Shown: positions 1 to 64,000 of the stretch, one piece after another | Layout: each line of letters starts with the position of its first letter | How positions within the stretch are numbered: position 1 is the stretch's first letter | Assembly: GCF_000512735.1 (NCBI RefSeq) | Contig: NZ_CP007028.1 | Span: 310,001 to 374,000 of the forward strand | Direction of reading: 5' to 3' | DNA length: 64,000 nt | Source: Thermocrinis ruber | Lineage (GTDB): Bacteria; Aquificota; Aquificia; Aquificales; Aquificaceae | The notes under the pieces: generated by a model | Database searches by the model: none | What the model was told of the DNA's origin: nothing | Seen by the model: only the letters and a program-made list of their open reading frames with translations | Program-made: the position numbers and the translations under genes

Positions 1-255
1 ACGGAAACCATAAGGTTGGAAAAGTATCCAGAAAAGCCGTCAATTAGCCTAAAAGCAGAGGACCTGAATGTCTTCTTTTTGGAGGATGAGGAAAACTTCA
101 ATCTAGCAGACCTTATAAGAGAACAGATCATACTCAGCATTCCCACAAAGCCTCTGTGTAGGGTGGATTGTCAGATTCCCACACTGGAGGAACCCGAGGA
201 AGACACAAGGTTTAGCGCCCTAAAAAAGCTCATACAAACCAAGCATTCTTTATAA
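1..255 (+). CDS. YceD/DUF177 family protein, C-terminal fragment
   Basis: The reading frame is open from the first base, so this is the 3' end of a gene that begins outside the window. The visible 84 residues carry the C-terminal DUF177 signature: PTKPLCRVDC followed by a DTRFSALKKL tail. YceD proteins are usually encoded just before rpmF (ribosomal protein L32) and are linked to 23S rRNA metabolism. Only one Cys pair is present; the second pair found in many family members (CxxCG) is missing. No rpmF follows in this window, so the usual neighbour is absent downstream. Family assignment rests on the C-terminal motif only. Confidence 0.6.
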   Translation, partial: TETIRLEKYPEKPSISLKAEDLNVFFLEDEENFNLADLIREQIILSIPTKPLCRVDCQIPTLEEPEEDTRFSALKKLIQTKHSL

Positions 256-319
256 CCGGGCAAAAGTAAACTGTATGATTCGTATCGTATGTTAAAATTC
301 ATAACCACGGAGGTGTGAT

Positions 320-1090
320 GTGGAGACTAAGAGGGTAATCTACGACACACCGGAGCACAAAGTTATATTTTTTGAAGAGCTAACGCCCGCCAGTGCGGTG
401 CAGGCAAACCAGGTGCTTATAATCCACAAGGGTGAGGGAATGCTCTTGGACCCCGGGGGTCATAAGGTCTTTTCTAAGCTCTTATCGGACATTTCTCTTT
501 ACATTCCGCCAAATCAGATAAAATACATCTTTCTTTCCCATCAAGACCCAGACATAGTGGCAGCCATAAACGGTTGGCTAATGACCACAAAGGCACAGGC
601 ATACATATCTAAACTTTGGACTAGATTCCTGCCCCACTTTGGGCTTGATAGCCAGTTAGAGGATAGGCTAATTCCCATAGACGATAGTGGGACAAAGGTC
701 GTCTTGGGTGGAGACTGTGAGCTTTTAATACTCCCCGCCCACTTTATGCACTCCCCTGGCAACTTTCAGGTCTATGACCCTTGCTCTAAGATCCTGTTCT
801 CTGGAGACCTTGGAGCAAGCCTGGGACAGGATTACTTCTTTGTGGAGAATTTTGACGAGCACATAAAGTACATGGAAGGCTTTCACAAAAGATACATGGC
901 AAGCAATAAAGTTCTCAAGTTCTGGGCAAACATGGTCCGTCAGCTGGATATAGAAATGATCGTTCCCCAGCACGGTGCTATATTCAAGGGCAAGGAAATG
1001 GTTGAGCGCTTTATAAACTGGATTGAGAACCTACAGGTAGGTGTGGATTTATTAACGCAAGAGAAATATAGGGTGCCGGGTGTGATATAA
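320..1090 (+). CDS. Diiron metallo-beta-lactamase-fold protein (ODP/flavodiiron-like)
   Basis: A 256-residue MBL-fold protein. Metal ligands can be followed in order: H74-x-D76-x-D78 in a SHQDPD loop, H144 in HSPGN, D163 in SGDLG and H218 in PQHG. HxDxD in place of the classical HxHxDH, plus SPGN and SGDLG, is typical of the diiron oxygen-binding (ODP) branch related to flavodiiron proteins. There is no flavodoxin domain, so any oxygen or NO chemistry would need a separate electron donor. Start is GTG at 320, preceded by GGAGGTG; the ATG at 318 is in another frame that stops at once. Likely role is oxygen sensing or scavenging; this is inferred from the family only. Confidence 0.75.
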   Translation: METKRVIYDTPEHKVIFFEELTPASAVQANQVLIIHKGEGMLLDPGGHKVFSKLLSDISLYIPPNQIKYIFLSHQDPDIVAAINGWLMTTKAQAYISKLWTRFLPHFGLDSQLEDRLIPIDDSGTKVVLGGDCELLILPAHFMHSPGNFQVYDPCSKILFSGDLGASLGQDYFFVENFDEHIKYMEGFHKRYMASNKVLKFWANMVRQLDIEMIVPQHGAIFKGKEMVERFINWIENLQVGVDLLTQEKYRVPGVI

Positions 1091-1100
1091 TTTCTTTGCC

Positions 1101-1502
1101 ATGATAAAGGTTGAAATTGTAACACCCAAAGGTTTGGCCTTTTCCAAGGAGGTGAATTCAGTAAATATTCCCACCGTAGAGGGAGAGATAGGCGTCTTGG
1201 AAAAGCATATGTATTTGATGACACTTCTAAAGCCCGGTCTTGTGTATTTTGACGGAAAGACAGAGGAGGGCATTGCGGTAACCTATGGCTTTGTGGACGT
1301 GACCCCTGAGAAGGTGATCATACTGGCTGAAGAGGCATACACCATAGGAGAAATTGATGTAGGAAAAGAAAAAGAAGAGTTTGAAAAATGGGCAAGAAAG
1401 CTTGCCACCGCACAAGCAATGGAAGAAATAGAAGAGATTACAAAGCAAGTAGAGAGGGCAAGGACGCTCTTAGAGTTAGTGGAAAGGTTTGGAAGGGTTT
1501 AA
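1101..1502 (+). CDS. atpC: F1Fo ATP synthase subunit epsilon
   Basis: A 133-residue protein with the epsilon N-terminal beta-barrel (MIKVEIVTPKGLAF, then VEGEIGVLEKHM) and a C-terminal helical hairpin rich in Glu and Lys. Epsilon couples the F1 head to the rotating gamma-c ring and can inhibit ATP hydrolysis. The other ATP synthase genes are not adjacent, so atpC is split from the main operon. TATAAT at 1086-1091 lies 9 nt before the ATG and there is no Shine-Dalgarno sequence, so the mRNA is probably almost leaderless. Downstream it overlaps the methyltransferase gene by 14 bp. Confidence 0.93.
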   Translation: MIKVEIVTPKGLAFSKEVNSVNIPTVEGEIGVLEKHMYLMTLLKPGLVYFDGKTEEGIAVTYGFVDVTPEKVIILAEEAYTIGEIDVGKEKEEFEKWARKLATAQAMEEIEEITKQVERARTLLELVERFGRV

Positions 1503-2199
1503 GGAATTTGAGTTTTTCCGAGGAAAGGTAAGGTTTATCCAGCCAAAACAGCATAGGCTTTCTGTAATAGAAATTCTCTTCTTATCAACTCTTAAAGGTA
1601 TAAAAAAAAGTCACATAGTGGCGGACCTTGGTGCCGGCTTTGGTGCCTTATCCATACCCATAGCCCTCAAGTTTAACTGCAAGGTCCTTGCCATAGAAAG
1701 GGACCCAACCATGCTTTTACTCTTACATAAGAATGTTGAAAATAATCACCTTCAGCATAGCGTGGAGATCTTAGAGGCAGATGTTAAGGAAATAGACAAA
1801 AAATTAAAACCTCAGAGTGTAAATTGTGTGGTTCTAAACCCACCCTTTTACCCAAAACAAAGTGCAACAGAAAACAATCCATATCATACAGAAACTTATG
1901 GAAAACTTGAAGATTTTTTGAGGGCAAGTGCCTATATTTTGAAGGATGGAGGTTTTATTAATCTGCTTGTTCCCTCTTTTAGACTTTTAGAAGCTTGTAA
2001 TATTATGGAAAGTTTAAACATAAAGCCCGCATATTTAAAGTTTTTTCACTCATTTATAGACAAACATGCCAAATTGGTTCGTGTAGCCGGTGTAAAGAAC
2101 CTAAATCCTAAGCTTGTAGTTGAAAGTCCATTGATAATAAATCACAAGGAAACTAAATACACACAAGAAGTGTGGGAAATTTTGGAGAGGTTTTTGTGA
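1489..2199 (+). CDS. tRNA1(Val) adenine-N6 methyltransferase-like (TrmN6/YfiC family)
   Basis: A Rossmann-fold SAM-dependent methyltransferase of 236 residues. The SAM motif DLGAGFGALSI is at about 46-56 and the amino-methylase motif NPPFY begins at 117, as in TrmN6/YfiC enzymes that methylate A37 of tRNA1(Val). The N-terminal FIQPKQHRLSVIEILFLS resembles the substrate-side helix of that family (usually QxxxGYRxxxDxxLL). TTG start, overlapping atpC by 14 bp, so translation is probably coupled. Base composition becomes more AT-rich towards the end. A related N6-adenine methyltransferase with another RNA or protein substrate is possible. Confidence 0.75.
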   Translation: MEGFKEFEFFRGKVRFIQPKQHRLSVIEILFLSTLKGIKKSHIVADLGAGFGALSIPIALKFNCKVLAIERDPTMLLLLHKNVENNHLQHSVEILEADVKEIDKKLKPQSVNCVVLNPPFYPKQSATENNPYHTETYGKLEDFLRASAYILKDGGFINLLVPSFRLLEACNIMESLNIKPAYLKFFHSFIDKHAKLVRVAGVKNLNPKLVVESPLIINHKETKYTQEVWEILERFL

Positions 2200-2214
2200 T
2201 ATAATTAACACATT

Positions 2215-2763
2215 ATGAGACTGCCTGAAAAGTTGGTGGAACGCATTGCGGATAGGATTATAAAAGAACTAACAGAAGAGAAGATCATTGAAGCGGAGGA
2301 CCCTTATGTGTTTAAAAAAAAGATAATCGGCATTTTCAAAAAGGTAGAGGAGGAAGAAAAACTTCTTGATGAGAAAACGAGAGAAATTCTAAGGGAGAAG
2401 ATGCATCTTTTGGAGGAAACGAGCCTAGATTACAGAACCGCCTACAGGGCTGTTAAAAGCAGGCTTGCAGAGGAGATGAACATAAACATAAACAAGAGGG
2501 AGAGGATGAACCAAATAGCAGGGATGATAAAGGATTTAATATTAGAGGACGACACGGTGGAAATATACGAAGAACCTCATATTATAAGATCTCGGATAAG
2601 GGCTATCCTGATGGAAGCTCTCAGGGAAGAGGAAGAAATAGACAGGGAGGTAAGGGAAAGAATAAAATCTTACTCAAGGAGAATCGTGGAAGGGACGCCC
2701 GAGTGGAACCATCTCTACAAAAGAATATACGAAGACGCCCTAAAAAGAAGAGGGCTTCTTTAA
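2215..2763 (+). CDS. DUF507 family protein with internal duplication
   Basis: A 182-residue, highly charged, all-helical protein of the DUF507 family; function unknown. Two similar halves are visible: residues about 10-65 (ADRIIKEL...EDPYVFKKKIIGIFKK...LDEKTREILREKM) and about 100-155 (AGMIKDLI...EEPHIIRSRIRAILMEA...IDREVRERIKSY). The family is known from Aquificae and some deltaproteobacteria. TATAAT at 2200-2205 is 9 nt before the ATG with no ribosome-binding site. The stop overlaps the convergent M23 peptidase gene by 4 bp. Confidence 0.75.
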   Translation: MRLPEKLVERIADRIIKELTEEKIIEAEDPYVFKKKIIGIFKKVEEEEKLLDEKTREILREKMHLLEETSLDYRTAYRAVKSRLAEEMNININKRERMNQIAGMIKDLILEDDTVEIYEEPHIIRSRIRAILMEALREEEEIDREVRERIKSYSRRIVEGTPEWNHLYKRIYEDALKRRGLL

Positions 2764-3368
2764 GGCAGATAGGCTATCGGGTTCTGACGCATACCGTATC
2801 TTATCACCTCATAATGCAAGTGAGGACCAAAGGACCTTCCAGTATTACCCACTTTACCTATTATCTGTGCCTTTACCACCCTGTCTCCATAGCTAACGGA
2901 CAGGCTTGAGAGGTGAGCGTACAGCGTGGCAAAACCATAACCGTGGTAGATTATGACAGTGTATCCATAACCCCTTATCCAGCCCGCATACACTACCCTA
3001 CCATCTGCTGCCGCACTAACCGGTGTGCCATAGGGCGCAGATATGTCTACACCTGTATGAAACTCCCTACGCCCACCCACAACACGCCAACCGTAATCGG
3101 AGGTTATAACCCCCACCACGGGCCATATGTCTGGCTTGACCATGTCAACGGTTTTGATGTCTGCCAACTCCCTAAAGGCTTCTTCCACAGACATTTCTCT
3201 CCTTATAAGTTCATCTACCTTTTCCGTGTCCAGCTCCTTTAAAGGGTCAGAGTAAATTTCCGATGGTTCTATGCTTGCTTTCCCGGGACCACCCACACTC
3301 AACTTTGTTAAGGATGTATTTCCAACTATTGAAAAACTTAGTATAAGTAGAAAAATGACTTTTTTCAT
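2760..3368 (-). CDS. M23 family metallopeptidase (LytM/murein endopeptidase-like)
   Basis: A 202-residue secreted protein: signal peptide at residues 1-18, a short linker, then a LytM domain at about 85-202. Zinc ligands are visible as H104 and D108 (FHTGVD) and H183/H185 (GPHLHYE), with H152 in YAHLS; all catalytic residues are present. It should cut peptide cross-links in murein in the periplasm, or, like EnvC, activate amidases. There is no long coiled coil, so it is not a full-length EnvC. The start is preceded by a purine-rich run (AGGGGGG). It stands alone, convergent with the DUF507 gene. Confidence 0.88.
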   Translation of the reverse strand: MKKVIFLLILSFSIVGNTSLTKLSVGGPGKASIEPSEIYSDPLKELDTEKVDELIRREMSVEEAFRELADIKTVDMVKPDIWPVVGVITSDYGWRVVGGRREFHTGVDISAPYGTPVSAAADGRVVYAGWIRGYGYTVIIYHGYGFATLYAHLSSLSVSYGDRVVKAQIIGKVGNTGRSFGPHLHYEVIRYGMRQNPIAYLP

Positions 3369-3410
3369 AACAATTCCCCCCTTGCAAAAAATATAACTAA
3401 AAGGAACCTA

Positions 3411-3989
3411 TCAGTCAAGAGTGCCCTTTAGCATATCCTCCAGAATCTCGTTTATAGACCTGTAGATTTTATCACTCAATCGCAGTCTTTCTAATCTATC
3501 AGGGGAATTTTCTTGATCAATCCTTTCTATTATGCTTGCGAGGTTTGAATCTTCCACCTTTCTATATATTCCCATAGCCTTTGTCAAGCTCACTTTTAGC
3601 TTTATATCAAACACTTTGTGATTTTTTACATCCAAAAGCAGAAAACTTTGTAAAAGTTTAAAAATAGAGCTATCGTAATAGGCTACCCACCTTAGTATGG
3701 TCTGAAGGACCTTGGACATCCACAAAAACCGGTCGTAGCTCTTTAGGGCTAAATAAGAGTACAGCTTTGCAGACACAAGGTCGTTCAGGATAAGAAGGTC
3801 TCCCGATTGGTGATAATCTATGGTCAGCAAGTTAAAAGGTTCAAAAAAACCGCAGTAAGATTCTTCCGGATGGAAGCCCCTTCTTACGAAGATCTTGCAC
3901 CTTCCGACAGTTCCATAAGCGTAAGCCAGCAGATCCCACTCTCCCACAAGAAATTTTTTTATAACTATTACCTTTGCCTTTGCGGACAC
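3411..3989 (-). CDS. recO: RecO-like DNA repair protein (putative)
   Basis: A 192-residue protein whose N-terminal half looks like the RecO OB-fold: VIVIKKFLVGEWDLLAYAYGTVGRCKIFVRRGF, then EPFNLLTIDYHQSGDLLILND. RecO loads RecA on SSB-coated DNA with RecR. The C-terminal part is helical and shorter than usual, with no zinc-binding Cys cluster, so the assignment rests on N-terminal pattern only. GTG start at 3989; TATAAT (4001 down to 3996) is 6 nt upstream with no Shine-Dalgarno sequence. More AT-rich than its neighbours. Confidence 0.5.
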   Translation of the reverse strand: MSAKAKVIVIKKFLVGEWDLLAYAYGTVGRCKIFVRRGFHPEESYCGFFEPFNLLTIDYHQSGDLLILNDLVSAKLYSYLALKSYDRFLWMSKVLQTILRWVAYYDSSIFKLLQSFLLLDVKNHKVFDIKLKVSLTKAMGIYRKVEDSNLASIIERIDQENSPDRLERLRLSDKIYRSINEILEDMLKGTLD

Positions 3990-4045
3990 AAAAGAATTAT
4001 ACAGCTTTTAATTGGGCAGGCTAAAAGCCAGCCTCAGATAGAAGG

Positions 4046-4549
4046 TTATTGAACTTTTATGTATGCATAGCCCTTTGCTTGGAGCTCACCTACCGCACCC
4101 ACTCCAGAGGGGACTATCTTGCAAAAGTCATAAAGCTTATTAGGGTCAAGTTTTAACCTTGTTAAGGTTATTTCGCATATCAGCGGATCCACACCGTATA
4201 AGTTGAGGTCCCTTAAATCTTCACCTATTTTAGGATCAAGATTTTCTTTTTCCCAGGGGCTTCCTGTTAAGTCCTTCATAAAGAACTTTACACCTGGTCC
4301 GTGGGCAACGATCACTATTTTGATCTTAGTTGGGTCGTTATCGTATACAGATAGATGGTTCCTTATATTACGTAGCATGGTCGTAAACCTTTGAGGATCC
4401 CCAAAATCCGCATGATAAACTACATTTATTTGTGATTCTTTTTTTAGGTCCTTAAAACCTAATTTTGGCGGTGCTGAGTGGGCAAACTTACCCAGCAGAG
4501 GTATTGAACCAACAATACCCAAAAGTTTAAAAAAGCCCCGTCTGTCCAT
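4046..4549 (-). CDS. DsrE-family protein with Tat-type signal
   Basis: A 167-residue protein starting with a twin-arginine signal (DRRGFFKLLG, then a hydrophobic core ending near SAPP), so it is probably exported folded. The mature part resembles DsrE/DsrF-like proteins (DUF1791 type): INVVYHADFGDPQRFTTMLRNIRNHL, then KIKIVIVAHGPGVKFF, and a C-terminal LQAKGYAYIKVQ. One Cys in DPLICEITL (the usual place is CxxTL) and one in DFCKIVPSGV are candidates for sulfur carriage. A role in periplasmic sulfur-compound handling fits a sulfur-oxidising lifestyle but is inferred. Its start has a GGAGG Shine-Dalgarno sequence. Confidence 0.65.
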   Translation of the reverse strand: MDRRGFFKLLGIVGSIPLLGKFAHSAPPKLGFKDLKKESQINVVYHADFGDPQRFTTMLRNIRNHLSVYDNDPTKIKIVIVAHGPGVKFFMKDLTGSPWEKENLDPKIGEDLRDLNLYGVDPLICEITLTRLKLDPNKLYDFCKIVPSGVGAVGELQAKGYAYIKVQ

Positions 4550-4757
4550 AGTAAAACCTCCTTTTTTAGATAAATTTTTACTGGATATTAATATACGATT
4601 TTGTCAAAGAATGTGTGCTAATTTTTACTTATATCTTCTTTATCTTCTACTTATATAAGTTTTTAAGAATATCTCAATGCATTTAAATTCCCTTTTCCCT
4701 TTCCAATTAACTAATACCGTGGTTGGCTAAAGTGCTTGGGTTGAATATAATAATAAG
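4550..4757. other. AT-rich divergent intergenic region
   Basis: 208 bp between the divergent DsrE-like gene and epmA. It contains a perfect 12-bp palindrome ACTTATATAAGT at 4649-4660, a half copy ACTTATAT at 4627-4634, a TTGACA on the minus strand at 4607-4602 facing the DsrE gene, and TATAAT at 4746-4751 facing epmA, 6 nt before its ATG. No small gene or structured RNA is apparent. Confidence 0.5.
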
Positions 4758-5657
4758 ATGAACCACCAATTGCTTTACGCTTGGTCGGACTTTGTGGAAA
4801 AAGTACGCCAATTCTTCCGTTCAAAGGGATACTTGGAGGTTTCCACGCCCATTTTGCAAAGCTATCCCAATGCAGACCCTAATATAGAACCTCTCAAGGT
4901 AAACCTTACCTTAAAAGGTAAAACGAAAAGCTACTGGCTACATACCTCTCCAGAGCACGCTATGAAAAAACTATTGGCAATCTTTCCCAAAGATATGTTT
5001 CAGATAACAAAGGTGTTTAGAAACGGAGAGTATGGAAGATTGCATAGACCCGAATTCACCATGTTGGAGTTTTACAAGATTGGGACAGACTACAGAGGGC
5101 TCATAGAGGAATTGAAGGAACTTTTATCTCTCTTTGGCTTTGAAGACTTTCAGATTTTAGAACTGGAGAAAGCTTTTGAAGAATACTTGGGCATAGTTTT
5201 ATCTGAGGAGGAAGAGATATTAAAAAACAATCTAATGGCTTATGGCTATGATTTTGACGACAAGGAAGACTGGGAGACCATCTTTTACAGGCTCTATGTG
5301 GAGTTGGAGAGGTGTTTAGCTTCAGAAAAGCCCACCTTTTTAATAAAGTTCCCTTCAAAGCTTGCCATGTATGGAGTAGTAAAGGATGGTTATGCGGAGA
5401 GGTTTGAGCTTTACATAAAGGGCATAGAAATAGCCAACGGCTGGACGGAGGAGAGGGACCCTCAAAAGATAAGGGAAAGGATGAAAGAATGGATCAAAGA
5501 TAGAGACCTTCCCATAGATGAAGAGCTTTTGCAGGCTTTACCAAAGATTCCTGAGTTTTCTGGTTGTTCTGTGGGCTTAGAAAGGCTCTTTATGGCGGTT
5601 TATAATATAGAAAGTTTAGACCAAATCCCATGGATCTTTAAGGAGGAAGGCTTATGA
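4758..5657 (+). CDS. epmA: EF-P lysine ligase (EpmA/GenX/PoxA), truncated LysRS paralogue
   Basis: A 299-residue class II aminoacyl-tRNA-synthetase-like protein without the OB-fold tRNA anticodon-binding domain of LysRS. Motif 2 (FRNGEYGRLHRPEFTMLEFY) and motif 3 (GCSVGLERLFMAV) are intact. EpmA attaches (R)-beta-lysine or lysine to a conserved Lys of elongation factor P, which relieves stalling at polyproline. EF-P and the aminomutase EpmB are not in this window. It overlaps the next gene by 4 bp (ATGA). The near-leaderless promoter TATAAT is at 4746-4751. Confidence 0.88.
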   Translation: MNHQLLYAWSDFVEKVRQFFRSKGYLEVSTPILQSYPNADPNIEPLKVNLTLKGKTKSYWLHTSPEHAMKKLLAIFPKDMFQITKVFRNGEYGRLHRPEFTMLEFYKIGTDYRGLIEELKELLSLFGFEDFQILELEKAFEEYLGIVLSEEEEILKNNLMAYGYDFDDKEDWETIFYRLYVELERCLASEKPTFLIKFPSKLAMYGVVKDGYAERFELYIKGIEIANGWTEERDPQKIRERMKEWIKDRDLPIDEELLQALPKIPEFSGCSVGLERLFMAVYNIESLDQIPWIFKEEGL

Positions 5658-6871
5658 ATAGCTTGAAGGAAGCCCTTGGCATTTTGCTGAAAGAACAGTA
5701 TGCACCATACCTTGTTTCCAGCTTGTACTTGCGCCTCGCCCCAGAGGATAGAACAGATAGGAAGTATCTAAGGGTTTTTAAAGACATGGTAAAAGCTCAA
5801 AGGGAAAGCTTGGAACTTAGAGGATTGGAGAGGGATGTGATTAATTCCGCAGTAGAAGATTTTGAAAGGATGGAGGAATTTTTAAGCAAGCCGGAAAACC
5901 TGGAGAACTGTGGAGGTATTGCCCTGTTTTCCTGCAGTGCAAAGAAGGTATTCGTCCCTATAAAGCTCCCCTATACTTACAGAAACAGGCTTATGGTAGC
6001 TCCAGATCCTTTGGTAAGGGAGATTGCTGCTATAGATGAAGAACTAGGGATTATTGGTGTGCTTTTGATTGACAGAAAGCACGTTAGGTTTTTCCTAATG
6101 GATTTTGAAGGCATTGGAGAGGTCTCTGACTTTTTGGAACCTTTGGCAACTAGGGCTCACAAGTTCCACAGCGGTGGAGCATCCCTAAAGGGTGCGCAGG
6201 GAACATTCAGGTACTCTATGCCCTCAAGGGCTTCTGCACCCAATATGGTCCAGCACGGAATTGGTGAGTACAGATTTCACATGAGGATCCAGGAGGAAAA
6301 ACACAGGCTTTTCAAAATAGCCAACGATGCACTGATGGAGGCTTGGAAGGAGAACAAGTTTAACAAGCTTGTTATAGGTAGTATAAGAGAGGATATAAGA
6401 GAGATAGAAAACCATCTTCATCCTTATCTACTCAATATGTTGGTGGGCTATGTGAGGATTAATCCTTCGGAGGCGACGGAGCATACCGTAAGGAATGCGG
6501 TCCTGGAACTTTTGTGGCAAAAAGACAGAGAACAAGAGGAAGAGCTTGTAAATACACTATTGGACCTTGAGGGTAAAGGGCTTGCGGTAGAAGGCTTGTC
6601 TAAGGTCTTAGAACAGTTATACATGGGCAATGTGAAGACCCTTTTGGTAGCAGAGAACTTTGAAAGGTCTGGCTACTTCTGTCCGGTCTCTAATATTCCC
6701 GTATTGGAGCCTAAGTGCCCTACAGAAGAAGAACCCTATCCTGTTGAGGATATAGTGGATGAGGTTATAGAGCTTGCCTTGGAAGAGAGGGCGGTTGTGG
6801 AGGTAATAGTCAGGGAGGACCTTCAGAAGAAGTTTGATGGCGTGGGAGCCCTTCTGAGGTGGAAGATATAA
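5654..6871 (+). CDS. baeRF family protein (bacterial archaeo-eukaryotic release factor-like)
   Basis: A 405-residue protein resembling the bacterial eRF1-like (baeRF, probably family 10) group. Visible parts: an N-terminal helical region with YLVSSLYLRLAPEDRTDRKY, a central beta/alpha domain (GVLLIDRKHVRFFLMDFEGIGEV) followed by a helix with HRLFKIANDALMEAW, and a C-terminal Rossmann-like domain ending EVIVREDLQKKFDGVGALLRW. A Cys pair occurs in SGYFCPVSNIPVLEPKCP. Relatives of eRF1/Pelota/Vms1 act on ribosomes or peptidyl-tRNA; the job of baeRFs is mostly unknown. Coupling to epmA (ATGA overlap, GGAGG before the ATG) points to a translational role. Confidence 0.7.
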   Translation: MNSLKEALGILLKEQYAPYLVSSLYLRLAPEDRTDRKYLRVFKDMVKAQRESLELRGLERDVINSAVEDFERMEEFLSKPENLENCGGIALFSCSAKKVFVPIKLPYTYRNRLMVAPDPLVREIAAIDEELGIIGVLLIDRKHVRFFLMDFEGIGEVSDFLEPLATRAHKFHSGGASLKGAQGTFRYSMPSRASAPNMVQHGIGEYRFHMRIQEEKHRLFKIANDALMEAWKENKFNKLVIGSIREDIREIENHLHPYLLNMLVGYVRINPSEATEHTVRNAVLELLWQKDREQEEELVNTLLDLEGKGLAVEGLSKVLEQLYMGNVKTLLVAENFERSGYFCPVSNIPVLEPKCPTEEEPYPVEDIVDEVIELALEERAVVEVIVREDLQKKFDGVGALLRWKI

Positions 6872-6881
6872 ACTTTCCTTT

Positions 6882-7475
6882 ATGATAGAAAGGGTAATTG
6901 TGTTTATAGATGGTTCAAATGTCTTTCATGCCATAAAGTCTTTGAACATAAGGATAGATTACAGTAAGTTGGTGAACTTTTTGGTGAAAGACAGGAGGCT
7001 CATTAGGGCTTACTTTTACGGTGCGGTGCCCCAAGAGAAGGATCTAAAGAAAGATTCCCCCGAATGGGATAGCTTTCTCAGGCAGAAACGTTTTTTGGAG
7101 GAGTTAGCCTTGCAGGGCATAAAGGTAAAAACCGCTAACCTGAGAAGGCTTCCAAGTGGAGAGTTTATGGAAAAGGAGGTGGATATTATGTTAGCTACAG
7201 ATATGCTGAGTTTGGCATACAAAAACGCATACGATACTGCCATACTGGTAACAGGCGACAGCGATTTTTCCTATACGGTGGAGGAAATTCAGAGCTTGGG
7301 CAAAAGGGTAGAAAACGCTTCCTTTAAAAGCACCAGTTCCCACATTCTTAGGAAGGTTTGCGACCGATTTATCCTTTTGGATGACTACATTGACAGGTTT
7401 ATTATAGAAGAGAAGGTTAAGGTAAGTCAGGAGATTAGCTTTTGGGAGAAGGTCCTTAGGCTATGGAAAAGGTAG
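6882..7475 (+). CDS. NYN domain (PIN-like) nuclease, LabA/DUF88 family
   Basis: A 197-residue NYN protein. The acidic residues of the PIN-like active site are visible in FIDGSNVFHAI near the N-terminus, EVDIMLATDML in the middle and LVTGDSDFSYTVE, followed by GKRVENASFKSTSSHILRKVCDRFILLDDY. The family cuts RNA; cognate substrates are usually unknown. It follows the baeRF gene by 10 bp and overlaps ribF by 13 bp, so it is probably co-transcribed with epmA-baeRF, although TATAAA a few nt before the ATG could serve as its own -10 element. Confidence 0.85.
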   Translation: MIERVIVFIDGSNVFHAIKSLNIRIDYSKLVNFLVKDRRLIRAYFYGAVPQEKDLKKDSPEWDSFLRQKRFLEELALQGIKVKTANLRRLPSGEFMEKEVDIMLATDMLSLAYKNAYDTAILVTGDSDFSYTVEEIQSLGKRVENASFKSTSSHILRKVCDRFILLDDYIDRFIIEEKVKVSQEISFWEKVLRLWKR

Positions 7476-8407
7476 TTTCCCTCAAGGTAAATTCTAAATG
7501 CCTGAAGGGCCTTTCCTGTTACGAAAGGCTAGAAGAGGAACATGCCATAACGGTGGGCGTCTTTGACGGTGTTCATCTTGGGCACCAGTATCTTTTAAAG
7601 AAGCTAATAGAAAGTGCTCAAAGGAGAGGACTAAAGAGCTGTGTTCTGAGCTTTTATCCCCATCCCTCAAAGGTTCTTTCTCCCGGACAGCAACCCTGCG
7701 AGCTTACGGACCCCCTAGAGAGGGCTGAAAGAATATTAAGGCTTGGCATAGACAGGGTGGTTTTTATAAACTTTGACAGAGAATTTTCCCGCATAAGAGC
7801 TGAGGACTTTTTAAAGCATGTGCTTTTCGAAAGGCTAAGGTGTAGGTATCTTCTTGTGGGGTATGACTGGAGGTTTGGCTACAGAGGGGAAGGAGAGGTG
7901 GAGTTGGCAAAGGAAATGGGTCAAAGGCTTGGCTTTGAAGTGGAAACTGCAGAACCCTTTTACAAAAACGGGCACATAATAAGTAGCACATACATAAGGA
8001 GGCTTTTGCACAGCGGAAGGTTGGAGGAAGCCAGTGAATATCTTGGAGAAAATTATTGGGTTAAGAGAAAAGTAGTCAGAGGCTCTGGCAGGGGCAGTTC
8101 CCTTGGCTACCCTACCGCCAATTTGGGACATTCGGAAAATCTGTGTTTAAAGGAGGGTGTTTATGCGGTCAGGGTGAATAAGCAGTTTTTGGGAGTAGCC
8201 AACTACGGCTTTAGACCCACCTTTGACGGAAAAACAAAGGTTTTAGAAGTTCATATATTGGACTTTGAGGGAAACCTTCGCGGAGAAAGGCTAAAGGTGG
8301 AATTTTTGAGCTTTTTGAGAGAAGAAAAAAAGTTCTCCTCCAAGGATGAGCTAATAAAGCAGATAGAGAGGGACATAGCCATAGTGAAGGAAAAGTTTGG
8401 ACGTTAA
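7463..8407 (+). CDS. ribF: Bifunctional riboflavin kinase/FAD synthetase
   Basis: A 314-residue protein with two domains. The N-terminal FAD synthetase (nucleotidyltransferase) has GVFDGVHLGHQYLLKK, the HxGH motif, and ends with SSTYIRRLL. The C-terminal riboflavin kinase begins at about 195 with the GRGSSLGYPTANL motif and NYGFRPTFDGKTKVLEVHILDF. It converts riboflavin to FMN and then FAD. Length is normal for the family. It overlaps the NYN nuclease gene at its start and the next small gene at its end. Confidence 0.94.
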   Translation: MEKVVSLKVNSKCLKGLSCYERLEEEHAITVGVFDGVHLGHQYLLKKLIESAQRRGLKSCVLSFYPHPSKVLSPGQQPCELTDPLERAERILRLGIDRVVFINFDREFSRIRAEDFLKHVLFERLRCRYLLVGYDWRFGYRGEGEVELAKEMGQRLGFEVETAEPFYKNGHIISSTYIRRLLHSGRLEEASEYLGENYWVKRKVVRGSGRGSSLGYPTANLGHSENLCLKEGVYAVRVNKQFLGVANYGFRPTFDGKTKVLEVHILDFEGNLRGERLKVEFLSFLREEKKFSSKDELIKQIERDIAIVKEKFGR

Positions 8408-8699
8408 ACTATGTTTTGTAATGTCCTCTAAAAGAAAAGCCATCCTTGAAAGATACGCATGGGACAGGACGCAAGACGAAGAAGAGCTTCTCATAAGGGC
8501 AATGATGTATCACAACCCTGTGGAACTCTTAATGGCTTTTTCAAGGGAAGAGCTTAAAAAGACCTTTCTTGAAAACTTGCACCGCTTTGACGAGAAAAAT
8601 CTAAACTTTTGGAAGTTTGCCCTTGAGGTTAGCGATGAGGAGTTTAACCGATACGCAGAGGGAAACTTTAGGTTTGGTCTCAGGAAGTTCATTGGTTAA
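8397..8699 (+). CDS. Small helical protein upstream of AbiEii-type nucleotidyltransferase
   Basis: Up to 100 residues, not recognised. It is charged and predicted helical (ELLIRAMMYHNPVELLMAFSREELKKTFLENLHRFDEKNLNFWKFALEVSDEEFNRYAEGNFRFGLRKF). The TTG start at 8397 has GAAGGA upstream and overlaps ribF by 11 bp; ATG 8421 (92 residues) is an alternative. Its stop overlaps the start of the nucleotidyltransferase gene, so the two are translationally coupled. By position it is where the regulatory or antitoxin partner of an AbiEii-like protein would lie, but no helix-turn-helix is evident. Confidence 0.55.
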   Translation: MDVKLCFVMSSKRKAILERYAWDRTQDEEELLIRAMMYHNPVELLMAFSREELKKTFLENLHRFDEKNLNFWKFALEVSDEEFNRYAEGNFRFGLRKFIG

Positions 8700-9273
8700 G
8701 GGCTTTTATCTTGCGGGAGAAACTGCTATAGCAATAAAGTACAACCATAGGTTTTCGGAAGATTTTGATTTTTTTACTTATCCTGATTTTAGATTTGACC
8801 CTTTTTCTTTGCAAGAAAAGATAGATAAAGCCCTTCAGGAAGTGGATTGGAAAATGTTCGATAATTCTACTGTGATCTTTGTCCTTAGAGGAATAAAATT
8901 TTCCTTCTTTGAGTATGGTTATCCCTTAGTAAAACCCACCACTAGAGAAGAAAGTTTGGGTGTAGATATAGCAAGCGACGAGGATATCTCCGCAATGAAA
9001 CTGTTGGCGATAGCAAAAAGAGGAGTAAAAAAAGACTTTTACGACCTCTGGTTTTTAATGAAAAAGAGGGGATGGAATTTAAAAGACGCAATAGGCTTTG
9101 CAAAGTTTAAATACCCCAACATAGACACAGGGATCTATTTACGTAGTATTGTCTACTTTAAAGATGCGGAAAAGGAGACAGCTCAAAAAGAGGTGGAGAT
9201 GGCTTGGGAACAAATAAAGGAGTTTTTTGAATTTCAGTGTAAAAGCCTGCTAAAAGACATGAACCTACTGTAA
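8692..9273 (+). CDS. AbiEii/DUF1814-type nucleotidyltransferase (toxin-like)
   Basis: About 193 residues. The family pattern is clear: FYLAGETAIAIKYNHRFSEDFDFFTY (usual form LxGGTALAL..HR.S.DlDFF) with the DxD metal-binding core, and later ISAMKLLAIAKRGVKKDFYDLWFLMKKR, the conserved K..A...R..KDFyDl helix. The first Gly pair is GE and not GG, a small deviation in the nucleotide-binding loop. Family members include the AbiE toxin, which transfers nucleotides to tRNA. I take TTG 8692 as start; an upstream extension in frame is possible. Low GC compared with ribF suggests horizontal gain. Confidence 0.72.
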   Translation: MVKGFYLAGETAIAIKYNHRFSEDFDFFTYPDFRFDPFSLQEKIDKALQEVDWKMFDNSTVIFVLRGIKFSFFEYGYPLVKPTTREESLGVDIASDEDISAMKLLAIAKRGVKKDFYDLWFLMKKRGWNLKDAIGFAKFKYPNIDTGIYLRSIVYFKDAEKETAQKEVEMAWEQIKEFFEFQCKSLLKDMNLL

Positions 9274-9546
9274 AAGGTAGCTTCCGTAAACAATCTCTCC
9301 GTTTTTCAAAAGAAAGAAAGATTTTTCCATCTTGTCCCTTATTCCCTTCTTGTTTTCCAAAAAGTCAAGCAGTGTTTTCGGTTCTCCATGGGCCCTCAGC
9401 ATGTACTCCCTTTCTTCGCCGTTGTCAAAGATGATCTTTACGGGTAGGCAGTAGAACTTGGAGTATTCCCCCTCGTTGCAACGGTGGATCTCTCCAATTA
9501 CCTCAATGGAGACGCTCCTTGCCACTATATCCTCTTGCTTGAGCAT
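9265..9546 (-). CDS. Hypothetical protein, 93 residues
   Basis: Not recognised. Predicted mostly beta (SVSIEVIGEIH, KIIFDNGEEREYMLRAHG) followed by a helix (PKTLLDFLENKKGIRDKM) and a short strand (SFFLLKNGEIVYGSYLLQ). Two Cys residues lie in HRCNEGEYSKFYCLPV. It is probably a real gene because TATAAT (9560 down to 9555) sits 8 nt before the ATG, as in many neighbours. Its end overlaps the nucleotidyltransferase gene by 9 bp on the other strand. Confidence 0.55.
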   Translation of the reverse strand: MLKQEDIVARSVSIEVIGEIHRCNEGEYSKFYCLPVKIIFDNGEEREYMLRAHGEPKTLLDFLENKKGIRDKMEKSFFLLKNGEIVYGSYLLQ

Positions 9547-9555
9547 CGGTAGAAA

Positions 9556-10719
9556 TTATAAACAATCTGCCAGGTAATCTGCAAGGTGCATAACTTTTTG
9601 GTTGGTTTTGTTTGCCTTTGTGCCATCCTTAAGGTTTAGCACACAGCCGGGGCAAGAGGTAAGCACCACCTCCGCACCCGTCTTTTTTAGGTCTTCAATT
9701 TTCTCCTGTTGTATGCTTTTGGATAGCTTAGGGTTTGTTATGGAAAAGAGCCCCGCAAAGCCACAGCAGGATTTATCCTTTTCACCCTTTATCAGTTGGT
9801 CGCCCTCTACCCTTTTTAGCAAGCCATAGAAGACTTTGTCGCTTACCTTCATGGCACTGTAAGAATGGCAGGGCACATGAAAGGTGGTTTTTGTTCCTCT
9901 ACCTTTAAAGGTTAGGTTGCTTTCAAAGAGTAGCTCCGCAAAGTCATAGACTTTTTTCTTCAGACCATAGTCCTCTTGGAGGGCACCACCGCATGTGGGA
10001 CAGGCTACCACCACCGCATCAAACTGGTATTTTTCCATTTCCTTCAGGTTGTGTTCTTTCAATCTTTCAAAGGCTTCCTTGTCGCCCGAATAGTAATGTG
10101 GAGCACCACAGCATTTAATATCCTCTGGCACCACCACCGTCCAGCCTGCCCTGTTCATAAGCTTTATAACGTTCTCCCCTGTCTTTGAGTAAAAGGCGTC
10201 TATCATACAGCCCGTAAAGAACAAAAGCACACCCTTTTCCTGTTCAGCCTTAAAGGTCTTTCCCCTCAGGTTAAAGGCTTTTCCGTTCGGCTTTGGCATA
10301 AACTTTACCGCACCGGTAGGAAAGGGCACCTTTACCTCCTCAAAGGGCAACTTTTCCATGAGCTTGCCCGTTAGCTTGATTACCTTTCGCCCTACTTCCG
10401 ACTGCAAAAGCTCCAAGCTTTTTAACCCGGCGGACTTAACAAAGGATTTCCTTTGGGTGTTTCTAACGGTAGCTACGATTTCTTTATACTCCACTCCGTT
10501 GGGACAGACCCACTCGCACCTTCTACACATGGCGCACTGATCCAGGTGCTTGTATGCTTCTCCGTCTTTTAGCTCACCACTGAGAAGCATTTCTGCCAAG
10601 ACGAGCCTTCCCCTTGCGTAGCCTGCCTCTTTTTGGATGTAGGGATAGGTGGGACATACGGACTTACACAGGGCGCACTTCACACACTTTTGGGTTAGCT
10701 CCAAAGGAATTTCAACCAT
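9556..10719 (-). CDS. Fe-S protein with two 4Fe-4S sites and two CCG domains (GlcF/GlpC-like)
   Basis: A 387-residue protein. The N-terminus has two ferredoxin-type clusters, CVKCALCKSVCPTYP and CAMCRRCEWVCP. The C-terminal half has two cysteine-rich CCG modules: KCCGAPHYY with CPTCGGAL, and SCCGFAGLF with TSCPGCVLNL. This is the layout of glycolate oxidase subunit GlcF, GlpC and related subunits that pass electrons from a flavoprotein to the quinone pool or a heterodisulfide-type site. No GlcD-like FAD subunit is adjacent, so the substrate is uncertain. Confidence 0.8.
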   Translation of the reverse strand: MVEIPLELTQKCVKCALCKSVCPTYPYIQKEAGYARGRLVLAEMLLSGELKDGEAYKHLDQCAMCRRCEWVCPNGVEYKEIVATVRNTQRKSFVKSAGLKSLELLQSEVGRKVIKLTGKLMEKLPFEEVKVPFPTGAVKFMPKPNGKAFNLRGKTFKAEQEKGVLLFFTGCMIDAFYSKTGENVIKLMNRAGWTVVVPEDIKCCGAPHYYSGDKEAFERLKEHNLKEMEKYQFDAVVVACPTCGGALQEDYGLKKKVYDFAELLFESNLTFKGRGTKTTFHVPCHSYSAMKVSDKVFYGLLKRVEGDQLIKGEKDKSCCGFAGLFSITNPKLSKSIQQEKIEDLKKTGAEVVLTSCPGCVLNLKDGTKANKTNQKVMHLADYLADCL

Positions 10720-10770
10720 TGTTTAGTTAAAGATATATTCCCAAATAAGCCATGCTGTGATTAAGCTCAC

Positions 10771-12024
10771 CTAAGGCTCCACCACCACGCATTGATGGGC
10801 TTTTTTTAGGCTCTCCCTTACTCTTAAGACATCCTCAAGGCGTACATTTTCTATGTGTTTTACATACTCTTGGTCCATTTTGTAGCCAAAGCCCATTACC
10901 TCCCAAAAGCCCAATTGGAAGGCTTGCCTGCCTCTGGTTTGTCTGTCCAAAAGATAGCCACCTATGATCTTTTTCTTGGCAAGCTCTAAATCCTCATTGG
11001 TGATCTCTGCCTCCTGCACCACCCAAAGCAGGTCCTTTAGGGCACTTTCTTTTTTGTCCGGAGAGGTGCCAATGTATGCAAAGACCCTTGGAGAGTACAG
11101 CCTTATGGGAAACATAGAGTAAGTAGCGTAGGCGTATCCCCTCTTTTCTCTGAGCTCACTAAAGAGCTTGGAAGTCATGCCGTCTCCCAGTATACTGTTT
11201 AGAACCCTAAGGGCAAAAAAGTCCGGGCTATTCAGTGGAACTCCTTCAAAGGCACAAAGAATGGTTGCCTGAGCACCTTCCCTTTGAACCCTTTCCACCA
11301 AGCTTTCCTTTATGGGTTTGTCCTCCGCCCTAAGGTTGAACTCGCCGGAGGGCAACTTGGAAAAGACAGCCCTGAACCTTTTTTCTAACTCTTCCAAAGG
11401 CATATCTCCCACCGCAGCCACAACAACGTTTTTACCCTTCAGAACCTGTTGCCATCTTTTTATTAGGTCCTCCCTCTCTACCTTTTCCACATCCTCCTCC
11501 CTTCCTGCGGGAGCTACTTCGTAAGATGTTCCCCTGTAGGTTATCAGCCTGAGCCTTTCCATGGCAAGCTCAAAGCCGTCTTCCCTCCGGGACCTTATGC
11601 TTGCTATGACCCTTCTTTTTTCCACCTGTAGCTGTTCCTCTGGAAAGGTGGGCTCCAAAAGGATGCTCTCTATTACCCTTAGCCCCTGCTCAAGTCCCTC
11701 CGGTCTTGTGGAGAAGTTAATAGAGATGTAATCGTCTGCGGTGGAGGCTTCTATGCTACCGCCCCAGTCCTCAAAGGCACTGGCAATATGGTAGGAGCTG
11801 AAGGTCTTTGTCCCCTTGGTCAAAAGGCTTGCCATAAGGTTTGTAGTTCCCCTCTTCTCTTCCCCATGGGTGCCAGACTTTATGAAGATGCTACCCGCCA
11901 CTATGCCTCTGCCCTTTGTTTCCTTTATGATCAACTTTACGCCGTTCTCTAGATTTACCTCTTTCAACTTTGCACCTCCGTAGGCTAAGCTAAAAAGGAA
12001 AAAAATTATAAGAAAGAGGCTCAT
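10771..12024 (-). CDS. M16 family peptidase-like protein, non-catalytic partner
   Basis: A 417-residue secreted protein with a short N-terminal signal (LFLIIFFLFSLAYGG). The fold is M16-like (VNLENGVKLIIKETKGRGIVAGSIFIKSGT; later GDMPLEELEKRFRAVFSKLP; then a C-terminal repeat), but the HxxEH zinc motif is absent: the matching segment reads TNLMASLLTKGTKT. It should therefore be the inactive subunit that completes the chamber around the catalytic partner encoded directly upstream, with a 4-bp overlap, as in other split bacterial M16 pairs. Confidence 0.85.
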   Translation of the reverse strand: MSLFLIIFFLFSLAYGGAKLKEVNLENGVKLIIKETKGRGIVAGSIFIKSGTHGEEKRGTTNLMASLLTKGTKTFSSYHIASAFEDWGGSIEASTADDYISINFSTRPEGLEQGLRVIESILLEPTFPEEQLQVEKRRVIASIRSRREDGFELAMERLRLITYRGTSYEVAPAGREEDVEKVEREDLIKRWQQVLKGKNVVVAAVGDMPLEELEKRFRAVFSKLPSGEFNLRAEDKPIKESLVERVQREGAQATILCAFEGVPLNSPDFFALRVLNSILGDGMTSKLFSELREKRGYAYATYSMFPIRLYSPRVFAYIGTSPDKKESALKDLLWVVQEAEITNEDLELAKKKIIGGYLLDRQTRGRQAFQLGFWEVMGFGYKMDQEYVKHIENVRLEDVLRVRESLKKAHQCVVVEP

Positions 12025-13313
12025 TTTTCTGGTACCATCAAAATTTCCGAGTAAGGCTTGCTGAGTATGTACTTTTCCAGCACATTCAGAACGTCCTTCT
12101 TTCTGACGGACCTTATGTTGCTTTCAAAGTAAAGGTAGTAGTCCAAAAGCCCCACCACCGTCAGTGAGTATCCAATGTAGTAAGCTTCCCTTTGGACCCT
12201 CTCAAGGGCAAAGACCTCCGAGTTTATGATCCTTTGCTTTGCCTTTTGCACCTCCTCGTCGGTCAGGGTCTGAGGGAGCTCTTGCAAAATCTGCATTACT
12301 CTTTCTTTTACCTCTTTATACCTGCTTGGCTCAAAGCTGGCGGAGATAACAAAAAGGTTATCCCTTGGTCTTGCAAAGTCCCCCGAGGATACCGAATATG
12401 CCAATCCCTTTTCCACCAGTTCTTTGTAAAAGATGGATGTTCTGCCGTTTCCGAGGATCTGGTCCAGCACCAAGAGGGCGTAGTAGTCTTTTACTGCCAC
12501 AGGCATTACCCTCCAGCCTATGATCCAGTATGCCCTCTCTAACCTTTTGTCTTTTATCTCCTTAAAGCGGTTTTCCAACTGCTCAGGCTCTGGTACATAC
12601 TGGGCTCTTTTTACGGGCTTTCCTACCTCTTTACCAAAGGTCTCCTCCACAAAGCTTTTAACCTCCGAAGGCTCCACATCGCCCACCACTACGATCACCA
12701 TATTCTGTGGCTGATAATAGTTGCGGAAGAACTCCAAAAGGCTCTCCCTTGTGAACTTGCTTATGGTCTCTTCGTAGCCTATGATGGGGTGCCTGTAGGG
12801 AGAAGCTTTATAGACCAGCTTTTCAAACTCTTCCCAAAGAAGGTTTATAGGATCATCTTTGCCCCTTCTTAGCTCCTCTATCACTATGGGCTTTTCCTTT
12901 TCCACCATATCCTCAGAGAGTAAGGGCTTTTGGGTGAGTTGGTAGAGAATCTCAAGGGCAGGCTTCCAATAGGGCTTTGCTACGGTTATGTAGTAAAAGG
13001 TGTATTCCTTGGAGGTGCCCGCGTTCATCCTACCACCCATACCCTCCACCAACCTGTCTATCTCTCCGTAAGGATACTTTTCAGAACCGTTAAAGAGCAT
13101 GTGTTCTAAAAAGTGAGCCATACCTTTCTGTTGGTAATTCTCCTCTATGGAACCCACCTTGAACCAAACCTGCAAAGAAACCGCCTCTGTGTCATCCCTA
13201 CGTTTTACCACCAAGATGGCACCGTTTTTGAGTTTATACTTTGCCAAATCTTGCACCGCAAAGGCGTAAGCCATCAGAAACACCTCCAAAAGTAAAATGA
13301 TAATCACTCTCAC
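12021..13313 (-). CDS. M16 family zinc peptidase, catalytic subunit
   Basis: A 430-residue periplasmic peptidase with an N-terminal signal sequence. The zinc-binding motif HFLEH is intact at H67-E70-H71 in [18 protein letters not shown], and the downstream acidic ligand region [16 protein letters not shown] is present. The C-terminal half is a second M16 repeat without the motif. Together with the adjacent inactive paralogue it probably forms a heterodimeric peptidase. GTG start, with TAAAAT 9 nt before it and no Shine-Dalgarno sequence. Confidence 0.9.
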
Positions 13314-13378
13314 AAGGTAGAGATTTTAACCTTATCCCATTACTTTTCAACGGTAGGAATGAACTTAAAATATCTCCA

Positions 13379-14320
13379 ATGCGCGTTTTGATAACGGGGT
13401 GCGCGGGCTTTATTGGTTCTCATCTCTGCGACAAGTTCTTGGCAGAGGGCTTTGAAGTTATAGGCATGGACAACTTCATCACTGGCAGTCCCGACAACAT
13501 AGCCCATCTTTTGGGACATCCGAGGTTTAAGTTCATCCACTACAATGTGGTCAATTACATATACGTAGAAGGTCCCCTGGACATTATCCTTCACTTTGCG
13601 TGCCCTGCGTCTCCGGTGGATTATCTCAACCATCCTATACACACCATGAAGGTGGATTCTTTGGGAACGCTGAACACCTTGGGACTTGCCAAGCTAAAAT
13701 CCGCCCGTTATGTGTTTGCCTCCTCTTCGGAGGTATATGGGGACCCTTTGGTGCATCCACAGAGGGAGGATTACTGGGGTAATGTGAACCCGGTAGGGAT
13801 CCGAAGCGTCTATGCGGAAGCCAAAAGATTTTCGGAAGCCCTGTGCATGGCTTATCACCGGGAGCATGGAGTGGATGTTAGGATTTTGAGAATATTCAAC
13901 ACCTACGGCGAGAGGATGAGGATCGGAGATGGCAGGGTGGTGCCCACTTTTCTGTACAAAGCCCTGAGGGGCGAGCCCATACCCGTCCACGGAGGGGGCA
14001 CCCAAACCCGTAGCTTTTGCTACATAGAGGACATGGTGGAGGGCATATTCCGAGCGTCCATCAAGGATGGGATAGAGGGAGAGGTGATAAACCTGGGTAG
14101 CCCGGAGGAGATAAGCATCCTTGACCTTGCAAGGCTGGTGGTAGAACTTACCAATTCTAACTCTCCCATACAAATTCTGGACGGAAGAGAGGATGACCCA
14201 AAAAGAAGATGTCCGGACATCACAAAGGCAAAGAACCTTTTGGGCTGGGAGCCAAAGACCACTCTGAGGGATGGCTTGAAAAAAACCATAGAGTGGTTAA
14301 AATCATATTTAAGGAGGTAA
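13379..14320 (+). CDS. UDP-glucuronate decarboxylase-like (UDP-xylose synthase) short-chain epimerase
   Basis: A 313-residue extended SDR protein. The NAD motif is [10 protein letters not shown] near the N-terminus. [20 protein letters not shown] is the UXS hallmark (ASPxSPxxYxxxPxxTxK), followed by [24 protein letters not shown], the Ser of the catalytic triad, the YxxxK pair in SVYAEAKRF and [10 protein letters not shown]. It should make UDP-xylose from UDP-glucuronate for surface polysaccharide. Most UXS enzymes read YDEGKR where this has YAEAKR, so a related specificity is possible. TAAAAT at 13366-13371 is 7 nt before the ATG. Confidence 0.85.
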
Positions 14321-14325
14321 GAAAT

Positions 14326-14529
14326 ATGTTTCACATGCCCAATTTGACGGAGCTGTTGGTAATACTTCTCATAGTCTTTTTGCTCTTTGGAGCGTCAAAG
14401 TTGCCCGAGGTGGGCAGAGGTTTGGGAGAAGGCATAAGGAACTTTAAGAAGGCCCTCGCCGGCGAGACCGAAGAAGAAAAGAAGGTAAAAGAGGTTAAGG
14501 GCGAGGAGGTGAACAAAGAAAAGGTTTAA
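14326..14529 (+). CDS. tatA: Sec-independent translocase protein TatA/TatE
   Basis: 67 residues from ATG 14326: a transmembrane helix ([21 protein letters not shown]), the conserved FG hinge, an amphipathic helix ([18 protein letters not shown]) and a charged Lys/Glu tail. TatA oligomers form the passage for folded proteins with twin-arginine signals, such as the DsrE-like protein at 4.0-4.5 kb. AAGGAGG at 14311-14317 sets this start; a longer in-frame extension would overlap the previous gene and has no TatA features. TatB and TatC are not in the window. Confidence 0.93.
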
Positions 14530-14930
14530 CCCGCATTTAGGATCTTTGAAATTATTCCGTTTACAAACCTGCTGGGTTTGCTACCCGCATATTTGTTAGT
14601 TATGTTCATGTAGTCTTTGATTACCACCTTTGGGTTTTTAACCTTTGCGTATAAAAGCTCTGCAGTTGCCAGCCTTAGGATGGCCCTTTCTACATATCCG
14701 AGGCGGTCAAAGTCCCAGTTTTCCAAGTTATCGGATATGGTTTTGTCTATATCACCCGCGTGTTCAAAGTATGTTCTTATGAGCTTACGCATGTATCTTC
14801 TCTGCTCGCTGTTTTTTACCCTGTTCATAGAAAGATACTCCTCGATAAGCTCCTCTATGCTACCCCCTCTTATGTCCCACTGATAGAGCACCAAGAAGGC
14901 GTCTTCTCTTGCTTTTGTTTTGTATATCAT
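14526..14930 (-). CDS. nusB: Transcription antitermination factor NusB
   Basis: A 134-residue all-helical protein with the NusB signature: [16 protein letters not shown] at the start and [18 protein letters not shown] followed by [29 protein letters not shown] at the end. NusB with NusE (S10) binds boxA RNA to promote rRNA antitermination and assembly. It is last in the order panC-ribH-nusB, overlapping ribH by 4 bp; ribH-nusB is a common bacterial pairing. Confidence 0.95.
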
Positions 14931-15391
14931 CTAAGGGTTCTAAAGAGATTGACCATCTCTATGGTGGAGAGCATGGCGTCCCATCCTTTATTGCCGTGCT
15001 TTGTGCCAGCCCTCTCTATGGCCTGTTCTAAGGTGTCTGCGGTTATGATTCCGAAGGAAACGGGCTTTCTGTGCTCCAAGCTGAGCATTGCCAGACCCTT
15101 TGAGACCTCGTTGGCTATGTATTCAAAGTGGGGAGTGGCACCCCTTATGAGGACACCCAAAGCTACCACACCCTCTATATCTTCCTTTACAAGCAGTTCC
15201 TTAACCGCCATGGGAATCTCCCAAGAACCTGGCACTCTAACAAGGGTAAGGTTCTCCTCCTCTCCTTCGTGTCTTAGAAAGCAGTCTATGGCACCCTCCA
15301 CCAGCCTTTCCACCAGGGTATGGTTAAACCTACTCGCCACAATGCCTATCTTTAGCCCCCTTGCGGTTAGCTTTCCTTCATAGCTTCTCAT
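14927..15391 (-). CDS. ribH: 6,7-dimethyl-8-ribityllumazine synthase
   Basis: A 154-residue protein with all family landmarks: [64 protein letters not shown] and [24 protein letters not shown]. It condenses 5-amino-6-ribitylaminouracil with dihydroxybutanone phosphate in riboflavin synthesis and assembles as a 60-mer capsid in Aquifex. It overlaps panC by 14 bp and nusB by 4 bp. Confidence 0.96.
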
Positions 15392-16241
15392 GACTAAGCC
15401 TCCAGTTGTCTATTAGCCTTGTGTTGCCTACATAAAGGGCAACCAAAATTCTATCGCCCTCCTTTACCTCCTCCACGGGATTTAACTCCTCGTCTGTTAT
15501 TTCCACATAATCAATCTTTCTAACATGGGGGTGCTTCAAAAGAAAATCCTTTATAGCTTCCTTTAGCAGGTTTGCGTCCGTGTTTCCCGATTGAAAGAGT
15601 TTTTGGGCAAGCAAAAAGGACTTGTAAATGGCCGAAGCGCTTTGCCTCTCCTCTGGGCTCAGATACACATTCCTTGAACTGCAGGCGAGCCCATCTTCTT
15701 CTCTAACAGTGGGCACGGGCACAATTTCAACCGGTAAAGAGAGGTCTTTTACAAGCCTTTCCACCACCTTTAGTTGTTGGTAGTCCTTTTCCCCAAAGTA
15801 AGCCCTGTCGGGCTGAACGATATGGAGCAACTTTAGAACCACTATGGCTACACCGTTGAAGTGCCCAGGTCTGTAAGCACCCTCTAGCCTATCGGTGAGC
15901 CCGGGTATGTCTATTTTTACCTTGGGTAGCTCGGGGTACATCTCCTGATCTTCGGGGGCAAACACCACATCCACACCCGCCTCCTCGCACATGGCCAGGT
16001 CCCTCTCTAAATCCCGTGGATACCTCTCGTAGTCTTCACCTGCCCCAAACTGGAGGGGATTGACGTATATGCTAACCACGGTGATCTCGTTTTGGAGCTT
16101 TGATAGCTTTATCAGTTCCATGTGGCCTTTGTGTAGGTATCCCATGGTGGGAACGAAACCCACCGACAGATTGCTCCCGTTACATTTCAATTCCTTCAAA
16201 AAGCTTCTAATTTCCTTTATTTTCTTAAAGAGTTTCGGCAT
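15378..16241 (-). CDS. panC: Pantothenate synthetase
   Basis: A 287-residue class I-synthetase-fold enzyme joining pantoate and beta-alanine with ATP. Landmarks: [17 protein letters not shown] (HKGH for the HIGH motif), [55 protein letters not shown] and [19 protein letters not shown] (KMSKS-like region). First gene of panC-ribH-nusB. Upstream on the minus strand is TATAAT, then GGTGAAAAGCC before the ATG. Confidence 0.96.
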
Positions 16242-16352
16242 GGCTTTTCACCAAGCTAAATAATTATATCAGAAGGTAAAAATCATACTCTCAATTCACA
16301 TAAGGTATAAGTTTTTCTGTAGGGAGGTAGTAGAGAAGGCAAAGGTAATCCT

Positions 16353-16371
16353 GATGCTGTTCTAAAAATCC
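16353..16371 (+). repeat. Left terminal inverted repeat, full copy
   Basis: 19 bp matching the reverse complement of 17975-17993 with one mismatch (third base). The core GTTCTAAAAAT also occurs at both ends of the deleted copy. Confidence 0.8.
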
Positions 16372-16378
16372 AAACCCA

Positions 16379-16407
16379 TTGACACACAAGAGTTTTAAGG
16401 CTAAAAT
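16379..16407 (+). promoter_or_regulatory. Consensus promoter inside the element's left end
   Basis: TTGACA at 16379-16384 and TAAAAT at 16402-16407 with an optimal 17-bp spacer. The hexamers and spacing are kept in the deleted copy. The -10 element ends 9 nt before the tnpB-like ATG, so the transcript would be nearly leaderless. Confidence 0.7.
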
Positions 16408-16416
16408 CTAACCCTG

Positions 16417-17973
16417 ATGTTTGTTAGCCTTCAGTTCAAGCTTGAACTGAAAAAGGAGGACAAAGAAAAACTCAAAAAGCTGATGCGTAAGCAATCTTCC
16501 GCCATCCGTGTGGCATACAACATGCTAAAGGATCTGGAAAAGGAAAAAACAAAAAATCCTCACGCCCAAATATACCATAGACTAAGACAGCTATTTCCTG
16601 AATTGCCAACAAAATACATTGACTCAGCTATTTACAAAGCTAAACAATATCCCACAGACAAATCAGTTATCTTTGGAGGCAAAAGACTTTTTGAAAAGCT
16701 TTGTAAAAACCACCTTTCAGGAGAGGCGAGAGAAAGACTTAAAAAGCAGTGGAGAGAACTAAGACAGGGAACACTCGTAAGCATTGGGTCAAAATCAGAC
16801 AGAGGAAACAGGCTAACAAGATTTGAAGACCTAAACGGACAGCTTTGCCTTAGAATTACCACAGGAAACAGAGAGTTTTTTTACGCCAAAGTGTTAAGAG
16901 AACCAAGCAATAGCAAAGATAAGTGGATAACTTTTATGGCTATGCTTTTAGAAAGCTGGCAAACTCAAAATTACTTTGCCTACACAGTGGAGTTAAAACT
17001 GAAAGATGGAGAAGTTTATGGAAGCGTATCCTTTGAAATCCCGACACCCAAAGTAAGATACACCAAAGAAAATGGAGTAATAGCCATAGACACAAACGCA
17101 TTACCCATACACTTAGCCATAGCGGAAGTCTCAAAAACTGGAGAATTAGTAAGCTATCAGACTATTAGCCTACACCATCTTTTAGGACTTTCCCAAAACA
17201 GCAAAAACCACCAAGAGTGGATATTAGCCCACAAGATAGTGGATTTGGCCATTCAGAAAGGTAAAGCTATAGCCATAGAGAACCTGAAGAAACTCAAAAG
17301 AGGAATGCGTGGAGATGGAAAAGCTACACTAAGAAAAATACTTCACAACTGGAACGCTAAAAAGTTCTTGCAAAAGCTAAAGAGGGTAGCAATGTTAAAG
17401 GGAGTGGAGGTAGTAGAGGTAAATCCTGCCTACACATCAGTTATTGGCATGCTAAAGTATGCACCACAGTTAAGCATAGATAAAGACGTAGCTGGTGCCT
17501 ATGTGATAGGGAGAAGGGCACTGGGATTTAAAGAGGACATGCCTGAGAATTACGAGAAGCTTTTAAAAGACAAAGCATATTTGGAGTTTGCACTGAAAAG
17601 GTATGAAGAGAGAGAAAAGGAGCTTAGGGAACTTATAGAGAAGGAAACCAATGAATACAAGAGAAACGCACTAAGAAGCGAACTAAGGAATGCAGAATAT
17701 GCAAGGAAGCTATTAACTCATCTCATACAAAGCCTTCAGAGTGAGCCAAGCGGATGTGAGGGAGCCAATGGAAGGAATCCCGAGCAGGGAAGGGTAGCAA
17801 AAACTACCCTTCAAAGTGCTTGGCAAGTTCTGAAGGTAGCCCTCCTCTTCCCTATCCTTGGAAAGGTCCTGCCAAGAGACCTTTCTCCCCTGAAGCCCGT
17901 GTTGGTGGAAGGGGTGTGGGATAGGGTGAGGAGTAGGTTAGTCCCTTTAGAGGCTGGAGGGGCGTCCCGATAA
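16417..17973 (+). CDS. TnpB-related RuvC-like nuclease without zinc ribbon
   Basis: A 518-residue protein of the TnpB-related type found in thermophiles. RuvC residues: D225 in GVIAIDTNALPIHLA, E288 in AIAIENLKKLKRG and D357 in SIDKDVAGAYVIGRRALGF, so the nuclease centre appears intact. The stretch NPAYTSVIGMLKYAPQLS lies where classical TnpB has a CxxC zinc ribbon; here there are no Cys pairs. An N-terminal helical part (1-200) holds the RNA/DNA-binding region. After a Lys/Glu-rich coiled segment (375-440) comes a tail (445-518) whose DNA overlaps the conserved right end. TnpB proteins are RNA-guided DNA nucleases; that activity is inferred here. Confidence 0.8.
   Translation: MFVSLQFKLELKKEDKEKLKKLMRKQSSAIRVAYNMLKDLEKEKTKNPHAQIYHRLRQLFPELPTKYIDSAIYKAKQYPTDKSVIFGGKRLFEKLCKNHLSGEARERLKKQWRELRQGTLVSIGSKSDRGNRLTRFEDLNGQLCLRITTGNREFFYAKVLREPSNSKDKWITFMAMLLESWQTQNYFAYTVELKLKDGEVYGSVSFEIPTPKVRYTKENGVIAIDTNALPIHLAIAEVSKTGELVSYQTISLHHLLGLSQNSKNHQEWILAHKIVDLAIQKGKAIAIENLKKLKRGMRGDGKATLRKILHNWNAKKFLQKLKRVAMLKGVEVVEVNPAYTSVIGMLKYAPQLSIDKDVAGAYVIGRRALGFKEDMPENYEKLLKDKAYLEFALKRYEEREKELRELIEKETNEYKRNALRSELRNAEYARKLLTHLIQSLQSEPSGCEGANGRNPEQGRVAKTTLQSAWQVLKVALLFPILGKVLPRDLSPLKPVLVEGVWDRVRSRLVPLEAGGASR
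16430..16451. repeat. 22-bp perfect palindrome in the left end, full copy
   Basis: Half-site TTCAGTTCAAG followed by its exact reverse complement. It lies in the first codons of the tnpB-like gene, 77 bp from the element's left end, and is kept base for base in the deleted copy at 26852-26873. Confidence 0.85.
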
Positions 17974-17993
17974 GGGATTTTTAGAACAGCCTC
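17867..17993 (+). ncRNA. Candidate guide-RNA (omega-RNA-like) scaffold at the right end
   Basis: This segment overlaps the 3' end of the tnpB-like gene. Bases 17900-17942 (43 nt) are identical to 26987-27029 in the deleted copy although the two copies differ at roughly 13 percent elsewhere. After it comes a nested hairpin: outer stem TCCCTT/AAGGGA and an inner GGG/CCC stem, then ATTTTT and the terminal repeat. TnpB systems take their guide RNA from just this place, with the guide reading into the flank. No transcription evidence is available, so this is a candidate only. Confidence 0.35.
17975..17993 (-). repeat. Right terminal inverted repeat, full copy
   Basis: Reads GGATTTTTAGAACAGCCTC on the plus strand, the inverse of the left end. 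It overlaps the T-run that follows the right-end hairpin. Confidence 0.8.
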
Positions 17994-18054
17994 AAGGCGA
18001 TCCTTGATAGGCTCAGGATAGGGCGGGAGAGCGAGTTTTCGCAGGAGATATACT

Positions 18055-18060
18055 TATAAT
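18055..18060 (+). promoter_or_regulatory. hisS -10 element
   Basis: TATAAT ending 6 nt before the hisS ATG at 18067, with no Shine-Dalgarno sequence between. A leaderless or nearly leaderless start is likely. Confidence 0.55.
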
Positions 18061-18066
18061 TTTTGC

Positions 18067-19296
18067 ATGGAAGAGTTCAGAAGCGTTAGAGGTTTTCACG
18101 ACATCTTTGGAGAGGAACTTGAGAGGTTCAACGCTGTAAGACAGACCGTAAGAAGGATCCTTGAGCTTTACAACTTTGAAGAGATCATACTGCCTGTGGT
18201 GGAGTATGCGGAGGTCTTTCAAAGGAGCATAGGAGAGGCAACGGACATTGTCCAGAAGGAGATGTTTGTGTTCCCTGATAAAAAGGGAAGGATGTTGGCA
18301 CTTAGGCCTGAGGGCACCGCTGGAGTGGTAAGAGCCTTTATTCAAAACAGGATGTTTGCCCTAAAGCCCTATACGAAGCTCTTTTACGAAGGACCCATGT
18401 TCAGGTATGAAAGACCTCAGGCGGGAAGATACCGTCAGTTCCATCAGATAGGGGGAGAGGTCTTTGGAAGCTTAGACCCTCTCGTGGATGCGGAGGTAAT
18501 AAGCATTGCCCACAAGGTGGTAAAAGAGCTAAAGATAGAGGCAGTGGTAGAGGTCAATTCCATAGGCTGTAAGGTGTGTAGGCCCGCATACAGGGAAGCC
18601 CTAGTACAGTACTTGGAGCAGGTAGCTGGACATCTGTGTGAAGACTGTATAGACAGAAAGGACAGAAATCCTCTCAGGGTTTTAGACTGCAAAGTGCCCA
18701 CCTGCAAGTCTGCGGTTAAGGATGCGCCTAAGATGGTGGATTTTCTGTGTGAAGAGTGCAGAGAACACTATCAAAAACTGCTTGAGTATTTGAACATCAT
18801 GGGCATTCCCTACGTGGAAAACCCTAACCTGGTAAGAGGATTGGATTACTACACAAAAACCGTCTTTGAGGTGGTCTCCCGAGAGCTGGGTATAACCATA
18901 ATAGCGGGTGGAAGGTATGATTACCTTGTGGAGGAGATGGGTGGAGTGCCAACGCCTGCGGTAGGCTTTGCAGTTGGTGTGGAAAGGGTGGCAATGTTGG
19001 TTAAAGAGCTTCCGCAAAGACAGCCCCTTTATATGGTAATTCCCTTGGGAGAAGATACGGTAAGCTACGCCCTAAAGGTCTGCGAACTTTTGAGAGAAAA
19101 GGGTAAGAGGGTGGAGCTCTCTTACAAAAGGGCAGGTTTGAAAAAACAGTTGGAGCTGGCAAACAAGCTAAAAGCTGATTATGCGGTAATAGTGGGCGAG
19201 GATGAGATGAGGGAAGAGAGCGTGTCCATAAAGAACTTGCACACAGGAGAGCAAGTTAAGCTGAGTCTGAAGGAACTTTTTAGCCATGTGCTTTGA
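18067..19296 (+). CDS. hisS: Histidyl-tRNA synthetase
   Basis: A 409-residue class II synthetase. It begins with FRSVRGFHDIFGEELERFNAV and has motif 2 (LFYEGPMFRYERPQAGRYRQFHQIGGEVFG), the His-specific loop LVRGLDYYTKTVFEVV and motif 3 (GGRYDYLVEEMGGVPTPAVGFAVGVERV), followed by an anticodon-binding domain (PLYMVIPLGEDTVSYALKVCELLRE). A four-Cys cluster (CKVCRP, CEDC, CKVPTC, CEEC) sits in the insertion domain. It overlaps the DUF1122 gene by 11 bp. The mobile element ends about 70 bp upstream. Confidence 0.96.
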   Translation: MEEFRSVRGFHDIFGEELERFNAVRQTVRRILELYNFEEIILPVVEYAEVFQRSIGEATDIVQKEMFVFPDKKGRMLALRPEGTAGVVRAFIQNRMFALKPYTKLFYEGPMFRYERPQAGRYRQFHQIGGEVFGSLDPLVDAEVISIAHKVVKELKIEAVVEVNSIGCKVCRPAYREALVQYLEQVAGHLCEDCIDRKDRNPLRVLDCKVPTCKSAVKDAPKMVDFLCEECREHYQKLLEYLNIMGIPYVENPNLVRGLDYYTKTVFEVVSRELGITIIAGGRYDYLVEEMGGVPTPAVGFAVGVERVAMLVKELPQRQPLYMVIPLGEDTVSYALKVCELLREKGKRVELSYKRAGLKKQLELANKLKADYAVIVGEDEMREESVSIKNLHTGEQVKLSLKELFSHVL

Positions 19297-19738
19297 AGAG
19301 CTGAAGCGAAGGCTTTTGGAAGGTATAGACCTTAGGCAGGGCAGACTTTATTTGGCCAAAGTAAGTCAGGGGCGCTTTTTGGAGGAAGAGAACTACACCA
19401 TCCATCTGAACGGAAAGAGACTGCTCTTTGCCAAAGTCTTTTACGGAAGGAAGCCCTACTACAAAGAGTGGGTGGAGCTTTTTAACATAGAGGAGGGATT
19501 TTTTGATACAGAGGCGGAGGACCTACTTTTGGAGCTCTTCAGCAGATGCTTTAGAAGGATCTTTGTGGAGTACTACAACGACCCGCAGACTACAAAAGAG
19601 TTAAAAAGTAGCATTCCACCCCAAGAGACCAGGCTCGGTAAAAAGCTAAAAAGTTTGGGCTACACCTACTTTAGGGACTGGTATTACCCAGAAGGCTGGA
19701 TGGAGGGCGGTTATAAACTTCAGGCGGAGAGGTTATAA
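19286..19738 (+). CDS. DUF1122 family protein
   Basis: 150 residues. The C-terminal half FRRIFVEYYNDPQTTKELKSSIPPQETRLGKKLKSLGYTYFRDWYYPEGWMEGGYKLQAE is the conserved block I associate with DUF1122, a family of unknown function in archaea and Aquificae. The pattern with aromatic residues and a final GG.KLQAE looks like a GNAT-type acetyltransferase end, but I would not assign an activity. It overlaps hisS by 11 bp and is probably co-transcribed with it. Confidence 0.65.
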   Translation: MCFEELKRRLLEGIDLRQGRLYLAKVSQGRFLEEENYTIHLNGKRLLFAKVFYGRKPYYKEWVELFNIEEGFFDTEAEDLLLELFSRCFRRIFVEYYNDPQTTKELKSSIPPQETRLGKKLKSLGYTYFRDWYYPEGWMEGGYKLQAERL

Positions 19739-19745
19739 TCTTATT

Positions 19746-19988
19746 ATGAACTTTATCAGGGTTCAGCTTATCTATCCGGAAGACAAGGTAAAGGAGCCCT
19801 TGCTCTGTGCCCTGTGTAAGAACTTTGATGTGGTGGTGAACATAAGAACCGCAAAGGTGTCAAAGGATACGGGCATTCTAACCGTTGAAATTGACGGAGA
19901 AGCAGAGGAAATAGACAGGGCAATAAGGTTCTTGGAAGAGAAAGGGGTGATAGTTCAACCCATAGAGGGGCAGATATTCACAGAATGA
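19746..19988 (+). CDS. NIL domain protein
   Basis: 80 residues: RVQLIYPEDKVKEPLLCALCKNFDVVVNIRTAKVSKDTGILTVEIDGEAEEIDRAIRFLEEKGVIVQPI is a complete NIL domain (ferredoxin-like regulatory fold usually at the C-terminus of methionine ABC transporter ATPases or in ferredoxins). Here it stands alone. A CxxC pair (CALC) is unusual for the domain. TATAAT at 19734-19739 is 6 nt upstream of the ATG. Its end overlaps thiL by 4 bp (ATGA). Confidence 0.85.
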   Translation: MNFIRVQLIYPEDKVKEPLLCALCKNFDVVVNIRTAKVSKDTGILTVEIDGEAEEIDRAIRFLEEKGVIVQPIEGQIFTE

Positions 19989-20908
19989 AGGTCTCCCAGC
20001 TCGGTGAGTTTGGGCTCATAGAGTATCTGAAAAATCGGTTTTACCTTGAAGAGGTGGGAGATGACACCGCCTGTGTGAAGGTGGGGGATAGCCTCTTGCT
20101 TTTGACCTGTGATACCCTTTTGGAGGGAAGGCACTTTTTAGACTCTTATCCCATGTCTGCGGTGGGTTGGAAGGGGGTAAGCGCCTGCGTAAGCGACCTC
20201 ATAGCCAACGGTGGAAAGCCTCTTTATTTACTGGTTACCCTTCTTTTGCCCGACGTGGAGTTAAAAAAGGTAGATGAACTTTATGAGGGTATCACAAGGG
20301 CTTGTGAGTTTTACGGTGTAAAACTCGTGGGTGGCAATGTGGTCAAATCGGAACGCCTTGGCATAGACTTTTTTGGAGTTGGCTTGACGGAAAGGTTTGT
20401 GGGAAGGGGTGGTGCCAAGGTGGGGGATGGCATCTTTGTAAGTGGTACTTTGGGGGACTCCCTTGCGGGCTTGGAGCTGATTTTGATGGAAAAGAGACAC
20501 TACGAAGACTTTGAGCTCAGGCTTATAGAAAGACATCTAAGACCTACCGCAAGGATAGATTACATCGCCCACATTTCCAAGTATGCCAACGCAAGCATGG
20601 ACATAAGCGATGGGCTCTCTTCGGACATCCAACACATGGCAAAGAGGAGCGGTTTAAGGTTTTCTATACAGAAGGAAAAACTGCCACTTTCAAGGGAGCT
20701 TTTGGAGTATGCCAAAAGGCATGGCAAGGACCCATACAGCTATGCCCTCCGGGGCGGAGAGGACTATCAACTGCTTTTTACACACCCTCCCTCTAGGATA
20801 AACCCTTTTTTGGATATGACCCAAATAGGCACCGTGGAGGAGGGAGAGGGTGTGTTTTTGGACGGAGCTCCTTTGGAGGCACAGGGCTTTGACCACTTTA
20901 AATCCTAA
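19985..20908 (+). CDS. thiL: Thiamine-monophosphate kinase
   Basis: A 307-residue PurM/SelD-superfamily ATPase that phosphorylates thiamine monophosphate to the diphosphate. Landmarks: GDDTACVKVGDSLLLLTCDTLLEGRHF, AVGWKGVSACVSDLIANGGKP, LVGGNVVKSERLGIDFFGVGL, ISDGLSSDIQHMAKRSGL and ALRGGEDYQLLFTHP. Length is normal. It overlaps the regulator gene downstream, which starts inside its 3' end. Confidence 0.94.
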   Translation: MKVSQLGEFGLIEYLKNRFYLEEVGDDTACVKVGDSLLLLTCDTLLEGRHFLDSYPMSAVGWKGVSACVSDLIANGGKPLYLLVTLLLPDVELKKVDELYEGITRACEFYGVKLVGGNVVKSERLGIDFFGVGLTERFVGRGGAKVGDGIFVSGTLGDSLAGLELILMEKRHYEDFELRLIERHLRPTARIDYIAHISKYANASMDISDGLSSDIQHMAKRSGLRFSIQKEKLPLSRELLEYAKRHGKDPYSYALRGGEDYQLLFTHPPSRINPFLDMTQIGTVEEGEGVFLDGAPLEAQGFDHFKS

Positions 20909-22205
20909 AAGCAAGCTACTTTTGGTGGAGGATGATAAAAGCGTAAGCCAAACCCTGCGAACCATCCTTTCGGAAGAAGGCTACGAAGTAAGCATAGCAG
21001 AAAGCATAGCAAAAGCCAGGGAGTTAATTCAGAGGGAGTATTTTCATGGAGTTCTTTTGGACCTTTGGCTACCGGATGGCAACGGCTTGGACTTTATAAA
21101 AGAACTCAGGGAACAACTGCCCCTCTCACCCATAATCGTGATCACTGCCCACGGAAAGACGGAGCACGTGGTAAGGTCCATAAAGGAAGGAGCTTATGAC
21201 TTTCTTGAAAAGCCCTTTTCTATGGAGAGATTGCTTTTAACACTAAAGAAAGCTTTAGAGTTCTCCTTTGGTGAAGAGGAAGGGGAGGAGATGGTGGGAA
21301 ACAGCAGGGCAGTAATGGCGGTCAAGGAGCTCATAAGAAAGGTAGCCAAAAGCGAACTTAGTGTGCTGATCCTCGGAGAGAGCGGGGTAGGAAAGGAGCT
21401 TGTAGCAAGGCAGATACACAGACTTTCGGGTAGAAAACGTTTTGTGGACCTGAACTGTGCCAACCTTTCCGATGAGCTCTTTGAGGCAGAGCTCTTTGGC
21501 TACGAAAAGGGTGCCTTCACCTCTGCCCATTCAAGGAAGGAAGGAAAGTTGGAGCTTGCCCACGAGGGCACCCTATTTTTGGATGAGATCGGAGACCTAA
21601 GCCCAAAGGCACAGGCAAAGCTACTTAGGGTTTTAGAGACCAAACAATTTAGTCGGCTTGGTGGAAACCAAGTAATAACCTCCAACTTTCGGCTCATAAG
21701 CGCCTCCAACAAGGACCTAAAGGCTATGGTAGAGGAAGGAAGCTTTAGGGAGGACCTATACCACCGCATTGCGGGCGTTGTCATAGAGGTCCCACCCTTG
21801 AGGGAAAGAAAGGAAGACATTCCCCTCTTGGTGGAATTCTTTTTGAAAAAATACCACTGCAAAAAGCACTTCACAGAAGAGAGCCTGAAACTTTTGAAAT
21901 CCCACCGATGGAAAGGAAATGTGAGGGAGCTCAAAAACTTTGTGGAAAGGCTCTGCATACTTCACGAGGGAGAAGAGGTCTCAAAGGCAGACGTGGAGAG
22001 ATTTTTAGGTATAACATATCAAGAAGACCTAAGCGAACTTTTTGAAGAGAAGGACTTGAGAACCGCAAAGCAGAAATTTGAAAAACTCTTTATACAGAAA
22101 AAGCTCAGGGAATACAACGGAGACGTAAAAAAGGTGGCAGAGGTAATAGGCATAGACCTTTCCAACCTTTACAGAAAGATAAAGCTCTATGGGATAGAGA
22201 TATAA
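20889..22205 (+). CDS. Sigma-54-dependent NtrC-family response regulator
   Basis: About 438 residues from TTG 20889. Order: receiver domain (LLLVEDD, phospho-Asp in GVLLDLWLPDG, Lys in FLEKPF), AAA+ domain with Walker A GESGVGKE and Walker B GTLFLDEIGD, and a C-terminal Fis-type HTH (VKKVAEVIGIDLSNLYRKIKLYGI). The sigma-54 contact loop reads GAFTSA and not GAFTGA. It activates sigma-54 promoters when phosphorylated; no partner histidine kinase is adjacent. A longer in-frame extension lies inside thiL and has no receiver-domain similarity, so I prefer this start. Confidence 0.9.
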   Translation: MTTLNPKSKLLLVEDDKSVSQTLRTILSEEGYEVSIAESIAKARELIQREYFHGVLLDLWLPDGNGLDFIKELREQLPLSPIIVITAHGKTEHVVRSIKEGAYDFLEKPFSMERLLLTLKKALEFSFGEEEGEEMVGNSRAVMAVKELIRKVAKSELSVLILGESGVGKELVARQIHRLSGRKRFVDLNCANLSDELFEAELFGYEKGAFTSAHSRKEGKLELAHEGTLFLDEIGDLSPKAQAKLLRVLETKQFSRLGGNQVITSNFRLISASNKDLKAMVEEGSFREDLYHRIAGVVIEVPPLRERKEDIPLLVEFFLKKYHCKKHFTEESLKLLKSHRWKGNVRELKNFVERLCILHEGEEVSKADVERFLGITYQEDLSELFEEKDLRTAKQKFEKLFIQKKLREYNGDVKKVAEVIGIDLSNLYRKIKLYGIEI

Positions 22206-22216
22206 TAGAACACTCC

Positions 22217-23734
22217 ATGAGAGCCCTAATCTCTGTCTATTACAAAGAGGGTGTAGAAGAGCTGGCAAAGGTCTTACAGGAGCTTGGCTATGAAATTGTA
22301 TCCTCTTCAAGCACAGCTAAATACCTCACGGAAAGAGGGCTAAAGGTAAAGGAGATAGAGCAGATCACAAACTTTCCCGAAATATTCGGTGGAAGGGTAA
22401 AGACTTTGCATCCTTTCATTCACGGTGGAATACTCATGAGGGATTGGGTGGAAGAGGATAAAAGACAGGCTAAGGAGCTTGGAATAGAGCCCATAGATGT
22501 GGTGGTGGTAAATCTTTATCCCTTTGAGGAAAAGCTCAGAGAAGGCTTAGAAGAAAGGGAACTCATGGAGTTTGTGGATATTGGTGGTCCCGCCTTGATA
22601 AGGGCAAGCGCCAAGAACTTTTACAGGGTCTTGGTGGTCTGCGACCCTGCAGATTATCGCTGGGTTGCCCAAAAACTCAGAGAAAAAAGCCTTACCTTAG
22701 AAGACAGAAAATACTTGGCGGTAAAGGCTTTTTCCTTGACAGCCTATTACGATGCTTTGATCTCCAACGCCCTGGCAAACCTGTTTGGCATTTCTGAGAT
22801 GTTTTCACAAATGGCAATTCCCTTAAAGCTTGTAAAGGGTCTAAGGTATGGAGAAAACCCCCATCAAAAAGGATGGCTCTTTAGCAATCCTTTGGAAAGC
22901 CTTGGAATTGCCAACTCGGAGGTTCTGCAAGGAAAGGATATGTCCTTTAACAACTACCTGGACGCGGACTCCGCCTTAAAGCTTGTCTTTCAGTTTGAAA
23001 AGCCCGCCTGTGTGATCGTAAAGCACAACAACCCCTGCGGAACCGCCTTGGGAGAAAGTCCCTCAGAAGCCTTTTTGAAGGCAAAAGAAGCAGACCCAGA
23101 GTCCGCCTTTGGTGGCATTGTAGCCTTTAACTGCAAAGTGGATGAGGAATGTGCCAAGCTTTTGACGGAGATGTTCTTGGAGGTGGTGGTTGCCCCTGAG
23201 TATGAGCCAAAAGCCCTTGAGATTCTAAGCACCAAAAAGAACCTTAGGGTAATCCGTAGTTTAGGATTTTCCTATTACTGGGACATAAAAAAGGTTTCCG
23301 GTGGCTATCTTTTGCAGGAGGAGGACACTATAGACTGGGAAAAGTGGGAGGTGGTAAGCAAAAGGGCACCCACTGAGAGGGAAGTAAAGGATTTGGAGTT
23401 TGCCTTTAAAGTGTGTAAGTTTGCCAAGTCTAACGCAGTGGTCCTTGCAAAAAATGGGCAGACCTTGGGAATAGGCACGGGCAACACCTCAAGGGTGGAT
23501 AGTCTGAGGTGTGCCATTGCCAAGGCCAAAAGGTTTGGCTTTGACCTAAGGGGTGCAGTAATGGCTTCGGAGGCCTTCTTGCCCTTCAGGGACAGCGTGG
23601 ATATATGTGCCCAGGAGGGTATAACCGCCATAGTTCAGCCCGGTGGGAGCATAAGGGACAAGGAGGTCATATCCGCATGCGACGAGCATGGGATAGCCCT
23701 AATATTTACAGGAACAAGACACTTCAGGCACTGA
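22217..23734 (+). CDS. purH: Bifunctional AICAR transformylase/IMP cyclohydrolase
   Basis: A 505-residue enzyme for the last two steps to IMP. The N-terminal MGS-like cyclohydrolase has YYKEGVEELAKVLQELGYEIVSSSSTAKYL and FGGRVKTLHPFIHGGIL. The C-terminal transformylase has LRYGENPHQKGWLF, GKDMSFNNYLDADSALKLV, VIVKHNNPCGTALG and SDAFLPFRDS-like ASEAFLPFRDSVDICAQEGITAIVQPGGSIRD. TATAAT at 22201-22206 is 10 nt before the ATG. It converges on purQ with an 11-bp overlap. Confidence 0.96.
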   Translation: MRALISVYYKEGVEELAKVLQELGYEIVSSSSTAKYLTERGLKVKEIEQITNFPEIFGGRVKTLHPFIHGGILMRDWVEEDKRQAKELGIEPIDVVVVNLYPFEEKLREGLEERELMEFVDIGGPALIRASAKNFYRVLVVCDPADYRWVAQKLREKSLTLEDRKYLAVKAFSLTAYYDALISNALANLFGISEMFSQMAIPLKLVKGLRYGENPHQKGWLFSNPLESLGIANSEVLQGKDMSFNNYLDADSALKLVFQFEKPACVIVKHNNPCGTALGESPSEAFLKAKEADPESAFGGIVAFNCKVDEECAKLLTEMFLEVVVAPEYEPKALEILSTKKNLRVIRSLGFSYYWDIKKVSGGYLLQEEDTIDWEKWEVVSKRAPTEREVKDLEFAFKVCKFAKSNAVVLAKNGQTLGIGTGNTSRVDSLRCAIAKAKRFGFDLRGAVMASEAFLPFRDSVDICAQEGITAIVQPGGSIRDKEVISACDEHGIALIFTGTRHFRH

Positions 23735-24407
23735 TCAAGGAATACCAAAGCAACAACCCATCGTAATAGCCCAGAAGGTCCTCACAAGCCCTCTCGGGGT
23801 GTGGCATCAAACCAAAGACATTAAAAGTTTCGTTGCAAACGCCCGCAATGTTGCCCACAGAACCGTTCGGGTTGGCTTCCTTTGTGATAGAACCGTCTTC
23901 TTGGCAGTATCTAAAGAGAATTTGTCCCCTCTCTTCCAACCGTTTTAACTCATCCTCCGGCACATAAAACCTTCCCTCTCCGTGGGCTATGGGCATTCGG
24001 ATAACTTCTCCCTTTTCTAACTTTTTTGTGAGTGGGGTTGAACTGTTTTCCACCCTCAAATAAACATCCTTGCAAACGAACCTTAGGTTTTCGTTCTTAA
24101 GCAGGGCACCCGGCAGGAGGTGAAGCTCAGTTAGAATTTGAAAGCCATTGCATATCCCCACCACAAAGCCGCCCTTTTGGGCAAAATCCACTATAGCCTT
24201 TGCGATGGGTGTTTTACTTGCCAGCGCGCCAGCCCTAAGGTAATCTCCAAAGGAAAAGCCACCGGGCAAAATTACGCAGTCTATGTTCTGTATCTTGGTC
24301 TCCCTAAAGTCCAGAAACCTAACCTCTGCCCCCACCACATCCCTGAGCACATAGTAAGTATCGTAATCACAGTTGGAACCCGGAAAAACACAAACACCAA
24401 ACTTCAT
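23724..24407 (-). CDS. purQ: Phosphoribosylformylglycinamidine synthase glutaminase subunit
   Basis: A 227-residue class I glutamine amidotransferase. It has GVCVFPGSNCDYDTYYVLRD, the nucleophile Cys in GICNGFQILTELHLLPGALLKN and the catalytic His/Glu in GLMPHPERACED. It feeds ammonia to PurL via PurS. It follows purS with a 4-bp overlap. PurL is not in the window. Confidence 0.96.
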   Translation of the reverse strand: MKFGVCVFPGSNCDYDTYYVLRDVVGAEVRFLDFRETKIQNIDCVILPGGFSFGDYLRAGALASKTPIAKAIVDFAQKGGFVVGICNGFQILTELHLLPGALLKNENLRFVCKDVYLRVENSSTPLTKKLEKGEVIRMPIAHGEGRFYVPEDELKRLEERGQILFRYCQEDGSITKEANPNGSVGNIAGVCNETFNVFGLMPHPERACEDLLGYYDGLLLWYSLISA

Positions 24408-24616
24408 TCTATCACGTACTCCTCTATGAGGGGGTTGTATAGGAACTTTTCCACCATCTCCTTAACTTGGGATGGGTCATCCACCTCTAACTCAACCACC
24501 TTGCCTACCCTTACACTCTTAACCTTGTATCCGTTATCCTGAAGGATCTCCTTTACCGCCCTCCCCTCTGGGTCCAAAAGTCCCTCCTTGGGAGTGATCA
24601 AGACTCTAACTCGCAT
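24404..24616 (-). CDS. purS: Phosphoribosylformylglycinamidine synthase subunit PurS
   Basis: A 70-residue subunit: RVRVLITPKEGLLDPEGRAVKEILQDNGYKVKSVRVGKVVELEVDD is the full PurS pattern. It bridges PurL and PurQ for ammonia transfer in purine synthesis. It overlaps purQ by 4 bp and is divergent from the DUF3108 gene, whose promoter lies only about 10-30 bp away. Confidence 0.95.
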   Translation of the reverse strand: MRVRVLITPKEGLLDPEGRAVKEILQDNGYKVKSVRVGKVVELEVDDPSQVKEMVEKFLYNPLIEEYVIE

Positions 24617-24638
24617 AGCCTATATTATAATGCTTTCC

Positions 24639-25382
24639 ATGTTCTTACTGCTTTTGCTTTTGCCTCTTAGCCTACTTGCCAAAGAGCTAACACTGTGCTA
24701 CAAAGCATACTATCTGTTTTTTCCCGTAGCCCAAACCTGCATAACCTACAAATTGCATGGAGAAGACCTTGTGGTTTCCAGCTATGCCAAAACTATAAAC
24801 GTGGGAGGGCTCGTAAAAAGGGTGTATAACTATGGATATGCGGTCATATTTGCAAAAAACCTAATGCCCAAAGAGTTTTTCTACCATCAAGAGGAAGGAG
24901 AGTTTAAAAGAAAACAGCACTACATTTTTAAGAACTCTAAGATCTATGTAAAGGAAACCCACTATGTGGAGCTAACAGATAAGGTGGAAAGGGAGGAGGA
25001 AAGGGTTTATCCCTTTGATGGCTATCCAGACCCATACACCGCAAGCCTTGTGCTCTACAAAAACTCTATCCAAAATGGTGAAGGCGTCATAAAAATGTTC
25101 TACGACGACAGAAAGTATCACATACCCTACAAGGTGGTGGGAGAGGAGGAAATTAAAGTGCCCGCGGGCAACTACTACGCAAGGGTTGTGGACGTAACTC
25201 CCAATGTGGAAACAAAAGGATTACTGCGACCAAGGGGAAGATGGAAGCTCTGGATAGAAAAGGACAACCTTTTCCCAGTGAGGATGCAACTCTTCTTTGT
25301 GTTAGGAAGCGTCCGAGCCCTCTTGGAGGAAGTTAAAGGAGACAGGGATCTACTAAGGAAAGTCCTTTTGGGGCAAGGATGA
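24639..25382 (+). CDS. DUF3108 family secreted protein
   Basis: 247 residues from ATG 24639. Signal peptide (FLLLLLLPLSLLAKE), then a beta-rich domain ending KVPAGNYYARVVDVTPNVETKGLLRPRGRWKLWIEKDNLFPVRMQLFFVLGSVRALLEEV, the DUF3108 pattern. Function unknown; the fold suggests an outer-envelope or lipid-carrier role. Start choice: TATAAT is at 24626-24631, and the ATG at 24630 overlaps it, so the next ATG (24639, 7 nt downstream) fits the short-leader pattern. It overlaps uppP by 4 bp. Confidence 0.75.
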   Translation: MFLLLLLLPLSLLAKELTLCYKAYYLFFPVAQTCITYKLHGEDLVVSSYAKTINVGGLVKRVYNYGYAVIFAKNLMPKEFFYHQEEGEFKRKQHYIFKNSKIYVKETHYVELTDKVEREEERVYPFDGYPDPYTASLVLYKNSIQNGEGVIKMFYDDRKYHIPYKVVGEEEIKVPAGNYYARVVDVTPNVETKGLLRPRGRWKLWIEKDNLFPVRMQLFFVLGSVRALLEEVKGDRDLLRKVLLGQG

Positions 25383-26152
25383 TGGAAGTCAAGCACGCAA
25401 TAATCCTTGGTTTTGTGGAAGGGCTCACTGAATTTTTGCCCGTATCTTCCACCGGACATCTTATATTAGTTGCCCACCTTTTGGGACTTGACCATTCGGA
25501 ATTCACAAAGAGCTTTGAGATCTCCATCCAGCTTGGTGCCATACTTGCGGTGGCAGTTCTGTATTTTTGGACCTTGCTTAGGGACTTAGAAACCTGGAAG
25601 AGAATAATAGTAGCCTTTTTGCCCACTGGACTGCTGGGATTTTCCCTTTACAGGTTTATTAAGGGCTACCTTATAGGAAACGACCTGGTGGTGGTGGTTA
25701 GCTTGGTGTTGGGTGGAGTTTTTCTACTCTTTGCGGACAGGTTCTGTGAAAGGTTTTGCTATCTTCAAAGCATCAGAGAGCTACCTCTAAAAAAGGCTTT
25801 TGTAATAGGCTTATTTCAGTCTTTGGCTATGGTTCCGGGAGTTTCCAGAAGTGCCAGCACTATCATCGGTGGTATGCTGATGGGATTAAACAGAAAGCAG
25901 TCCGCGGAGTTTTCCTTTTTGCTGGCAGTTCCCACCATGTTGATCGCCACGAGCTATGACCTTTACAAATCTCACTCTCAATTTACAACCCAAGAGTTTC
26001 ACCTTCTGGCATTGGGCTTTATCACATCCTTTTTAACCGCCCTGCTGTCTGTCAAGCTCTTTTTAAAGTTTATATCCACCCACAGCTTTTTACCCTTTGG
26101 CGTCTATAGAATATTAGTTGGACTTGCTTACGCCTACTTCTTTCTGCTTTAG
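25379..26152 (+). CDS. uppP: Undecaprenyl-diphosphate phosphatase
   Basis: A 257-residue multi-pass membrane protein of the UppP/BacA family. Active-site motifs are visible: GFVEGLTEFLPVSSTGHLIL near the N-terminus and FQSLAMVPGVSRSASTIIGGM in the middle. It recycles undecaprenyl pyrophosphate to the monophosphate for cell-wall synthesis. The start overlaps DUF3108 (ATGA), so the two envelope genes are co-translated. It converges on the next minus-strand gene with a 39-bp overlap. Confidence 0.96.
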   Translation: MMEVKHAIILGFVEGLTEFLPVSSTGHLILVAHLLGLDHSEFTKSFEISIQLGAILAVAVLYFWTLLRDLETWKRIIVAFLPTGLLGFSLYRFIKGYLIGNDLVVVVSLVLGGVFLLFADRFCERFCYLQSIRELPLKKAFVIGLFQSLAMVPGVSRSASTIIGGMLMGLNRKQSAEFSFLLAVPTMLIATSYDLYKSHSQFTTQEFHLLALGFITSFLTALLSVKLFLKFISTHSFLPFGVYRILVGLAYAYFFLL

Positions 26153-26653
26153 GTCAACCCAAATCCTTTTGCTGTGTATGTAATAGCATTCTGGCTCCTT
26201 TATCTGAAGATTTCTGAACTTTTTGTATTCCTCTATATTCTCAAGGAACCGCTTTAGGTGTTCCTCTGTATCAAAGTAGAGATAATTCTCACCACACCTT
26301 AGCACAAAATACTCCTGGTTTGGCTTTATGTACGCAGAACACACCACGCACCTTGTGGTTTCCGAAGGTTTTGGTGGTGGAAGGTTCTTTTTTTCCCTGT
26401 AGGCATGAAAAAATACCAACACATTGATAAATATTACAACTACCTCGTAAATTACCGCATGGGTAAAGGAGAGAATGCCCAACAGAAAGCTAAGCACGGT
26501 GGTGAATATCCCGCCTACCGTTAGGAGGGCTATGAGAAAGATATATCTGAGCCGGGCACCCATAAAGATGAGGGCTATCATGCAGGCGATGCCTACTGCC
26601 CTCAAAAGTCCTGCCAGTATGACCAATATATGTGAAAGCTCTTGCTTTTCCAT
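26114..26653 (-). CDS. Membrane protein with C-terminal treble-clef-like Cys motif
   Basis: A 179-residue protein, not recognised as a named family. About three transmembrane helices (residues 8-90), then a cytosolic segment TRCVVCSAYIKPNQEYFVLRCGENYLYFDTEEHLKRFLENIEEYKKF. CxxC...C followed by YLYFDTEEHLKRFLEN resembles TRASH/YHS-type metal-binding modules in which a sheet and helix follow the cysteines. Metal sensing or trafficking is a guess from the motif. Its end overlaps uppP by 39 bp. Confidence 0.6.
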   Translation of the reverse strand: MEKQELSHILVILAGLLRAVGIACMIALIFMGARLRYIFLIALLTVGGIFTTVLSFLLGILSFTHAVIYEVVVIFINVLVFFHAYREKKNLPPPKPSETTRCVVCSAYIKPNQEYFVLRCGENYLYFDTEEHLKRFLENIEEYKKFRNLQIKEPECYYIHSKRIWVDLKQKEVGVSKSN

Positions 26654-26662
26654 TTTGAAAAG

Positions 26663-26735
26663 TGGGCTGGGCGGGAGTCGAACCCGCGACCCACGGATTA
26701 AGAGTCCGTTGCTCTGCCAGCTGAGCTACCAGCCC
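26663..26735 (-). tRNA. tRNA-Lys (anticodon CTT)
   Basis: A 73-nt cloverleaf on the minus strand: 7-bp acceptor stem (GGGCTGG with CCAGCCC), D-arm with AGCTCAGCTGGCAGAGC, anticodon stem ACGGA/TCCGT around loop CTCTTAA giving anticodon CTT, and T-arm GCGGGTTCGACTCCCGC. Discriminator base is A. The 3' CCA is not encoded. Confidence 0.95.
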
Positions 26736-26797
26736 TAAGTATTTTTAATTATAATACTTTTGCAATAACACAGCGAGGCTGTTCTAAAAATACAACC

Positions 26798-26829
26798 TCA
26801 TTGACAAAGAAGAGTTTTAAAGTTAAAAT
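26798..26829 (+). promoter_or_regulatory. Conserved element promoter in the deleted copy
   Basis: TTGACA, a 17-bp spacer and TAAAAT are kept from the full copy. The promoter points rightwards towards the RNA ligase gene at 27082, so it could supply that gene with transcripts unless the right-end hairpin stops them. Confidence 0.55.
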
Positions 26830-26838
26830 CTAACTCCG

Positions 26839-27072
26839 ATGTTTGTTAGCCTTCAGTTCAAGCTTGAACTGAAAAGAGAAGACAAAGAAAAACTCATAAA
26901 GCTTATGCGTAAGCAATCCTCCGCTATCCGAACCGTATACAATATGCTAAAGGTTTTGCCAATGGAACTTTTTCCCCTGAAGCCGATGTTGGTGGAAGGG
27001 GTGTGGGATAGGGTGAGGAGTAGGTTAGTTCCCTTAGAGGCTGGGGGTACAGTCCCAACAAGGGATTTTTAG
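26839..27072 (+). pseudogene. Deleted tnpB-like gene (N- and C-termini joined in frame)
   Basis: Encodes 77 residues: the first ~38 of the TnpB-like protein (MFVSLQFKLELKREDK... to YNMLK) fused in frame to the last ~35 (VLPMELFPLKP...LVEGVWDRVRSRLVPLEAGG). All three RuvC acidic residues are lost, so no nuclease can be made. The frame may be kept by chance, since 1335 is divisible by three. Confidence 0.75.
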
Positions 27073-27081
27073 AACGACCTC

Positions 27082-28185
27082 ATGACACAGCTACCACCAG
27101 AACTCGTAAGAGAAGCCCTCAAGAGGAACAAAGTAAAGATAGAAAACTACAAGGGCATAGAATACCTAAGGTTTATGGATGACTTTAAAGATGTGCCAAG
27201 GGGCACAGCCCTTTTTAAGTCCTTTACCCTTTGGGGGTACCCCCACATAGGCAGGATTTTCCAGCTGAGCACCGGGCTAAAAGAACAGTTCACACATCCT
27301 TTCTTTGTGGAAGAAAAGGTAGACGGATACAATACGCGGATCTTTCTTCACGAGGACCAGATCTTAGCCTTGAGTAGAGGAGGTTATGTATGTCCCTTTA
27401 CCACCGAGAGGGTTGAAGACTTTATAAACCTCAAGTTTTTTGAAGACCATCCTAACCTCGTTTTATGCGCAGAGGTGGCAGGACCAGAAAACCCCTACGT
27501 GGATGAGCATCCCCCTTACATCAAGGATGATATCCAGTTCTTTGTCTTTGACATAATGGAGAAAGACTCCCAGAGGTTTCTTCCATACAGGGAAAAAGAG
27601 AAGCTTATAGAAAAGTATGGGCTTCCTTCGGTGGAAAGGTATGGACTCTTTAGTGTGGAGGATGTGGATAAGCTAAAAAGATTGATGAAAAGATTAAACG
27701 AGGAGGGTAGAGAGGGAGTAGTAATGAAGGAAGACTCAGAGAGGGATAAAAGGGTAAAGTATGTTACCCTTTATTCAAGCCTAAAGGACATAGAAATAAC
27801 TTCCGTAAATCTTCTTGGTTTGCCCCCTGATTACTTTACCAACAGGCTCCTGAGGTTAGCCCTCTTCATGGAAGAGGAAGGCATAGAGGCAGACCAAGAG
27901 CTCTTTTTAAAAGTAGGTAAAGCCTTTTTGGAAGGGCTTCTTAAGGCAATCGAAATGTCTAAAAAGGATGGGCGTGTTTATAGGACCTTCCGGTGCAGGT
28001 TTAAAACAAGGGAGAATGCCTTACTTTTTATCGAAAGCATAAAGCATGCGTCCTCACAAGTGCAAGTACTCCAAAGGCGATTGGAAAAAGAAGGAGACTA
28101 TTGGGTACTGGAATTTGATCGGGTGTATCTTAACATGGCTGGTCTATTGGGACATCTGCTGGCGGGTGGGTCCATTTTTGATTGA
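27082..28185 (+). CDS. ATP-dependent RNA ligase, archaeal Rnl3 (Pab1020/MthRnl) type
   Basis: A 367-residue nucleotidyltransferase. The adenylated lysine is K79 in FFVEEKVDGYNTRIF (motif I KxDG). Other motifs follow: LCAEVAGPENPY (IIIa-like), IQFFVFDIMEK, GREGVVMKED (motif IV) and VKYVT (motif V). The C-terminal helical domain (about 240-367) is typical of Rnl3, which can circularise RNA in archaea. The ATG lies exactly at the junction with the deleted mobile element, within its target duplication. There is no Shine-Dalgarno sequence. The original -10 (TATAAT, about 26750) is now 330 bp upstream. Confidence 0.85.
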   Translation: MTQLPPELVREALKRNKVKIENYKGIEYLRFMDDFKDVPRGTALFKSFTLWGYPHIGRIFQLSTGLKEQFTHPFFVEEKVDGYNTRIFLHEDQILALSRGGYVCPFTTERVEDFINLKFFEDHPNLVLCAEVAGPENPYVDEHPPYIKDDIQFFVFDIMEKDSQRFLPYREKEKLIEKYGLPSVERYGLFSVEDVDKLKRLMKRLNEEGREGVVMKEDSERDKRVKYVTLYSSLKDIEITSVNLLGLPPDYFTNRLLRLALFMEEEGIEADQELFLKVGKAFLEGLLKAIEMSKKDGRVYRTFRCRFKTRENALLFIESIKHASSQVQVLQRRLEKEGDYWVLEFDRVYLNMAGLLGHLLAGGSIFD

Positions 28186-28209
28186 GGGGTTATATTTATA
28201 TCTTCCACC

Positions 28210-29619
28210 ATGGAGCTACCCGAATACCCCACCGACGAGCTAGCAGAAAGGGCAGTATTGGGTGCTATGATCAAAGACCCTGACAACATTCCCACCGTCC
28301 TTGAGTATCTTCGTGAGGAGGACTTTTACTTTGAAACTCACAGGCTACTGTTTTCTTTGCTTTACAAGGTGTGGGAAGATAAAGGGAAAGATTGGGATGA
28401 CATTGTTCTAAGGAATTACCTGATAAAGTCTGGACTTCATGACAAGATTAGTATGGATTTGGTGTATGCCTTAGCCCAAGAGGCAGCAGAGGGACCACTG
28501 CTCTTTGAAGCAATAAACAGCGTAAAGGAAAAGGCAGGCTTAAGGAGACTGATAGACCTGTCCATTGAGATCCTGAAGAATGTCCAAGAATCTCCCGACC
28601 TTAATCTTTTGGTGGAAAGGACAACCCAAAAGCTTTATGAAATATCCGAGAAGACCCAGATAAGCGGATACTATCACATAAAAGAGGTAGCCAACGAAGT
28701 TTTGGAGATCATTGAGAAGAGAAAAAACGAGGAGAAAGTAATCACCGGTCTACCCTCAGGTTTTATAGACCTTGATATGCTAACCACAGGCTTTCATCCT
28801 TCGGACCTTGTGATAGTTGCCGCAAGACCCGGGATGGGCAAAAGTAGCTTTATGCTCTCTATGGTTCTTAACCTTGCCTTTGAAGAAAAGGTGCCGTTGG
28901 CCATATTCTCCCTAGAAATGAGTAGGGAACAGCTTGTAATGAGAATGCTTTCTATGCTTTCGGGTGTAGGGCTTCAAAACATAAGAAAGGGTTTTATATC
29001 AGAGGAAGATTGGGGAAAGCTACTAAACGCAGCTTTGGAGCTCTCTTCAAGGGATATATACATAGATGACAATCCTACACTCTCCACTACCGAGCTAAGG
29101 ATCAAAAGCAGGAAGTTAAAGAAGGAGAAGGGTGTGGAGATCATCTTTGTGGATTACTTGCAGCTTCTCAGACCACCCCACCGGAGAAGCTCCCGTCAAG
29201 AGGAGGTTGCGGAAATATCAAGGAACCTGAAAGCCCTTGCAAAAGAACTTGAGGTTCCTGTGGTAGCCCTCGCCCAGCTTTCCCGTCAGGTTGAGCACAG
29301 AAGCGACAAACGCCCACAGCTGGCAGACCTAAGGGAAAGCGGACAGATTGAACAGGATGCGGACCTAATTATCTTCATCCACAGACCCGAGTATTACAAG
29401 AAGAACCCCTCTCCAGAGGAGGAGGGTATAGCGGAGATAATCGTGGCAAAACAGCGCCAAGGTCCTACCGGCATAGTAAAGCTTGCCTTTATAAAAGACA
29501 CCACTATGTTCAAGTCCCTCTCTCCCACATACTCTGGCACAAAGAGGGTGGAACCCTACGAGCCGGAAGAAACAGAAGAAGAAGAGTTTTCTCCCGATGA
29601 CTACGATTTAGATTTTTAA
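28210..29619 (+). CDS. dnaB: Replicative DNA helicase DnaB
   Basis: A 469-residue hexameric helicase. The N-terminal domain (PTDELAERAVLGAMIKDPDNIPTVLEYLREEDFYFETHR) is followed by a RecA-like domain with Walker A ARPGMGKSSFMLSMV, FSLEMSREQLVMRMLSM, Walker B EIIFVDYLQLL and LSRQVEHRSDKRPQLADLRESGQIEQDADLI. It unwinds the fork and recruits primase. A short AT-rich leader (TATATTTATAT) precedes the ATG. Confidence 0.97.
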   Translation: MELPEYPTDELAERAVLGAMIKDPDNIPTVLEYLREEDFYFETHRLLFSLLYKVWEDKGKDWDDIVLRNYLIKSGLHDKISMDLVYALAQEAAEGPLLFEAINSVKEKAGLRRLIDLSIEILKNVQESPDLNLLVERTTQKLYEISEKTQISGYYHIKEVANEVLEIIEKRKNEEKVITGLPSGFIDLDMLTTGFHPSDLVIVAARPGMGKSSFMLSMVLNLAFEEKVPLAIFSLEMSREQLVMRMLSMLSGVGLQNIRKGFISEEDWGKLLNAALELSSRDIYIDDNPTLSTTELRIKSRKLKKEKGVEIIFVDYLQLLRPPHRRSSRQEEVAEISRNLKALAKELEVPVVALAQLSRQVEHRSDKRPQLADLRESGQIEQDADLIIFIHRPEYYKKNPSPEEEGIAEIIVAKQRQGPTGIVKLAFIKDTTMFKSLSPTYSGTKRVEPYEPEETEEEEFSPDDYDLDF

Positions 29620-29620
29620 C

Positions 29621-29995
29621 ATGCGGGTAAAGTTCCGGATTGTTATACACAAAGATGGGAAAAAACTGAGCAAAGGAGACCTTTTGGGAGAAAAAGACCC
29701 TTTTTGGGTGGGAGTTAGGTACATAACCGAGTTTAGATATTTAGAGGCTACCAAATGGCTCATGCTCGCCGAAGATTGCTACGAAAAATATCTTTTGCTT
29801 GCGCTAACAAACTTAGCCTTGGGGCAAGAAAGCCAAGCCCAAGAGTTTTACCAAGAAGCCTTGAACTACAAACCATGCCATGCTTTGGAAATCTTTTTAG
29901 AGATGCCAGAAAAGGGAGAGAGGGTTCAAGTTAAAGAAGGTTGCAACCTTGAAGAGTTAATTTATACTTATCTACATGAGAAGCGACAAGGTTAA
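29621..29995 (+). CDS. Hypothetical small TPR-like protein
   Basis: 124 residues, no firm family. The centre [44 protein letters not shown] looks like a pair of tetratricopeptide-type helices, and a conserved-looking [20 protein letters not shown] precedes it. It starts 2 bp after dnaB and overlaps ilvD by 20 bp, so it is in the same transcript. No function assigned. Confidence 0.6.
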
Positions 29996-31640
29996 AAAGG
30001 GTATAGAGAGGGCTCCACATAGGGCTCTGCTTAGGGCCTGTGGGCTTACCGACGAGGATTTTGACAAGCCACTCATTGGTATAGCAAACTCATACATAGA
30101 CATAATCCCCGGTCATGTGCATCTTAGGGAGTTTGTGGAACCCATCAAGGAAGAGGTGCGAAAGGCGGGCGGTGTGCCCATAGAGTTCAACGTGATCGGG
30201 GTGGATGATGGCATTGCCATGGGACACTATGGCATGCATTACTCCTTGCCCTCAAGGGAACTGATCGCAGACTCTATAGAAACGGTGGTAGAAGCCCATC
30301 AGCTTGACGCACTAATATGCATACCCAACTGCGACAAAATTGTCCCCGGAATGCTTATGGCCGCTGCGAGGTTAAACATTCCCACCATCTTCATAAGCGG
30401 TGGTCCTATGCTGGCGGGTGAGGTCAACGGCAAAAAGGTGGACCTAATAAGCGTCTTTGAGGGTATAGGACAGCTAAAAGCCGGAAAGATTGACGAGGGA
30501 CAGTTAAAGGTCATAGAGCAATCTGCATGCCCCACCTGTGGTAGCTGTTCGGGAATGTTTACCGCTAACTCCATGAACTGCATAACTGAGGTTTTGGGTC
30601 TTGGACTACCCGGCAACGGCACCATTCCTGCGGTAGACCCAAGGAGGGAACTACTGGCAAGGACTGCAGCAAGGAAGATAATGGAGCTATTGGAAAAGGA
30701 CATAAGGCCAAGGGATATTCTTACCGTAGAAGCCTTTGATAATGCCTTTGCGGTGGATATAGCCATGGGCGGTTCCACCAACACAGTTTTACACCTTCTG
30801 GCAATAGCCAACGAAGCGGGTATAGACTACGACCTGAACCGTATAAACGAAATATCCAAGAGAACGCCCACTTTGTGTAAAATATCCCCAGCTTCCCACT
30901 ATCACATTGAAGATCTAGATAGAGTGGGTGGTATTCCTGCCCTTCTCAAGGAGATGATCAGGGGTGGGTATTTGCCCCATCCGGACCAAATGACGGTAAG
31001 CGGAAAGACCCTTAGGGAGATCGCAGAATCTGCACCGGACGCAGACGGAGAGGTAATAAGAAGGATAGAGAGCCCATACTCCAAAGAGGGTGGGCTTGCT
31101 ATACTCTTTGGCAATCTGGCACCGGAGGGTGCGGTGGTGAAAACGGCGGGCGTAGTGGAAAGCATGCTCGTCTTTAAAGGAAAAGCCATATGCTTTGACT
31201 CGGAGGAATCCGCCATAGAGGGTATCATGTCCGGCAAGGTCAAACCGGGGCATGTGGTGGTTATAAGGTATGAAGGTCCAAAAGGTGGTCCGGGCATGAG
31301 GGAGATGCTCTCTCCCACGTCCGCCATCATGGGTATGGGCTTGGGGGACAAGGTAGCCCTAATCACCGACGGAAGGTTCTCCGGTGGTACGCGTGGTGCC
31401 TGCGTGGGACACATATCCCCAGAGGCGGCTGCGGGCGGTCCCATAGGCATAGTCAAGGACGGCGACGAGATCCTCATAGACATACCGGGCAGAAGGATAG
31501 AGCTCTTGATCTCTGAGGAGGAGTTCCAAGAGAGGCTCAAAAACTTTGTGCCCAAGCAGAAGGAGATAAAAAGTAGGTGGCTCAGAAGGTATGTGAAGTT
31601 CGTCCAGAGTGCGTCAAAGGGAGCGGTGCTCTCTGATTAA
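29976..31640 (+). CDS. ilvD: Dihydroxy-acid dehydratase
   Basis: A 554-residue Fe-S dehydratase of branched-chain amino-acid synthesis. Cluster ligands are seen in [12 protein letters not shown] and [18 protein letters not shown], and the C-terminal half has [20 protein letters not shown] and [24 protein letters not shown]. It converts dihydroxy-isovalerate and dihydroxy-methylvalerate to the 2-keto acids. The stop and the glgB start overlap by 1 bp (TAATG). Confidence 0.96.
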
Positions 31641-33538
31641 TGGCTTTTTACTCTCCCATAACTGACTACGACGTATACCTCTTTAAAGAGGGCACCCACA
31701 CAAGGCTTTATAGAAAGCTTGGAGCCCATCTGATAGAGGGTGGGTGCCATTTTGCAGTCTGGGCACCTTCCGCAAGGGAAGTTTATGTCTTTGGAGACTT
31801 CAACGGTTGGGACAAGTTTTCCTACCCAATGAAAAGGCGTCCAGATCCATCTGGCATATGGGAGCTCTTTGTGCCCGGTGTTTGGAAGGGCTGTAAATAC
31901 AAATACTTTGTGGTGGGTGCTGACGGAGTGGGCAGGGAAAAATCAGACCCCTTTGCCTTTTTCTGCGAGCAACCACCCGGCAATGCGTCTATCGTGTGGG
32001 ACCTTAGCTACAACTGGCAGGATGATAAGTGGATGAAGGAGAGGGGAAGGCACATTGACTATCACGCACCGGTTAGCATTTACGAAGTGCATTTGGGCTC
32101 TTGGAGGAGGGTGCCCGAAGATCAAAATCGGTCCTTGCACTATTGGGAACTTGCCTATTGGCTAGGCGAGTATGTGAAGGAGATGGGCTTTAGCCATGTG
32201 GAATTTTTACCCATTATGGAACATCCCTTTTATGGCTCCTGGGGTTATCAGATTACCAACTACTTTGCACCCACCTCTCGGTATGGAACACCTCAGGACT
32301 TGATGTATCTAATAGACAGCCTCCACCAAAGGGGCATTGGAGTGATCCTTGATTGGGTGCCTTCCCACTTTCCTACCGACGAGCACGGCTTGGCTTTCTT
32401 TGACGGTACCCACCTTTATGAGTACGAGGACTGGAGGAAAAGATGGCATCCCGATTGGAAAAGTTTCGTCTTTGATTACTCAAAGGGAGAGGTCAGGTCC
32501 TTTCTGCTCAGCAGTGCCCACTTTTGGATAGATGTATATCATGCGGATGGGTTAAGGGTGGATGCGGTAGCTTCCATGCTGTACTTGGACTATTCCCGCA
32601 CCGAGTGGGTCCCCAACATCTACGGTGGAAAGGAAAACTTGGAAGCCATAGAGTTTTTGAGAAAGCTAAACGAAACTCTATACAGGGACTTTCCGGACAT
32701 TCACACCTTCGCGGAGGAATCCACCGCATGGCCCATGGTTAGCAAACCCACATACATGGGAGGTCTTGGCTTTGGCTACAAGTGGAACATGGGATGGATG
32801 AACGACACCCTCTTTTACTTTTCCAAGGACCCCATATACAGAAAATACTATCACGACAAGCTAACCTTTAGCGTTTGGTATGCCTTTTCTGAAAACTTTG
32901 TCCTGCCCCTTTCCCACGATGAGGTAGTCCATGGCAAGGGCTCCCTTCTGGGAAAGATGCCCAAGGATGACTGGCAAAAGTTTGCCAACCTTAGGCTTTT
33001 GTTCTCTTACATGTATGCCTTTCCTGGAAAGAAACTGCTCTTTATGGGTGGAGAGTTTGGACAGTGGAGGGAGTGGGACCACAATCAGAGCTTAGATTGG
33101 CACCTTTTGGAATACTTCCCCCACAGAGGAGTGCAGAGGCTCGTGAAGGATTTGAACGAGCTTTACCGAAAAGAAAGAGCCCTTCATGAGCTGGACTGCG
33201 ACCCGGCAGGCTTTGAGTGGGTGGATTTTTCCGATTATGAGCAGAGTGTGATCTCCTTTTTGAGAAAGTCAAAGTCTGGAGAGATGGTTCTGGTGGTTTT
33301 GAACTTCACGCCCGTGCAAAGATATAACTACCGTGTGGGTGTGCCAAAGGGCGGGCTCTGGTTGGAGGTTTTCAACTCAGACTCGGAGCTATACGGCGGT
33401 GCCAACATAGGAAACATGGGCAGGGTGATGGCAGAGGATGTTCCCTTTCACGGGAGGCAGTATTCCCTCTCTTTGACCCTCCCACCCTTGGGTGCGGTCT
33501 TTTTAAAGCCTGCTTATGATATATGTCCGCAGGGTTAG
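31640..33538 (+). CDS. glgB: 1,4-alpha-glucan branching enzyme (GH13)
   Basis: A 632-residue enzyme. N-terminal CBM48 ([30 protein letters not shown]), then the GH13 barrel with [20 protein letters not shown]-type nucleophile region ([12 protein letters not shown]), the acid Glu in [12 protein letters not shown] and the third Asp in [15 protein letters not shown], ending in the [14 protein letters not shown] block and an all-beta C domain. It makes alpha-1,6 branches in glycogen. Other glycogen genes are not adjacent. Confidence 0.96.
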
Positions 33539-33553
33539 GTTAAAATAAAAACC

Positions 33554-33898
33554 ATGAGCGTAAGACATCAAAAAAGGCTTTACATAGAAGAGCTCTTTAG
33601 CCATATAAAGCAAGATGCTGGAGAGTACAGAATTTATAACCTTTACGTGCCCGAAGACGGAGACATAGAGGATTTAGAGATCATAGACCTGCAGGTGGAT
33701 TTTTCGGACCCAGAAAGTATAAAAAAGTATTTAGACAGAACCACCCGGGAGACCCTTGAGGCGGAGGTAAAGGGACTAAAACTTCTGGCAATGGTCTTGG
33801 AAAAGGAGGGAAGCTATATCTTTTCCTCAAAGGAAGAGCTCTCTGAGGACTTTAAAAAACAGGTGTTGGAAAAGATAGAACAGATAAAGGAGGAATGA
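33554..33898 (+). CDS. Hypothetical protein, 114 residues
   Basis: Not recognised. It starts RHQKRLYIEELFSHIKQDAGEYRIYNLYVPEDGDIEDLEIIDLQVDFSDPESIKKYLDRTTRETLEAEVKGLKLLAMVLEKEG and ends with a charged helix. Mixed alpha/beta, acidic. TAAAAT at 33541-33546 lies 7 nt before the ATG. It is 1 bp before yajC and probably shares its transcript. Confidence 0.55.
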   Translation: MSVRHQKRLYIEELFSHIKQDAGEYRIYNLYVPEDGDIEDLEIIDLQVDFSDPESIKKYLDRTTRETLEAEVKGLKLLAMVLEKEGSYIFSSKEELSEDFKKQVLEKIEQIKEE

Positions 33899-33899
33899 G

Positions 33900-34231
33900 A
33901 TGTTGGACTTTGCCTTTGCCCAGAGCTCTGCTCCTCATGGTTCAAGCCCATGGTCTGCTTTACTCTTTCAGCTATTTTTCATTCTCTTCCTCTTTGCCCT
34001 CTTTTACTTCTTGCTCATAAGACCCCAGCAGAAGGCAAGAAAAAAGCACCAGGAGTTTTTAGCCAAGCTCAAAAAGGGAGATAGGGTGGTAACCTCCTCT
34101 GGAATCATAGGTACGGTGGTAGAGGTGGGAGAGGATACCGTTTCCCTGAAGGTGGATGCCAACACGCGGATCACGATCCTGAAGGAATACATAAGCGGTT
34201 ATCACAGGGAAAAAGAAGAAGAAAAATCCTA

Positions 34232-34232
<1 letters not shown>
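33900..34232 (+). CDS. yajC: Preprotein translocase accessory subunit YajC
   Basis: 110 residues with one N-terminal transmembrane helix (LLFQLFFILFLFALFYFLLIRPQQKARKKHQ) and the conserved KKGDRVVTSSGIIGTVVEV cytosolic domain. YajC associates with SecDF and the SecYEG channel. The first ~20 residues (FAFAQSSAPHGSSPW) are periplasmic. secD/secF do not follow, which is the usual order; the acyl-ACP synthetase gene does, with 1-bp overlap. Confidence 0.92.
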
Positions 34233-38284
<4,052 letters not shown>

Positions 38285-38303
38285 CTTGACCTCCTTAAAA
38301 GTA

Positions 38304-40574
38304 TTATTTTATCACCACTTTAACGATCTTACCGTCCCACCTCTTTTGGGCCTTGTTTAAGGGCAACTCTTCCTCCCTAACTCTATCATAGAAAACGCTA
38401 CCCTCTTGAGTTATCAACATAAGGTCTAAGAACTGCCCTTCCCCTAAGGGCAAGATATCCACAAGTCTCTCCCTGGTGAGAATAGATAAACCCTTGCTAC
38501 CCCTTGATTTTCTTGGTACATACTCAGAAACCATTTTTTGCACCGTTCCCTTTTCCGTTATTATCAACAGGAACTTTTCCCCTCTTATAACCCTCATGCC
38601 CACCACCTTGTCCCCTCTGTCTAACTTTATGCCTACCACCCCCTTGGAGCCGATGGTGGCGGGTGAGATCTCTGCCACAGGGAACCTTAGGATTTTACCC
38701 ATCTTGGTAAAGATCAGGAGGTCTCCTTCCTCCGGAGACTGCAGGACCTTTACCACATCCCCTTGATCTTCTGTTAGCTTGATGATGTTAGTTCCCTGGG
38801 CTTTGTATTCAAAATCCACCAAGGGTATCTTTTTCACATAACCCTCTGAGGTTGCCAAAAGCAGTCTGTCCGCTGCCTGAGACCTAACAAAGGCACCCAC
38901 AAGGCGTTCTTCGGGTTCCTTAAAGGATACCTTGCTCCCCTGAAGGGCTTGAAGCCCAGCCACCCAATAGACTCTTCCCCTGTTTGAAACCATAAATAGC
39001 CCATCATCAAAGGGCACATCCAGAATATTGACCACCTCTCCCTCTTCTATCTCCGTTAAAGGCATCACCTTGCCGTCAGAAAAAACAACCACCGTTATAC
39101 TGCCCGTTCTTTGCTCACCCCCAACACCTTCCACGAAGGTTCTTCTAACCGCAGGAAAGCTCTCAGATAGATTGGACATTTCCTCTATAAAGACCTTGAT
39201 CTTCTCCTCTTCGCTTTCCACCAACCTTGTGTAGTACTCTATCTTCTCTAAAAGTTCTTTTTCTTCCTCCTCAAGCTTTTGCCTTTCCAAAGAAGTCAGT
39301 CTTTGGAGCCTCAGGTCCAAAACTGCGTTCGCCTGAGCTTCTGTCAAAGAGTACTTTTTAATGAGTTTTTCCTTTGCCTCCTGTGTATCCTTGGAGCTTT
39401 TGATATCTTGGATCACCTGGTCCAAGTGGGCAAGGGCTATTAAAAGTCCCTTCACTATATGAAGCCTTTCCTCAGCCTTTTTGAGATAGTACTTGGACCT
39501 TCTGTGAATGACTTCCAGGCGGTGGCGGAAGAATTCGTAGAGCAATGTCTTTATGCCAACCTGCTTTGGTTCTCCGTTTATTAGAACTACAAAGTTTATT
39601 GGAAAGTTCTTCCGTAGTTGTGTGTATTTGTAGAGCTTTTCCAAAACCTTTGAACCGTCCGCATCTCTCTTTAGCTCCACCACGATCCTTAGTCCCTCTT
39701 TGTCCGACTCATCCCTTATGTCCGAAATCTCCTTCAGTTTTCCCTCCCGGACAAGCTCCGCCATCCTCTTTATAAGTTCCGCTTTATTGACCTGATAGGG
39801 AATTTCCGTTATGACGATCTGCTCTCTGCCACCGGAGAGTTTTTCCACGTGCGCCTTTGCCCTTATTCTAACTTGACCCCTGCCCTTTTCGTAGAACTCT
39901 ATAAGCTCATCGTAATTTTCCACCACACCCCCTGTAGGAAAGTCCGGTCCTTTTATGTATCTCATTATCTCCTTTGTATCTATATCTGGATTTTTGGCGA
40001 GCTCTATCAGGGCAGTGCAGACTTCCTTGAGATTATGAGGAGGTATAGAGGTGGCAAGCCCTACCGCTATGCCCGAGGCACCGTTGCACAGAAGGTTAGG
40101 AAACTTGGAGGGAAGAACCGTAGGCTCAAGGGTAGAACCGTCAAAGTTGGGAACAAAATCCACCGTGTCCTTGTCTATGTCTTCCAACATAAGGACCGCA
40201 TACTTAGAGAGCTTTGCTTCTGTGTATCTCATAGCGGCGGGAGGGTCTCCGTCTATAGAGCCAAAGTTCCCCTGCCCAATAATGAGCGGGTAGTTCATCA
40301 CAAAGTCCTGAGCCATTCTAACTAGGGTCTCATAAACTGCTTGATCTCCGTGAGGATGGAAATGTCCAAGAACTGCACCCACTATCCTTGCACTTTTCAC
40401 AAAGCCCTTGTCGGGCGTGAGCCCCATATCGTGCATAGCGTAGAGTATTCTTCTCTGAACAGGCTTTAGCCCATCCCTAACATCAGGAATAGCCCTCCCC
40501 ACAATAACAGACATTGCGTAGTCTATGTAGGACTGCTTGACCTCTTCCTCTATGGGAACCTCTAAGATTTCCAC
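38304..40574 (-). CDS. gyrA: DNA gyrase subunit A (GyrA/ParC family)
   Basis: A 756-residue type IIA topoisomerase A subunit. Catalytic Tyr is Y117 in [14 protein letters not shown]. The C-terminal beta-pinwheel carries a degenerate GyrA box (KSRGSKGL for QRRGGKG), so wrapping may be modified. At the quinolone-contact position (E. coli Ser83) there is Gln78 in [10 protein letters not shown], and Asp87 is Glu82. GTG start with TATAAT (40588 down to 40583) 8 nt upstream and no Shine-Dalgarno sequence. gyrB is elsewhere. ParC cannot be fully excluded, but many Aquificae have a single enzyme. Confidence 0.9.
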
Positions 40575-40676
40575 GAAGTAGTATTATAACCTAAGATGAT
40601 ACCTTACCTTACCACAGTTGACACATAAGAGCTAGAGGCTGGCGAGATGTTTCCAAAAGCAAATTGGCGGGCTGTC

Positions 40677-42068
40677 CTAAGCATGTTTTGAAATATAATC
40701 CAACGCTTCAGCTTCGCTATTTTCAATGGCAATTTCTACTGCTCTCTTGGCTATTTCTAATAATTCCTTTGCCTTTTTTCTTGCTTCGTGCGATTGCTGA
40801 ACTAATGAGGCAATTTCTTGCTGGATAGAGAGGGGGAGGAGAGGGATGATAATATCTCTTAACGATTCTTTAGGAACTGCCGTTAAAATTGTACCCGAAC
40901 ACAATCTCTTTAATTGTAATTGTAGAATAATAGTTTTTGACAAAACTAATAAAACTTCAGGCAGTATATCTAAAGGTCTAAATTGGAAAAAACCTGTGGA
41001 TGCTAAGCATGTATCGTGCTCTCTATCAACTAACGCGACTTTTTCCAACGAACCTTCGACGCTTGAGACGATTACATCTCCTTCTTTCAATAATCTTCTT
41101 GCCCTACTGGGAGCTTCCCCTCCTTTTACTTTATTTACACTATGAATTATTCCGATTGATGAGTCTATATCTGCCAATTCTACATAACAAAAGTCTTCGT
41201 CTGGGTATTTTGTAGGATCAAAATTTGGTTTAATGTTTTCAACATGCTTAAGCAATTTTGAAAAACCGTTTGGATACTCTTTTATTTTCCTAACTACTTC
41301 CTCATACGCAGGCTGGAAATATTCCGCATCTATTCTATGAGCTGAGAATGCATCGGAAAGTTTGGCAGTGTATGTTTTTTCATATTTTGGCTTGAAGTCG
41401 TTAAGTCCGAGCTCTTCTAAAAGCAGAGTTTCGGCTTGGGAGTAGATTGACCGAGAAAACTGTTGAAGTTCATAAACTTGCCATACGATATTTTCAATTT
41501 CTTTTTGTACATCTTCAGAAAGAACAGGGACTTTTATTTGTAAAATATTCGGAATATTTAGATTTAGTTGCGCTGAGCCTGTTTTCAGCCTAATAGCTTG
41601 AGATAACCCATATTTAGAAGCCAGAAAAATAGCACCGTATGCAGGATTTATTTTATTGAATGAAATTTTAATCGTGTAGGAGCCAAAAGTTGATCCCTGA
41701 AATATTGGAAATACAAAACCGACTGAACCTATATTAGCTCCACTTCTAACTATTAAACAATCTCCTATATTTAATCTGTAGTCATCTGGCGCTTTATTTT
41801 CCTCAATTTTTAATATTTCACCATCAATCCAAAAATATAATAGATTAAGAGCACGGATGAAATTTATTCCTACCTCTTTGTATTCAGGTTCTACATAAAG
41901 ACCATATCGTACATCATTTGTTATTTTTCGTAAGGGCACAGCGTTAGGTAGGCTCTTAATCCACAAATACTCTGGCTTATAATACTCCGCATCAAGTCTT
42001 TTTGCTCCTTCAAGTTCCGATAACTTCACAATGCTAAATACTGCCATCTTTTTCTCTCCAAAAGTCAA
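40677..42068 (-). CDS. hsdS: Type I-like restriction-modification specificity subunit (HsdS)
   Basis: 463 residues with two target-recognition domains, each followed by a conserved helix: first half about 1-200 (SELEGAKRLDAEYYKPEYLWIK ... LSEDVQKEIENIVWQVYELQQFSRSIYSQAETLLLEELG) and second half about 225-450 (SDAFSAHRIDAEYFQPAYEEV ... LPLSIQQEIASLVQQSHEARKKAKELLEIAKRAVE). It chooses the DNA sequence to be methylated and cut. It overlaps the methylase gene by 35 bp and is AT-rich. Confidence 0.9.
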   Translation of the reverse strand: MTFGEKKMAVFSIVKLSELEGAKRLDAEYYKPEYLWIKSLPNAVPLRKITNDVRYGLYVEPEYKEVGINFIRALNLLYFWIDGEILKIEENKAPDDYRLNIGDCLIVRSGANIGSVGFVFPIFQGSTFGSYTIKISFNKINPAYGAIFLASKYGLSQAIRLKTGSAQLNLNIPNILQIKVPVLSEDVQKEIENIVWQVYELQQFSRSIYSQAETLLLEELGLNDFKPKYEKTYTAKLSDAFSAHRIDAEYFQPAYEEVVRKIKEYPNGFSKLLKHVENIKPNFDPTKYPDEDFCYVELADIDSSIGIIHSVNKVKGGEAPSRARRLLKEGDVIVSSVEGSLEKVALVDREHDTCLASTGFFQFRPLDILPEVLLVLSKTIILQLQLKRLCSGTILTAVPKESLRDIIIPLLPLSIQQEIASLVQQSHEARKKAKELLEIAKRAVEIAIENSEAEALDYISKHA

Positions 42069-44514
42069 AATGATTATCTCCTTTTGCTAACTGTTCTTTG
42101 GCAAATTTAATGAATGCCTCCGCTATTTCATCTAAATCATGGTCAATAACAGGGTGTCCGTGCTCATCCAAAACAAAAGAACCGTCAGGATTTTTCTTGT
42201 ATCTATACTCTCCGCTTTCATCCTTTATTGGCTTTTCATTAACAGCAAAGAATATAGGGTAGTCCAGTTCTTTCATTACTTTTCCGTCAAGCCAGTATTT
42301 TTTGAAAGCTTCTGTAATCCTTTCATCATTTAAAACTAAACTTATTTGTCCTGCTAAAGTTCTTTGAGAGATCTCTTTTATAAGCTTGTCTATCTTTTTT
42401 TGTAATGCTTTAATTTCCTTTTTCAGTTCTGCCTTCCTTCCTGCCTTTGCGCTTCGTAGTTCCTCCTCTTTTTCTCTCAACACTTCTTCTAATTCGGATT
42501 TCTCCTGAATTAAGACTGCAAGGGGTTTCTTTCCTCTGTTTTTTTCTTCTGTAGCGTCTGTTTCTTCAACCTCGGTTTCTTCTGTAGGCAATTCCCCGAT
42601 TTCTTCTCTATTTTCAAAATAGGTTTCCAGAAAAGATCTTAATTCTTCTGGTATTTCTTCTTCATCTACCGGACTATCCCAGCTTAAATTTTGATATTTT
42701 TCTTTCAGGTTTTCCAAGAATTCTTCCCATTCGCCTTCATATTTAAGCCTTATTTGTTGAATTTTTTGTTTTTCTTCTTCGGTATATTTACGCAAGAACA
42801 AAACGCTTGTTTTTGTTCCTGTGTGAGGTTTGAAAGTGTTGACGTGCAAGCCTACGACTGCTAAAATTCGTGCCTCCTCAATAATAAATCTACGGATATA
42901 TTCAGCGCTTGTATTATTCAACAATCCCTGAGGCAAAACAATAGCCATTCTTCCGCCGGGTTTTAGAAATTGTAAAGAACGCTCCAAGAAAAGAATATGC
43001 CTACCAATTTTATCTACCAATTTGCCATTTTTCTCTGCGAGTTTGTAAAGTCTTAGTATATCTCTTTCTTTTACCGTGCCTGCAAAGGGTGGGTTTGTCA
43101 TCAAGACATCAAAATCAAAGAATAAAAATTTCTCTTGATTTTCTCTATCTTTTACGGAATCACTAGGGAACCTTAGGAGCCTACCTCTTAGACCAGATTT
43201 TGTTTCATCACTCCATGTGTGAGGTGCTAACGAATTGTCTTTGTAAACATGCGATTTACCATCTCCAACTATTAGGTTAATTGCCTTAGCTATTTTTACT
43301 GCTTTTTCGTTAAAATCAATTCCATAAATTTTATTTTGGGCAAAATTCCTTGCATTTTCAGGCAAAGGTTTTCCGCTAATTATTCCCCCAGCAACCCACA
43401 TCACAGCATGTAAAAGGAACCCCCCAGAGCCACAAGCAGGATCAATAACGAACTCATTGGCTTTAGGATTGAGCATTTTAACAACCATATCTATTACGGG
43501 ACGGGGAGTAAAAAACTGTCCCTCTTTCTTCTTGGAAACCTGAGGTATTAAATACTCAAAGGCCTCATCAATAATTTGTAAATTGGAATTAAATAGCTTT
43601 ATCTTTTCTAAGAAAGAAACGCAGACTTTCAAATGATTGTCTCTCAATTTAATTCTATCTGTAGGTTCAAAAATCCCAGGCCATTCTCTCTTTGCTCCTT
43701 CTAATAAATTTGTTATCGCCCTTTTTACTTCTGCTGGACTTCTATCTCCAACAAAAAATTCCAATTTATACGAGGGGTCATTAAGCCCTGTCCATTCGTC
43801 ATAAAGCTTAGCGTAAATCAGTTTGAATACTTCTTCAAAAACATCAACCCCAGCATTACCTAAAACAAGTTCCTCTAAATCAAGTAATATTTTTTTCAAT
43901 GTCGTCTTACCTTGTTTTAATTCATCGTGCTCTTCAAGCCATTTAATCGTCCATCTTTGCGCTAAGATATCTCTCAAACTTTGACCGTATGAAGGTATTT
44001 CTGGAATTTCTACAAATATATTTGGCTCCTCCTTATATAGCCGTATGATTTCATTTCCATTAGACCACACACCAATTGGGGATCCTTGCGCATTACAATA
44101 ACTCTTTAATTGTTCTAATCCATCTCTCCTGTTTGGTCTTTTTACTTCAAAAATTATGTAAGGATGCTCTAAATCTTCATGAAGAACTACAATATCTGCA
44201 AACCTTGGTTCAGCAGAAGAACCAAAATATACAGGACTTTCTACACGTATTCTATCTCTTGGATAATTGTATCTATTCATTAATCTATATATCCAAAGTT
44301 GTCTTACAATTTCCTCGGGTTTGGCAATTTTATCTCTGCCCGTGATCTGACACCTAATATAAAGTCTCCCATCTTGTTCAGTAATAAGATTTTCTATAGC
44401 GTTAATTTCTTCATCGGTAAAAATAGACAACCCATGCTTCACTTCTCGTGCAGAGAAAATCCGAGATAGGAAAGATTTACCCTGTATCCCTTGCCATCTT
44501 TGATAGTTCGTCAT
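42034..44514 (-). CDS. Restriction nuclease-N6-adenine methylase fusion
   Basis: About 826 residues from ATG 44514. Residues 30-200 are an HSDR_N_2-type PD-(D/E)xK nuclease: D107 in PRFADIVV and E123-x-K125 in IIFEVKRPNRR. The middle is an HsdM-type methylase with DPACGSGGFLLHA (SAM) and NPPFAG (catalytic). The C-terminal part has a charged coiled coil (EKSELEEVLREKEEELRSAK). No helicase/translocase follows, so cleavage should resemble BcgI-type two-subunit enzymes. Start chosen because TATAAT is 7 nt before it; a 13-residue extension is possible. Confidence 0.8.
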   Translation of the reverse strand: MTNYQRWQGIQGKSFLSRIFSAREVKHGLSIFTDEEINAIENLITEQDGRLYIRCQITGRDKIAKPEEIVRQLWIYRLMNRYNYPRDRIRVESPVYFGSSAEPRFADIVVLHEDLEHPYIIFEVKRPNRRDGLEQLKSYCNAQGSPIGVWSNGNEIIRLYKEEPNIFVEIPEIPSYGQSLRDILAQRWTIKWLEEHDELKQGKTTLKKILLDLEELVLGNAGVDVFEEVFKLIYAKLYDEWTGLNDPSYKLEFFVGDRSPAEVKRAITNLLEGAKREWPGIFEPTDRIKLRDNHLKVCVSFLEKIKLFNSNLQIIDEAFEYLIPQVSKKKEGQFFTPRPVIDMVVKMLNPKANEFVIDPACGSGGFLLHAVMWVAGGIISGKPLPENARNFAQNKIYGIDFNEKAVKIAKAINLIVGDGKSHVYKDNSLAPHTWSDETKSGLRGRLLRFPSDSVKDRENQEKFLFFDFDVLMTNPPFAGTVKERDILRLYKLAEKNGKLVDKIGRHILFLERSLQFLKPGGRMAIVLPQGLLNNTSAEYIRRFIIEEARILAVVGLHVNTFKPHTGTKTSVLFLRKYTEEEKQKIQQIRLKYEGEWEEFLENLKEKYQNLSWDSPVDEEEIPEELRSFLETYFENREEIGELPTEETEVEETDATEEKNRGKKPLAVLIQEKSELEEVLREKEEELRSAKAGRKAELKKEIKALQKKIDKLIKEISQRTLAGQISLVLNDERITEAFKKYWLDGKVMKELDYPIFFAVNEKPIKDESGEYRYKKNPDGSFVLDEHGHPVIDHDLDEIAEAFIKFAKEQLAKGDNHFDFWREKDGSI

Positions 44515-44553
44515 AGTAACTATTATACACCTCGGGTGAGGAATTAGTTCCAT

Positions 44554-44746
44554 ATACGACTTTTCCTAAAAAAGCTGTAGCCCACAACATGGGCATAAAG
44601 GGAGGCAAGTAAGGTAATCCCTTCCCTTCACCACCTGCCTTATACTCTTACATACTCACAACCTCTGTAAACGATCACAAAGGGTTGTCTTATCCTACAA
44701 TTTAAAATGTGAGGTAAGACAGAGGAAAGGTTTATATTTAAAACCT
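44554..44746. other. Intergenic region between RM genes and DUF29
   Basis: 193 bp. It contains an imperfect inverted repeat of 13-bp arms, GTCTTATCCTACA (44687-44699) and TGTGAGGTAAGAC (44708-44720), 10 of 13 pairs matching, and the first copy of AGGTTTATATTTAAA (44728-44742), repeated after the DUF29 gene. No gene seen. Confidence 0.4.
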
Positions 44747-45262
44747 ATGGAACAAACGACCCAAAGCTTAAAAGAGCTATACGAAAAGGATTTTTATCTG
44801 TGGGTAATGGAGAACCTCAAGCTTCTCAAAAACAAAGAGTATGACCTTGTGGATTGGGAGAACCTGTTGGAGGAAATAGAGGATATGGGGCAAAGACATT
44901 ATGATGCTATGGTTAGCTATATGGCGGTAATTATGGAGCATCTGTATAAGTGGGAGAATTTTAGGTATAGTCAGGATATGGGACACGATTGGATAGAAAC
45001 TATTTATACTCACAGGAGAAAGGTAGCAAGAATTTTTAGAAAACACCCATCCTTGAGAGTAAAGGCTCAGGGGAAAGAGGTCCTACAAGAAGCATGGGAA
45101 GAGGGAGTTCATGCGTTAATAGATTGGTTTAAGCTTCCACGAAACAAAGCGTTGGTTCAGTTCTATTTCAAAGGAAGAATTCCAACAGAAAGAGATTTTC
45201 CACAAGAATGTCCTTATAGCCTTGAACAAATCATGGAGTACGAACCATGGCTTGAAAAGTGA
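44747..45262 (+). CDS. DUF29 family protein
   Basis: 171 residues with the DUF29 pattern: LYEKDFYLWVMENLKLLKNKEYDLVDWENLLEEIEDMGQRHYDAMVSYMAVIMEHLYKWEN, then HDWIETIYTHRRKVARIFRKHPSLR and the C-terminal CPYSLEQIMEYEPW. The family is widespread in cyanobacteria and thermophiles, multi-copy and of unknown function. The gene is flanked by 15-bp direct repeats (44728-44742 and 45262-45276), which may mean it moved as a cassette. Confidence 0.85.
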   Translation: MEQTTQSLKELYEKDFYLWVMENLKLLKNKEYDLVDWENLLEEIEDMGQRHYDAMVSYMAVIMEHLYKWENFRYSQDMGHDWIETIYTHRRKVARIFRKHPSLRVKAQGKEVLQEAWEEGVHALIDWFKLPRNKALVQFYFKGRIPTERDFPQECPYSLEQIMEYEPWLEK

Positions 45263-45448
45263 GGTTTATATTTAAACCCATACGTCGGGTGAGAAATTAC
45301 CCCCATATTTGAGACTTCCAAACTATCCACTAAACGCGTACATGCAAACTTAAAAATCTACCACATAAAACGACACAGCTTCCATTTCAAAACTTTACAC
45401 CTACTCTATCTTGTATAACTGTAAATCCCATTTAAGGAGGTGAAAACC
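45263..45448. other. Intergenic leader of the small membrane protein gene
   Basis: 186 bp, AT-rich. It holds the second AGGTTTATATTTAAA repeat, a segment at 45285-45309 similar to 44532-44556 (20 of 25 positions), and TATAAC at 45414-45419 as a possible -10. No other gene seen. Confidence 0.35.
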
Positions 45449-45565
45449 ATGATGCTACCAGAGCCCTTTAGGTTTCTAAGGATAGGCTGGTGGATAGTTC
45501 ATATAATTGGCATTAGCCTTGTGTTCTACCTTGGACATAAGTTCGGCGGTGCAATATTTGGTTAA
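45449..45565 (+). CDS. Small single-span membrane protein, 38 residues
   Basis: An open reading frame of 38 codons starting ATG ATG, with an ideal AAGGAGGTG Shine-Dalgarno 8 nt upstream. Product: MLPEPFRFLRIGWW at the N-terminus, then a hydrophobic helix IVHIIGISLVFYLGHKFGGAIFG. One transmembrane span with a basic N-terminal side. It is followed by a strong intrinsic terminator, so it is a single-gene unit. I do not recognise it. Size and layout recall small accessory subunits of respiratory enzymes or transporters, but nothing in the sequence proves that. Confidence 0.75.
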   Translation: MMLPEPFRFLRIGWWIVHIIGISLVFYLGHKFGGAIFG

Positions 45566-45584
45566 AGATGCCAAAGCTTACCCT

Positions 45585-45617
45585 CCCTCCCAGTGGGAGG
45601 GCTGTTTTATATTTTTC
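45585..45617 (+). terminator. Intrinsic terminator after the 38-residue protein gene
   Basis: Perfect 7-bp stem CCCTCCC (45585-45591) and GGGAGGG (45595-45601) around a 3-nt loop, followed by CTGTTTTATATTTTT. Confidence 0.85.
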
Positions 45618-45684
45618 TAAGATACAAACTTGTGGTGATGGGTTGGGTGGGTATAAGTCCATAATTTAAACGGAGGACAGGTTC

Positions 45685-46422
45685 ATGAAAGCTTTTATAG
45701 TAGAAGACGAGCCGATAGCGAGGGAGAGACTAAAGAGATTGTTAAAAGAGATCGGTGGCATTGACATAATCGGAGAAGCAGACAGCAAAGAAAAAGCCCT
45801 ATCAGAGATAAAAGATAAAGAAATTGATGTGCTGTTTTTGGACATTAAACTTCCGGATGGTACAGGCTTAGAAATTGCAAAAGAAGTGATAGAAACGATG
45901 GAAGAGCCACCATACATAATCTTCACAACCGCTTACGGAGAGTTTGCGCTGGAAGCTTTCAAAGTAAATGCAATAGACTACCTTTTAAAGCCCTTCACAA
46001 AAGAGGACGTAGAAAAGGCGCTAAGCAAAATAAAAAGCACAAAAAGTAAAATATCAAACCTCGCAAAGATAGCAACCATTACCACCGGCACAGACATACT
46101 CATACCCGTAAAGCATCTTAGCAAAGTGGTTCTTTTAAAACCAGATGATATTTACTACATAAAAGCTGAACTTTCTGAGACGGTCATAAAGACAAAGGAT
46201 AGGGAATATTTCTCCAGCAGGAAGCTTTATGAATTTGAGGAACTCTTAAAAAACAGAGGATTTTTCAGAGTTCACAGAAGCTATTTAGTAAACCTCGCAA
46301 AAATAAAAGAGATGAGGTCAGTAGAGCAGAGCAAATTTCTAATCACCTTCCAAGATATTTCAGACACCATAAAAACAAGCAGGGACGGTGCAAAACATTT
46401 AAGGGAATACCTAAACATTTGA
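45685..46422 (+). CDS. LytTR-family response regulator
   Basis: 245 residues. Receiver domain 1-115 with EDEPIARERLKRLL, phospho-Asp in VLFLDIKLPDGTG and the Lys in YLLKPFTKED. C-terminal LytTR DNA-binding domain with IPVKHLSKVVLLKPDDIYYIKAE, YFSSRKLYEFEELL and GFFRVHRSYLVNLAKIKEM. Such regulators bind pairs of direct repeats. The matching LytS-type kinase is three genes on (48943-49935), so they should form one system controlling this cluster. AT-rich codon use compared with flanking housekeeping genes. Confidence 0.92.
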   Translation: MKAFIVEDEPIARERLKRLLKEIGGIDIIGEADSKEKALSEIKDKEIDVLFLDIKLPDGTGLEIAKEVIETMEEPPYIIFTTAYGEFALEAFKVNAIDYLLKPFTKEDVEKALSKIKSTKSKISNLAKIATITTGTDILIPVKHLSKVVLLKPDDIYYIKAELSETVIKTKDREYFSSRKLYEFEELLKNRGFFRVHRSYLVNLAKIKEMRSVEQSKFLITFQDISDTIKTSRDGAKHLREYLNI

Positions 46423-46432
46423 ACGTATAGGG

Positions 46433-47368
46433 ATGGTTCAATACAAACCCAGAATCGTCATAAGCAGGTGTCTAAACATAGCACCCGTTAGATACAACGG
46501 CGGAATTATTAACGATGAATTCAGCAAAAAACTCCTTGACTATGTTGAATACATAGCAGTATGCCCGGAAGTGGATATAGGAATGCCCGTTCCAAGACCA
46601 ACCGTTTTGCTTTACAAAAAAGGCGATCAAATAAGAATGATAGAGCCCAATAGCAAGAAGGATTACACGGACGAAATGCTAAAATTTTCAGAAACTTTTC
46701 TAAAGTCCCTCGGAGAAGTTGACGGCTTTTTACTAAAGGCAAAATCTCCAAGCTGTGGAGTAAAGGACACTAAACTTTATCAGGAGAACCTAAAAGGTCT
46801 GATAAATGCAAGAAGTAGCGGTCTGTTTGCCCAAAGGGCAATGGAATACTATCCGTATTTGCCCATTGAAGATGAAGGAAGATTAAACGATTATTGGATA
46901 AGAAGGGACTTTTTGACAAAGATTTTCTCACACGCAAGGTTCAGATATCTGAAAAACAACTACAAAGATATTAACGACTTACTAAAATTCCACCAAGAAC
47001 ACAAGTATTTACTCATGCTTTATGACCCACACACCCTAAAGCAGATGGGAAACCTTCTTGCCAACTGGAAAAAGTATGGGTTGGATGAAACTATGAAACG
47101 CTATGCAAACCTATTCCACAGAGCTTTGAGTAAGAAATCAGACATAAACAAGCATTCCAACGTCCTTCAGCACATCTACGGACACCTTTCAGAAAAAATT
47201 TCCGACTCAGAAAAAAGACATTTACTTAAGATGCTTGATAGACTGAGAAAGGGCAAGCTTCAACTTGAAACCCTCCTTGAATACATCAAAGGCTTTATAT
47301 ACAGGTTTAACGATAAATATTTACAATCCCAGATTTATCTTAGTCCTTTCCCGGAGGAGTTGATTTAG
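46433..47368 (+). CDS. YbgA-type protein: DUF523 fused to DUF1722
   Basis: 311 residues. N-terminal DUF523 (RIVISRCLNIAPVRYNGGIINDEF, CPEVDIGMPVPRP, AKSPSCGVKDTKLY with conserved Cys residues) and C-terminal DUF1722 (KYLLMLYDPHTLKQMGNLLANWKKY ... NVLQHIYGHLSEKIS ... LDRLRKGKLQLETLLEYIKGFIYRF). In many bacteria this fusion sits next to photolyase genes and is thought to be linked to light or DNA-damage responses; its biochemical role is unknown. A photolyase lies in this same cluster at 50.6 kb. Confidence 0.88.
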   Translation: MVQYKPRIVISRCLNIAPVRYNGGIINDEFSKKLLDYVEYIAVCPEVDIGMPVPRPTVLLYKKGDQIRMIEPNSKKDYTDEMLKFSETFLKSLGEVDGFLLKAKSPSCGVKDTKLYQENLKGLINARSSGLFAQRAMEYYPYLPIEDEGRLNDYWIRRDFLTKIFSHARFRYLKNNYKDINDLLKFHQEHKYLLMLYDPHTLKQMGNLLANWKKYGLDETMKRYANLFHRALSKKSDINKHSNVLQHIYGHLSEKISDSEKRHLLKMLDRLRKGKLQLETLLEYIKGFIYRFNDKYLQSQIYLSPFPEELI

Positions 47369-47419
47369 ACTTAATCCCTAAATTTCAAAATCTAACCGCA
47401 TAATGAAATAACCAGTCTT

Positions 47420-47440
47420 CAAACTTTCAATGAAGGTTTG
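47420..47440. promoter_or_regulatory. 21-bp palindrome upstream of the CrtI-like gene
   Basis: Arms CAAACTTTCA and TGAAGGTTTG around a central A match at 9 of 10 pairs. It lies 52 bp before the start codon, just upstream of an AT-rich TTTATAAAT, as expected for an operator or activator site. Confidence 0.4.
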
Positions 47441-47492
47441 TATCTTTATAAATAGCAACCCGCAAATGTTCTTTCTAAGCTGAGGATTTCCT

Positions 47493-48959
47493 ATGTTTGA
47501 TTATGTGATTGTTGGTGGCGGTATTGGTGGAGTAGTTTCTTACGCTATATTAAAAAAGATAGGTAGAAACGTTGCTTTGCTTGAAAAGGAACCATACTTG
47601 GGCGGTTGTAGTGCAACTTTTAGAAGAAAAAACTACCTATACAACGCTGGAGCTTCCACTTTGGTTGGTCTTGAAGAGCACATGCCATTGGGCAAGGTCT
47701 TTAAATTCTTAAACCTTCCAAAGCCAAAAGTGAAAAAACTTGAAGTTCCAATGGTCGTTTATGTTGGAGATAAAGTAATCAAAAGATACTCAGATAGAGA
47801 AAAAACAATTTTTGAGCTTGAGAAAAATTTTAACTACAAAAACCTAAAATCCCTTTGGCAAAAGGTTTATTCTATATCTGATGCCAACTGGCAGAACATC
47901 TACAGCGTGATACCTATAAACTACAAAAACCCAAAACTACTTTTAAAAAAGTTCTTTGAAAATTGCAGATACATAATGCAAACCTTACCCTATCACTTCA
48001 AGACTTCCTACGAGTTTTTCAAAGATCACTTGGGAAATTTTGATGAGGATTTCAAGCACTTTTTAGACAATCAGATTCTGATGACATCGCAAGGATACAG
48101 TGAAGAGGTTCCTATATCTGTTGGTGCTATGGGTTTAACATACCCAAACCTTGATAATTACTACGTTTATGGTGGAATGGGAAAGGTCTTTGACTTTTTA
48201 GCCCACGACTACAAGAACGTTTTTTTAAGGCATAGGGTAATAAAAATTAGAAAAGTAAAAGATGTTTTCCAGGTTATAACAGACAAGGGAGTTTTTGAGG
48301 CTAAAAACGTGATCCTAAATAAAACCATTTGGGATTACTGCGACTTGCTTGAGGATTTGAAAGAGAATTGCATCAAAAACAGAAAGATATACTCAAAAAT
48401 ATGGTCAAGCTTAACAATCTACTTTAACGTAGAAGATAAAGAGAACTTAATTGATGAATATCACTACCAGATAATTCACAAAGACATAAATCCTTACACC
48501 GGTAGTAATTCCTTCTTTGTATCCGTGTCAGACAAAGAGGACGAAGTGCTTACAAAGGATGGCAAGAAATCTGTAACTATTTCCACACACTGCAAAATAT
48601 CCCTATGGCAGGATTTAGACAAGCAGGAATATCTTGAGAAAAAAGAGAAGGCAAAGGAATTTATCTTAAATAAACTTTTTGAGTATGTGCCCAAGTTTAA
48701 ATACCTCAGCATAGAAAATGTTATAGTAGGAACTCCAAAGACCTTTCAAAGATACACTGGAAGGTACAATGGAACGGTAGGAGGAATACCGCTTATAAAG
48801 GACTACATTCCGCTAAGGTATCCTTTTAACTTTACACCAATAAAAGGTTTGTATTTGGTTGGAGACTCTGTTTTCCCAGGTCAAGGCTGGCCTGGTGTCA
48901 TAGTTGGCGTGCTAAACTTACTTCTGCAAATAGAGGATATAGATGAGATACTTTATTGA
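47493..48959 (+). CDS. CrtI-family FAD-dependent oxidoreductase (carotenoid desaturase/isomerase-like)
   Basis: 488 residues. The N-terminal dinucleotide-binding motif is YVIVGGGIGGVVSYAILKKIGRNVALLEKEPYLGG, followed by CSATFRRKNYLYNAGAST, and the C-terminus has GLYLVGDSVFPGQGWPGVIVGVLN, the FAD-proximal block of the phytoene desaturase/carotene isomerase family. Substrate unknown: no phytoene synthase or other carotenoid gene is nearby. In this context a light-protective pigment or retinoid-like reaction is a reasonable guess. It overlaps the kinase gene by 17 bp. Confidence 0.82.
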   Translation: MFDYVIVGGGIGGVVSYAILKKIGRNVALLEKEPYLGGCSATFRRKNYLYNAGASTLVGLEEHMPLGKVFKFLNLPKPKVKKLEVPMVVYVGDKVIKRYSDREKTIFELEKNFNYKNLKSLWQKVYSISDANWQNIYSVIPINYKNPKLLLKKFFENCRYIMQTLPYHFKTSYEFFKDHLGNFDEDFKHFLDNQILMTSQGYSEEVPISVGAMGLTYPNLDNYYVYGGMGKVFDFLAHDYKNVFLRHRVIKIRKVKDVFQVITDKGVFEAKNVILNKTIWDYCDLLEDLKENCIKNRKIYSKIWSSLTIYFNVEDKENLIDEYHYQIIHKDINPYTGSNSFFVSVSDKEDEVLTKDGKKSVTISTHCKISLWQDLDKQEYLEKKEKAKEFILNKLFEYVPKFKYLSIENVIVGTPKTFQRYTGRYNGTVGGIPLIKDYIPLRYPFNFTPIKGLYLVGDSVFPGQGWPGVIVGVLNLLLQIEDIDEILY

Positions 48960-49935
48960 GATAAACAGAAAAGACTGGACGATAGTGTTTGTCTTTGGCT
49001 TAGTGTTTGGTTCAATTCTTGGCGGTTTTATATCTCTAATTTTGAACATTCCCGTTATAAAGGGAATGATTTCCGGTGCTATTTTTGGATTTTTTATATT
49101 TGTGTTTTCTTTTACTTTAATCAATCTAAGCAACAAGAAGATCCTGCCCTTGTTGAGCGATAAATACTGGACTTTTGTGAGTCTCTTAATGGCTTTCTTT
49201 GCTGGATTTCTTGGAAGTATAACCGCCTTTGAATTTATAAAGATGCTAAAACTGATAGAACTGGAGTTTTCCGTTCTACTTCTCCTCTATCTGAGCGCAA
49301 TGGTAGGACTCTTGACAATGTTAATAGGTAATCTTTTATACATGATTGTAAATTCCAAGAAAGTAGAGGAAGAGTTGAATAGGTTAAACATAGAGCTAAG
49401 GCTAAAAGCATTAGAGTATCAGATAAATCCACACTTTTTATTCAACGCTTTAAACACACTCTCGGAGTTAATTTACATAGACCCAAAGCTTGCGGAAAAA
49501 GGAATGCTAAAACTATCTCAATTCCTAAGAATGATCATAGACGAGAATAGCATCATAACCTTACAGGATGAGCTTAAAATAGTGAAAAACTTTATCTTTA
49601 TTGAGAAGTTAAGATTTCCCGCCATAGAGTTTGAGTTTAACATAGACAAAGATACACTATCTTTGCAAGTCCCTAAGATGTCCATACAGCTTCTTGTTGA
49701 AAATGCCATAAAGCATGGTTTGAGAAACAACGGAAAAGTTATCATAAACTCTTACATAAAAGATGGATATCTTTATGTGGAGGTTAAAGATAGCGGAAAA
49801 GGTTTTGAAGATATAAAGGAGGGAACGGGTCTTAAAAATCTGAGAGAGAGATTAAAGATATTTTTCAACGGAGAGTTAGAATACTTTTATGATGGAAAGT
49901 TTTCCACATTCAGATTTTTTTATAAAATCCTTTAG
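48943..49935 (+). CDS. LytS-type sensor histidine kinase
   Basis: 330 residues. Four to five transmembrane helices in residues about 10-140, then the His_kinase domain with the phospho-His in LEYQINPHFLFNALNTLSELIY and a C-terminal HATPase (LLVENAIKHGLRNN, VKDSGKGFEDIKEGTGLKNLRERL). No PAS, LOV or other soluble sensor domain is visible, so the membrane part senses the signal. It should phosphorylate the LytTR regulator at 45.7 kb. It converges on the flavin reductase gene with a 26-bp overlap. Confidence 0.92.
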   Translation: MRYFIEINRKDWTIVFVFGLVFGSILGGFISLILNIPVIKGMISGAIFGFFIFVFSFTLINLSNKKILPLLSDKYWTFVSLLMAFFAGFLGSITAFEFIKMLKLIELEFSVLLLLYLSAMVGLLTMLIGNLLYMIVNSKKVEEELNRLNIELRLKALEYQINPHFLFNALNTLSELIYIDPKLAEKGMLKLSQFLRMIIDENSIITLQDELKIVKNFIFIEKLRFPAIEFEFNIDKDTLSLQVPKMSIQLLVENAIKHGLRNNGKVIINSYIKDGYLYVEVKDSGKGFEDIKEGTGLKNLRERLKIFFNGELEYFYDGKFSTFRFFYKIL

Positions 49936-50422
49936 TGTTGAAGCAGTAGTAGTTCTTTCCCATTGAGAAAACTAACTTATTCTTGGGTTTTACCTTTCCT
50001 CGCTTGTACTTTATTGCTAAAACCCTACCAATCACGAGGGAATGATCCTGAAAATCCAATTTTTCATAAACTTCACACTCATAAACCATAAAGGACTCTA
50101 AGATGCTTTTTGAAGCCACTTTTTCGCTATCTATCAAATGTATGTTCTTCATTAAGCTTAGTTTATCAACTTGGTCTCCGTGATAAGAGCCTGCAATAAG
50201 AATTTGTTCAAAGTACTCTGATGTTAAAAAATTGATTGTGAAGTTGTCTTTCAAAAGCCTGTAGCTGTAGTTTGTCTTATCTATGGATATAGAGTATAAA
50301 AAGGGATTTTTATTTACAGGCGTATGCCAGCCAACGGTAAAAGGATTTTCGCCCACGACCACTATAACGAGCGGCCGTGGGACATATCCAAGGGTATAAC
50401 CATTCTCTATTGTTTTAAACAT
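49910..50422 (-). CDS. Flavin reductase-like FMN-binding split-barrel protein
   Basis: 170 residues. RPLVIVVVGENPFTVGWHTPVNKNPFLYSISIDKTNYSYRLLKDNFTINFLTSEYFEQILIAGSYHGDQVDKL is the flavin-reductase-like pattern, followed by SFMVYECEVYEKLDFQDHSLVIGRVLAI. Such proteins reduce FMN/FAD with NAD(P)H or use bound FMN. It could supply reduced flavin to the divergent photolyase; that is inference from position. Confidence 0.82.
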   Translation of the reverse strand: MFKTIENGYTLGYVPRPLVIVVVGENPFTVGWHTPVNKNPFLYSISIDKTNYSYRLLKDNFTINFLTSEYFEQILIAGSYHGDQVDKLSLMKNIHLIDSEKVASKSILESFMVYECEVYEKLDFQDHSLVIGRVLAIKYKRGKVKPKNKLVFSMGKNYYCFNTKGFYKKI

Positions 50423-50572
50423 TTGCTTTTTGCTTACTAAAGGTACTCGACCAACACATTAGGGCTACTAAAAACTTCCTCATGGTACTGCTTCCTAAGG
50501 TCTATTTCACTGGACATTCTACAGGAAATGTTTTTCATGATGAAGTTAATTTTTATCGCATTAAACTTAAAA

Positions 50573-50593
50573 TTTTACAGGTTATTTGTAAAA
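50573..50593. promoter_or_regulatory. Inverted repeat in the photolyase/flavin reductase intergenic region
   Basis: Perfect 7-bp arms TTTTACA (50573-50579) and TGTAAAA (50587-50593), 7 bp apart, 45 bp before the photolyase ATG. This is a plausible operator for a dimeric regulator. The rest of the 216-bp divergent region (50423-50638) shows no gene. Confidence 0.4.
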
Positions 50594-50638
50594 AAACTAA
50601 AATAAGCATGAGTTATTATGGAAAAAAGGAGATAAGTA

Positions 50639-52009
50639 ATGGAGCAAGAATTCACAGGAAGAGTAAAGGTTATAAACCGCAGACAGTTTAACACAAATGG
50701 CAAATACATAATATACTGGATTTCTCACAGCCACAGGGCACACTTCAACCATAGCCTTGAGTTTGCCATAGAGCTGTCAAACCAAAGCGGAAAACCACTA
50801 TTGGTATACTTCCTAATAACAGACAAGTATAAATACTCAAACGCACGATACTACAAATTTATGTTGGATGGGATTTTAGAAGCCAAAAAATCCGTAGAAG
50901 AGAGAGGGATAAAGTTTGCTATAGAAAAGGTAAATGATATTAGACAAAGGATTATAGAGCTATCAGAGAATGCCTATGCTTTGATTACAGATAAAGCATA
51001 CTTGAAGTATCACAGAAAGCTAAACAAATACATAGCGGACAGATTAGATGTTCCAGTGTATGAAATAGAGTCTGATGTGTGCGTTCCAGTTGAGATTGCA
51101 TCAGACAGGCAAGAACCTTATGCCTTTACCTTTAGAAAAAAGATTTACAGTTTGTTGGACAAATACATTGTTGAACTAAAGCCAAGGGAGCCGAAGATTA
51201 AATCGGTTAGCTTTGATTTTGGGATAGAGGAGATAGCTTTCAACAACTCCTTGGAGATTTTAAACATTCTCAACATAGACAAAAGCGTTAGCTTATCACC
51301 TTTTGTGGGAGGCTACAGTCAAGCAAGAAAATACTTGGAGGAGTTTATTGAGAAAAAACTGCATAGATACAAAGAGTTCAGGTCTCATCCGGAGCTTGAC
51401 TATCAGTCAAACCTTAGTCCTTATTTGCACTTTGGACAGATCTCGCCCATAGAAGTGGTCCTTGAGGTTTTATCAAAGTATGGAAGGAATGATGAAAACG
51501 TAGATAGCTTTTTTAACGAGCTTATAGTTTGGAGGGAGCTTGCGAGGAACTTTTGCTACTACAATCCAAACTATAATCAGTATGAAGGTATTCCGGAATG
51601 GGCTAAAGAAACATTGGAAGAACACAAAAACGACAAGAGGGAGTATATTTACACGATTGAAGAGCTTGAAAATGCAAAAACTCACGATGAATATTGGAAT
51701 TCCGCACAGTTAGAACTTTTGAAAACAGGGAAGATGCACAACTACATGAGAATGTATTGGTGCAAAAAGCTTATAGAATGGACGGATGACCCAAAGAAAG
51801 CCTTTGATATAGCGTGCTATCTGAACGATAAATACGAGCTTGATGGAAGGGACCCAAACGGTTATGCGGGAATATCTTGGTGTTTTGGAACCCACGACAG
51901 ACCTTGGAAAGAGAGAAAAATCTTTGGAAAAATCCGATACATGAGTGCATCGGGCTTAGAAGCAAAGTTTGACATTAAAAAGTATGTAGAAAAAGTAAAG
52001 AACTTATGA
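50639..52009 (+). CDS. Class II CPD photolyase
   Basis: 456 residues. The N-terminal photolyase domain (YIIYWISHSHRAHFNHSLEFAIELSNQSGKPLLVYFLI) and the class II FAD-binding C-terminus (HDEYWNSAQLELLKTGKMHNYMRMYWCKKLIEWT, then LDGRDPNGYAGISWCFGTHDRPWKERKIFGKIRYM) are complete. It repairs cyclobutane pyrimidine dimers with light energy. AAGGAG precedes the ATG. AT-rich, unlike most of the window, so probably acquired together with the upstream cluster. Confidence 0.95.
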   Translation: MEQEFTGRVKVINRRQFNTNGKYIIYWISHSHRAHFNHSLEFAIELSNQSGKPLLVYFLITDKYKYSNARYYKFMLDGILEAKKSVEERGIKFAIEKVNDIRQRIIELSENAYALITDKAYLKYHRKLNKYIADRLDVPVYEIESDVCVPVEIASDRQEPYAFTFRKKIYSLLDKYIVELKPREPKIKSVSFDFGIEEIAFNNSLEILNILNIDKSVSLSPFVGGYSQARKYLEEFIEKKLHRYKEFRSHPELDYQSNLSPYLHFGQISPIEVVLEVLSKYGRNDENVDSFFNELIVWRELARNFCYYNPNYNQYEGIPEWAKETLEEHKNDKREYIYTIEELENAKTHDEYWNSAQLELLKTGKMHNYMRMYWCKKLIEWTDDPKKAFDIACYLNDKYELDGRDPNGYAGISWCFGTHDRPWKERKIFGKIRYMSASGLEAKFDIKKYVEKVKNL

Positions 52010-52012
52010 AGC

Positions 52013-52357
52013 TTATTCACTCAGGACTTCAAGGGAAGAAAGAACACGCCTTAGGTCTCCCTTTATACGCACCCTTCCGCTGGCAATGTATTGAAGAATC
52101 CTCTGGGGCTTTTCTAAGAGCCTTTTAAACTCTCTGTAACCCAAGTATATTTTACTGTCTGAGATGTCCTCCTGATGAACTTCCTTTATTTTTCCCTCTC
52201 CTACCAAAAACAGGACCTTCTCAAAGCTATGGGGTAGTTCTATTGCCACCAGTATAGGAGGGGATATTTTTGTTAGCTTTTCCCTGTGTCCTTCCTCCAG
52301 CTTGTGTGCCAGAGCCCTGAGCTCTATTTTGATGTCTTCAGAAGTGGCTTTCAACAT
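52013..52357 (-). CDS. Hypothetical protein, possibly SCP2-like
   Basis: 114 residues. The arrangement of HKLEEGHREKLTKISPPILVAIELPHSFEKVLFLVGEGKIKEVHQEDISDSKIYLGYREFKRLLEKPQRILQYIASGRVRIKGDLRRVLSSL resembles the sterol-carrier-protein-2 fold (a strand pair, a lipid-facing middle and a final VRIKGD..V..L). Lipid binding is inferred weakly. It ends the minus-strand operon that starts at 55.85 kb and overlaps the gene before it by 20 bp. Confidence 0.5.
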   Translation of the reverse strand: MLKATSEDIKIELRALAHKLEEGHREKLTKISPPILVAIELPHSFEKVLFLVGEGKIKEVHQEDISDSKIYLGYREFKRLLEKPQRILQYIASGRVRIKGDLRRVLSSLEVLSE

Positions 52358-52595
52358 GGATTATGCTTTTCTCTCCGCAGAGCTCATTTACCAGAGCTTC
52401 CAAGTATTGATGGGCTTCCTCCTCGGTGGGATATATACCAAGGATGGCGGGGAGGAGGGGCTGGGGCAAATGAACCACCAGATTATACACCCTTCTCCTT
52501 TTGCCCTCCACCTCTATTACGCTCTCTTCTATAGAAAAGGCTATTGCATGGTAGGCGTTTATATACCTACCGCTCCTTGTCTTTATCAGTTTCAT
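52338..52595 (-). CDS. Hypothetical protein, 85 residues
   Basis: Not recognised. Beta-rich start (RSGRYINAYHAIAFSIEESVIEVEGKRRRVYNLVVHLP) followed by a helix (PTEEEAHQYLEALVNELCGEK). It sits in the metal ATPase operon between the coiled-coil protein and the SCP2-like protein, abutting the former and overlapping the latter. Tight packing supports a real gene. Confidence 0.55.
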   Translation of the reverse strand: MKLIKTRSGRYINAYHAIAFSIEESVIEVEGKRRRVYNLVVHLPQPLLPAILGIYPTEEEAHQYLEALVNELCGEKSIIHVESHF

Positions 52596-52867
52596 TATTT
52601 TTGCTCTTCCTCTTTCTTTTCCTCCTTGAGGGCACCTTTGGCTCCTTCAATTGCACCAACAGCGGCGCCCTTTACCACTGCAAAGGCTTTCTCCGCTATT
52701 TCCATGGCGGTTTTGCCCACCTCCGAAGCAGTTTCCACCAGCTTTTTAACTGCTTCCTGAGGAAGCTCCTTTAGAGACTTGCCCTCCTCAACGGAGAGCT
52801 TCTTCTTGAGTTCTTCCAGCTCTTGCTTGATCCTCTCTAACTCTTGCTTTAGGTCCTTCTCTTCCAT
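52595..52867 (-). CDS. Small coiled-coil/amphipathic protein
   Basis: 90 residues. A coiled coil at 1-40 (EKDLKQELERIKQELEELKKKLS), then an Ala/Gly-rich amphipathic stretch (VETASEVGKTAMEIAEKAFAVVKGAAVGAIEGAKGALKEEKK) that recalls LEA-like or membrane-surface helices. No known family. A GGAGG precedes its ATG. It lies directly after the P-type ATPase gene. Confidence 0.6.
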   Translation of the reverse strand: MEEKDLKQELERIKQELEELKKKLSVEEGKSLKELPQEAVKKLVETASEVGKTAMEIAEKAFAVVKGAAVGAIEGAKGALKEEKKEEEQK

Positions 52868-52879
52868 GGCTAAACCTCC

Positions 52880-54958
52880 TTAAATTTTTTTAAGGGCATA
52901 GGTAGCTAAAGCGATAGTGCTACCGTTGTTTATTAAGGTGGCAATGCTTGGACCTATCAGTCCAAGGGCAGAGCCCACTAAGCCTACCGTGTTTGCTATG
53001 GCGTTCAGGCTGTATATTCTGGATAACTTTCTCATGAGCCCTTGGGACACATCCACCACATCCAAAAGGTGCCACAAACTGTCTCCGATAACCACATCCG
53101 CTACCTCTATGGCTATGTCCGTTCCGCTTCTTAGAGATATACCCACGTTTGCACTGGTCAGGGCTGGCGAGTCGTTTACTCCATCTCCAACAAAGACTAC
53201 TATCCTGCCTTCTTCCCTGAGCTTTTTGACGATCTGAGCCTTCTCTGCGGGAAAGACCCTCGCATAAAATTGGTCCACGCCCAAAGTTTTGGCTATGTAG
53301 CTGGCTACACCCTCGTTGTCGCCAGTGCAAAGGATAACCCTCTTGCCCCTGCTTTTCAGGGCTCTGACCACATCCCTAGCTTCCTCTCTCAGTGGGTCCG
53401 AGAAGGTGATAAGCCCCACAATTTTTCTCTCTTGGACAAGATACAGGACGCTTTTTCCCTCCGAGTGGAACTTATCCACCAGCTCTCTAATCTCCTGGGA
53501 GATCTTTATTCTCTTTTTTTGCATAAATCGTGTGCTACCAAGCAAAAAGTGCTTTCCAGCAATAACGCCTTCTATACCAAGCCCTATATGATACTTGGAA
53601 TCCAGTCTTGGCAATAGCGTTATTCCCCTCTCCTCCGCCAGCCTTACTATTGCCCTTGCTACAGGATGGGTGATCCTCTGCTCAAGAGATGCACCATAAA
53701 GCAGAACATCCTCCTCTGAGATGGACAAACCCACCACATCCATTATGCGAGGGTGCCCCACTGTCAGGGTGCCTGTCTTGTCCATTACAAAGGTGTCCGC
53801 TTTTGCCAAAAGCTCCAGCTTGCTTCCACTTTTTACCAAAATACCTCTCTCAGCCAGTTGGGATATGGCACTGAGAACACCCACAGGAGTAGAAAGATGC
53901 ACGCCCGTGTGATAATCCACTATTAGCACAGAAGACAGCCTCTGAAGGTTTCTCGTAAGGGCATAAGCGGAAAGCCCTACTGCCATAGTAGGGAGGACGA
54001 ATCTGTTGGCAAACTCTTCTGCCTTCTTTTGAATGCTCAAAGGCTCCTTTATGTTTTGCTCTATGATCTTTACTATGCCCGCAACCACCGTGTCTTCTCC
54101 CACCGCCTGAACTCTTACATAGAGCTTTCCATCCTCCACAAGGGTACCCGCATAGACCTTGTTCCCAGACCTCTTTAAAACAGGATTTGACTCGCCCGTT
54201 AGCGATGCCTGATTTACTAAAGCTTCTCCCTCTATAACCTCTCCATCTGCGGTAATCTTCTCTCCTGCATAGACTACTATGATATCCCCCACCTTTAGCT
54301 CTTCAGCCCTTACCCTTTTTGCCTGTCCGTCTGCAACCACCAGCCAAGCATAATCCTTTCTATACTCCATTAGGGCTTCTATGCTACTGTATGCCTTCCT
54401 TTCTATCTTTTCCTCCAAATAATCCCCAAGGGACAAAAGCCAAGCCATAAGCTGGGCGGAGAAGGGGCTACCCGAAAGGGAGGTGAGAACTACGGCGGAC
54501 GCATCAAGAGTATGAACATCTATCTTCCTTCTTTTCAGAGAGTTAAAGGCTTTTCTAAAGACGGGCAGGCTGGAGAAGAGGGCGAGACCTCTCAAAAGAG
54601 GGTTTGGTAGAGGCAGAAAATTTAGCAATAGCCCAAGGCTTGCCACTCCAAACCAAAAGCTATCGCCTCCATCCTTCTCTGGGCTAATTCTAACCTTTTC
54701 TTTGCTGAGGTCCTCCAAAAAGAGTTCAGGGGTAGAAGTTTGAAGGTAGTTTATAAAGCCTATCAGGTCAAACTCAGATGGCTCGTAGCGTATGGTTATA
54801 CTTCCTGAGGATTTGCTGTAAGCTACTTCCTTTACACCTCCGAACTTCTCAAAGAAGGCTCCTATGACCTCCTCCGGGTGGTGGAGTAGGCTAAAAAGAG
54901 GCGAGGAGATTTTGAGGCTACCTGCCCTGAGCCTTTTGATCTGGTAAGGTATGGGCAT
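52880..54958 (-). CDS. P1B-type metal-transporting ATPase without canonical CPx motif
   Basis: 692 residues. An HMA_2-like N-terminal domain (about 1-85) without CxxC, then actuator TGES (ASLTGESNP), phosphorylation DKTGTLT (VMDKTGTLTVGHP) and hinge GDGVNDSPAL. The ion-site helix reads VDYHTGVHLSTPVGVLSAI where CPC/CPH/SPC would be expected, so metal specificity cannot be read from the usual code; Mn, Zn or Co are candidates. It starts with TGATG overlap to the small TM protein gene, so they are translationally coupled. Confidence 0.88.
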   Translation of the reverse strand: MPIPYQIKRLRAGSLKISSPLFSLLHHPEEVIGAFFEKFGGVKEVAYSKSSGSITIRYEPSEFDLIGFINYLQTSTPELFLEDLSKEKVRISPEKDGGDSFWFGVASLGLLLNFLPLPNPLLRGLALFSSLPVFRKAFNSLKRRKIDVHTLDASAVVLTSLSGSPFSAQLMAWLLSLGDYLEEKIERKAYSSIEALMEYRKDYAWLVVADGQAKRVRAEELKVGDIIVVYAGEKITADGEVIEGEALVNQASLTGESNPVLKRSGNKVYAGTLVEDGKLYVRVQAVGEDTVVAGIVKIIEQNIKEPLSIQKKAEEFANRFVLPTMAVGLSAYALTRNLQRLSSVLIVDYHTGVHLSTPVGVLSAISQLAERGILVKSGSKLELLAKADTFVMDKTGTLTVGHPRIMDVVGLSISEEDVLLYGASLEQRITHPVARAIVRLAEERGITLLPRLDSKYHIGLGIEGVIAGKHFLLGSTRFMQKKRIKISQEIRELVDKFHSEGKSVLYLVQERKIVGLITFSDPLREEARDVVRALKSRGKRVILCTGDNEGVASYIAKTLGVDQFYARVFPAEKAQIVKKLREEGRIVVFVGDGVNDSPALTSANVGISLRSGTDIAIEVADVVIGDSLWHLLDVVDVSQGLMRKLSRIYSLNAIANTVGLVGSALGLIGPSIATLINNGSTIALATYALKKI

Positions 54959-55158
54959 CAGCCTTCCTCTTTCTTCTCTTGAAGTTTGCTCTCCAATGCT
55001 TTAATTAGGGCTTCTATTTCCTTTTGAGCTTCTTCTAACTTTTTGTGCTCTTGCATTCTGCTTAGCATATAGGCACCAAGAATGCCAAGTCCAAAACCCA
55101 AGGCAAAGCTAAAGGGTCCCGAACAGAAAGTCCTGCTTAGGATCTGACTAAAGTTCAT
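54958..55158 (-). CDS. Small membrane-anchored coiled-coil protein of the metal ATPase operon
   Basis: 66 residues: one transmembrane helix (GPFSFALGFGLGILGAYMLSRM) and a charged coiled coil (EHKKLEEAQKEIEALIKALESKLQEKKEEG). Immediately upstream of and coupled to the P-type ATPase gene. In layout it resembles PacL-type/DUF1490 small proteins that dock on P-type ATPases; primary sequence similarity is not strong. No Cys-rich or His-rich metal motif. Confidence 0.65.
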   Translation of the reverse strand: MNFSQILSRTFCSGPFSFALGFGLGILGAYMLSRMQEHKKLEEAQKEIEALIKALESKLQEKKEEG

Positions 55159-55170
55159 CTCTTAACCTCC

Positions 55171-55485
55171 TTACAGGTTTTGTTTTATGCGTTGCAAAGC
55201 TTCCTGCTGTTTTTGGAGTATCTCAAGCTTTCTTTCAATCTCTAACTTATAAAGGTGTTTTGCCTCTGCCACCACATCCTCCCAGAACTCCTTGTTCTCA
55301 TCTATGCTGGCTGACAGCCACTCCTTGAAGGCTATAACCTCCTTGGTGGCAGACACCAGCAAAGGTCTTGAGTCCTTTAAGAGCCTGTTTAGTACCACAA
55401 GACCCACAAATGCTCCCACACCGTAAAGGAGCATGTTGGTGCTTAGGCATCCTCCTATGGTGGATGGAATGTTAAAGTTCAGCAT
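55171..55485 (-). CDS. Small membrane protein of the metal ATPase operon (PacL/DUF5132-like)
   Basis: 104 residues: N-terminal PSTIGGCLSTN, transmembrane MLLYGVGAFVGLVVLNRLL, then KDSRPLLVSATKEVIAFKEWLSASIDENKEFWEDVVAEAKHLYKLEIERKLEILQKQQEALQRIKQ. A Gly-rich span followed by SATKE...EDVVAEA is like DUF1490/PacL proteins next to CtpC-type ATPases and DUF5132 proteins next to other P-type ATPases. It has an AAAGGAGG-type leader shared with the 66-residue protein. Confidence 0.6.
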   Translation of the reverse strand: MLNFNIPSTIGGCLSTNMLLYGVGAFVGLVVLNRLLKDSRPLLVSATKEVIAFKEWLSASIDENKEFWEDVVAEAKHLYKLEIERKLEILQKQQEALQRIKQNL

Positions 55486-55488
55486 CCT

Positions 55489-55854
55489 TTACCTCCCAAA
55501 GGTAGTTTTAAGGGTAGGTACAATAAACATAGTGCATAAAGAAAAACTTAGCAATCCTACCGCAAAACCAAAGGTAAAAACAGAAAAGGCAAGCTTGAGG
55601 GCAGGGTGCTTGATGAAAGGAGAAAGATAAAAATGCAAATCTTCAATCGTTAGACTTTCCCTTCTCTCTAAGTTCTTACGCAGGCTTTCTAATAGGGCTT
55701 GGTCCTCTACTTTGAGTTTTAAAGTCTTGTAACCTTCCTTTTCTATTGTTATACCCTTTAAACCCTCCACCCTACTTTTAAAGAGAACCTTCTCCTCCAC
55801 GCTATCAAAGTATATGCTCAGCATGTTGCCATAGGTGGCTACGTGATTTATCAT
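55489..55854 (-). CDS. HMA_2-like membrane-anchored protein, first gene of the metal ATPase operon
   Basis: 121 residues. N-terminal ferredoxin-like domain without CxxC (VATYGNMLSIYFDSVEEKVLFKSRVEGLKGITIEKEGYKTLKLKVED), then IEDLHFYLSPFIKHPALKLAFSVFTFGFAVGLLSFSLCTMF with one or two transmembrane segments. The FIKHPALK motif is typical of HMA_2-domain proteins found beside P-type ATPases. Likely promoter signals lie just upstream (55878-55899). Confidence 0.6.
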   Translation of the reverse strand: MINHVATYGNMLSIYFDSVEEKVLFKSRVEGLKGITIEKEGYKTLKLKVEDQALLESLRKNLERRESLTIEDLHFYLSPFIKHPALKLAFSVFTFGFAVGLLSFSLCTMFIVPTLKTTFGR

Positions 55855-55877
55855 TAGCTATATTGTAAAGGTAAAAC

Positions 55878-55899
55878 GTTAAGAAATTGTTAAGAAAAA
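55878..55899. promoter_or_regulatory. Tandem 11-bp repeats upstream of the metal ATPase operon
   Basis: GTTAAGAAATT (55878-55888) and GTTAAGAAAAA (55889-55899) lie 24-45 bp before the operon start. On the coding strand they read as CTTAA-N6-CTTAA, the 11-bp period favoured by OmpR/PhoB-family regulators, which often control metal efflux. Confidence 0.45.
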
Positions 55900-55981
55900 G
55901 GGGAAGATTTGAGGACGGCAACTTTTTAGCTTAAGGAAGCGTACATGAAGAAGAGGCAAGCCATCTAAAGACGGTTCTGCA

Positions 55982-56004
55982 CTTAAGGAAACCCCTTCCT
56001 TAAG
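55982..56004. promoter_or_regulatory. Perfect inverted repeat CTTAAGGAA-N5-TTCCTTAAG
   Basis: 9-bp arms at 55982-55990 and 55996-56004. It lies between two minus-strand genes and could be an operator of the metal ATPase operon or a hairpin in the leader. The rest of 55855-56132 shows no convincing gene. Confidence 0.45.
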
Positions 56005-56132
56005 AGAGTTGGTCCAAACAGGCAAGCAAAAAAAGAGAGGAAAACCCAAAAATACGAAGATGCTTTGATCCTCACCCTGTGGCAAGAAAAGCACCCATTG
56101 CCTGCTCACTGCTTTTAATCATAGCCTTTTGA

Positions 56133-57545
56133 TCAATGCCTATGAAAGTGCTGGGCTGGGAAAAAGAGTATGGCAATCAGACTGAACAATGTCAGCAAAA
56201 GATATACCACCGGAAGGATGGAGGAAACTAAGAATACTGAAAGACGCCTGTCTTTTCCAATAAACTCTGTTCTTCTCCAGAGTATATGCATGCTCCAGAA
56301 TCCCGCTACGAACGGGAAAATCCTAAAGATATGTAGCCAATGGTCTCCTCTCTTTGCTAAAGGTTCCGCTTGTATGCCAAGCCCAAAAGCTTGAGAAAAG
56401 CCATTTACTATGTTGTGGTAATACTCTATAAAGAAGAACTCAAGCACGTGGGAAAGGCCTCCCACTATCATCAAAGGTGCGAAGGCGTATCCAAGGGTGA
56501 GAAGGACTTCTCTAAAGCTTTTTCCTGTAATCTTGGCTATTAGAGTGAAGCTTGCCCAGACTAAAAACAGCACCAAGGAAAGTGCCATCAACATGGCAAC
56601 AAGCCCGGTCATATCCACCCACTTGGGAAGACCAAAGGTCTTTTGTAGATAGTTTCCAACTATCACCCAAGGCATGTATTCAGAAAGGGCAGTTCTTGAT
56701 AGTCCATGATGAAATCGCATGGTAAAGGTTATTACCGCCACAAGGAGTATATAGACCATAACCTCTATCATTTTTGAATTTTTGATCCTTTCGTAAAGGG
56801 AATATCCAAACTTTCTAAACTCCAGCTTTACCGCGTCGCACGCATGGGCACACTCCATGCACATGGTGCAGTACATCATAGACTTTCTTTCTTCAAACTT
56901 TGAAGGGTTTAGCTCGTAGGGACATGCCAAAGCACAGTCGGGCTTTTTACAGCTTTTACACTCTTCCTCGTAGGTGGAAAGCCATACAGGAGATGTCCTT
57001 GCAAAGGCGGTATTAACAGAACCGATGGGACATATATATTTACAGTAAGCCATACCTCTAAATAGGGAGAAGAATAGTATTGAAAGTATGGTGAAAAATA
57101 GGAAGAAAATTGCCGTGATAAGTGGGCTTTTCAAAAAGCCTGGAAAAGTATATATCACAAACCAGTAGGCTAAGATGTTGAAGCCTATAAGACCTATGTA
57201 GGGATTGGCAAGCCATCTGGGAACCCTTAACTTTAATCCAAACTTGGTTATGTGCTTTCCCAAAAATCCGTGGGGACAGACCATACAGAAGACATTTCCA
57301 AGGGTTGGAAGCGTTATAACCATGAAGAAGGGCCAAAATATGGACCAAAACACCGCAGTGGTAAATATGTTCTCTTTGGTAGGGTTGAGTATGCCGTATA
57401 TTATGGCATAAACAAGCAGGAATAGAGTAGTAAGCCTGTAAAGGGTAAGCATGTATTTGTTTTTAAAGAAAAAGCTAAGCACGGGTATGCCAAAGATGTC
57501 CCTTTGGCTTCTCTTGGCTATGAAATGAACCCTTTGTGTTTGCAT
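56133..57545 (-). CDS. Polytopic membrane Fe-S protein (NapH/NosR/CcoG-like)
   Basis: 470 residues with about ten transmembrane helices. Cys motifs: FCMVCPHGFLGKH and CKYICPIGSVNTAFAR facing the membrane interface as in NapH/NosR, then two 4Fe-4S sites, CKSCKKPDCALACPYELNP and CTMCMECAHACDAVK. It should move electrons across or along the membrane. It follows the TonB receptor gene by 12 bp with AAGGAGG before its ATG, so a role in reducing an imported metal or chelate is likely by position. Confidence 0.8.
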   Translation of the reverse strand: MQTQRVHFIAKRSQRDIFGIPVLSFFFKNKYMLTLYRLTTLFLLVYAIIYGILNPTKENIFTTAVFWSIFWPFFMVITLPTLGNVFCMVCPHGFLGKHITKFGLKLRVPRWLANPYIGLIGFNILAYWFVIYTFPGFLKSPLITAIFFLFFTILSILFFSLFRGMAYCKYICPIGSVNTAFARTSPVWLSTYEEECKSCKKPDCALACPYELNPSKFEERKSMMYCTMCMECAHACDAVKLEFRKFGYSLYERIKNSKMIEVMVYILLVAVITFTMRFHHGLSRTALSEYMPWVIVGNYLQKTFGLPKWVDMTGLVAMLMALSLVLFLVWASFTLIAKITGKSFREVLLTLGYAFAPLMIVGGLSHVLEFFFIEYYHNIVNGFSQAFGLGIQAEPLAKRGDHWLHIFRIFPFVAGFWSMHILWRRTEFIGKDRRLSVFLVSSILPVVYLLLTLFSLIAILFFPAQHFHRH

Positions 57546-57557
57546 GATAAAACCTCC

Positions 57558-59642
57558 TTAAAAGTTGTAGGTAAGCCTTACTAAAAAGGTCCTTGGTGGA
57601 CCCGGAGCATATCTCTTTACGCCAGAGGTGTCCTTTGTAACCTCCACCGCATACTTTTTGTCAAAGAGGTTATCCACCGTGAGGGATAGGTCCAGATTGC
57701 CCCTGCTGTAGCCCACGCTGGCACTGGTGAGAAACTCATAACCTTCATACTTTTCCGTGTTTGCGTTGTCCATGTAGTAGCTTCCCCAAGTATCTGCTTG
57801 CACTCGGAACCTAAAGCCAGAGGTATGCTTGTAGCTTATAAAGGCAGAGTATTGATGTATCGGAATATAAGGAAGCCTGTTTCCGCTTCTATCTATGTTT
57901 GTGCTACCAACCAGCTCACTAAACCTTTTAAACTTATAATCCGAGTAGGCGTATGATGCTCCAACCTCTAAACCTTCTATCAGTTGATAAGTTCCAGCGA
58001 ATTCAAAGCCCTTCTTCTGCGTCTTTCCTGCATTGGTAAATGTAGTTTGTCCACCGGGTTGAATTACCCTAACCACTTCATCCTTAACATCCATAAGATA
58101 AAGGGCTGTGTCAAAGGAAAACTTCTTGTGCCTTGCCTTTAAGCCCACCTCGTAGTTTATAACCTTTGCAAGCTCTAAGTTTGGGTTTGAAGAAAGCTCA
58201 CCGCTGGTGGGCGTGTTGGCTCCTGTGGAAATGTTTCCGTAGATGTTAAGTATGGGTGTTAGCTTGTAAAGAAATCCAACCCTTGGGCTAAAGACGGTGT
58301 AAGTTTTTTCTCTTGAGTAGGCAAAACAGTTTTCTATGCCTGAAGCTGGACACATCTTGTAATTGCCCGCACTAAAGCTGTAATCTCCCCACTTGTATCC
58401 GCTTATGTCAAAATTCACCCTATCAATCCTTGCGCCTACATCTAAGATCCACCTCTCCCTTTGGAAAGACTGCTGAAGAAACACACCCGCCAAAGTGGTT
58501 TTTTGATCTTGCTTTTCCAAAAGGTCTCCCTTGTTGTCCGAAAGGGTGCTTACGATCCTCCCTCCTACTACTTGAACATCCCTGTATTTGAAGTAATTCG
58601 TCTTTTGTTCATCGTGCCTTATGGTAAAGCCTGTGGTTAATATGCCAAGGCTGTGTTTGTAGTTAGCCTGAAGGTCTGCCCCATAGACCCATGTGTCCGC
58701 ATCGTTTATCCTACCAGTTACAGGGTGGTAGTGTTGCCAGTGGTTGAGGTATACCAAAGGAACAAGCTCCCAATTTCCAAAGCTCTTTGTTAGCTTTGAA
58801 CTGAAGAAGAATATCTCCGAGTATCTTCCCATATGCTTCCATGCCTCTGCGGTTCTTGGAACCTTTCCAGTGCGTAAAAACTCAGACCACTGGTCTGTTC
58901 CGGGTCTAACTACCAAAGCTCCGGGCAACTGTAAGCTTGCCTTTGTATAGCTAACATAGTTTTCCCAAGTGTCTCCATTTTCAAACATATAGGAAGGTTG
59001 AAGGGTTATCTGGTTTGTCCAGAATTTGTTCCAAGGTCTCCAAGAGTTGTCGGTTTGCCTCCTGCTTGCGTTAAAGCCCAAGTAAAAGCCCTTTCCAATG
59101 AGTGTGGAGTAATAAAGGTTGTGATTCTGTGTGTTGTAGTCTCCAAAGCCCAGCTTTATAAAGCCCCCTTTCCTTTCAAAGGGATTTTTTGTTATCACAT
59201 TTATAACGCCCCCGGACGCATTCACACCCCAAAGGGTTGAGTTGGGACCCTTTACCACCTCCACCCTTTCAATGAGGGATGTATCCACAAAGTCAAGCCT
59301 TGTAAGGCTGTCCGGGTCGGTGATAGGGACGCCGTTAAGCAATATCATGATCTCCCTTACGCCGTAGGTCGCCTTTAACCCCGCACCCCTTATTATCAAC
59401 CTTGTGTCGTAGCCTTGATTTCTTGAGACAACATTTACACCAGGCACTCCCTGCAGTGCATCGTAGAGGTTTAACATAGGTTTCTCTTGGATCTTTTCTT
59501 TTCCTATCACGCTTACGCTTGCTGGCACATCCTCTGTCTTTCTCTCGGTCCTTGTGGCAGTCACGCTCACCTCCTTGAGTTCCACATCCTTACCAAAGGA
59601 GACCGCCCCAAGCAAAAGCAACGTATAGACCACCCTTTTCAT
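57558..59642 (-). CDS. TonB-dependent outer-membrane receptor
   Basis: 694 residues: signal peptide (VVYTLLLLGAVSFG), TonB-box-like KEVSVTATR, plug domain (YDALQGVPGVNVVSRNQGYDTRLIIRGAGLKATYGVREIMILLNGVPITDPDSLTRLDFVDTSLIERVEVVKGPNSTLWGVNASGGVINVITK) and a 22-strand barrel ending KRYAPGPPRTFLVRLTYNF. Substrate is probably an iron or copper chelate; the barrel has no motif to decide. AGGAGGG Shine-Dalgarno; -10 TATAAT at 59680-59675 on the minus strand. Divergent from exbB. Confidence 0.93.
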   Translation of the reverse strand: MKRVVYTLLLLGAVSFGKDVELKEVSVTATRTERKTEDVPASVSVIGKEKIQEKPMLNLYDALQGVPGVNVVSRNQGYDTRLIIRGAGLKATYGVREIMILLNGVPITDPDSLTRLDFVDTSLIERVEVVKGPNSTLWGVNASGGVINVITKNPFERKGGFIKLGFGDYNTQNHNLYYSTLIGKGFYLGFNASRRQTDNSWRPWNKFWTNQITLQPSYMFENGDTWENYVSYTKASLQLPGALVVRPGTDQWSEFLRTGKVPRTAEAWKHMGRYSEIFFFSSKLTKSFGNWELVPLVYLNHWQHYHPVTGRINDADTWVYGADLQANYKHSLGILTTGFTIRHDEQKTNYFKYRDVQVVGGRIVSTLSDNKGDLLEKQDQKTTLAGVFLQQSFQRERWILDVGARIDRVNFDISGYKWGDYSFSAGNYKMCPASGIENCFAYSREKTYTVFSPRVGFLYKLTPILNIYGNISTGANTPTSGELSSNPNLELAKVINYEVGLKARHKKFSFDTALYLMDVKDEVVRVIQPGGQTTFTNAGKTQKKGFEFAGTYQLIEGLEVGASYAYSDYKFKRFSELVGSTNIDRSGNRLPYIPIHQYSAFISYKHTSGFRFRVQADTWGSYYMDNANTEKYEGYEFLTSASVGYSRGNLDLSLTVDNLFDKKYAVEVTKDTSGVKRYAPGPPRTFLVRLTYNF

Positions 59643-59673
59643 ACTCTTTCCCTCCTGATGTTAGTTTTGTGTA

Positions 59674-59712
59674 AATTATAACATAAATTTCAAGTCAAGA
59701 TGTGTTATAATT
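59674..59712. promoter_or_regulatory. Symmetrical divergent promoters of the TonB receptor and exbB
   Basis: AATTATAACA (59674-59683) and TGTTATAATT (59703-59712) are exact inverses, giving an identical -10 element in each direction. The exbB -10 ends 6 nt before its ATG (leaderless), while the receptor transcript has a ~30-nt leader with a Shine-Dalgarno sequence. Confidence 0.6.
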
Positions 59713-59717
59713 AACCC

Positions 59718-60143
59718 ATGCACATTCTAAAGGAGCTTGTTGATTACGGCATCATAGGGCTACTCTTACTGCTGAGCTTTTTTGCCATAGCCATAGCCCT
59801 TGATCGGTGGAGTTTTTACAGAAAGGTTGAAGTGGAAAGGTTCAAGACCAAGCAGGAGTTAGAGATGGAGCTAACAAAGGGTTTGACCTTTATAGCGTCC
59901 GTTGCGTCCAATGCACCCTACATAGGGCTCTTGGGCACAGTTCTTGGCATAATGCTGACCTTTTACACCATAGGGCAGGAGGGCTTTGTGGATACAAAAA
60001 AGGTGATGGTGGGCTTGGCGTTAGCCCTCAAGGCTACCGCAGTGGGTCTGTTGGTGGCTATTCCTTCCTCTGTTCTTTACAACCTACTTTTAAAAAAGGT
60101 AAAAAACCTTTTGCTCTTGTGGGAGATAAAGAATGGAAGATAA
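59718..60143 (+). CDS. exbB: ExbB/TolQ-type proton channel subunit
   Basis: 141 residues, three transmembrane helices with the conserved [17 protein letters not shown] and [21 protein letters not shown] blocks. With ExbD it forms the proton-driven motor energising TonB. Shorter than E. coli ExbB, as is usual in Aquificae and Helicobacter. Overlaps exbD by 11 bp. Confidence 0.93.
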
Positions 60144-60513
60144 GGAATTCAGTTCCATAAATGTGATCCCTTTGGTGGATATAATGCTCGTGCTACTTAC
60201 CATTGTGCTCATCACCGCTACCTTTGTGGTGCAGGGAAGCATTCCCGTCCAGCTACCCCAAGCAAAGGCAAGCCACGAGGAAAATCTAAAGGGACTTTTT
60301 ATAACCATAACCCAGGAAGGAACGATTTTTTTTGAAGACCAGAAGGTCTCCCTTTCGGAGCTTGAGAGGGAGCTTGAAAAATATCAGAGGGACAGCCAAG
60401 TGCAGGTGATGGCAGACAGGAGGGCAACGGTTCAGAGCTTGGTGGATGTTTTAGACCTTCTCAAAAGGCTTGGCTTTAAAAAGGTTTCCATAAAAACAGA
60501 GGTAAAAGGATGA
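60133..60513 (+). CDS. exbD: ExbD/TolR-type motor subunit
   Basis: 126 residues. One transmembrane helix with the essential Asp ([20 protein letters not shown]) and a periplasmic domain ending [25 protein letters not shown]. It couples the proton flow to TonB. Overlaps tonB by 4 bp (ATGA). Confidence 0.93.
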
Positions 60514-61565
60514 GGGAAATTTTCAAGGCATACAGCCTTTCCTTTTTGATCCACTCCCTTTTACTCTTTGGCTTTTTCCTCCTCACTCAGAGGCTCACTC
60601 TCTCCGAGAAGAGGCTCATTGAAATAGACCTATCCCTTGAAAATTTGCAAAGACAACCCCAAACAGACCTTTCCCAAAAAGCCCAACCCTTGCCCGCAAG
60701 ACCGCCTCAGACCCAGCCAGTCCCACAAGCACCCATTCCTCCTACAAAAGAGGAAATAAAAAGCTCAACAATGGAACAATCAAAGCAGGAAGAAAGGTTA
60801 ATCCAAGCTACAAGCCCACCAAACGCAGACCCTCTCCAAAAAGCCCAACCCTTGCCCGCAAGACTTCTTCAGACCCAACCAGTCCCACAAGCAACCATTC
60901 CTCCTACAAAGGAGGAAATAAAAAGCCCAACCGCAAAACAGCTAAAGCAGGAAGAAAAGCAAAGCCAAGTCCAAAGCCCACCAAAGCCCGCAGAGGCAGA
61001 AATTAGAGAAACTCAAACCTCTCAAGTCCAAACCCTCCCACCGTTAAAAGAAGAAACAAAGAGTAAAACCGCAGAACACCTAGGGCAAGGAGAAAGACCT
61101 CTCCAAGCCAAAGAAATTACCCAAAAGCCCGCAAGTCAAGAGAGAGAAGGGAAAGAACATCAGGCTCAAACTAACAAAAGCGTGGAGAGTTCTTCAAGAC
61201 CTACATCTTCTTCCACACATACCAGCCCATATCCTTCAGAGAGTTCAAAACTCACGGATGAAAGTAAAAGATTAGCCTTAGAGGAGAGCTTCCTCAGGGA
61301 AAGGCTCTCGGTCATATCAAACATAGTCCAAAGGCATATAAACTATCCACCCATAGCCAGAAGGATGGGATGGGAGGGAAAAGTCCTTGTCAGCTTTGTT
61401 TTGGAACCAAACGGAAATATAAGAGACCTGAAGGTTCTAAAAAGCTCTGGATACGAAGTTTTAGACAAAGAGGCTTTGGACGCAATAAGGAGAAGCTACA
61501 GAGATTTTCCCAAACCTCCGGTTAGCGTAGTGGTAAAACTGCCAATCAATTTCAGACTTGAATAG
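60510..61565 (+). CDS. tonB: TonB energy-transducing protein with repeated Pro/Lys/Glu linker
   Basis: 351 residues. N-terminal transmembrane anchor (LSFLIHSLLLFGFFLLT), a long Pro/Gln/Glu/Lys spacer, and a C-terminal TonB domain (INYPPIARRMGWEGKVLVSFVLEPNGNIRDLKVLKSSGYEVLDKEALDAIRRSY). The spacer has a 54-residue tandem repeat (DNA period 162 bp; 60675 and 60837) plus a degenerate third unit, so it is longer than in most TonB proteins. Confidence 0.93.
   Translation: MREIFKAYSLSFLIHSLLLFGFFLLTQRLTLSEKRLIEIDLSLENLQRQPQTDLSQKAQPLPARPPQTQPVPQAPIPPTKEEIKSSTMEQSKQEERLIQATSPPNADPLQKAQPLPARLLQTQPVPQATIPPTKEEIKSPTAKQLKQEEKQSQVQSPPKPAEAEIRETQTSQVQTLPPLKEETKSKTAEHLGQGERPLQAKEITQKPASQEREGKEHQAQTNKSVESSSRPTSSSTHTSPYPSESSKLTDESKRLALEESFLRERLSVISNIVQRHINYPPIARRMGWEGKVLVSFVLEPNGNIRDLKVLKSSGYEVLDKEALDAIRRSYRDFPKPPVSVVVKLPINFRLE
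60675..60998 (+). repeat. 162-bp tandem repeat in the tonB spacer
   Basis: Two units starting at CAAAAAGCCCAACCC (60675 and 60837), each coding QKAQPLPAR..QTQPVPQA.IPPTKEEIKS and a following Lys/Gln/Glu segment. The second halves are diverged. Unit number could vary between strains. Confidence 0.75.
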
Positions 61566-62456
61566 CTATAAATCCCTTTCAAGGATAAGTTCTTTCTCCT
61601 CGCTATGAGAAAGCTTCCTGTGGATCAGAACCTTTAGGTTTTTGATATCTTGAGGTAGTTCTATCTCGTAAGGTTTTCCGTGTTCTAAGGCGGTCTTTGC
61701 TTGGGCGGAGAGTAGCCTTCTTATGGTTTGCTTTCCTTGAGGGGTATTAACAATAACTGTTATGTAAAGCTTAGGGTCTCCTTGGTCTGCGGTGGGAAGG
61801 TTGTGGGGCACGCCCACATTGGTTATGTAAAGCTTTCCGTCCTTTACCTCAAGCAACAAATCCTCGGGCTTTGCCTTTAGGGCTGGGAATTCGTGGGAAT
61901 GTCTTGGCTTTGCTAAATGGAATAGATGAAAGGGAAACTTTTGAATTAAGTCCCTTTTGCCGAGGCTTGGCATGTGGCAGTCCTGACAACTCTTTTGGGT
62001 TTTTACCATCTGCCACTGTTTGAAGGTTTCTTGGTGACAACCTGCACAGAAGTTAGAACGAAGGTAGCTAAGGTCCTCCCTTGATGGATGTGGAGGAGAC
62101 CAAACCTTCAGAGGTCCGTGCATAGCTTTAGTTTCCTCCTTGAAGTGGCAGGCAACACAGCTAACGCCATCCTCTTTGAACTCCACCCTCAGAATGGGTT
62201 TTTTATCTGGGTCCACTTGATGTGGCGCATGGCAGGAAAGGCATTTGTTCTTTGTGTAGTTTTCCGACTCTAAACGAAATTGCTCGCTGACCCATGCCTT
62301 TGCATGCCGGCTCTTTTCCCACTCCTTAAAGATCTCTGCGTGGCAATCCGCACACCTTTTTGCCTGCGGTCTTTCTAATAGATCCTCCTCCCTTGCCAAC
62401 TCCTCAAATTTTCCACACCCAAAGAGAAGAAGTGAAAAAAGCACAAGCAGAATCAT
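61566..62456 (-). CDS. Pentahaem cytochrome c lipoprotein
   Basis: 296 residues. N-terminal lipobox (SLLLFGCG) and five CxxCH motifs: CADCH, CLSCH, CVACH, CAGCH and CQDCH in residues ~36-165. The C-terminal 120 residues form a beta-rich domain (LYITNVGVPHNLPTADQGDPKLYITVIVNT) as in cytochrome c554-like proteins. Periplasmic electron transfer; partners unknown. It follows the trihaem gene with 4-bp overlap. Confidence 0.88.
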   Translation of the reverse strand: MILLVLFSLLLFGCGKFEELAREEDLLERPQAKRCADCHAEIFKEWEKSRHAKAWVSEQFRLESENYTKNKCLSCHAPHQVDPDKKPILRVEFKEDGVSCVACHFKEETKAMHGPLKVWSPPHPSREDLSYLRSNFCAGCHQETFKQWQMVKTQKSCQDCHMPSLGKRDLIQKFPFHLFHLAKPRHSHEFPALKAKPEDLLLEVKDGKLYITNVGVPHNLPTADQGDPKLYITVIVNTPQGKQTIRRLLSAQAKTALEHGKPYEIELPQDIKNLKVLIHRKLSHSEEKELILERDL

Positions 62457-63274
62457 TTCCTAAAGGCTTCTTGCACCATAGCAGGGACCAGGTGTAGATT
62501 GTGGCATTTATTGCAGGATTGCCCTATTACGCTCATAGCCCTGAAGATGGCTTCCCTGTTGGGTTGAGGTTCCTTCAAGAGCCTTTGAATGGACGCAAGG
62601 GCTTGCTCGTGGTCCTTTCCGTGTATTCTATCCACAACTGTTTTGTCTGTATGACACTTGGAACATATAGCCTCCGTTCCCTTGACCCTTTCCACTACCT
62701 GCTCTCCCGCCTCCCTTGCCTTTTGAACATCACCCTGCATGAGGAAAATCCTCAGGGCTTTCATGGAATCCGAGAGCTTTCTCATGTATTCCTTTGGACT
62801 AAGCTGGACAAACTCTACAGGGTCCTCCATCTTTAAGGTGGCAAAGGGTGGATAATGATAAACGAGCTTTACCGCTATTTGATTCTCTGCGTGACATTTG
62901 TTGCAGGTTTCTCCCAGCTCTCTGGATGCCTTTATCACTTGGTCTGGGTTCTTTGCCCTCACTGCACTTATAAGCTGGTCTGCCAAGGCGGGCTTGAAAT
63001 AATCTTTCCATTCTGGCACCATGTTTTGGGCCCTCGTGTAGGCATCCTTTAGTCTGTTAGCCCAATCTAAAGCCCTGTCCCATCTTCCTTCGTTTATGTT
63101 CAGCCTCACTCCATAAAAGGCAGTGCTCATCTCGTTCATAACAGACACATACTCAAACCTGTTGGACTGAGGAGGATAGTACTTTCCCAAAGAAGCGGGA
63201 GGCTTTTTTAGGATCACCTGGTCTGCACCAAAGCTCAAGCCAAGAGTAGCAAAAAGGACCAAAATTTTTTTCAT
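62453..63274 (-). CDS. Trihaem periplasmic cytochrome c
   Basis: 273 residues with a signal peptide (ILVLFATLGLSFGAD). Three CNKCH/CSKCH/CNKCH motifs in repeated modules: ELGETCNKCHAENQ, GTEAICSKCHTDKT and IGQSCNKCHNLH, each after a helical bundle. Module layout resembles c'-type or tandem class II cytochromes. AAAGGAGGG precedes the ATG. First gene of the two-cytochrome operon. Confidence 0.85.
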   Translation of the reverse strand: MKKILVLFATLGLSFGADQVILKKPPASLGKYYPPQSNRFEYVSVMNEMSTAFYGVRLNINEGRWDRALDWANRLKDAYTRAQNMVPEWKDYFKPALADQLISAVRAKNPDQVIKASRELGETCNKCHAENQIAVKLVYHYPPFATLKMEDPVEFVQLSPKEYMRKLSDSMKALRIFLMQGDVQKAREAGEQVVERVKGTEAICSKCHTDKTVVDRIHGKDHEQALASIQRLLKEPQPNREAIFRAMSVIGQSCNKCHNLHLVPAMVQEAFRK

Positions 63275-63350
63275 GACCTTCCCTCCTTTGAGTGAATTTT
63301 ATTCTTTTGGTTTTAAGGAGGCAAGCTTATAAGGGTTGTAGAATATACTT

Positions 63351-64000
63351 ATGAACTTAAAGGACTTTGACTACTACCTTCCTCCGGAGCTAATTGCCAA
63401 ATATCCGGCAGTCCCACGCCACAGTGCAAGGCTTATGGTTCTGAACAGAAAAGACAAAAGCATAAAGCACGACATTTTTTGGAACCTTCCTCAATACTTG
63501 GAGGAAGGAGACCTTTTGGTCTTTAACAACTCAAAGGTTTTGCCCGCAAGACTTTACGGTAGAAAACCTACCGGTGGCAAGGTAGAGATCTTGCTAACAG
63601 ATTACATAGACAAACACACATGGGACGCCCTAATAGGAGGAAAGGGTATAAGGGAGGGTATCAAAATATTGGTGGCAGAAGATTTTGAAGTGGAAGTTTT
63701 GGAACACATAGAAGGTGGCAAATTCAGAGTAAGGCTCCTCACAGAGGACCCTGCAAAGGCTTTGGACAAATACGGAAAAATTCCCATCCCTCCTTATCTT
63801 GAAAGGGAAGAGGAGGAAATAGACAGGGTCTATTATCAGACAGTATTTGCCCAGGAGGAGGGTTCCGTTGCTGCACCCACCGCGTCTTTACACTTTTCCG
63901 AGGAGCTACTTCAAAGGCTGAAGGACTTTGGCATAAAAATGGCCTTTATAACCTTGCACGTGTCTTATGGTACCTTCAAACCGGTAAAAGTGGAAAGGAT
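63351..64000 (+). CDS. queA: SAM:tRNA ribosyltransferase-isomerase (queuosine synthesis), 3' end missing
   Basis: The gene runs off the right end; 216 residues are visible. Family blocks: NLKDFDYYLPPELIAKYPAVPRHSARLMVLNRKD, GDLLVFNNSKVLPARLYGRK, VEILLTDY and QTVFAQEEGSVAAPTASLHFSEELLQRL followed by ITLHVSYGTFKPV. QueA adds a cyclopentenediol-type ring from SAM to preQ1 in tRNA. ATG 63351 directly follows a TATACT element. Confidence 0.95.
   Translation, partial: MNLKDFDYYLPPELIAKYPAVPRHSARLMVLNRKDKSIKHDIFWNLPQYLEEGDLLVFNNSKVLPARLYGRKPTGGKVEILLTDYIDKHTWDALIGGKGIREGIKILVAEDFEVEVLEHIEGGKFRVRLLTEDPAKALDKYGKIPIPPYLEREEEEIDRVYYQTVFAQEEGSVAAPTASLHFSEELLQRLKDFGIKMAFITLHVSYGTFKPVKVER

Follow-up and report, generated by a model that had tools for sequence, protein, structure and literature searches.

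A TnpB-related nuclease gene lying between the ends of a DDE insertion sequence in Thermocrinis ruber

The element in the window and its relatives

The window, by which we mean the whole stretch of 64,000 nucleotides analysed here, contains at positions 16353-17993 an element of 1,641 bp, designated W. It is bounded by terminal inverted repeats of 19 bp with one mismatch (GATG versus GAGG; a pair search gives 20 nt at 95%). The window contains four matches to the 19-mer end at three mismatches or fewer, whereas shuffled windows gave 0.02, which excludes coincidence. The only ORF of at least 100 aa in the ORF list of the element is a gene of 518 aa, and tnpA is absent. A promoter in the left end stands nine bases upstream of the start codon of this gene, and the same hexamers are found in most other copies examined. 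A first-pass annotation of this DNA had described the 19-bp ends with their single mismatch, an 11-bp repeat (9/11) just outside them and a TnpB-related gene without tnpA. Each of these was borne out: the ends by a repeat search and the shuffled windows, the flanking repeat by an empty site in a relative that holds one copy, and the gene by the ORF list. The features are as follows.

16338-16341, + strand: GGCA motif, candidate TAM and DDE target motif, directly 5' of the left duplication
16342-16352, no strand: target duplication, left copy, 11 bp, AAGGTAATCCT, identical to the right copy at 9 of 11 positions
16353-16371, + strand: left terminal inverted repeat, common to the DDE insertion sequence described below
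16379-16407, + strand: sigma-70-like promoter TTGACA-17-TAAAAT in the left end
16417-17973, + strand: TnpB gene, probably IS607-type, zinc-ribbon-less, 518 aa (profile, RuvC triad, predicted fold, dN/dS)
17764-17993, + strand: candidate omegaRNA/reRNA-like guide-RNA scaffold with a nominal 5' edge, overlapping the gene 3' end and the right inverted repeat
17975-17993, - strand: right terminal inverted repeat (repeat search), in which the RNA scaffold has its 3' end
17994-18004, no strand: target duplication, right copy, AAGGCGATCCT, present once in the G004 empty site
17994-18013, + strand: putative guide (20 nt assumed), the flank that the RNA would read, placed by known TnpB element geometry
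26775-27081, + strand: deletion derivative of 307 bp, both inverted repeats kept (end matches; empty-site comparison with G001:C18)

The derivative at 26775-27081 is what had been taken for a second copy of the same structure. It does have the inverted repeats and a target duplication (9/10; 26765-26774 and 27082-27091), but it is a deletion derivative and not a full copy. It adjoins a tRNA-Lys gene (26662-26735).

The genome from which the window comes consists of one contig of 1.52 Mb and harbours six full-length W copies with 86-100% identity. Two of the six, at 122180 and 976427, have truncated left ends. Besides the one in the window, a deletion derivative is also present at 1193988-1194260, with a perfect 11-bp duplication. 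Dozens of W copies were found in other Thermocrinis and Hydrogenobacter genomes. The first-pass annotation had suggested looking at the duplications of other copies; they are indeed present and many are perfect, but their length varies (9, 10, 11 or 12 bp) and is not fixed at 11 bp. A more distant relative of W with 52% protein identity (G015, G022) has the ends GAGGCTGTTATAAAAA and duplications of 9-10 bp.

Joined W flanks were used to search relatives for empty sites. As a result, 14 insertions and one orthologous pair, the window copy included, could be aligned to uninterrupted or nearly uninterrupted sites. The empty site of the window copy (G004:C43, L434) reads GGGCA-AAGGCGATCCT-TGATAGG, with a single copy of the repeat, and the putative guide sequence matches this site beside GGCA. 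For the 26775-27081 derivative, the empty site is in G001 and shows a gap of one base at the motif. The empty-site alleles that had been proposed as a check on the element are thus found in relatives, and the W boundaries agree with them.

W copies L365 and L369 stand on contigs with the labels Candidatus Caldipriscus and Calescibacterium nevadense, the result of horizontal transfer or of mis-binning of Aquificales contigs. In the window's own genome, two end-like sequences lie inverted and 4.2 kb apart (C1:922488-926670, L051) around a 616-aa ORF and others. There is no transposase inside and no duplication, and the pair probably represents two separate remnants.

A DDE insertion sequence with the ends of W

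Searching relatives with the W end sequence revealed an insertion sequence, D (L166; G001:C50:35362-36295), in which a DDE_Tnp_1 transposase gene lies between W-type ends with the same 16-bp end. D is flanked in G001 by a perfect 10-bp duplication, GCGAAACAGT. Its transposase domain matched PF01609 with 48 bits (gathering score, 23), and the NCBIfam models IS5_2 and IS4_1 both matched below cut-off. Further D copies sit at contig ends in G012, and the best D copy carries a 5' deletion relative to the G012 contig-end sequence; a complete intact D was not among the assembled copies. A DDE transposase gene sharing the ends of W, which the first-pass annotation had named as something to look for, is therefore present in relatives in the form of D. 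A protein search did not find the D transposase in the window's own genome. Among 64 genomes of the family, D matches fall in the same seven as W copies with more than 70% identity; six of the seven belong to one genus, and in the window's own genome D is matched by no more than a fragment of 37 bp. This fragment, at 56047-56083 of the window, is 95% identical to the D interior and is the only trace of D found in that genome.

W shares the ends of a cut-and-paste insertion sequence and so is probably moved by the enzyme of that insertion sequence. In two chimeras, L217 (G006) and L250 (G002), the left outer end is the right end of D and the right outer end is the right end of W; both are flanked by perfect duplications. 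L217 has kept a TnpB ORF of 520 aa, and its site is empty in the window's genome. These chimeras moved as units, and nothing else in the sequences argues as strongly for a single transposase acting on both sets of ends. Mobilization of W in trans by the D transposase appears well supported by these comparisons.

Short D-derived elements (L122, L123, L210, L221) have GTCA outside the right end but lack a matching left-hand duplication, perhaps through an adjacent deletion or through recombination between copies. A distant DDE insertion sequence was observed in G009 (L190, L202, L212). It is 32% identical to D and has a transposase of 323 aa, and its ends are AGCCTGTTGAAAAAATCG. It is flanked by perfect 9-bp duplications, and two of its three copies have a one-sided GTCA, at a defined end. 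The G009 genome has no W match.

The nuclease, the right-end RNA and the left-side motif

The W protein matched TIGR01766 with 54.1 bits (cut-off, 32). The score against NF040570 (guided_TnpB), 47.6 bits, was below the cut-off of 100, and that against PF07282 was below the gathering score. The RuvC residues D225, E288 and D357 are unchanged down to 40% identity, and the D-E-D triad is present in all 23 full copies. The C4 zinc ribbon before the third acid is absent in the W protein and in its IS607 relatives, and we call the protein a member of a TnpB-related, ribbon-less clade. An AlphaFold2 model (mean pLDDT 80, pTM 0.60) gave a predicted fold whose best structure matches are Cas12f, followed by TnpB (ISDra2, ISFba1). 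A Pfam match to DUF2192 was taken as a chance match of a coiled coil.

The nearest homologues outside the W group display 38-47% identity and come from Ammonifex, Caldanaerobacter, Bacterium HR37 and others. They bear other conserved ends, GGAGG...ACAACAGTTG to ...GACCAGG, and at the three loci examined an IS607 serine transposase gene lies directly upstream (NF033518, 213-230 bits; cut-off, 110). As the nearest outside relatives stand beside IS607 serine transposases, we infer that a TnpB of the IS607 type came to lie between DDE ends by capture within Aquificaceae. The early description of the gene as TnpB-related thus holds and can be refined to a probable IS607-type ancestry, without the zinc ribbon. 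A second TnpB lineage occurs in the same genomes (L394, L399, L400, L401), with 41-45% identity in relatives; the copies examined have IS607-like ends without W-type inverted repeats. A segment of the window's own genome (C1:904143-904415; 70% DNA identity) may also belong to this lineage.

Over codons 1-430, dN/dS was 0.10 at a mean dS of 0.59 (253 pairs of the 23 full copies). Judged from these sequence comparisons, the W nuclease is not decaying and is under strong selection. Toward the 3' end of the gene, divergence at four-fold sites, mostly 0.17-0.37 elsewhere, drops to 0.08-0.12 over codons 451-510, and divergence at first and second positions is raised at codons 421-480. This pattern is the sign of an overlapping RNA. 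RNAalifold was applied to an alignment of 28 right ends and gave a structure of 68 pairs, in which one helix pairs AGGT with the terminal GCCT of the inverted repeat. Thirteen pairs are changed on both sides, against 6.3 in shuffles, and none of 500 shuffles reached this number. In a slide control, at most 5 pairs were changed on both sides; this control is somewhat favourable because RNAalifold took the structure from the same alignment, a bias that does not affect the shuffle control or the synonymous-site drop. No Rfam match was obtained for the right-end RNA. The pattern of substitution indicates that a structured candidate guide RNA, overlapping the gene 3' end, is conserved by strong selection.

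The RNA is also found in elements that have no ORF. Four mini-elements of ~306-308 bp (L124, L149, L219, L241) are flanked by perfect 10-12 bp duplications, and three of the four have a TTGAAA-16-TATAAT promoter. They have the same RNA core as W with different stem sequences. Some derivatives, such as that at 26775-27081, are without part of the RNA core. Since most mini-elements keep the promoter and the structured candidate guide RNA, they could borrow both transposase and nuclease, that is, they could be guide-RNA-only elements using the two enzymes in trans.

Of 36 W insertions, 32 have an NCA sequence, often GNCA, 9-12 nt outside the left end, where it abuts the duplication, compared with 8 of 61 right ends (left versus right, p 6e-14). 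Among D copies, 17 of 20 right ends have NCA, and GTCA is also found at 4 of 16 left ends, compared with 0 of 61 right ends of W (p 0.0013). The ratio of GGCA to GTCA is 11:8 at W sites, whereas D sites are nearly all GTCA, 14:1 (p 0.003). The (G)NCA motif belongs at least in part to the transposase family itself: the G009 insertion sequence, whose genome has no W, shows GTCA at the corresponding end (2/3). A reading of the left-side NCA as a pure TnpB signature was dropped, as this insertion sequence has a right-end GTCA in a genome with no W match. Since (G)NCA is also a target preference of the DDE transposase, the motif alone does not prove a TAM, and we regard it as a candidate TAM of the W TnpB. 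If TnpB requires a TAM, a stricter orientation of W, as seen here, would be expected; different end sequences or D variants could also bring it about.

Interpretation and comparison with known systems

A role in the persistence of IS200/605 and IS607 elements is ascribed to TnpB and its descendants (Cas12, Fanzor). We consider it probable that W is a non-autonomous cut-and-paste element in which an IS607-type TnpB and its guide RNA lie between D ends, and which is moved in trans, with TnpB acting in retention or homing. According to this proposal, the D transposase would insert W in trans beside (G)NCA, making the 9-12 bp duplication. The RNA of the inserted W would then take the duplication and the downstream right flank as its guide. 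With (G)NCA to the left of the duplication as the TAM, an empty allele would offer both TAM and target and could be cut by TnpB, and repair by recombination from the filled allele would restore W. The transposase would thus provide mobility, and TnpB retention or homing. The guide matches the left junction over no more than 9-12 bases next to the motif, and a match of this length may not suffice for self-cutting. A role of the nuclease in retention fits with a nuclease and an RNA that are intact and selected and with the left-side motif. Origin of the duplication from a staggered cut by TnpB itself was considered and rejected; TnpB cuts 15-21 nt from its motif, while the duplication begins at the motif.

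A rival view is that TnpB is a mere passenger without any part in the upkeep of an element moved by a DDE transposase. The transposase alone accounts for the (G)NCA target motif, and the IS607-type TnpBs that have been studied use G-rich TAMs, GGG in the case of ISXfa1 (PMC10711439). On the other hand, a passenger would not be expected to display a dN/dS of 0.10 at a mean dS of 0.59 with 23 of 23 triads intact, nor an overlapping RNA that is conserved by compensatory changes and kept in most ORF-less mini-elements. In addition, W is never clearly reversed relative to the motif, whereas 4 of 16 left ends of D carry GTCA in the reversed arrangement (p 0.0013). We therefore regard the passenger view as unlikely. 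Use of TnpB and its RNA by the host, in regulation or in defence against plasmids, with the transposon ends as fossils, would agree with the age and divergence of the copies in the window's genome (86-89% identity) and with the lack of a detected transposase there. However, this one genome has six full copies at unrelated sites, and relatives show lineage-specific insertions with perfect duplications. The catalytic triad is also intact, unlike that of nuclease-dead TnpB regulators, and the guides would derive from the flanks. Such co-option is highly improbable.

The first-pass annotation had left a choice between a new element class and a passive element that is mobilized in trans and is retained with the aid of its nuclease. 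An autonomous class, in which the TnpB-like protein itself transposes W, might be supposed from the absence of a transposase gene in W and from the failure of a search to find one in its own genome. This is scarcely credible, as a DDE insertion sequence has identical ends and duplications, W/D chimeras have moved as units, gene-less mini-elements have perfect duplications, and the relatives of the protein sit in IS607 elements with a serine tnpA. RuvC nucleases are not known to make such target duplications. The shared DDE ends, the chimeras and the empty sites instead uphold the passive element moved in trans, and the part of that claim concerning retention keeps the status of an inference. 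Going further, we tentatively put forward, with somewhat less than even confidence, a parasitic system of three tiers: a DDE insertion sequence providing mobility, a captured IS607-type TnpB that homes, guided by RNA, to sites picked by this transposase, with the target motif of the transposase as its TAM, and ORF-less mini-elements, made up of ends, promoter and guide RNA, that exploit both enzymes.

Some of the parts are already known, in mobile insertion cassettes and in eukaryotic Fanzor-only TIR elements. In the open-licence literature we found no earlier case of a bacterial TnpB in a DDE element, the precedents being eukaryotic only, and none in Thermocrinis or Aquificales. Bao and Jurka stated in 2013 that bacterial TnpB-only elements have neither inverted repeats nor duplications, and for eukaryotic Fanzors there is a description of their capture by DDE transposons (PMC3627910). 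Yoon et al. proposed that adaptable IS607 reRNA boundaries allow co-option by new eukaryotic transposons (PMC10711439). The capture seen in W would be a bacterial parallel to the proposed co-option from IS607 to Fanzor2. A bacterial TnpB with a selected guide RNA in an element moved in trans would mean that transposition mechanisms with no relation to one another can take up this nuclease module, and the RNA-only mini-elements would let one test whether a guide RNA alone benefits a transposon.

As in mobile insertion cassettes (MIC231, IS231/IS4 group), the ends of an autonomous DDE insertion sequence surround a passenger gene in W, with no transposase of its own and duplications of ~10 bp or more in the cassettes, 9-12 bp in W and 10 bp in D. 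W differs from MIC231 in that its passenger is a putative RNA-guided nuclease with a candidate guide RNA, its target motif is one-sided, and its partner is a DDE_Tnp_1 insertion sequence that matches IS5_2 and IS4_1 below cut-off only. The ~306-bp derivatives resemble bacterial MITEs in having inverted repeats, duplications and no ORF, but most of them keep the promoter and the structured candidate guide RNA. IS607 elements with TnpB harbour the closest outside relatives of the protein, and their reRNA likewise overlaps the gene end. In contrast to them, W is without serine tnpA and GG-type junctions and has other ends, inverted repeats and 9-12 bp duplications. With IS200/IS605 TnpB elements W has in common a RuvC D-E-D nuclease, a right-end guide RNA (a candidate in W) and a motif to the left of the insertion; it is without their Y1 transposase and zinc ribbon, and has inverted repeats and duplications. 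SPu-1, a Fanzor-only eukaryotic TIR element (PMC3627910), resembles W in its lone TnpB relative, inverted repeats and target duplications, in being moved by a partner, and in an ORF that is intact in old copies (PMC3627910). W differs from SPu-1 in being bacterial, in carrying what is probably an IS607-type, ribbon-less TnpB rather than a Fanzor1, in its variable 9-12 bp duplications and in its RNA-only mini-elements.

Follow-up and report, generated by a model that had tools for sequence, protein, structure and literature searches.

The minus-strand cassette that occupies positions 52013-55854 of the window (the whole 64,000-nucleotide stretch of Thermocrinis ruber DNA analysed here) is well supported as a member of the Pho regulon, and its homologies suggest an Aquificota branch of those CPx-less P1B ATPase systems that include, in proteobacteria, the ferrosome-type (fez-like) clusters. 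Since it combines ferrosome-kind parts with phosphate control, our reading is that the Pho regulon has recruited a fez-like system. Such a system would take a divalent metal (most probably Fe2+) from the cytosol, perhaps into a vesicle; we put the probability of this reading at slightly under one half (0.48). Its regulation and homology are well supported, whereas the metal, the compartment and the purpose are what we infer. What can be read from the sequence is the seven-gene unit with its Pho box, the similarity of its proteins to HMA_2, DUF5132 and SCP2, the clade of the ATPase and its Cys-free metal site. An earlier sequence-only reading of this DNA had mentioned neither the SCP2 fold nor the kinship with fez-like systems nor control by Pho.

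The cassette and its Pho box

Seven ORFs fill the region exactly, in the order p121-p104-p66-ATPase-p90-p85-SCP114 (121, 104, 66, 692, 90, 85 and 114 aa), preceded by a direct repeat:

55878..55894, minus strand: Pho box, CTTAAC-N5-CTTAAC direct repeat (period 11 bp), some 40 nt ahead of the first start codon
55489..55854, minus strand: p121, HMA_2-like N-terminal domain and one clear membrane span
55171..55485, minus strand: p104, DUF5132-like, with a single clear membrane span; its helical tail is charged and conserved
54958..55158, minus strand: p66, short, one probable span and a coiled tail; conserved in the cassettes, outside named families
52880..54958, minus strand: P1B-type ATPase, 692 aa, N-terminal HMA_2-like domain, DYHTG in TM4 and NN in TM6
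52595..52867, minus strand: p90, long amphipathic helix, Ala/Gly-rich C-terminal half
52338..52595, minus strand: p85, small alpha/beta domain, possibly PH-like
52013..52357, minus strand: SCP114, predicted SCP2-type lipid-binding fold

The sequence-only reading had described a tight operon of an ATPase with five or six small proteins; there are six, and the successive intergenic distances are 3, 12, -1, 12, -1 and -20 nt. Upstream of p121, a 278-nt gap is followed by a NapH-like gene (56133-57545, a weak match only) and, beyond it, a TonB receptor (57558-59642). At the other end, a convergent gene that we take from its appearance to be photolyase-like ends at 52009, 3 nt from the cassette. 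A foreign origin of the cassette, judged by GC content, was rejected: its GC is close to that of the right-hand flank, the AT-rich part being that at 41-52 kb. This AT-rich stretch (window 41000-52000, GC 0.34-0.40 against 0.42-0.49 in its flanks) contains restriction-modification-like genes and a LytTR-type regulator with a kinase.

We identify the CTTAAC repeat as a Pho box because the same repeat precedes pstS and phoX in the organism's own genome. Over the 1,521,037 bp of T. ruber, 18 matches with at most one mismatch were found, compared with 2 for the control, and nine exact repeats lie at seven places:

upstream of an 83-aa gene and pstS-pstC-pstA-pstB
upstream of phoX, as a triple repeat
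upstream of a TonB receptor-ExbB-ExbD run (L203 1067-3286)
upstream of a 69-aa gene
upstream of the cassette
at the contig start (G000:C1:8-24, L199), some 22 nt ahead of the start of dnaA
at one place without clear target

In their 11-bp period, the TTAAC direct repeats that precede pstS, phoX and the cassette resemble those of the bacterial Pho regulon, and the PhoP boxes of B. subtilis look alike. A -10-like hexamer, TACAAT, follows the box at 55862-55867. The arrangement recurs: scanning up to 250 bp upstream of 25 cassette loci for CTTAAC-N5-CTTAAC at 10/12 or better, we found the box in 23 (12 exact, 9 with 11/12 and 2 with 10/12), in most cases some 40 nt ahead of the start codon and with a -10-like hexamer behind it; none was found in the upstream regions of L166 and L167. 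The exact repeat occurs 23 times in 663,726 bases (both strands), the reversed pattern not once. We know of no P1B ATPase cassette among the described members of the Pho regulon. The literature searched, which covered few subscription papers, so that the main ferrosome papers or their supplements may mention Aquificota earlier, contained neither a Pho-controlled P1B or ferrosome cassette nor ferrosomes in Aquificota.

Fur control of the cassette was rejected, as its best Fur-box scores do not rise above those of shuffled sequences. The same scan in ten gamma- and alphaproteobacterial relatives singled out just two loci, L021 (16/19, 0/100 shuffles) and L014 (14/19, 1/100). In C. difficile the fez genes are repressed by Fur, according to PMC12574912.

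Other genes share the repeat. A family of 68-69 aa proteins ending in 'DRTILIESFV.GG.IEN.ITK'-type sequences and lacking any Pfam match is Pho-boxed in T. ruber and several relatives, often beside the cassette (L202 3014-3223; L106 4000-4206; L107 4892-5098; L108 9176-9382; L110, L111, L115); in L106, L107 and L108 the cassette's neighbour has a Pho box of its own. In L171 and L173, too, the neighbourhood of the cassette contains a second exact site. TonB receptors adjoin the cassette in L111 and L168, and T. ruber has its Pho-boxed receptor with ExbB and ExbD; given this box and these positions, such receptors may take a phosphorus compound, not iron, as their ligand.

Conservation and phosphate context in Aquificota

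Profile searches of 136 Aquificota genomes found p104 in 29 and p85 in 24; with a gene order kept in three families, this rules out a chance assembly. The full order is retained in two families and in a third represented by L166, where p90 was left uncalled by the simple gene caller used. Close full-length relatives of the ATPase were found in Aquificota when it was run against 61 genomes. The earlier proposal that the small proteins form a unit with the pump is thus borne out by conserved order and co-occurrence.

p104 accompanies p85 in 21 of 24 genomes, the other three being G080, G111 and G001. Conversely, p85 is missing from 8 of the 29 genomes with p104. Five of these belong to genus g10 (L116-L119, L169), in which a cation-diffusion-facilitator gene after the ATPase replaces p90-p85-SCP114; the p104 of L169 was detected in the 136-genome profile search and is absent from the printed neighbourhood list. 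In the remaining three (G006, G010, G012) the contigs end inside the cassette. Of the unit, the sister genome G001 (L170) retains no more than 43 residues of SCP114 and a partial match to p85, and in G033 (L113) the ATPase is interrupted by seven stops. The cassette is therefore accessory and is being lost in places. In one genome of genus g7 (L175, G012:C27), p104 and p121 are near-identical to those of the window's genus, through either bin contamination or transfer.

Several cassettes have phosphate genes as neighbours, a pattern noticed after the fact. A run of pst-type transporter, PhoU and histidine kinase lies directly upstream in L112 (by Pfam) and L174 (by sequence); pyrophosphatase and PhoU follow the cassette in L166; upstream of the cassette, L111 has PhoD, and both L116 and L117 have a phosphoesterase of PF04185. 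The SoxB-type genes next to L119 were not counted among the phosphate genes. We counted as cassette genomes the 31 with p104 or p85, leaving out the G001 remnant. PhoX, found in 28 of the 136 genomes, is present in 19 of these 31 against 9 of the 105 others (Fisher 5e-9, uncorrected for kinship), or in 17 of 29 when p104 alone defines the set (2e-7, likewise uncorrected).

The pump, its relatives and the small proteins

The ATPase matches TIGR01525 with 480.7 bits (cut-off 346). Its HMA_2-like N-terminal domain exceeds the cut-off in three orthologues and is weaker elsewhere, with no such match in the T. ruber protein itself. A quick tree of 71 sequences divides into 26 pumps with CPx or SPC and 45 that lack CPx (SH-aLRT 99 for the 45-row clade). 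Within the latter, 21 proteobacterial, 15 Aquificota and 4 cyanobacterial/Deinococcus rows each fall on one side of a branch, and the fourth group is made up of 5 odd rows. The Aquificota ATPases share this clade with the proteobacterial fez-like pumps, yet on a separate branch, and the metal-site motifs of TM4 and TM6 change together between the two: all 21 Aquificota rows examined have HTG or NTN with NN, without the TM4 Cys or the TM6 HN, whereas all 24 proteobacterial rows have both (one CPC row of L024 left aside). The metal site of the T. ruber pump is Cys-free. PMC9374683 names HN in TM6 among the features of P1B6, and by this test the Aquificota pump, with NN, is a relative and not a P1B-6 member. 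Since both the TM4 Cys and the HN are absent, the substrate of FezB cannot be transferred to it.

The loci of the proteobacterial relatives look like fez clusters, with HMA_2 and small span proteins. FeoA domains lie beside the pump in L008 and L024, and DUF4405-type (FezC-like) proteins in L011 (2.9e-5), L015 (0.0049) and L024 (0.056), all below cut-off. L024 comes from Solidesulfovibrio; S. magneticus RS-1, which makes ferrosomes and is known as D. magneticus, is assigned to this genus in the taxonomy. With the ferrosome clusters of FezB the cassette has in common a CPx-less P1B ATPase with an N-terminal HMA_2 domain, an HMA_2-type partner, several small membrane proteins and a size of six or seven genes. 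It differs in an ATPase of its own clade with DYHTG and NN where fez has DYSCA and HN, in a Pho box in place of Fur, and in its additional SCP2, PH-like and amphipathic proteins; none of its seven proteins matches DUF4405 (FezC) in Pfam.

Cyanobacterial HMA_2-DUF5132-ATPase loci (Calothrix, Gloeothece) are also alike, with a DUF5132 small protein, HMA_2 proteins, a TG-type TM4 and NN in TM6, and are among the nearest clades in the tree; p90, p85 and SCP114, however, were not found there. More broadly, no clear relative of p66, p90, p85 or SCP114 was seen near the ATPases of 79 non-Aquificota loci or of L120-L125. Among Firmicutes, pumps with a CPG motif (several loci, L034-L086) are often preceded by a conserved protein of about 100 aa (YVPVV.RVHG..HPEFHEV).

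Which known families do the small proteins resemble? p121, already described as an HMA_2-like membrane protein flanking the ATPase, aligns with the HMA_2 partner proteins of proteobacteria at 96.5% (hhalign); its orthologues match PF19991 weakly, at 6.5e-4 at best, and the window's copy has no Pfam match of its own. For p104, a check against DUF5132 had been suggested. The comparison with cyanobacterial DUF5132 proteins gave 92.6% (hhalign, with a template of three sequences only) and an HMM match of 9e-5, but Pfam DUF5132 (PF17195) reaches just 0.016 and 0.038 in its orthologues, below cut-off. Against the small single-span proteins that adjoin proteobacterial pumps, p104 scores 54.9%; hhalign pairs at 20% or less were generally left unprinted. 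The 'SATKE..EDVVAEA' stretch singled out earlier in this 104-aa protein is real and conserved in the alignment. The earlier descriptions were otherwise mostly right, including the clear span of p104; the span of p66 proved weaker (best 19-residue hydropathy mean 1.47), and p90 is a long amphipathic helix, with a hydrophobic moment of about 0.5 over residues 33-63.

The two remaining proteins were modelled. SCP114 is just above the Pfam SCP2 cut-off (22.1 bits against 21.3), and its AF2 model (pLDDT 90.4) finds SCP2 and UbiJ rows in Foldseek (best E 3.6e-7, prob 1.00), so that the predicted SCP2 fold holds on both tests. The best AF2 model of p85 reaches pLDDT 94.5, three of the five only 55-67. 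The PH-like label of p85 is a guess, because Foldseek gave no match at E<=0.001 and the FERM/PH-type rows in VIA are weak (best Z 6.3). None of the six small proteins has a match in PHROGs.

Possible roles of the cassette

In a fez-like system recruited to the Pho regulon, phosphate shortage would induce the cassette, and the small membrane proteins might gather the pump into a platform or vesicle, on whose lipid surface the amphipathic, PH-like and SCP2 proteins could act. The pump would move a divalent metal out of the cytosol, most likely Fe2+, as its kin and its Asp/His-rich TM4 suggest; a putative compartment is suggested by the kin and the lipid-type folds. The purpose may be to hold back metal no longer bound by phosphate, or to prime the filling of a store for when phosphate and metal return. 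Against this reading stand the absent HN and TM4 Cys, the lack of DUF4405 and of a Fur box above shuffles, the two cassette loci without Pho box, PhoX counts that ignore kinship, and the failure to find relatives of p66, p90, p85 and SCP114 near ATPases outside Aquificota.

The main rival, which we consider rather unlikely, is that the cassette makes no organelle but a Pho-controlled platform for metal efflux in the plasma membrane, where p104 and p66 would scaffold and stabilise a pump expelling surplus divalent metal, as PacL does for CtpC. Single-span scaffolds beside P1B6-type pumps are a published theme (PMC9374683, PMC13043812), and the PacL (DUF1490)/CtpC effluxosomes of mycobacteria likewise have small single-span proteins tightly encoded with a P1B pump. 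The span and charged tail of p104 would suit such a platform, as would the TonB receptors that lie close to the cassette both in the window and in L111 and L168. The sequence-only reading had taken p104 to be PacL/DUF1490-like. This membership is not supported: alignment to three DUF1490 proteins gives only 4.6% (hhalign), and the cassette shows no DUF1490 domain, no CPC as in CtpC and no His-rich metal-binding tail (in PacL1 the C-terminal motif is DLHDHDH; PMC9374683). DUF1490 was also not found above cut-off in 61 genomes, a zero that is weak alone for a set that had no mycobacterial positive control. HMA_2 for p121, DUF5132 for p104 and the SCP2 fold for SCP114 are a better fit, and the portions of the PacL literature consulted name no SCP2 or amphipathic partners.

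Another, quite improbable, idea is that the cassette builds a ferrosome-like, membrane-bounded compartment storing phosphate together with metal, primed by phosphate starvation as ferrosomes are by iron starvation, and that this store is a substitute for polyphosphate. It is suggested by the absence of both PPK1 and PPK2 from 30 of the 31 cassette genomes; the exception, G123, has both enzymes, and its cassette locus, L166, is one of the two without Pho box. PPK1 occurs in 19 and PPK2 in 4 of the 136 genomes, and the PPK1 contrast between cassette genomes and others is not significant (p 0.07) and follows family lines. The same absence weakened another candidate, metal release from polyphosphate.

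A true iron-storing ferrosome, with the Pho box as a side input, is very unlikely. The clade and the HMA_2 partners shared with fez-like loci, and the FeoA and DUF4405-type genes adjoining relatives, would agree with it, but control is by Pho instead of Fur, the TM4 and TM6 residues differ, FezC is absent from the cassette and 123 of the 136 genomes have ferritin-family genes anyway. That Pho-regulated phosphatases (PhoX, PhoD, PF04185 enzymes) receive their metal from the pump is hardly likely at all: the cassette co-occurs with PhoX and has PhoD or PF04185 beside it in some genomes without PhoX, but 12 of the 31 cassette genomes have no PhoX match, and the TAT signal of PhoX, a weak match, counts against such supply because Tat substrates usually fold and take up their metal in the cytosol.

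If the cassette is a fez-like system recruited to the Pho regulon, deep-branching hyperthermophiles would have a ferrosome-type pump system that belongs to the phosphate regulon, and the handling of metals may be linked to phosphate shortage. Its Cys-free metal site is available for comparison with FezB, and its predicted lipid-binding folds would be added to a system whose membrane shaping is poorly understood. The relation between iron and phosphate in bacterial storage would be directly testable in cultivable Aquificota.
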